Virus record (IMG/VR): IMGVR_UViG_3300029448_007166
Span: 1-22,632 of that record
Reading direction: 5' to 3' (one strand)
Length of the DNA stretch: 22,632 bases
Source: a virus
A program made the position numbers and the translations under genes. Each line of letters starts with the position of its first letter. Position 1 is the stretch's first letter. Under the pieces are notes generated by a model. That model was not told the origin of the DNA and searched no databases. It worked only from the letters and a program-made list of their open reading frames with translations. This document shows, one piece after another, positions 1-22,632 of this stretch.

Positions 1-995
1 TATTCATCAAGGTTCTGAAAGTTTCCAGATGTTGCATCGCCAATACCAATCTGTGAACCGAGCAGTCTATCATCATCGTTTGCATTCGCAGTAACGGCAA
101 AGCCACCAACATCGTAAATGACATTGTTTTCCACCAACACACCACCTTGTGTTTGAGCAGCGGCATCAGAGTCAACACCATTTCCACCCATACGAGTAAT
201 CGTATTACTAAAAAATGTTCCATTTCTACCCTCTGTTGTTGACAAGTCAGCGATGCCGTTGCCGTGTAGATTGTCAATCACGCAGTTTATAATGATTGGT
301 GAAATGGTATCGCACTTGACACCGTTTCCGTTTCCACTACCTGATGTCCCTGATCCGTAGAGTCGGCAGTTGATGAGCGTGCTGTAATGTGTTCCGCCAT
401 TCTGAACCATCGTATCTAACTTTGTTCCGCCCGCAACAAACTCACACATCACACACTTTGCACCAAAGTTGGAGTGAACCCGTGCGTTGTTGTTGCCCGC
501 ACTTGCATTTGCACCAAACTTCATAAACAACCCGTGATGAAAGTTACGAAGTGACTCAGCAAAGGTGGAGTTGAGAACACCACCCTGACTGTATGATGTG
601 CTTGTGTTTTCTAAATGCAAACATTTGTAAACCGTGGATGTTCCAGCACCATCAAAAATCGTTCCGTTGTTCGTTCGGATAATCTGTGGATAGTCTTTGG
701 TGTCGAGATGTGCCTGTGAATCATCAGACCACTTTGGCTCAAGAAGATTACCACTTGCATCTGCACCAACCCAGAAGTGTGGATTGTCTGCGTTCGGGTC
801 GGTGGATGTCGGGACTAACTCCTCGGTTACAGTGTAGGTTCCAGCAAGAAAAATCCAACGAGTGTTTTGTCGTGTTTCCCCTTCGATGTCAGTTGTCCAC
901 GAAGTTCCTGTGATTGCTGCCTTTGCGTTTGCAGCAGATGATCCGTCTTGTGAACCTGCTCCCGATGGTGAATAATAAACATTAGTGAGTGCCAT
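1..995 (-). CDS. Beta-helix tailspike/fibre-like protein, N-terminal part (cut by window edge)
   Basis: An open frame starts with ATG at 995-993 (MALTNVYYSP...) and runs off the left edge after about 331 codons without a stop. The start follows a GAGG ribosome site by 6 bases, just after the stop of the preceding fibre gene. The visible protein is rich in Gly, Asn, Thr and Ser. From about residue 150 it shows short repeating rungs such as NCRLYGSG, NCVIDNLHGNGI, NTITRMGGNGV and ENNVIYDVGGFAV. That pattern is typical of right-handed parallel beta-helix (pectate-lyase-fold) proteins, which in phages are commonly tailspikes or fibre tips that bind or degrade surface polysaccharide. No catalytic residues can be assigned and the C-terminus is missing. 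It is the third consecutive structural gene in the run, so a virion receptor-binding or enzymatic role is inferred from fold pattern and context, not from recognisable family identity. Confidence 0.75.
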   Translation of the reverse strand, partial: MALTNVYYSPSGAGSQDGSSAANAKAAITGTSWTTDIEGETRQNTRWIFLAGTYTVTEELVPTSTDPNADNPHFWVGADASGNLLEPKWSDDSQAHLDTKDYPQIIRTNNGTIFDGAGTSTVYKCLHLENTSTSYSQGGVLNSTFAESLRNFHHGLFMKFGANASAGNNNARVHSNFGAKCVMCEFVAGGTKLDTMVQNGGTHYSTLINCRLYGSGTSGSGNGNGVKCDTISPIIINCVIDNLHGNGIADLSTTEGRNGTFFSNTITRMGGNGVDSDAAAQTQGGVLVENNVIYDVGGFAVTANANDDDRLLGSQIGIGDATSGNFQNLDE

Positions 996-998
996 TCA

Positions 999-3212
999 TT
1001 ACCTCGTTTCGTAAGATACAAATGCTTGTGCTGCGGTTGCGCCAGAGGCATTTGCTAGAACATGAAGATAAACAAAATCACCCTCGCTCACGGATGCCGT
1101 TCCAAAGGTTGTGGTTTCCCCTGTGACTCCGGTGGTTTCCGCTGTCGCTCCAGTGATGAAAGCGTTTGTTGGATTACCAAAGTCAGCACCAGCGATGTAA
1201 ACTGCTGCTGTCATACCACCCGCTGCTTTAGACTTCAGTTCAAACTTGGTGAGTGTTGCGTTGTATGGAATGCGATGAAGAGCGTCTGCTTTCGCACCAG
1301 TTGAAATGGCAGAGGATGCAGAGATGGTAAACGTTCCAACATCTTTTGCTGCACCTTTTTGATGAGTGCTATCGGCAAAGGTGATACCAGCGGATGTGAT
1401 TCGGATTCCGTCATTGAATTGTGTCTCTGTCGCAGTGAGTTTCATACCCTCTCTGCCACCAGCATCAAAATCAACCGTGTCAGTTCCAAATTGAATTTTT
1501 GTGTTTGTATCTCCTAGATGTCGAATACTAGTTGGTATATCAAAATCTGCATTTTCAACTTTGACAACACCATCATTATCATCAACAGTAAGTTTCACAG
1601 AGTTGGAGGAATCTTCAGGATCACCAATGACAACAACTTGATTTGCATCAAATCTGATACCAAGATCCAGTCCATTTGCTCCAATGCCTTTACCCGCTGT
1701 GATGAATTGATTGTCTGTAAAGGTGTTTGATTCGTTCTTGAAAGCGATTTGGGCTTCAGACGACAAGAATGTTCCGTCAGCGAAAGTGATACCGTTTGCT
1801 TTGATATTAAGACCACCACCAGAGATACCAACAGCGCCGCTCAAAGGAACTAAGTTAATACCACCATTACCAGAGTAAATATTAGCATCTGTCTGATCGT
1901 GTTCAATGCGAAGGTAATCATTCGCATCAGTCGAATCAGCGGAGTAAACAAGGAATTGAGGGTTTGTCATGCTGAGTGCAGATTTATCATCTGTAGACAT
2001 TGAACGATCACCATCAGCAAGGTCTGCTTTTCTACCCACGGCAAAGTGACCGTTGTTCCCATTCACACCAAACATCACCGTTCCATCATTATTATTGTTC
2101 TGTTGAAACCCTCTGTCCGAGGCATTGCCGAACATCAATCTAGCAGGTGAGCCGTCTGGAACATTTGTGTCAGAAAAAGTAATATCAGTGTCAAGTCTAA
2201 TTGCTTTGGTTACTTGTGTGCCTGATTCATCAATCACATTGATAACAGGACCGAATCCCCATTCGGTTGCGTCAATTTCAATACCAAAGTGATTTCCACC
2301 TTCATCGCTTGGAACAATTTGAATTGAACCGTCAGGACTATTGCGAATCACTTCACCGTTTGAGAAAACAAGATCACCAGCGAGTAAAATACCACCTTCA
2401 CAACTAATACCGCTGGAGGCAGTGATTCCCGCAACACTTAAACTAAGAGTTGATGTGTCAACAGAGCCAGTAATACCATTAAACGAACGAATAAAGTTTG
2501 CTGCGTTCGGAACAATTCTTAGGTAAATATCAGTGATACTTACTTGATCCAAACCCTGTTCGATATCGAATTCAGCCTGAACTGTGGAGGTGCTGGCACC
2601 TACAGTAATCGTGGTTTCACCGGAATTGACGATGGAATCATCACCACTCTGAGATTCAATTGCGATTGCAGCAGCCTGTGAAAAATCACCCGTCATTATT
2701 TCAAGATATCCACCATTATCTCTGAGTTTTTCAAACAGAGGCTTGAGATTATTTCCCTCTTTGTCTGTGTGATTGATTGATAATGTGTCAACCTCACTTG
2801 ATTTGTCAATATCCATGTGTCCTGAACTCGGAGTGCCAAGACCAGATCCAGAGGAAACCATTGTATATCTAAACCCACTGCGAGACGCTGTTGGTTGGAA
2901 GGTTCCGTCACTAAATGTGATACCTGCCGCTCCAGATATACCAGTTACAGGAAGAGTAAGTAAGGTTGTGTCGATGCTGCCGCTTAACCCGTTGAATGTT
3001 TCGACACCGTGTGTGATTTCAAGGTCGGTAAGTGTTACATCACCCGTCTTGCCTTGAACGGAAGTGACACCGACGATTGCACCAGTCACACCGTTGAATG
3101 TTGTAACTCTGTCACGAACTTTAACAAAGGCCACACCGTTATAGCGATATGTTTCACCTTCGTATGTGTAGGTGTCACCAGAACTTGGACTATTTGGAAA
3201 ATCAATACCCAT
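999..3212 (-). CDS. Large repeat-containing tail fibre protein (737 aa)
   Basis: This is a long virion-fibre-type protein. Residues 1-30 ([19 protein letters not shown]...) resemble the short attachment module at the end of the neighbouring collagen-like fibre. Imperfect repeats follow: TFNGVTGAIVGV (38-49), TFNGLSGSIDTT (72-83) and SFNGITGSVDTS (243-254), the latter two continuing into similar L-x-V-x-GI strands. A second repeat, GITF(A/S)D(G/S)T, occurs near 97, 474 and 609. The composition is Gly/Ser/Thr/Asn/Asp-rich with few Cys, as in beta-rich trimeric fibres. The last 110 residues (from about 625) look like a distinct Ala/Gly/Thr-rich domain, probably a tip or trimerisation domain. The ATG at 3212 overlaps the preceding stop by one base (TAATG), so translation is probably coupled. 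I see no intramolecular chaperone or enzyme motif. The structural assignment is firm in kind. The exact position in the tail or baseplate is unknown. Confidence 0.8.
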   Translation of the reverse strand: MGIDFPNSPSSGDTYTYEGETYRYNGVAFVKVRDRVTTFNGVTGAIVGVTSVQGKTGDVTLTDLEITHGVETFNGLSGSIDTTLLTLPVTGISGAAGITFSDGTFQPTASRSGFRYTMVSSGSGLGTPSSGHMDIDKSSEVDTLSINHTDKEGNNLKPLFEKLRDNGGYLEIMTGDFSQAAAIAIESQSGDDSIVNSGETTITVGASTSTVQAEFDIEQGLDQVSITDIYLRIVPNAANFIRSFNGITGSVDTSTLSLSVAGITASSGISCEGGILLAGDLVFSNGEVIRNSPDGSIQIVPSDEGGNHFGIEIDATEWGFGPVINVIDESGTQVTKAIRLDTDITFSDTNVPDGSPARLMFGNASDRGFQQNNNNDGTVMFGVNGNNGHFAVGRKADLADGDRSMSTDDKSALSMTNPQFLVYSADSTDANDYLRIEHDQTDANIYSGNGGINLVPLSGAVGISGGGLNIKANGITFADGTFLSSEAQIAFKNESNTFTDNQFITAGKGIGANGLDLGIRFDANQVVVIGDPEDSSNSVKLTVDDNDGVVKVENADFDIPTSIRHLGDTNTKIQFGTDTVDFDAGGREGMKLTATETQFNDGIRITSAGITFADSTHQKGAAKDVGTFTISASSAISTGAKADALHRIPYNATLTKFELKSKAAGGMTAAVYIAGADFGNPTNAFITGATAETTGVTGETTTFGTASVSEGDFVYLHVLANASGATAAQAFVSYETR

Positions 3213-4207
3213 TAGAGTTCCACCCAGTGATCATCGAATCGTGTGAACAAAATTGCGTTTGTCGTGTCATACCATCTATCTCCTGCGGAGGGACTTGCTG
3301 GTGGATTTTCTCCACTTGAAAATAATCCTGCGTCCGAAACTTCAACATCAACTTGTTTTCCTTTTCTCGAAACCGTAATGTTTGAACCCTTGAAATTAAT
3401 ATCATTTACTGATTTAATTACAATTGCTCGATCTTTCATGATACCAACGGCACCACCACCAGCACTCATGTATTTAGCAAGGTTTTGTGCGTTTCCGATT
3501 CCGGAAAGTTTTGAAACAACACTTTCTAATTTTTTTGTGTCGAACTCAAGTTTACCTTTTTCCTCATCATATATCAGAGGATACTTAGCAGAGATTGTAG
3601 AGAGATCACCGGAATCACCTTTGTCTCCCTTTACACCTTGCTCCCCATCAGATCCAGCAGGCCCGGCTGGACCGGGATCACCTTTTTGTCCTTTGGATCC
3701 TCTTGGACCTCTTTCACCTCTCGGTCCTTGAAGTCCTTTCGCGCCATCTCTCCCGTCCTGTCCCGCTTGACCGTCCTTACCGGCAACACCGGCAATGCCT
3801 TGTGGACCTTGCTCACCCGCGTCACCTTTGTCTCCCTTTGGACCCTGAACTCCTTGTTCACCTTGTGGGCCGATTTCTCCTTGCGGTCCTTGTTCACCTC
3901 GTTCACCTTGTGGACCGATAGGACCCTGCTCACCTTGGATTCCTTGTTCACCCTGCGGTCCTTGCTCACCAAGACCACCTCTTTCACCTTGAACACCTTG
4001 CAGTCCTTGTGAGCCACGATCACCGACAGGCCCAATCGGTCCCATAGCGCCTGGGGTTCCGGGCAAAGTCACAACCTCTGTTATTTCTTTTGTTTCAATT
4101 ACCTTTTCAATAATTTCTGGTTTAGGTGGTTCAACGACAGTCTCAACAGATTCATATACAATCTGAAGATCGTCGTCTCTTTTATTAAAATCCAGAAATC
4201 TCTTCAT
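3212..4207 (-). CDS. Collagen-like tail fibre protein (331 aa)
   Basis: The domains are clear by eye. Residues 1-48 form a charged N-terminal segment rich in Glu, Lys and Val, possibly a coiled or attachment region. From G50 to G200 every third residue is glycine, giving about 50 Gly-X-Y triplets in perfect register with many Pro, Gln, Glu and Lys (e.g. [19 protein letters not shown]). Residues 201-295 are a non-collagenous domain. Residues 300-331 are a short module with the motif [13 protein letters not shown] ending in WVEL. Collagen-like repeats form triple helices and are common as rigid shafts in phage fibres. The gene opens the structural block directly downstream of the glycosyltransferase cassette. 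No Shine-Dalgarno sequence is visible before the ATG at 4207, which is unusual for this window (see the separate promoter entry). The repeat DNA creates long antisense reading frames that are not genes. Confidence 0.88.
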
Positions 4208-4220
4208 AAAGTTATTTATT
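4208..4220 (-). promoter_or_regulatory. Candidate T4-type late promoter directly at the collagen-like fibre start
   Basis: The minus strand reads AATAAATA at 4220-4213, followed by ACTTT and then the ATG at 4207. This differs by one base from the T4 late promoter box TATAAATA and fits the looser NATAAATA form I recall for marine T4-like phages. If the box occupies positions -13 to -6 as in T4, position +1 falls on the A of the ATG. The same stretch contains a weak inverted repeat (AAGTTA/TAACTT). The region is AT-rich, so the match may be chance. Confidence 0.35.
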
Positions 4221-5487
4221 TAACTTTTTGTTTTCTTGATTTTTGCTTGGTTGGCTTTTTCACTCTATTTTTTCTCTCTTCTTTTTGATGCTTCTTTTCC
4301 ATTTTTTGCTGAAGGTCTTTTGCTTGCTGTTCTTGTGCGATATGTGCTTGATATTGCGATACGAGTTGATGATATATTTTGTAGTTACCCGTCACACGTT
4401 CGACTTGCTCTTGTGGTAAATGTCCCTCTGACAACAGTTTTTGTGATGCAGCGAGTCCAATATGAATATCACCGACAGAGTGGGCACACGTTGCAAGTTC
4501 ATCCAACGCTTGCCAAGTATATGTGTCTTGAGCGATGAATAAAATGTCATCTTTTGGATAAGGTAACTCTGCTGCTCGTTTTGCAAAAATGTATCCTACA
4601 GCAGGCATTTCAAGAATCTCACGATATGTTCTTGCAATATGATAAAGTGGCTCTGCTCTTGTGGGTCTTGCGTGATGTGCAAGTAAGAATGCGTGAATAA
4701 TCTCTCCTGTCGATTGTCCTAAGATTGCTTTACACATACCGACACGCATCAGGGAGTAAAAAACTTCTTCGGGCCATCCACCAGCATCTGCTCGCTTTTG
4801 ATACCACTCCTCCGCTTTTTCCCATTGTTGAGAATCAAAATATGATTGAGCGAGATAAAATTTATATCTTTCATTGTCCGGCTCATAGTTTGGATCTTCT
4901 TCATTTGTAAGTGCCGAAAGAAGAACGTCTGCGTCTTTACTGTATTTTTCAATAGGATCAATGCCAACGTTTCTCGCACCCTCTGTTCGTGCATTGATCT
5001 TATAATTACCATCTAATTTTATAACATTAGGTTGTGGTTTTGTTTTTATTCCAGCATATTCATGAAGAACACCAACGTAATGCCATTGACTAGAAAGTTT
5101 GACAAGTTGTGTTCTCCACCAAGTAAACTCACCACGACTAATTCTTAGTGAGTATCCATCAACATTTGGATCTAGTGGTGGAATCGGCAACTCACCCGTG
5201 ATGTAATCATCGGCATCAATAATTAAACCATAGTCTGCTTTTTCTTCACAGTTTTCTAATGATTCGGATCTAGACTTCCCGAAACCCTTCCAGTCTGACT
5301 GGTGAACATCGCCGGGAATACCAAGTTCATCAAACGTTTTTTTAATTAAGTCTTGAGTTCCATCGGTTGATCCCGTATCTGTGATATCGTATCTGTCAAT
5401 GAAAGGAGCGACTGACTTAAGACAGTCTTGAATAATATGAGACTCGTCTTTAACAATCATACAAAGCGTTACTGTCGGTTTACTCAT
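4216..5487 (-). CDS. GT2-family glycosyltransferase with TPR-like repeats (423 aa)
   Basis: The N-terminal domain is a family 2 GT-A fold glycosyltransferase. Residues 5-15 ([11 protein letters not shown]) are the standard first strand, DTGSTDGT lies at 37-44, and the metal-binding motif IDADD at 90-94. Residues about 195-340 have a helical pattern with Tyr/Ala/Leu/Trp spacing like tetratricopeptide repeats ([17 protein letters not shown]), probably for protein-protein contact. The last 40 residues are Lys/Arg/Gln-rich, likely helical and basic. I take the ATG at 5487 as the start because GGGAG lies 6 bases upstream. A GTG directly before it (5490) is also possible. The start overlaps the preceding gene by 8 bases. 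Such GT2-TPR proteins transfer sugars to glycans or proteins. The acceptor is unknown. As the last gene before the fibre genes, it is a candidate for virion glycosylation. Confidence 0.82.
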
Positions 5488-6238
5488 CACTGTCTCCCAT
5501 GAACCATAAATTGTTCGTTTTTAATCTTTCGAGTTTGATTTCTTGTCCAACACAAAAATTTGCGTGAACAACTGTTTCTGAGCCGTGTCGCTCACTCACA
5601 CTAAAATATAAATGTCCGTTTGTTGCGAACGACGTTGGAAATGTGGTCCATCTCACATCTTTATTTATTTGAATTTTTCCGAGAAGAATCCAGTTCATCA
5701 AAGTTTGATCATGCACCTCTTTCCACTCTGTTTTGTGACTCTCTGTTTCTTTTGCATGTGAAACCAAACTTAAATACTCTTCAAGAAAATTTTTCACATT
5801 GTCATTGTTTCGGACGTAAAAGAAGCCGGTGCAAATGTGCTGTCCTGTCGGTTTGTCTGTTTGAAAAACCATCTCAAAATTAGTAGTTCGTGCGATTTCA
5901 AAAAGTTTTTCTGACGGATCACTCGTAAAAACCACATCGGTATCAACCAAAACAAAATCATCAGTATCATTTTCAATAATTTCATTATACAGTGCTTCTA
6001 TTTTTTTAAACGAGATATTTATAAAGTTATCCGTTCCATAGCGATTGTGTTCCTTTATATCAGAGTTAAGTTCCCTTAGTTCAACGTAATCAGGAATATC
6101 ATAATTAAATTCCAACTCCTCTCTCGCTCCATCAGCACAATATACAACAACTGGCAAGTCACTGTGATTTCGTAAAGAAGTGATCATGTTCATGCAAAAA
6201 ACGGTATTACCTGTGGTGGTAATCGTAATAAATTTCAT
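5480..6238 (-). CDS. Putative nucleotide-diphospho-sugar glycosyltransferase, DxD type (252 aa)
   Basis: A cytoplasmic GT-A-like glycosyltransferase. The N-terminus (MKFITITTTGNTVFC) looks like the first strand and helix of the fold. The metal-binding motif is DTD at 99-101 within VLVDTDVVF, and CTGFFYVRNND further on is the pattern I know from the Pfam nucleotid_trans type (plant RRA-like and bacterial relatives). A conserved-looking DQTLMNW segment follows. I chose the ATG at 6238 because it forms an ATGA overlap with the epimerase stop. An upstream in-frame TTG (6256) would add six unlikely residues. There is no signal peptide or membrane segment. Donor and acceptor cannot be told from sequence. 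The gene is translationally coupled to the GalE-like epimerase, which may supply its donor. Confidence 0.68.
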   Translation of the reverse strand: MKFITITTTGNTVFCMNMITSLRNHSDLPVVVYCADGAREELEFNYDIPDYVELRELNSDIKEHNRYGTDNFINISFKKIEALYNEIIENDTDDFVLVDTDVVFTSDPSEKLFEIARTTNFEMVFQTDKPTGQHICTGFFYVRNNDNVKNFLEEYLSLVSHAKETESHKTEWKEVHDQTLMNWILLGKIQINKDVRWTTFPTSFATNGHLYFSVSERHGSETVVHANFCVGQEIKLERLKTNNLWFMGDSDE

Positions 6239-7131
6239 AATTGACTCACAATCCAATCTTTTAATTTAACTTTAGGTTTCCAACCCAAAACGGTTTTTAC
6301 TTTTTCAATATCTGCGAGAGTTTCTCGTGACTCACCAACTCTTGGTTCAATCATTATTTTATTTTTTGAAATAAAGTCGGCAAGTTCATTTACTGAATGA
6401 TTGATTCCGGTTCCGAGATTAAAAACTTCACCATATTTTTCCATCTTAATTGTGGATGCAAAAATGTTTGCACTAACTACATCAGAAACATGAGTGAAGT
6501 CTCTTCGTTGCTCTCCGTCCGGAACAATTGTAAGTGGTTGTCCCTTTTTCAATTGTTCTAAAAATAAACCAATCACCGGAGCATATTGACCTCTCGTTGG
6601 TTGACGTTCGCCATAAACATTAAAGTATCTAAACACGACCGTTTCCAATCCAAACAAATCAGAATACATTTTGCATAGTTTTTCACCTGATACTTTTGAT
6701 ACTGAATATGGATTCAAACAATCATCTGACTGAGTTTCAACGTTAGGAATTTTATTTTTTAAACCATACGCAGATGATGTTGATGAGTAAACAACTCGTC
6801 GCACTCCGGCCTCTCTTGCCGCTTGTAGAATAGAGCAAGTTCCGTATGCGTTTGTTCTAACTGCCTTCAGCGGATTTTTAATCGCCGGTTGAATTCTGGA
6901 TTCTGCCGCCAAGTGAAAAACAGTATCAACGTTATTAAAAAGACCTTTGATCAAATCATGATCGCAAATGTCATATTTGTAATACTTTGCTTTATTATTG
7001 TAATGAAAATATTTGTGTGACTCCGAGGACTCATCATCAATCACAACAACACCGTGTCCTGCGTCAACCAAATTGTCAACAATATGTGAACCAATAAAAC
7101 CCGCACCACCAGTTACCAAGTATTTCTTCAT
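6235..7131 (-). CDS. NAD-dependent sugar epimerase/dehydratase, GalE-like extended SDR (298 aa)
   Basis: An extended short-chain dehydrogenase/reductase acting on nucleotide sugars. The NAD-binding motif GGAGFIG lies at 8-14, followed by an acidic position (DDE, 32-34). HLAAES lies at 73-78, the catalytic Ser region SSTSS at 116-120 and the catalytic YxxxK at Y142-K146 (PYSVSK). RYFNVYGERQ and the C-terminal GDF-like segment (RRDFTHVSD) are typical of UDP-hexose 4-epimerases such as GalE/WbpP. The length is slightly short of the usual 310-340 residues but the domain looks complete, ending after the GWKPK segment. The likely reaction is epimerisation of a UDP-sugar (or similar) for the glycosyltransferases around it. 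Substrate choice (UDP-Glc or UDP-GlcNAc) cannot be decided. The start forms an ATGA overlap with the GDPD-like gene. Confidence 0.88.
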   Translation of the reverse strand: MKKYLVTGGAGFIGSHIVDNLVDAGHGVVVIDDESSESHKYFHYNNKAKYYKYDICDHDLIKGLFNNVDTVFHLAAESRIQPAIKNPLKAVRTNAYGTCSILQAAREAGVRRVVYSSTSSAYGLKNKIPNVETQSDDCLNPYSVSKVSGEKLCKMYSDLFGLETVVFRYFNVYGERQPTRGQYAPVIGLFLEQLKKGQPLTIVPDGEQRRDFTHVSDVVSANIFASTIKMEKYGEVFNLGTGINHSVNELADFISKNKIMIEPRVGESRETLADIEKVKTVLGWKPKVKLKDWIVSQL

Positions 7132-7583
7132 CTAAATTTTTCCTTACATGCAAAAACAAAATCAGAGCAAACCGCATAAAAATTTCTTTGTTTGTAATTT
7201 TCAACTTCCTCAAGAGACAACAAAGGAATTACACATCGACAGTTCATTTTTTCACCAAAATCATGGGACCAAATATATCCGTGACTCGTTATGGTAAACC
7301 GATCTCTCTCATGCCAAAAGTGTTCGAGCGAAGTTGTATTTAAAAAACCAAGCGATTCATAGTCCTTTGCGTGTAACCAAAGGTTTACCTGTCTTTCTAA
7401 CAACCACATCTCACTGACTTTGTATTGTGGTTCATCGTGTCCTAACCAAAGTTCTCCATCTTTTGTTCTGACATCAATCTCAACATCAAAACCAAGTTTG
7501 ATCGCTTCATCAATATAGTCGGGACTATTTTCCCGATCAGGATTAAGTCCGTCTAAGTTCCCTCTATGTGAAATAAAAATCAT
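7128..7583 (-). CDS. Short glycerophosphodiester phosphodiesterase-like protein (151 aa)
   Basis: Residues 1-55 carry the signature of the GDPD/PI-PLC-like phosphodiesterase barrel: HRG at 6-8, EN at 18-19, EIDVRTKDG at 35-43 (Glu35 and Asp37 as metal ligands) and GHD at 48-50 (the second catalytic His). The family usually has 230-300 residues, so this protein lacks about half of a full TIM barrel. It could be a reduced family, as I recall for short GDPD-like proteins in bacterial capsule loci, or a remnant, but there is no frameshift and the reading frame is intact. GDPDs hydrolyse phosphodiester bonds of glycerol phosphates. Here it sits between a HAD phosphatase and an epimerase with ATGA overlaps on both sides, so a role in making or trimming a phosphorylated polyol or sugar is an inference from context. 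Confidence 0.7.
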   Translation of the reverse strand: MIFISHRGNLDGLNPDRENSPDYIDEAIKLGFDVEIDVRTKDGELWLGHDEPQYKVSEMWLLERQVNLWLHAKDYESLGFLNTTSLEHFWHERDRFTITSHGYIWSHDFGEKMNCRCVIPLLSLEEVENYKQRNFYAVCSDFVFACKEKFR

Positions 7584-7879
7584 AGTTCGTCCGGTCTCAT
7601 GTTTTTATCATCGTAAAAAACGTCATAATATGGTTTGTCACACCGAAGTTCGTGATACTTTGCACCCCACGATTCTAATTGACTTTCCGTTAATTTATAC
7701 CAATCTTTTCCGGATCTGCTACCTCTTGCTGTCCAATACACAATTCGATTGCCATCATCATAAAGTTTATTTACTTTAAGAATGGTTTCTGGTCTTGGTG
7801 TCGAAGAGTAATAATCCCTTACGTCATCGCCGGGAGTATCACAAATAGTTTCATCAATATCAACGTAAATGATTTTCAT
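7580..7879 (-). CDS. Small HAD-superfamily phosphatase (99 aa)
   Basis: A capless HAD hydrolase with all four motifs visible. Motif I is VDIDET (nucleophile D7, acid D9), motif II is YWTARG with T50, motif III is K82 (CDKP) and motif IV is YDD at 89-91. At 99 residues it is shorter than most HAD phosphatases but complete, resembling small capsule-locus phosphatases that remove phosphate from sugar or polyol phosphates. Its ATG lies inside the last codons of the nucleotidyltransferase gene (20-base overlap) and its stop forms an ATGA overlap with the GDPD-like gene, so the three are likely translated together. The substrate is unknown. A sugar or polyol phosphate made by the upstream kinase-aldolase protein is plausible. 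Confidence 0.8.
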   Translation of the reverse strand: MKIIYVDIDETICDTPGDDVRDYYSSTPRPETILKVNKLYDDGNRIVYWTARGSRSGKDWYKLTESQLESWGAKYHELRCDKPYYDVFYDDKNMRPDEL

Positions 7880-8687
7880 TAAAAGTTTTCCAATAACGAT
7901 AACAACTCACAAGGTCTTTTTGTGTTTTGACCTGTCCCTTTTCAATGATACTTTTCCACGCTTCCATATTTTCAACTTCCTCTGGTGTTCCCATAACCAA
8001 AGCGAATGGTGTATCATAACAACTAACTCTCAGTCCATCTTGAACAAGAAGATTATACACGAGCGTTACATAAAATTCACCATTATAGTTGATGTTTTTT
8101 TCAACTGCTTCGTCGAAATACTTTTTGATGTATGAGCCTTTTTTAAAGTAATACGTTCCCGTTGAGGCATGTTCGCTCATTGGATCATCCGTGTAACACT
8201 CTTTCTCTTTGATTTCCTCAAGCATGCCACCATCCATTTTCATGAATGCCATCTTTGTGTTGTTGAGAGTGTGCGGATGAAAACCAGAATGTGAAAGAAC
8301 GCATCCATCTAAGTTATTATCATCAACATATTTTGTAAAATCATCACGATCCCACACAAAAGGATTATCACAATAAGTAACGATAACCTCTTCGTCATCC
8401 ACGATATCATCGTAAACTTGTTGGACTGTATAAACAGGACCGTATTTGTGAAGAGGCATCGAAACTACCTTTGAGTTTGGTTTCAACTCAAGTAGAATTT
8501 TTTCCATATCTGTTTCTTGTAAATGCTTCTCGTTACAAATGAAAACAAATTCATCCTCATCAGAAAAGGCATCGAGAATATACTCGATAACTCTTTTACC
8601 CATAACTTTAATAAGAGGTTTTGGATCGGTGTAACCCGCTTGAACGAAGCGATTACCCGTCCCTGCCATCGGAACAATAATCTTCAT
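7860..8687 (-). CDS. Sugar/polyol-phosphate nucleotidyltransferase (275 aa)
   Basis: A nucleotidyltransferase of the GT-A-like NTP_transferase superfamily. The N-terminal signature IIVPMAGTGNRF (3-14) binds the nucleotide, PKPL at 22-25 supplies the conserved Lys for the phosphates, and CDN at 106-108 (D107) is the likely metal site. A short left-handed-helix or hexapeptide domain is absent, so it is a single-domain enzyme. It probably transfers CMP, UMP or dTMP-type nucleotides to a phosphorylated sugar, polyol or similar small molecule. Cytidylyl transfer is common in relatives from capsule loci, but the base cannot be read from sequence. The ATG at 8687 has AGGAAGG 6 bases upstream and overlaps the kinase-aldolase gene by 35 bases, the longest overlap in the cassette. 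That suggests tightly coupled synthesis of consecutive enzymes. Confidence 0.82.
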   Translation of the reverse strand: MKIIVPMAGTGNRFVQAGYTDPKPLIKVMGKRVIEYILDAFSDEDEFVFICNEKHLQETDMEKILLELKPNSKVVSMPLHKYGPVYTVQQVYDDIVDDEEVIVTYCDNPFVWDRDDFTKYVDDNNLDGCVLSHSGFHPHTLNNTKMAFMKMDGGMLEEIKEKECYTDDPMSEHASTGTYYFKKGSYIKKYFDEAVEKNINYNGEFYVTLVYNLLVQDGLRVSCYDTPFALVMGTPEEVENMEAWKSIIEKGQVKTQKDLVSCYRYWKTFNENHLR

Positions 8688-10056
8688 GAAGAGCCTTCCT
8701 GTATTTTTCTTCTTCCATATTCAATAACTTAGTAACCTCAGTTTCACTCATACAGTTAGGAGTCAAACCCACATCTCTTTGTATGTATAGCATATATTGA
8801 TTGATTTTTTTCATGTCATCATTCAACACAACTGCGTCAGGAAAAAGAAAACAGGAGGTGTCAATTTGTAATTGCTCAACACCGAATGTTTTAAAAGTTT
8901 TAGACTTACGAATCAACCACTCTTTGCACAAATGATTTATTTTCATGGATAAATTGAACACATCACACGCCGAGTCACCACAACAAATAAGACCGTGATT
9001 CTCAAGTAAAATTATTTTTATGTCTGCTCTCTTTTTAAATGACTCCGACAACTCCTTTCCGGGGGTAACATACTGAATGTAATCATAGTCATAATCTTTC
9101 AAAATTTCATTTATAATTTCTTTAGATTCTTGAGAACATAAAACTGAGTTCAAGTATATCGGATGTGTGTGAAAAACAAATTTAGATTCTATCTTACTAT
9201 GAAATCCTACCTCCATAGATGGCCGTTTTTGCTCCTCAATCAGAGAGTTCCCATCACGATCACATATTGTAAATCCATCTAACATGAGAACATCTTGCAT
9301 TTGTGTTCCAGAAGATGTTATGATTAATTTATCTTTAAATTTATATGATACGTTACCGCCCGCCGATTGAATGAGATCGTGTTCAAACGACGATCTCTTA
9401 CATAGGAACAAAAAATCACGATGTGCATCGTAAAGTTTTTTAATATCCCGCATCATCGTTTCATGTTGTTTTGTTTTTGTCTCGTATTCGAGGTGAACCA
9501 TGCCATCTTTTCTCTCCTCGAAACGAACAATTATATCTGCGTTTTCTTTTTGTGGAGTGATATACATTCTCTCGTCTTTTTCTCGACGAACAAGAACGTC
9601 TTCGACTTGTTTTTTAGTATAACCTCTCCTCTGTGTATCTCTGCTCATTTTCCACTGTTTTTTTAGTTCAGGATCTGTGTCAACATACACTTTAAACTTA
9701 GAAATTTTATTTACTCTTGTGTCAAAAAGAGAGTGCAGTCCCTCATAAATTATATTTGATTTTGGTTTTATAGTGGACTCGGGATCAAACTTACCTGTAT
9801 TGTGGTTGTAGTGTTTTCTTTTAATTTGTTTGCCAAGAAATAAATTATGAATATCACTAAAACCTTTATCTAAGTTGTTTGCGTTCGGATCTAAGTGAGT
9901 GTGATCACTCCATTTTTTGTGTCCCCGTTCCCACTTATGTAAATCGTCCCCACAAACGTGAATGGTTTGGTGGGGATCGAGATACATCGCTAACAAGTTC
10001 GAGAACGTTGTTTTACCAACGCCTGAACTGCCAGAAATCAAAAAGACATTGTTCAT
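8653..10056 (-). CDS. Fusion of a phosphoribulokinase/uridine-kinase-like kinase and a class II aldolase (467 aa)
   Basis: Two domains are visible. Residues 1-185 form a P-loop kinase: Walker A GSSGVGKTT (9-17), GDDLHKWERGHKKW (36-49), EGLHSL (105-110) and a lid segment SRDTQRRGYT...VLVRREKDE...YITPQ (138-169) that closely follows the phosphoribulokinase/uridine kinase pattern. Residues about 210-467 form a class II aldolase/adducin domain: GGNVSYK (233-239), SSGT (248-251), the probable catalytic Glu282 in MEVGFH, the zinc ligands of HTHP (296-299) and ENHGLI (352-357). Both sites look intact. Class II aldolases make or break C-C bonds of sugar phosphates such as fuculose-1-phosphate. The kinase would phosphorylate a small sugar, polyol or nucleoside. 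The fusion suggests the product of one domain feeds the other. The start forms an ATGA overlap with the preceding GT. The domain calls are firm. The substrates are unknown. Confidence 0.82.
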   Translation of the reverse strand: MNNVFLISGSSGVGKTTFSNLLAMYLDPHQTIHVCGDDLHKWERGHKKWSDHTHLDPNANNLDKGFSDIHNLFLGKQIKRKHYNHNTGKFDPESTIKPKSNIIYEGLHSLFDTRVNKISKFKVYVDTDPELKKQWKMSRDTQRRGYTKKQVEDVLVRREKDERMYITPQKENADIIVRFEERKDGMVHLEYETKTKQHETMMRDIKKLYDAHRDFLFLCKRSSFEHDLIQSAGGNVSYKFKDKLIITSSGTQMQDVLMLDGFTICDRDGNSLIEEQKRPSMEVGFHSKIESKFVFHTHPIYLNSVLCSQESKEIINEILKDYDYDYIQYVTPGKELSESFKKRADIKIILLENHGLICCGDSACDVFNLSMKINHLCKEWLIRKSKTFKTFGVEQLQIDTSCFLFPDAVVLNDDMKKINQYMLYIQRDVGLTPNCMSETEVTKLLNMEEEKYRKALHEDYCSDGRDG

Positions 10057-10919
10057 TCAAGAATACCAGAGAGTTCAATAACTCGCATCATTGCCTCTTC
10101 TTGCTTTTCGTATGGTCGTTCACAATGAATATCAACAATTTGTTTTTGCCTTAGAAGATCGGGTGAGTAACGATAGTCCATAATTGATTCGTCCCAAACA
10201 CTTCTATCTACACGTTGTCTTGAGTTATCATAACAAACACCGTTAAAGTGTAATTTTTTCTCACGAATCATATCAAAAATTCTTTCTGATGAATAACTTT
10301 CTTCGGCACACCAATAATACCAGTCAATATCAGAATGTCCACCATCCGCTGGACCTAAACCATACTTATGGGACTCGGTTATAAAAGAAACCTGTTCATT
10401 AAATGGACGATCAAGATCAAAACAACGAACGAAATTTTTCCCTTTAGAAACATGGTAGTGTCCGGCAAGATCGGCTCCAGTAGTTTTACTCCCAGCCGCT
10501 CTCGCATGTGCTTGTGATCCCTCCTGAAGAAACGCATCCAAGGTTCCTCTTCTCGGTTTTGATATTCCAGCAAAATTTAAATGTAGATATGAGTTTTCTT
10601 CAAATTCAGAAATGTTATCTGTGAAATATTGCTTATTTAGTGGGATCATATCAATGTCACCAAGCATCCAAGTTGTTTCCTCTTCAGTCTTTGGAAAATC
10701 ATATTTCGACCAAGTAATTTGAATCACTTTTGGTAAATTTTCGTCAAACTCCCGTTCAATAACTTCACCATATTTTTCGTGCATGTTGGTGTCGTTTTTT
10801 TTACCAAACAACAAACAAACAGGCTCAATGCCGAGGGCTTCCTTAAACACTTGAGATTGTATGTTCCAGAAGGAACTATATTCCACCGAGGTAGAAAAAA
10901 TAACTTTATCTATTTTCAT
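10053..10919 (-). CDS. Putative DxD glycosyltransferase (288 aa)
   Basis: A GT-A-like protein without a family I can name. The first strand is KIDKVIFSTSVEYSSFW, and the likely metal-binding motif is DID at 88-90 within WMLGDIDMIPL, preceded by a conserved-looking Trp. Later segments include GHYHVSKG (about 152-159), SDIDWYYW and LHFNGVCYDN, consistent with an acceptor side containing aromatic residues. It is not close to the triplet of paralogues upstream beyond the general fold. There is no membrane segment. The ATG at 10919 lies within the last codons of the preceding GT (14-base overlap). The calling basis is the DxD motif, length and position among clear GTs, so donor and acceptor are not predictable. 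A metal-dependent hydrolase is less likely because no His cluster is seen. Confidence 0.6.
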   Translation of the reverse strand: MKIDKVIFSTSVEYSSFWNIQSQVFKEALGIEPVCLLFGKKNDTNMHEKYGEVIEREFDENLPKVIQITWSKYDFPKTEEETTWMLGDIDMIPLNKQYFTDNISEFEENSYLHLNFAGISKPRRGTLDAFLQEGSQAHARAAGSKTTGADLAGHYHVSKGKNFVRCFDLDRPFNEQVSFITESHKYGLGPADGGHSDIDWYYWCAEESYSSERIFDMIREKKLHFNGVCYDNSRQRVDRSVWDESIMDYRYSPDLLRQKQIVDIHCERPYEKQEEAMMRVIELSGILE

Positions 10920-11736
10920 CGTTTACACCTTTCAATATTTTCTCATATCTTTCTTTTTCTTTTTCAGTTATGAAAATAACTTTTCCGAGGTAATCATTGT
11001 CATGAAACTGACCACACGAGGAACATTTTAAGGGACAATGACCTGGTCCCTCTGGTGGTTGCCAATAAGGAAATCTCTCCGCATCATCTTCTATACCATG
11101 ATGCCACTCTGGGAAAGTATTTTCCCACCATTTGTCACCTCTAAATCTTGGGATCGGAAAAGGATGTCTTTCCTCGACGGGGAATATATGCCAATCGTCA
11201 TGAACAAAAGCATCACGAACAACCTGATCATATAGAGTTTTTAAAAATCTCTGATCGCAGCCATGATTATTGTGTGGATCGTGTTTAACATAGTTTAGTA
11301 TCAACTCTTTCATGTTCTTAATGTAGTTGCCTCGACAACCCCATAGACCACCACAAATTTTCCAAGCGTGTTGACATCCATCTCTCATTATGTGAAAGGG
11401 TTTTCCGCTTTCTAACCACTCATCTACCGCTGCTTTATCTCGTATACTTAAACGAGAATCTGCATCACGAGAAATCATTACATCAACCTCTGGATCTTCT
11501 GCTGCCAGAAATCTCCAAAACATTCCTCTCCACCCAACGTTTTCGTTTGTTTCAATGACCTCAACGTTTTCTCTGAACTCCAAATTTTCGATAATAGGAG
11601 TTGGAACATCGGGACCAACATAAAATCTACAAGTCCAATCAGGCCACTCTTTTTCCGCTATCTCTGCATTAAGAATCGAACCCATAGTGTATGCTATGTT
11701 GTCTCCCCACAAACTAATTGAAATCACTTTGTTCAT
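10906..11736 (-). CDS. Glycosyltransferase paralogue, third of a tandem triplet, with Cys-rich tail (276 aa)
   Basis: This protein shares a full-length pattern with the next two upstream genes: a first strand VISISLWGD, WTCRFYVG, WRFLA, and the probable metal site RDADSRL followed by RDKAAVDEW and HIMRD. This looks like a GT-A fold enzyme with a DxD motif. The last 47 residues start with GPGHCPLKCSSCGQFHDND, giving C-x3-C-x2-C plus a nearby His, which could bind zinc or form a compact knob. The same tail occurs in the immediate upstream copy. Between them lie RHPFPIPRFRGDKWWE and HHGIEDDAERFPYWQPP, also shared. The ATG forms an ATGA overlap with the upstream copy. It is presumably a glycosyltransferase that adds one sugar of the cassette's glycan. 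The specificity is unknown. Confidence 0.68.
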   Translation of the reverse strand: MNKVISISLWGDNIAYTMGSILNAEIAEKEWPDWTCRFYVGPDVPTPIIENLEFRENVEVIETNENVGWRGMFWRFLAAEDPEVDVMISRDADSRLSIRDKAAVDEWLESGKPFHIMRDGCQHAWKICGGLWGCRGNYIKNMKELILNYVKHDPHNNHGCDQRFLKTLYDQVVRDAFVHDDWHIFPVEERHPFPIPRFRGDKWWENTFPEWHHGIEDDAERFPYWQPPEGPGHCPLKCSSCGQFHDNDYLGKVIFITEKEKERYEKILKGVNDENR

Positions 11737-12611
11737 AATATATCTTTCATTATGTGTTCATACTTTTTCTTTTCATCGCTGGTAATAAATCTATGTTTAC
11801 CTATGTATTCGTTGTCGTGAAATATGTTGCAAGCGGGACACTTTAAAAAACAATGACCAGGTCCATCCGGTGGCTGCCAATGAGGATACTTGTATGCGTC
11901 ATCCTCGATACCACTGTGCCATTCTGGAAGATCCCTCTCCCACCAACCATCCCCCGTTTCTCTTGGAATTGGGAACGGTCTTTTTTTCTCTCCCGCAAAA
12001 ATAAGTTGAGTTGGATCGGTCCATTCATCGTGAATTAACGATCTCTTTTTCACATAGGGATATATTATTTTTTCTAAAAACAGTTGATCTATTCCAAACC
12101 AGTTATGTTGATTTTGTTGTTTAGATTTTACACGAGCCATGTTTATTAACTCAGACATGTTAGGCAATACACCACCTTTGGCACCAAACATTCCAGCAGC
12201 GATTGGTCGAGTATGTTGACAGTGATCTCTCATTATGTGAAAATCTTCATTACTAGAAATCCACTCATCCACAGCAGCCTTGTCTCTAATATTTAATCTA
12301 GAGTCAACGTCTCTACATATTACATAATCCAGGTCATCTCCTATGGCATAAAATCTCCATAAGGTAGAAAAATAACCCTCATTATTTTCAAACAAAACAA
12401 CCTCAACATTGTCTCTTGATTTAAACTCTGTAATAAGAGATTCGGGAACTGTGCTACTATCAATATAATATCTACATGTCCAATCTTTCCAGTGTTTCTT
12501 TGCGATATCTGCATTCAGAATAGCACCGATGAAATATTGTTCAATGTCAGGTTGGGCTCTTCTTGTTTCTTTATCTTGTTCCCACAAAGAAAATGATATT
12601 ACTTTTTTCAT
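11733..12611 (-). CDS. Glycosyltransferase paralogue, second of a tandem triplet, with Cys-rich tail (292 aa)
   Basis: The opening is VISFSLWEQD, and compared with its neighbours it has an insertion near residues 12-24 (TRRAQPDIEQYF region). WTCRYYID, WRFYA, the probable metal site RDVDSRL and IRDKAAVDEW follow in the same order as in the downstream copy. Residues 250-292 hold GPGHCFLKCPACNIFHDNE, the same C-x3-C-x2-C-plus-His tail. By eye the two copies are close to half identical through the C-terminal half (KRPFPIPR, GIEDDA, HWQPP), so they probably arose by tandem duplication and then diverged in donor or acceptor use. The start has only a weak ribosome site, 8 bases after the stop of the first copy. 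The reading frame is intact. The enzyme class is inferred from the DxD motif and context. Confidence 0.68.
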   Translation of the reverse strand: MKKVISFSLWEQDKETRRAQPDIEQYFIGAILNADIAKKHWKDWTCRYYIDSSTVPESLITEFKSRDNVEVVLFENNEGYFSTLWRFYAIGDDLDYVICRDVDSRLNIRDKAAVDEWISSNEDFHIMRDHCQHTRPIAAGMFGAKGGVLPNMSELINMARVKSKQQNQHNWFGIDQLFLEKIIYPYVKKRSLIHDEWTDPTQLIFAGEKKRPFPIPRETGDGWWERDLPEWHSGIEDDAYKYPHWQPPDGPGHCFLKCPACNIFHDNEYIGKHRFITSDEKKKYEHIMKDIL

Positions 12612-12619
12612 TGAAACTT

Positions 12620-13474
12620 CTACTTTTTATCCCACATCATAATGCTTTTATATGCGTCTTTAATCGCTTGATAAGAGGTTGCGGTTGGAACATCATTTTC
12701 ATTCCAGTCTTGGCCGACAAATTCGTGTGGTCCTTTTTGAAATTTTATTGGGAACCCAACGGACGGAAGTTGTCCGGCGGTTTTTTCTGTCGGATGGTGT
12801 CCACCAAAAGCGTTGTAGTGTGGAAAACTATCGTGAACAAAAACATCATCGGCAGTTAACATTCCATAAAGAAAACGTAAGAATTCTTGATCAATGCCTT
12901 TTTGATTATACTCTCTTGGATGTAATCTTTGACCTGAGTTAGGGGGCTGTTTTACACCAGCGGTCACTTGCATACTGTGAGCCAACCATTTACTATAGAC
13001 ATCTTTCATTGTTCCATCCGTGGGGAGTTTTTTATTTTTAAACATTTCAAAAAACTTTGGGACATGACAGCCCCACATACCTGCTAATATTGGATGAGTG
13101 TGTAATGGATGATCTCTCATGATGTGCATCGCTTTTCCAGAATTAATCCACACATCAACTGCTCGTTTTTCTCTTTCACCCAAACGACAATCAGTGTCCC
13201 TCAAAATAACATATTCAACGTCTGTATTTAAATCAATTGCAAAAAATCTCCAAATGCTTGCTTGCCAATCATTTTCATATTCATTCATCATTACAATTTC
13301 TGTGTTATCAAAACTATTTAATTCGTAAATAGTTTTAGAGGGGACATCATCTCCAATATAAAATCGACAGTCCCACTCTGGAAAATAAACGTCCGCTAAC
13401 TCAGCGTTTCTGATGGCACCAACGTTATACAAAGGTGCGTCACCCCACAAACAAAAACTAATAATTCTTCTCAT
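12620..13474 (-). CDS. Glycosyltransferase paralogue, first of a tandem triplet, without Cys-rich tail (284 aa)
   Basis: The N-terminal two thirds align by eye with the two following genes: IISFCLWGD, WDCRFYIGDDV, IWRFFA, RDTDCRL as the DxD-type site, KRAVDVWINSG, HIMRD and AGMWGC. The C-terminal third differs. It has its own insertion (about residues 165-200, with TAGVKQPPNSGQRLH) and ends without the GPGHC...C..C tail, keeping only a GPHEFVGQDWNEND segment near the equivalent place. It is therefore the most divergent member of the triplet. I chose the ATG at 13474 because AGGGG lies 7 bases upstream and the protein then starts at the same strand as its paralogues. A longer frame exists upstream but would overlap the previous gene without purpose. 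Likely a glycosyltransferase. The acceptor is unknown. Confidence 0.65.
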   Translation of the reverse strand: MRRIISFCLWGDAPLYNVGAIRNAELADVYFPEWDCRFYIGDDVPSKTIYELNSFDNTEIVMMNEYENDWQASIWRFFAIDLNTDVEYVILRDTDCRLGEREKRAVDVWINSGKAMHIMRDHPLHTHPILAGMWGCHVPKFFEMFKNKKLPTDGTMKDVYSKWLAHSMQVTAGVKQPPNSGQRLHPREYNQKGIDQEFLRFLYGMLTADDVFVHDSFPHYNAFGGHHPTEKTAGQLPSVGFPIKFQKGPHEFVGQDWNENDVPTATSYQAIKDAYKSIMMWDKK

Positions 13475-13478
13475 AATG

Positions 13479-14990
13479 TTACCCCTGTGTAGCAGAAATT
13501 TCTCTATCAAAAAGATAATGATATAAAATTAAATCAATAAATGCCTCGGACTTAATAAGCCCAGAATCAAGTAACCTATCACAATAGTCACTGTCCTCTC
13601 CAAAACTTTTTTCTGGAAATCTAATTTTTCTGGCAAACTCGGTTCGCACTGGATTTAAGTGATTAACAGGTCGTCGTTGAATTCCATTTTCATCTTTCCA
13701 GTGACCACCGTTTTGGATGGCGTGATGGAAAACCATTTGTTGTTCCCCGTGTTCATAATACATTCCCTTGAACCCAACACAATCAACTTGTGGATGATTT
13801 TCTAATGTTTCAACAAGTGCTTTGAAATATACGTCAGATACTAAATCATCATCATCAATAAAACAAACATATTTACCTCTCGCACGATCTAAAACTTCAT
13901 TTCGTTTTTCACCGACTGTTTTAATTTTTTCATCGAGAGCGACAACATATTCAACTTTTCCTTTTAAATGTGGAGTATCGGACATAATTTTTTCTAAATG
14001 ATTCATCAAACGAAGATACAAATATCTTCTCTCTGGTATCGTAAGAATGCCGATAGACAAAATAATTTCATCATGCATTATGGCTTCTTTTTTATCTAAA
14101 CCTTTTTGTATCTCAACACCCATTCGTTCATGCAAAGGAACGCAATACTCTTTTGCCTTTTCAAAATTTAAATCAACTTTGTCTTTCATTTTTTCATACA
14201 AACGTGAGTCATTTTCAATTCGTTTACATGCGTCCATAATTTCATCAACCGAGTTACAAATTATCATGCCATCAACATCAAAAAAATCACCGATGTTAGG
14301 ACATCCCCAGTAGATAGGAATTGTTTTTGCCAGAAGAGCGTCACAAAGTTTTTCGGTAAAGTAATTTTCTTCTTTACTACTTTCAACTACGATTGAGAAC
14401 ATTGATTTGAATAAATGTTTTTTATCATCATCAGGTAGAAAATTTTCTGACACAGGATACCGTGTGCTAGAATAAAATACTTTATTTTGTATTTCACCCT
14501 GCCTTGTCCAAACACCATGTCTAATTTCATATCCCTCTTTACCACGATGATTTGTGGTCATGAAAGAAATGCTATTTGTCTTTCCTACATGCAATTCATC
14601 AATTGATGGATGATAAAACCCAATAGAATTTTTGTCCTGAATATCGACATCTTTGTGCAACCACGTTGTTCCATATGGAAAAAATACTGCGTTTCTACAC
14701 TTCTCTAAAATTTCATCTCTCGCAGTTAAAATTAAATCATATTTGTGGTGATTTTCAATAATAACTTCATGGGACTCACACCACGCAGAGGTTTCTGGTT
14801 CTGTAAAATTACAAAATACTTTGAAGGCATCAGATGATCTAAAAGAAATTGGATAGACCGGATGTGTTTCCCCGTTTTTATGTGGATGTAAAGATTCACC
14901 AAACCGATTAAAATGAATTTCAACCGGAGCATCAAAATTCATTTTATTGTCATTAATAATATAGTGACCATTTAATACACTTGGTTTCAT
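13479..14990 (-). CDS. Two-domain glycosyltransferase: GT10 (fucosyltransferase-type) fused to GT2 (503 aa)
   Basis: Residues 1-300 contain a family 10 (alpha-1,3/4-fucosyltransferase-type) core. FSIVVESSKEENYFTEKL (198-215) and DALLAKTIPIYWG (217-229) match the GT10 donor-binding motif, followed by the GDFFDVDGMI segment (234-243). Residues 305-503 form a GT2 domain: IILSIGILTIPERRYLYL (309-326), a metal-binding stretch FIDDDDL (377-383) and the catalytic GEDSDYCDRL (464-473). Either domain is normally a separate enzyme. The fusion would let one protein add two successive sugars, one probably fucose-like from a GDP-sugar and another from a different nucleotide sugar. The ATG forms an ATGA overlap with the upstream GT10 gene. 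There is no membrane segment or signal, so it acts in the host cytoplasm. The domain identity is well supported. Actual donors are not. Confidence 0.82.
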   Translation of the reverse strand: MKPSVLNGHYIINDNKMNFDAPVEIHFNRFGESLHPHKNGETHPVYPISFRSSDAFKVFCNFTEPETSAWCESHEVIIENHHKYDLILTARDEILEKCRNAVFFPYGTTWLHKDVDIQDKNSIGFYHPSIDELHVGKTNSISFMTTNHRGKEGYEIRHGVWTRQGEIQNKVFYSSTRYPVSENFLPDDDKKHLFKSMFSIVVESSKEENYFTEKLCDALLAKTIPIYWGCPNIGDFFDVDGMIICNSVDEIMDACKRIENDSRLYEKMKDKVDLNFEKAKEYCVPLHERMGVEIQKGLDKKEAIMHDEIILSIGILTIPERRYLYLRLMNHLEKIMSDTPHLKGKVEYVVALDEKIKTVGEKRNEVLDRARGKYVCFIDDDDLVSDVYFKALVETLENHPQVDCVGFKGMYYEHGEQQMVFHHAIQNGGHWKDENGIQRRPVNHLNPVRTEFARKIRFPEKSFGEDSDYCDRLLDSGLIKSEAFIDLILYHYLFDREISATQG

Positions 14991-15841
14991 AAAAATTTCT
15001 TCACTCCCTCGAACATATAATCGTCCGATATTTTCATTTTACAAACGAGTTTATGATTTTCTACTACACTATCTATGCGAGAAAAGTAATCGTCCATTGT
15101 TAGATTTTTTACTTGCTCTACATTATCATAAAATATAATCCCATTACAATCAAAATCTTCACATATTTTTTTTGTTCCGACATAAATTGGAATGGTTCCG
15201 GTTGCAAAGCAGTCTGTTATTTTTTCTGTGTAATACTTATCATACACAGCGTTTTCAATCACCAAAGAAAAAGCGTAATCAACAAGTGCGTCCTCTTTGC
15301 CGGGCCATGTTGTTTTAAAATCTCCACTTCCAATTTTAAGACTGTCTTTATAGCCACCAAACAAATCAATGTAATCATAACATTCGTCAACAATTTTGTG
15401 ACGATTTCTGTGTCCTTCACACATGGCTTTTCTTGAGGCAACACAGGAAATCATTTTTGTTTTTTCGTGAACTCCCCAATATTTTTTATCAGTCCACGGG
15501 TAGTTACTCATGGGTGGAACATAGACGGCATTGACATATTCGTCAATTATATCTTGTTCGTGAGTCAAAATACCATTAAAGTGCTTTGCTATTTTTGGTA
15601 GATATGATCGTATATTTCCAAATATGGCAGCGTCTATCTCTTTAGATTCAGACAACCACAAAAAGTTTTTTCGTGTATTATCAATTGGATTCATTCCTAA
15701 ACCCAGTTCACAATAAACACGAATATCTTCGTTTCCTCTAGTCCATTTAAAATCAGTTGGCTCCATTAATGCACAACTAGACGGAGCAGTTCCAAAGTGT
15801 AAATTAACTGACTGTATTAAAGTGTTCCCACCGATTGCCAT
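14987..15841 (-). CDS. GT10 family glycosyltransferase, fucosyltransferase-type (284 aa)
   Basis: The GT10 donor-binding motif is clear at 191-222: FSLVIENAVYDKYYTEKI then DCFATGTIPIYVG, followed by DFDCNGII (229-236). A basic segment SRKAMCEGHRNRHKIVD (136-152) sits where GT10 enzymes bind GDP. Known members move L-fucose (or related 6-deoxy sugars) from GDP-fucose to GlcNAc or Gal of surface glycans. Helicobacter FucT is a bacterial example. The first 90 residues (HFGTAPSSCALMEP) form an acceptor-side domain. No GDP-fucose synthesis genes (gmd, fcl) are seen in this window, so the donor would come from the host or genes elsewhere. The start overlaps the upstream GT by 25 bases with AGGG 8 bases before the ATG. 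It is followed by the GT10-GT2 fusion, which looks like a related duplicate. Confidence 0.84.
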   Translation of the reverse strand: MAIGGNTLIQSVNLHFGTAPSSCALMEPTDFKWTRGNEDIRVYCELGLGMNPIDNTRKNFLWLSESKEIDAAIFGNIRSYLPKIAKHFNGILTHEQDIIDEYVNAVYVPPMSNYPWTDKKYWGVHEKTKMISCVASRKAMCEGHRNRHKIVDECYDYIDLFGGYKDSLKIGSGDFKTTWPGKEDALVDYAFSLVIENAVYDKYYTEKITDCFATGTIPIYVGTKKICEDFDCNGIIFYDNVEQVKNLTMDDYFSRIDSVVENHKLVCKMKISDDYMFEGVKKFL

Positions 15842-16452
15842 TCTATTTTCCCTTCTTCCATACCCATGGCACGAAGATTATCTTTTTTAGAATCGACATC
15901 AGATAATCCCATCATGATAACTGTGTTTTCATTTTGTGATCTAGGCCAAACACAATACTCTGGTCCTACAAAACCAATTCTCATTTGAGACTGGAAGTGT
16001 TGGACTAATGCAAACAAGGGTTCATGATCAAAATGTTTTTTGTTTTCTGCCAAGGCTGCGTCTGCGTTGTGTGACCATGTTTGTAAAAACGCTTCACAGT
16101 TTGGTGTATTGTTTATGAAAAGGGGTGATGCCTTTATTCCACCAATGCTGGGTATCGAAGTTGCAAATCCTATATCGAATCTATCAACCATCCCATCAAA
16201 AAGTTCTGGTTGTTTGAAAAGATATGAGTCAATATCTAACCAAACGAATGGCTTTCTCTTTTCATATAACTTATCGAGAATAAACTGTGGCTTTGACAAA
16301 CAATTTTTTTGGTATGTTCCAGCGGAGGGTTTTTCTTTTATATCATACTGAAGTCCGAGAGAATCACACTCTCCAATCAGTCTTTTTGCATGGTCTGAGT
16401 AATAAGTATTCTCATCAACATCACTATAAAAACTCACTATCTCTAGATTCAT
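15817..16452 (-). CDS. Putative glycosyltransferase, DxD type (211 aa)
   Basis: A short GT-A-like protein: first strand LEIVSFYSD (3-11), then KPFVWLDIDSYLF with the probable metal site DID at 73-75, and later GFATSIP, FINNTPNCEAFLQTW and FDHEPLF, which resemble the acceptor side of small nucleotide-diphospho-sugar transferases. I chose the ATG at 16452 because it makes an ATGA overlap with the regA stop. A longer frame from 16491 would add residues inside regA. It is the first gene of the glycan cassette and shows that the cassette is spliced directly onto the replication operon. Function beyond glycosyltransferase is not readable. Confidence 0.62.
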   Translation of the reverse strand: MNLEIVSFYSDVDENTYYSDHAKRLIGECDSLGLQYDIKEKPSAGTYQKNCLSKPQFILDKLYEKRKPFVWLDIDSYLFKQPELFDGMVDRFDIGFATSIPSIGGIKASPLFINNTPNCEAFLQTWSHNADAALAENKKHFDHEPLFALVQHFQSQMRIGFVGPEYCVWPRSQNENTVIMMGLSDVDSKKDNLRAMGMEEGKIEWQSVGTL

Positions 16453-16859
16453 TTTTTCTTTCCAATGTGATATTTTGGAATAAGTTCCCACTCACCTTTT
16501 TCTTTGAACGGGATAATTTTCATTTTTGCTAAACTTAACTTTGGCTCTAACGCATCATCCTCTTCCAAAACATCAAGAAGATCCCATTGTTCTAAAAGTC
16601 CGACAATGGTATTTCTTCTTGCGATGTCTTCCTCGGACACATCACTTTTTAAACCATCCAACTCAAAAAGTTCTTTGAAATGTAAAATGACGTATCTGCC
16701 TCTCTTGTGTAAGATGTGGCATGATTGATACAACTTTTTTTCTTTACGGGAGGAAACACCTATGCGTGTTAGTGTCTCTTTTATTTTTAAGAAATCGTCA
16801 CGTTCTTTCAGTGAAACCTCAATGCCCAACCCGTTAAATATGTCATCTTCCTCATTCAC
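16449..16859 (-). CDS. regA: RegA translational repressor (136 aa)
   Basis: The protein matches T4 RegA closely in pattern: DDFLKIKETLTRIGV (21-35), LYQSCHILHKRGRY (43-56), HFKELFELDG (60-69), SEEDIARRN and the C-terminal EWELIPKYHIGKK. T4 RegA has 122 residues. This one has an N-terminal extension of about 12 residues (MNEEDDIFNGLG), which I recall from marine relatives. RegA binds mRNA near start codons of early genes, including gp44 and gp45, and blocks ribosome loading, so it regulates its own operon. The start is GTG at 16859, overlapping the gp62 stop as GTGA, with GGAG 8 bases upstream. No in-frame ATG is nearby. In T4 gene 43 follows. Here a glycosyltransferase follows directly. Confidence 0.95.
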   Translation of the reverse strand: MNEEDDIFNGLGIEVSLKERDDFLKIKETLTRIGVSSRKEKKLYQSCHILHKRGRYVILHFKELFELDGLKSDVSEEDIARRNTIVGLLEQWDLLDVLEEDDALEPKLSLAKMKIIPFKEKGEWELIPKYHIGKKK

Positions 16860-17239
16860 TTTCTCTCTCCGGTTTCTAAAAGTTTTTTTATTTCTTTTAC
16901 TTGATCGTCAGAGATTAGATCCACTACTTCCTCTGTCTTGGAATCTGAGTATTGATAATACTCTTTCACCAATAGGAATTTTTTTGACTTATTATTTTTT
17001 TCCCATCGGGAAAATCGTTTTCGTTTTCTAATCGAATGCAAGATATAATCATATTGCATTCTTTTTGGTAAGTCAGAAAACCTGTTCATCTCGTTCACGA
17101 ACAACACAGTATCAGTGAAATATGATAGACACTTGTTCACGATAAAAGGAAGATAATCAGATTCCGCAAGGATACCCTTCTCTATCAAGTTATCTTTATT
17201 ATAGTTAAGTGAATTTAGTGTTTCGCTTAGATTCATCAT
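16856..17239 (-). CDS. 62: Clamp loader small subunit gp62 (127 aa)
   Basis: The segment PFIVNKCLSYFTDTVLFVNEMN (about residues 31-52) corresponds to the KFMVENALSQFPE...MN region of T4 gp62, and RKRKRFSRWEK matches its PRGKRYGKWAK region. T4 gp62 has 187 residues, so this version is markedly shorter, as I recall for marine T4-like phages. It lacks the T4 N-terminal arm. One gp62 joins four gp44 subunits to load the gp45 clamp at primer ends. Its place between gp44 and regA is the T4 order. Either ATG of the pair at 17239 and 17236 can serve. The second sits better with GGAGA. A hairpin lies between gp44 and this start. Because the sequence is divergent, position adds much of the certainty. 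Confidence 0.9.
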   Translation of the reverse strand: MMNLSETLNSLNYNKDNLIEKGILAESDYLPFIVNKCLSYFTDTVLFVNEMNRFSDLPKRMQYDYILHSIRKRKRFSRWEKNNKSKKFLLVKEYYQYSDSKTEEVVDLISDDQVKEIKKLLETGERK

Positions 17240-17256
17240 TTCTCCATCATATGTCC

Positions 17257-17275
17257 CCGTATTTAGGAAATACGG
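17257..17275 (-). promoter_or_regulatory. Perfect intercistronic hairpin between gp44 and gp62
   Basis: Directly after the gp44 stop the minus strand reads CCGTATTT, a CCT loop, then AAATACGG: an 8-bp perfect stem with a 3-base loop, filling most of the short gap before gp62. No T-run follows, so it is not a Rho-independent terminator. A role as mRNA processing site, stability element, or control of gp62 translation relative to gp44 is possible. In T4 gp44 and gp62 are needed at a 4:1 ratio. Confidence 0.6.
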
Positions 17276-18217
17276 TCATTTGAACTCACAAGATGACATA
17301 AGTTCGACGATACACGCAGTCATATTGATCTCTTGATCGGCAACATGAGCCGCTTTGTATTGATACTCACCGATGATAACGATTGCTTGTGGGATAGAGG
17401 CATCCTTTAGACTTGTATACAAAGACTCATAGATTTTCCGAAACAAGTCCGTTGGAGAGTTGTCCAGATTAGAAACAACCCACTTTCGTGCCTCCTTGAA
17501 GTTTTTCTCCTTCATGTGAGTCATCAGATCGCTGACATGGATCTCACCGATGCGGCTCAAAATGCCAACATCAATCTCACCAGCAACAGAATATCGCTGG
17601 AGTTCATTGATAACTCGTCGGAAGTCTGGGAAGTATCGCATGATCAGTTCGGCAAGGACTTTAGGATCGTATTTGATCCCCTCCCCGTCAAGAATAGATC
17701 CACAACGCTTCATCATCTGCGAAGCGATAGACGGCTTCTCCTTCGCTGGAATGCGGAACTCTACATTGGTGCATCGAGAATGAATCGGTTCAATGATTCG
17801 ATTCTTGTAGTTGCATGTCAGTATAAAGCGGCAATTATCAGCAAATTCCTCAATCGCTCCCCGAAGTGCGGGTTGGATAGAGTTAGCGTTTGAATAATCA
17901 AATTCATCAAGGATGACAACCTTCTTACCTCCATTGAGTGACACTGTGCTTGCGAAGTCACGAATCGTTGTCCGGAGCGTGTCGATATTGCCACTCTCCG
18001 AGCAGTTAATCACAATATGATCTGCGTTCAACTCGTTGCAGATCGCTCGTGCAACCGTGGTTTTACCAGTGCCAGCAGAGCCGGAGAACATAAGGTTCTG
18101 ACTTTCACCGGACTGGATCATATCTTTGAATGTATCTTTCAGATCCTCTGGGAGAACACATTCATCAATGGTCTGCGGACGATACCGCTCGACCCACAAA
18201 AACTGTTTCTGTTCCAA
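17276..18217 (-). CDS. 44: Clamp loader large subunit gp44, AAA+ ATPase (313 aa)
   Basis: A clear T4 gp44 homologue (T4: 319 residues). RYRPQTIDECVLP (11-23) matches the N-terminal segment, Walker A is GSAGTGKTT (46-54), Walker B is VVILDEFD (100-107) and the arginine-finger motif SRC lies at 147-149 (HSRCTNVEF). FPDFRRVINELQRYS is a further conserved segment, and the C-terminus ends in ELMSSCEFK. As a homotetramer with gp62 it hydrolyses ATP to open and place the gp45 clamp on DNA for the phage polymerase. The start is TTG at 18217, with GAGGG 6 bases upstream and no in-frame ATG before residue 32. The TTG and possible RegA control suggest limited expression. It lies 2 bases after the gp45 stop, so it is probably translationally coupled. 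Confidence 0.96.
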   Translation of the reverse strand: MEQKQFLWVERYRPQTIDECVLPEDLKDTFKDMIQSGESQNLMFSGSAGTGKTTVARAICNELNADHIVINCSESGNIDTLRTTIRDFASTVSLNGGKKVVILDEFDYSNANSIQPALRGAIEEFADNCRFILTCNYKNRIIEPIHSRCTNVEFRIPAKEKPSIASQMMKRCGSILDGEGIKYDPKVLAELIMRYFPDFRRVINELQRYSVAGEIDVGILSRIGEIHVSDLMTHMKEKNFKEARKWVVSNLDNSPTDLFRKIYESLYTSLKDASIPQAIVIIGEYQYKAAHVADQEINMTACIVELMSSCEFK

Positions 18218-18219
18218 AA

Positions 18220-18900
18220 TTATCCCTCGTAAGTAGAAGTAGATTCCAATGCGACATAGTATTCAAGATCATCGTTTGCCGAAACAAAACGACTCACAAC
18301 CTTTTCCGTGATCTGGCAAGTATAATCGCCGGGGAGGAATCGAAGATTTTCCAACTTGAAGTGGAAATCAAACTTCTTCGGTTCAACAAGACCACAAAGT
18401 TCAATGGAGTAATTATTGCTAGTTGGATCGGACTTGTCAAAGACTTTTCCAATAACAGAACCATTGTCAGTGAAAATCGAAAGATCCTCAAGTTGAAGAA
18501 CAGCACCAGCCTTCTTCAACTCCAACAGACTATCTTCGTGAAGATCAAACTCCACCACATGATCTGGCATGTTGATGTCACGCTCAGGGATTGTCAACAA
18601 TCGCTTTGCAGAATACATGTATTTGATCGAGGATCCGCTACCACCATGAATCTTCATGTGATTGTCGAAGAACTCGAATGTCGGGTTGTCGAACAGAGAG
18701 ACAGTCCCGATAAACTTGTTCAGATCCCAGATACCAAACTCAACAGGAAACTCTTCCTGTACAGTGGCAATGGCCATCACATTCTTCGCTGGTGTGATCG
18801 TCTTGATCACATTACCCTCTGGAACGAGGACATTAGAATTAAACCCTGCGAAGTTTTTCAACACCGCAAGTGTTTCTTTAGAAATCGAAATTTTACTCAT
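18220..18900 (-). CDS. 45: Sliding clamp DNA polymerase accessory protein gp45 (226 aa)
   Basis: Length (226 versus 228 in T4) and pattern agree with the T4 sliding clamp: ETLAVLKNFAGFNSNVLV (9-26), FGIWDLNKFIGTVSLFD (about 55-71), the middle region with FDLHEDSLLELKKAG, and a C-terminus LEYYVALESTSTYEG that parallels the T4 end YVVALEADSTHDF. The trimeric ring holds the phage polymerase on DNA and also activates late transcription in T4 through contacts with sigma55/gp33. It would therefore link replication to the late genes (fibres) downstream. The ATG at 18900 follows an AGG about 9 bases upstream. The gene order clamp, gp44, gp62, regA is the T4 one. There is no sign of interruption. Confidence 0.95.
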   Translation of the reverse strand: MSKISISKETLAVLKNFAGFNSNVLVPEGNVIKTITPAKNVMAIATVQEEFPVEFGIWDLNKFIGTVSLFDNPTFEFFDNHMKIHGGSGSSIKYMYSAKRLLTIPERDINMPDHVVEFDLHEDSLLELKKAGAVLQLEDLSIFTDNGSVIGKVFDKSDPTSNNYSIELCGLVEPKKFDFHFKLENLRFLPGDYTCQITEKVVSRFVSANDDLEYYVALESTSTYEG

Positions 18901-18918
18901 AATATAAACCTCACTTAT

Positions 18919-19083
18919 TTAATCATCATAATATTCATATCGTTTAGGATCGTGTTGCATATCACGAAGCATTTGTTTGCTGCTGTTGCGATCCCTTCGT
19001 CTTTGATTTTTTCGTGTGCCTCTTGTTCTATATTCACGGGGCTCACTGTCAATGTTCTTTGACTTATTTTTCTTATCTTTCAA
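18919..19083 (-). CDS. Small basic protein, TTG start (54 aa)
   Basis: Translating the gap between RNase H and gp45 gives a 54-residue frame: L/MKDKKNKSKNIDSEPREYR..., a basic middle with RKNQRRRDRNSSKQMLRD and an end HDPKRYEYYDD. It begins with TTG at 19083-19081, right after the RNase H stop, with GGAGGA 7 bases upstream, the best ribosome site in this region. It ends at TAA (18921-18919) before the gp45 leader. The charged pattern (basic middle, acidic C-terminus) suggests nucleic-acid binding or a protein partner, but I know no function. I recall similar small proteins near the clamp gene in marine T4-like phages, without being able to name them. It is easily missed because it is short and lacks ATG. 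Confidence 0.72.
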   Translation of the reverse strand: MKDKKNKSKNIDSEPREYRTRGTRKNQRRRDRNSSKQMLRDMQHDPKRYEYYDD

Positions 19084-19944
19084 TTAAAAATCCTCCAAGT
19101 TATCAATCAAACTCCTTAAACGATATTTCATCATATAATCTAGGATCTTACTTCGATCCCCACTAACTTCTGTTTCCATTTGTCTCATGGTTTCCTCTTC
19201 AATATAGTCGGGAACCATAGTCAAATCAATTAGTTTTTGGTTTCTTTCCATGTAGTTGTCTTCTTGCTGAAAACCAATCTCTTTAAGTTCTGCGATCTTT
19301 TTGTTAGTAAGTCTATTTTGCCTTCGTTTATCAACGAAAACTCCATCGTCACTTATAGCGTTTGGAACACCATCACTAGAATCACCACGAACAACATGAT
19401 CCAATAAAAAATCGTAAGGATCGTCGCAAGTGAGAATACCTTTTTTTGCTGGACTATATTGTTCAACGTTTGGATACCTCTGAAGTTGTTGAAAGTCTTT
19501 GTCAGAAGAAACAATCATGATCTTTTCTTTGTGGTGAAAGTTTTTTGTAATCACCGCAATAATGTCATCTGCCTCGGCTCTATCAACCTGAACAAACCGA
19601 TATGGGAAAACATCCTTCATTTCCTCACGAATTGTGTGAAGTTCGTTAAAAATTTTACCCCAATCAAATTTTGATTTCTTTTGTCTCTCACTTCGATTTC
19701 TTTTGTATTGCGGAAAAAAGTCTTTTCTCCAGACATTTTTAGAATCGTTGCAGATGATAAGTTCCCCATAATCTCTGCGGAACTTTGACAAATATTTTCG
19801 ATAGGTGTTGAGAACTAAATGTCGAATGAAGCCATAATCGTCCTCAGTCTGAGCGGTCTTTGCAGCGGTAAAAATGCTGGAAAGAATTATTTGGTTGTTG
19901 TCGATGAGAATAATTTTATCGCTCCTTTTCACATAGTATAACAA
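19084..19944 (-). CDS. rnh: RNase H / 5'-3' exonuclease, T4 Rnh-like (286 aa as longest frame)
   Basis: A FEN1/PIN-fold nuclease like T4 RNase H (305 residues), which removes RNA primers from Okazaki fragments. The acidic metal ligands are in place: D15 (LIDNN), D67 (ICNDS), E124, D126 and D127 (EADD), D148 and D150 (SSDKD), D188 and D191 (GDSSDG). VWRKDFFPQYKRNR (71-84) and YPNVEQYSP (157-165) match conserved T4 segments (WRRDF..YYKKNR; YPNVKQWSP). The longest frame starts at TTG 19944 and a GTG lies at 19932, but neither has a good ribosome site. AGGAG lies 7 bases before an ATT codon at 19914, and starting there gives MILIDNNQ, the form I recall for marine relatives. The true start is probably there (277 residues). 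Confidence 0.92.
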   Translation of the reverse strand: MLYYVKRSDKIILIDNNQIILSSIFTAAKTAQTEDDYGFIRHLVLNTYRKYLSKFRRDYGELIICNDSKNVWRKDFFPQYKRNRSERQKKSKFDWGKIFNELHTIREEMKDVFPYRFVQVDRAEADDIIAVITKNFHHKEKIMIVSSDKDFQQLQRYPNVEQYSPAKKGILTCDDPYDFLLDHVVRGDSSDGVPNAISDDGVFVDKRRQNRLTNKKIAELKEIGFQQEDNYMERNQKLIDLTMVPDYIEEETMRQMETEVSGDRSKILDYMMKYRLRSLIDNLEDF

Positions 19945-19949
19945 ATATT

Positions 19950-20252
19950 TTAGTTGACTTCAACCCATTGTTTGGAATTTCCATCGTCTAAAAACTTGAA
20001 TAATATACCAGTGTTTTTATCATACCATTCATCACCGATATTTGGATTGGCATGAGGATTATTGCCATTACTATGAACAAAAGATTGGGTTAGTCTCTCC
20101 CAAGAATCACCAACACCCGGCTCTCCGTCCAAATAGGTATTTCTTTTTATGGCTCTAAATGTGCCACCACCATGAGAAACCTCATCTCCTCTCTCGTAAA
20201 CAACGGGAAGACCCCGATCATTTATGGGGATGTAGTCTCCTCTATCTGTCAT
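19950..20252 (-). CDS. Small fibre-module protein (100 aa)
   Basis: Residues 19-35 (YERGDEVSHGGGTFRAI) resemble the short beta-modules Y..GD.V...G..Y.A seen in carbohydrate-binding modules of the CBM5/12 type. The last 36 residues contain GDEWYDKNTGILF and finish WVEVN. They match, by eye, the C-terminal module of the collagen-like fibre ([13 protein letters not shown] ... WVEL). It is therefore most likely a virion surface, fibre or neck protein rather than a replication protein, although it stands between the methyltransferase and RNase H. The ATG forms an ATGA overlap with the methyltransferase stop. A late-promoter-like box lies about 136 bases upstream. No enzymatic residues are visible. 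Confidence 0.66.
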   Translation of the reverse strand: MTDRGDYIPINDRGLPVVYERGDEVSHGGGTFRAIKRNTYLDGEPGVGDSWERLTQSFVHSNGNNPHANPNIGDEWYDKNTGILFKFLDDGNSKQWVEVN

Positions 20253-21835
20253 GGTTTCCAGAACACCATAACTGGCTCGTGTTTTAGATATCTATCGTTC
20301 ACTTTGCAATAGTTCCTACAAGTTGGTTTCCCATCTTCTCCTACACGATTCTGTCCCGGCATTCCTTCGAGTGCCATCTTCAATGTATATTTATATTCGA
20401 CACCATATTCTTCGAGAATATTTTTGGTGTCCTCCTGAAGCGGGAGGTATTTACCAGACACCAGAATGTCTGCGATGTTCCACAGGAGATATCTCTCGGA
20501 CTTCAGCCAAGTGACTGCCGTTTCTAATGTGGGACGAAGGAATCCATCTCTCCACGATTCGTAAGAGGAACCAAACTTCTTGTAGGACTGATTCTCATTC
20601 TCACTATATGCTTCACGGTTGAAGTATGGTGGTGAAGTAAAGACAAGATCAACCTCACCCTTGTGCTTCTGAAATTTTTCTTCAAACTGAATTACTTCGG
20701 ACCCAAGACAATGGACTTCATAAGTGTTAACAGGTCCATTAAAAAATGTGTTGGCTCGGTTTGTCTTTGTGTTGTATAAATCTGCGATGGCTGAATACTT
20801 TGAGGAACCATCCGGCAAATAATTATCAACGTTAGGGTCAGTGCCGATGTAATGAATGTTTCGGTCATCACGAACGGACATCGCTCCGAGAATCCTACCT
20901 CCCCATCCTGCGGACGGATCATAGATTTTAATAACTTCTTGATCTTTGATATCTTCAGTAAATCTTTCATAGAGATATTTCGCTGTCATTGGTGGGAAGT
21001 TCACGGCAGGTTGAATGTAACCAATCCGGAACGCTTTGAAATTAGTAGGAAAGACCTTCTTTCCCTTATCATATATGCGGATTGAATATACCTTATCGTC
21101 CGGCATATTTTCGATATCGAATGTTGAGTGATGACGATACTGAAGTTGTCCAGAGTCTTTGAATCGCTGAACATCTTCTCGTGTGACTTGTAGGATCTTT
21201 GATTGTTCCAGTTGAAAATAACCAGAGTTCAAACCGTCACGAATCTTGACTTGTTCTAGAATGAAGTCTTTGCCGATGAACAAGTCGGGAGTCGAGAAGA
21301 AAGTTTCCAGCCACTCTACTCCAGACGATACTTCAATCACAGCATACTTCTTGTCGTTCTTGATTGCCGATAACGCAAAACTATAAAACGAGTCACGACG
21401 GAAGTGTCGCTTACATCCCTTGAAGAATTGCTCCTCACGATCCGGATCTGACACCAAGTCATAGATGGAGTAGCCGTTATCCTTTTCGGTGTAGTTGATC
21501 CGTGTTTTGAACAAGTTGTCAAAGAATTGATCTGCCTCCACACCCATTCGTGATTTATTCACGATCACATCTCGTGGAATGTCAGAGAGTTCATCGTCAC
21601 GCTCGAAATCACGAACAGGATAACTCTCAAGTTTGTTCCACGCTTCGATAATTTCTTCTTCGTTCTTGCCAGTCCGTGGAGGACAACCGTAAGCATCCCA
21701 CGCATCACAGATTGTCTTTCGCATTTCGACAACCCATTCACGAAACTGATCCTCGTTCATTTCAAGGAGTTCCTCAAAGCAAACATTCACATCACTGTTA
21801 ATCACATAATTATTTCGTTCGTAAAATGGTTTCAT
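20249..21835 (-). CDS. DNA methyltransferase-like protein, N4-cytosine/N6-adenine type (528 aa)
   Basis: The C-terminal half is an S-adenosylmethionine-dependent methyltransferase domain: motif I DPSAGWGGR (306-314), YIGTDPN (330-336) as the acidic motif II, and the catalytic TSPPY (400-404). GESP-like elements are absent. The order motif I before TSPPY agrees with gamma-type amino-methyltransferases, including N4C enzymes with SPPY. The first 280 residues have no recognisable family. They are charged and may form a target-recognition or nuclease-like domain. I take the ATG at 21835 (ATGA overlap with the PLP gene, AGGA about 5 bases upstream) over a longer frame from 21892. The role may be protecting phage DNA from restriction or taking part in a base modification with the coupled PLP enzyme. 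The latter is speculation. Confidence 0.82.
   Translation of the reverse strand: MKPFYERNNYVINSDVNVCFEELLEMNEDQFREWVVEMRKTICDAWDAYGCPPRTGKNEEEIIEAWNKLESYPVRDFERDDELSDIPRDVIVNKSRMGVEADQFFDNLFKTRINYTEKDNGYSIYDLVSDPDREEQFFKGCKRHFRRDSFYSFALSAIKNDKKYAVIEVSSGVEWLETFFSTPDLFIGKDFILEQVKIRDGLNSGYFQLEQSKILQVTREDVQRFKDSGQLQYRHHSTFDIENMPDDKVYSIRIYDKGKKVFPTNFKAFRIGYIQPAVNFPPMTAKYLYERFTEDIKDQEVIKIYDPSAGWGGRILGAMSVRDDRNIHYIGTDPNVDNYLPDGSSKYSAIADLYNTKTNRANTFFNGPVNTYEVHCLGSEVIQFEEKFQKHKGEVDLVFTSPPYFNREAYSENENQSYKKFGSSYESWRDGFLRPTLETAVTWLKSERYLLWNIADILVSGKYLPLQEDTKNILEEYGVEYKYTLKMALEGMPGQNRVGEDGKPTCRNYCKVNDRYLKHEPVMVFWKP
20388..20395 (-). promoter_or_regulatory. Exact T4 late promoter box TATAAATA inside the methyltransferase gene
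   Basis: The minus strand reads TATAAATA here. With T4 spacing the start site would be near 20382, about 130 bases before the fibre-module gene at 20252. That would let a structural gene in an early-gene context be expressed late. Another exact match at 6023-6016 lies inside a glycosyltransferase gene with no structural gene close by, so chance matches clearly occur. Confidence 0.3.
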
Positions 21836-22584
21836 TTTCCTACATTCCATATTAACGCACCGGGGGATGCGTGTTCTTTCACAAACTCCCAAACCTTCGC
21901 ATCATAAGTTGGAGCGGAAGGATATGGGGGTAAAACTTTTGTCGGCTTTGAAAACTCATAGGATGACTTGTAAACTTTCGCTCGTCCGTAATCACCTTTG
22001 TGACCGACCATCACGACATTAAATTTAGCAGATTTCCATGCAGATTGCAACCCTCTAGTCAGAGTTCCGCTCGATCCCACCGTCCAAACCTCTTCGGGTT
22101 CATCTATAGACTCTGCAACTTTTTTAATACTAGCAAGAACGGTAGGATGGTCAAAGCCGATTGGTAAGAGGGATCTTGTTTCGGGATCCTCGGCAACATA
22201 GTCTCTCGCTCTCTTCTCTGTCACCGACAACATTCCGTTTGGAACCCAGTGCATCTCTGCACCATACTCAATCGCTCTGGTTTGGTATTCGTGCATATTC
22301 TTTGGATCACGCTTTGCCATAAAGACAACGGCTTTCTTATTGTATCGGGTACAGACATGAGCGAGTGACATTTGAGCATAACCTGTTGCGGGTGAACTTC
22401 CATACACCCACTCTTTAATCTTAGACTTTCCGATCATGTAATCAATGAAGCGGCACTTGGATCCTGCCACCAACAGGTCATCACGAACGACATAGAAGCC
22501 GTCGTGCTTGTGTATTTCTGGTTGGGGATATGGATCTTCCCAACCACCAAGAATGCTTTCATCAATACCAAATAGATCAGGCAT
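21832..22584 (-). CDS. PLP-dependent enzyme, fold type II, ACC deaminase/D-cysteine desulfhydrase-like (250 aa)
   Basis: A pyridoxal-phosphate enzyme of the tryptophan-synthase-beta superfamily. VRDDLLVAGSKCRF (33-46) matches the R.D....G.K.R signature with K43 as the PLP Schiff-base lysine. GSSPATGYAQM (62-72) is the substrate and cofactor loop, and TVGSSGTLTRGL (168-179) is the glycine-rich phosphate-binding loop. The length (250) is short for the family (310-340). The C-terminal end of the large domain may be reduced, though the frame is intact. Relatives deaminate 1-aminocyclopropane-1-carboxylate or D-cysteine. The phage substrate is unknown. The start ATG at 22584 has GAGG 3 bases upstream within the end of the previous gene. 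The stop forms an ATGA overlap with the methyltransferase, so the two are coupled and may work together. Confidence 0.8.
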   Translation of the reverse strand: MPDLFGIDESILGGWEDPYPQPEIHKHDGFYVVRDDLLVAGSKCRFIDYMIGKSKIKEWVYGSSPATGYAQMSLAHVCTRYNKKAVVFMAKRDPKNMHEYQTRAIEYGAEMHWVPNGMLSVTEKRARDYVAEDPETRSLLPIGFDHPTVLASIKKVAESIDEPEEVWTVGSSGTLTRGLQSAWKSAKFNVVMVGHKGDYGRAKVYKSSYEFSKPTKVLPPYPSAPTYDAKVWEFVKEHASPGALIWNVGK

Positions 22585-22632
22585 AATCCTCTTTCATCTT
22601 ACTGAAGTTCTTCTTCTTCTCGAACTGCATCA
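22577..22632 (-). CDS. C-terminal end of an upstream gene (cut by window edge)
   Basis: The frame entering from the right edge reads ...MQFEKKKNFSKMKEDYA and ends in TGA at 22579-22577, overlapping the start of the PLP gene by 8 bases, the same style of overlap as elsewhere in the operon. Seventeen basic and acidic residues are too few to name a family. The methionine visible at 22630 may be internal. Confidence 0.5.
   Translation of the reverse strand, partial: MQFEKKKNFSKMKEDYA

Follow-up and report, generated by a model that had tools for sequence, protein, structure and literature searches.

A phage kinase–aldolase fusion and its gene module as a candidate source of sugar precursors

Why does a marine phage join a phosphoribulokinase (PRK)-type kinase to a class II aldolase in one polypeptide, inside a string of overlapping genes? 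The question is raised by IMG/VR record IMGVR_UViG_3300029448_007166, of which positions 1 to 22,632 were analysed here (the window, 22,632 nucleotides). A sequence-only reading had taken the window for phage DNA, in agreement with its IMG/VR origin and with a clamp loader that has about 56% identity to its counterparts in cyano- and pelagimyoviruses. Sequence and structure comparison identify an intact PRK-type kinase and a zinc-dependent class II aldolase in a single chain, encoded in an overlapping gene string with a nucleotidyltransferase (NTP), a HAD phosphatase and a GDPD-like protein. By sequence, the fusion is a viral, fused form of an operon widespread in bacteria. We are highly confident of the enzyme types and of the module as assigned, and use for a glycan is likely. 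A pentulose-bisphosphate route is a tentative assignment, to which we give a little less than an even chance. The same caution applies to the full statement, that this is the bifunctional enzyme of a sugar-precursor module in which a pentulose-bisphosphate route feeds a nucleotide-activated unit for a glycan.

Two active sites in one chain

The fusion is a single chain of 467 residues with an ATG start. It lies in the following setting.

8653..10056, (-) strand: kinase–aldolase fusion, with a PRK-type kinase (residues about 1-185) and a class II aldolase with C-terminal extension (about 205-456); Pfam, NCBIfam and PDB matches, AlphaFold2 (AF2), Foldseek, at least 34 further viral contigs
9502..10056, (-) strand: PRK-type kinase domain; Walker A G9-T17, D37, H40, R44, E105, K136, R139, D140 and R144, invariant or nearly so in the viral set and true PRKs; best NCBIfam model PRK07429
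8653..9444, (-) strand: class II aldolase domain; N235, S249-G250, S280, E282, H296, H298, H354, with P406-D407 and E450/R453 in the C-terminal extension; no variation at core residues among 28 fused viral and 52 operon aldolases
10053..10919, (-) strand: uncharacterised protein directly upstream; no Pfam match; homologs in the equivalent position in many viral loci
7860..8687, (-) strand: nucleotidyltransferase (NTP1), in the family of the first half of the bacterial tandem NTP-NTP; PF12804/PF00483; 3′ of the fusion in 32 of 32 flanked viral contigs
7580..7879, (-) strand: small HAD phosphatase, EcbF/BcbF-like; TIGR01689 (20 bits), phrog_1238; in 20 of 32 viral modules
7128..7583, (-) strand: small GDPD-like protein with HRG, EIDV and GHD motifs; weak PF03009 match; in 32 of 32 flanked viral modules
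6235..7131, (-) strand: NAD-dependent nucleotide-sugar epimerase/dehydratase, an accessory that is not constant in the module; PF01370 (8e-59); in only some relatives

Both halves exceed the Pfam cut-offs, PF00485 (PRK) over residues 7-178 (1.1e-39, 136.7 bits against a cut-off of 22, profile positions 4-188 of 196) and PF00596 (Aldolase_II) over residues 219-380 (2.1e-21, 77.1 bits against 22.2). As sequence matches, both are far beyond chance. In the PDB the sequence matches PRKs at 1.5e-35 and L-fuculose-phosphate aldolases at 4e-8. AlphaFold2, given an alignment of 11 viral sequences, predicts two folded domains (pLDDT 88.2, pTM 0.85), and Foldseek aligns the kinase half with the cyanobacterial PRK 9qko (201 columns, 2.0 Å) and the aldolase half with FucA 2opi (TM 0.72 on the target). 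As far as a model can tell, neither active site is collapsed. Across about 30 diverged viral sequences, 37-59% identical to the query, the mapped catalytic and zinc residues of both halves show no or almost no variation. The Walker A motif of a PRK-type kinase (GSSGVGKTT at 9-17) lies in the first half and Glu282, HTHP (296-299) and ENHG (352-355) in the second, as the sequence-only reading had it; domain matches, model, folds and residue conservation agree with its view of two complete active sites in one chain.

The best NCBIfam model for the kinase half is the phosphoribulokinase PRK07429 (187.7 bits, below its cut-off of 236), and the C-terminal part of PRK is missing. Residues were compared across 30-31 kinase domains from viruses, 49 kinases from bacterial operons and six other PRKs. 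K15 of the Walker A motif, D37, R139-D140 and R144 are invariant across the viral set. By alignment, the catalytic site comprises equivalents of the R. sphaeroides PRK mutagenesis positions D42, H45, R49, E131, K165, R168, D169 and R173. The positions matching D42, R49, K165, R168, D169 and R173 show no variation in the compared kinases, and that of H45 differs in one viral sequence. Of the viral kinases, 30 of 31 have E105, the counterpart of E131, but only 20 of 49 bacterial operon kinases do. The PRK pocket residues H40, R44, Y83 and H85 are likewise kept. W42, W49 and H54 occur in nearly every viral and operon kinase and in none of the other PRKs. This sequence evidence places the fusion kinase in a separate PRK subfamily; with W42, W49 and H54 departing from true PRKs, the acceptor may be other than ribulose-5-phosphate (Ru5P).

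As for the aldolase half, all 28 fused viral and all 52 operon aldolases keep the zinc ligands H296, H298 and H354 and the catalytic E282, and none of them varies at the phosphate-binding residues N235, S249-G250 and S280. Phage and bacterial aldolases also have in common a C-terminal extension in which PD and E/R residues are conserved. RhaD-type bifunctional aldolases and FucA are the best NCBIfam models. In set A4 (22 operon aldolases plus the window's), 23 of 23 members match the PRK08324/TIGR02632-type and FucA/RhaD models and one of 23 matches the Ru1P aldolase model (at 1e-5), which the window aldolase does not pass (29 bits against 300). We predict a zinc-dependent class II aldolase of the FucA/RhaD branch that carries out aldol cleavage.

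The ORFs overlap in series. The fusion shares 4 bases with 10053-10919 and 35 with 7860-8687, and the string runs on through 7580-7879, 7128-7583 and 6235-7131, so the coordinates confirm the reported overlap of nucleotidyltransferase, HAD and GDPD-like genes with the fusion. The protein at 10053-10919 is perhaps a glycosyltransferase. NTP1 is 38-46% identical to split-form and tandem-NTP proteins, and hhalign relates the phage GDPD-like protein to the operon GDPD-like family (probability 90%); HR, ExD and HD motifs are in common with GDPDs. Between the phage HAD and the operon HAD, hhalign finds the DxDxT motif as the only agreement. The phage protein belongs to another HAD subfamily, with no evident orthology to the operon HAD, for which it possibly substitutes.

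Elsewhere in the window, three consecutive related ORFs of about 276-296 residues (10906-11736, 11733-12611 and 12620-13510) appear to be tandem paralogs, and the one tested has no Pfam match. A 331-residue ORF (3212-4207) with a long collagen-like Gly-X-Y stretch adjoins a large probable tail-fibre or structural ORF (999-3212), and a 547-residue ORF (20249-21892) has a TSPPYF motif that suggests a DNA methyltransferase.

A viral fusion and a cellular operon

The architecture had seemed unfamiliar from phages, and tblastn finds no fusion in 50,697 GenBank phages. A viral scan with the single protein as query also gave no matches. Viral relatives were found instead by a degenerate YNHxTGxFDP DNA pattern and a family alignment, and IMG/VR has at least 34 further distinct contigs in which a single ORF encodes both kinase and aldolase, at about 33-59% identity to the query. 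In the 32 with flanks, nucleotidyltransferase and GDPD-like genes lie downstream in every case; the small HAD is present in 20, with one further weak match, and none was detected in 11. No bacterial or archaeal fusion was seen among the loci retained for 219 relatives from bacteria and archaea, and 203 SAR86-order genomes and 397 Campylobacterota genomes gave none either. The only plasmid match spanning both halves is three separate genes on one E. coli plasmid.

In the trees, the fused kinases make up a single viral group that also contains a few unfused viral sequences (SH-aLRT 89); the fused aldolases form one viral clade, L117 included (SH-aLRT 84). A single clade of all fused kinases that shuts out every unfused one is rejected by the AU test (p 0.001). 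The unfused members inside the kinase group comprise L117 (a broken fusion), L016 (a kinase fragment) and L013 (a split form), and for this reason we tentatively prefer the reading of one fusion event with later change over several origins. In L117 (5980-7342) the viral kinase–aldolase is apparently frameshifted at the linker within an intact module. This one seemingly split relative could favour an assembly artefact or a decaying gene, a reading to which we give practically no credence for the window, since at least 34 further contigs hold the fusion with invariant or nearly invariant active sites and each half falls in a single viral group. For the family as a whole it is ruled out on the same contigs and residues.

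Unfused, the same functions occur as a conserved set in about 50 bacteria and archaea; the earlier idea of a phage route largely stands but was drawn too narrowly around phages. Across 52 operon loci from bacteria, archaea and an E. coli plasmid, we counted aldolase in 52, kinase in 49, nucleotidyltransferase in 45, HAD in 42, a GDPD-like gene in 32 and GtrA in 23; the loci were fetched by a kinase or aldolase match, so the counts are independent for the other genes and not for these two. The operon consists of a membrane-domain–PRK protein, HAD, aldolase, tandem nucleotidyltransferase (often a pair) and GDPD-like protein. Its kinase has an N-terminal multi-pass region of about 390 residues with no Pfam match, which by eye looks like a GT-C-type membrane domain, and retains a C-terminal extension resembling that of PRK. 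In L044 (8834-10864), L036 (8795-10840) and about 47 others with PRK behind the multi-pass region, more than half have no acidic residue at the E105 position. Where flanks were read, the surroundings are O-antigen or S-layer type genes and glycosyltransferases, with GT2, GtrA, PMT_2, rml-like and WbpM/FnlB-like neighbours, several of these names being read from sequence.

Holders of the module include phages, Campylobacter-size genomes, SAR86, Bacteroidota, Gastranaerophilales, Paenibacillus, Leptospiraceae, E. coli plasmids and archaea. The operon DNA is 100% identical between two E. coli plasmids, each about 33 kb long and one of them typed IncR (L021, NZ_CP145712.1, and NZ_JCAPUP010000005.1), and no E. 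coli chromosome searched carries it. Eight Campylobacter-size genomes have HAD beside the PRK domain, fused to it in seven of eight; the GDPD-like gene comes before this pair, and aldolase and NTP-NTP come after it. Here the operon adjoins apparent heptose and GDP-mannose genes. These HAD–PRK fusions lie in capsule-like loci (L165-L172, e.g. L165:6513-10622), with HAD and kinase as separate ORFs in L168. A HAD/phosphoribulokinase protein is listed for a C. coli capsule locus (PMC3928612). We found no published description of the kinase–aldolase–NTP–HAD–GDPD module in the accessible literature, which excludes most subscription journals. Each enzyme comes from a known family; the combination and the probable pathway are new relative to the literature searched.

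A candidate pentulose-bisphosphate route and its rivals

In the proposed route, the kinase would phosphorylate a pentulose phosphate, in the simplest case D-ribulose-5-phosphate to ribulose-1,5-bisphosphate (RuBP), and the HAD would take off the 5-phosphate to leave ribulose-1-phosphate. The aldolase would then split or re-form the C3-C4 bond of the ketose-1-phosphate, giving DHAP and glycolaldehyde or, by epimerisation through the reversible aldol reaction, an epimeric pentulose-1-phosphate. The nucleotidyltransferase would activate the phosphorylated product, and phage glycosyltransferases would use it to alter a host surface or virion glycan. The kinase–aldolase fusion would couple the first and third of these steps.

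Pentulose-bisphosphate chemistry is suggested by the operon HADs, because they match an RuBP 5-phosphatase model, together with the PRK-type kinase in front. All 30 operon HADs tested match NF053830 (archaeal RuBP 5-phosphatase; best E 1.3e-58); for the member tabulated the score is 169.7 bits, below the cut-off of 330 yet leading by 42 bits. Phosphatase and aldolase genes occur together: most operons have them side by side or within a single cluster, and 20 of 32 viral modules have them in the same gene string. In haloarchaea, RuBP 5-phosphatase yields ribulose-1-phosphate, which a class II aldolase converts to DHAP and glycolaldehyde (PMC9700705). Against the RuBP route, the kinase departs from true PRKs at W42, W49 and H54, the aldolase is closest to RhaD-type bifunctional aldolases and not to the Ru1P aldolase model, the operon HAD score given sits below its curated cut-off, and HAD is undetected in 11 viral modules. 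The proposed chemistry also gives the GDPD-like protein no role, and would make the NTP superfluous if DHAP and glycolaldehyde are the end products. The earlier claim of a route to a nucleotide-activated sugar or polyol phosphate draws support from the whole set, which is strongly conserved across viruses, bacteria and archaea and lies near glycan genes; either could be the final product. Phage DNA hypermodification was set aside as a use, bacterial copies lying near glycan genes.

The most serious competitor is a relay similar to GDP-heptose synthesis, in which a ketose phosphate assembled by the aldolase would receive a second phosphate from the PRK-like kinase and lose the first to the HAD, after which the NTP would make an NDP-ketose (such as xylulose, fructose or sorbose) or an activated polyol. 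The enzyme types and the kinase/HAD/nucleotidyltransferase logic are those of GDP-heptose, the altered kinase pocket fits an acceptor other than Ru5P, and a picocyanobacterial NTP-NTP/GDPD cluster has ribulose-phosphate 3-epimerase and polyol-phosphate dehydrogenase-like genes instead. D-Xylulose, D-fructose and L-sorbose are constituents of C. jejuni capsules (PMC10919079), so an activated ketose has to be taken seriously as a rival product, and the operon of Campylobacter-size genomes stands beside those apparent heptose and GDP-mannose genes. The operon HAD nevertheless best resembles RuBP 5-phosphatase, and no strain found here has both a known ketose-containing glycan and the operon; we regard the relay as possible, though on the unlikely side.

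That the aldolase domain works as a 4-epimerase, dehydratase or decarboxylase is improbable: AraD, MtnB and OtnC share its fold, the MtnB and OtnC models match weakly and FucA's second phosphate-binding Ser is Met/Ile in the fusion family, but the aldolase-branch Glu (E282) and all three zinc His are invariant and the best-scoring models are RhaD/FucA aldolases. The genes might also serve auxiliary metabolism, passing pentose phosphate carbon to glycolysis as DHAP during infection with no glycan link. The haloarchaeal route is catabolic (PMC9700705), and a marine alphaproteobacterium (L078) has HAD, aldolase and a carbohydrate-kinase-like gene beside ABC-transporter-like genes (names from sequence). 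NTP and GDPD-like genes in all flanked viral modules and most bacterial ones, with glycosyltransferases around where flanks were read, make such a role very unlikely.

For the pentulose-bisphosphate route, cyanophages offer a further comparison. S-SM2 (SSM2_204-208) and Bellamy (209-213) have tandem NTP, class II aldolase, HAD and GDPD-like genes in series, the same kinds as in the fusion module; their aldolase is unfused, and no PRK-family kinase was detected in either genome. Cyanophage hosts make RuBP themselves. These phages may lean on it, which would fit the RuBP route; the idea rests on two cases because, among 386 genomes sampled, no photosynthetic cyanobacterium showed the full operon without the kinase. 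psbA is present in both kinase-less cyanophages and absent from 29 fusion-lineage contigs, a weak observation as many are fragments. Two rubisco-bearing genomes (G248, G353) have, between them, NTP-NTP/GDPD clusters with ribulose-phosphate 3-epimerase and polyol-phosphate-dehydrogenase-like genes or one 1,293-residue protein, which again suggests pentulose-phosphate chemistry. The large ORF (L157:6828-10709, in G248) has weak PRK-like, class II FBP-aldolase-like and ribulose-phosphate 3-epimerase parts and adjoins a tandem nucleotidyltransferase and a GDPD-like gene; it is apparently a separate kinase–aldolase combination in the same context. A broader and rather doubtful extension is an undescribed surface-sugar pathway via RuBP outside carbon fixation, common to phages and many bacteria. 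PRK, RuBP 5-phosphatase and ketose-1-phosphate aldolase would feed the NTP to give an activated pentulose or smaller unit, phages of hosts with no Calvin cycle bringing an aldolase-fused kinase and cyanophages using host RuBP.

Significance and comparison with known systems

Uridine kinase, HAD hydrolase, class II aldolase, GDPD and nucleotidyltransferase are annotations that usually suggest no connection between the genes; here these genes form one conserved module. Three fusions, kinase–aldolase in phages, HAD–kinase in Campylobacter-size genomes and membrane domain–kinase in other bacteria, link its steps into a testable pathway. If the RuBP chemistry is true, RuBP acts in glycan assembly apart from carbon fixation, and capsule ketose residues could gain a biosynthetic route.

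The phage kinase shares with class II phosphoribulokinases (PF00485; cyanobacterial, plant and archaeal, e.g. PDB 6hzk and 9qko) its fold (2.0 Å over about 200 columns), Walker A, the mapped catalytic residues and the YNHxTG and RD...R motifs. It differs in lacking the C-terminal PRK part, in its fusion to an aldolase, in standing outside a Calvin cycle context and in the W42/W49/H54 signature, which bacterial operon kinases also carry. The aldolase half has the fold, E282, three zinc His and phosphate-binding Asn/Ser/Gly of FucA/RhaD and of bifunctional RhaD-type aldolase/dehydrogenases (PRK08324, TIGR02632). Unlike the latter, the phage protein has no dehydrogenase part, carries a kinase on its N side and scores far under the equivalog cut-offs.

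GDP-heptose synthesis (GmhA, HddA, GmhB, HddC) uses a sugar-phosphate kinase, a HAD phosphatase and a MobA-like nucleotidyltransferase in series, as the phage module would. There the kinase is of the GHMP type and works with an isomerase, whereas the phage module has a PRK kinase and an aldolase. In the non-carboxylating pentose bisphosphate pathway of halophilic archaea (PMC9700705), RuBP comes from ribose-1,5-bisphosphate without PRK, the aldolase is of the FucA type, the role is catabolic, and no nucleotidyltransferase or GDPD-like gene is described. Common to that pathway and the one proposed here are a HAD RuBP phosphatase and a class II aldolase acting on a ketose-1-phosphate.
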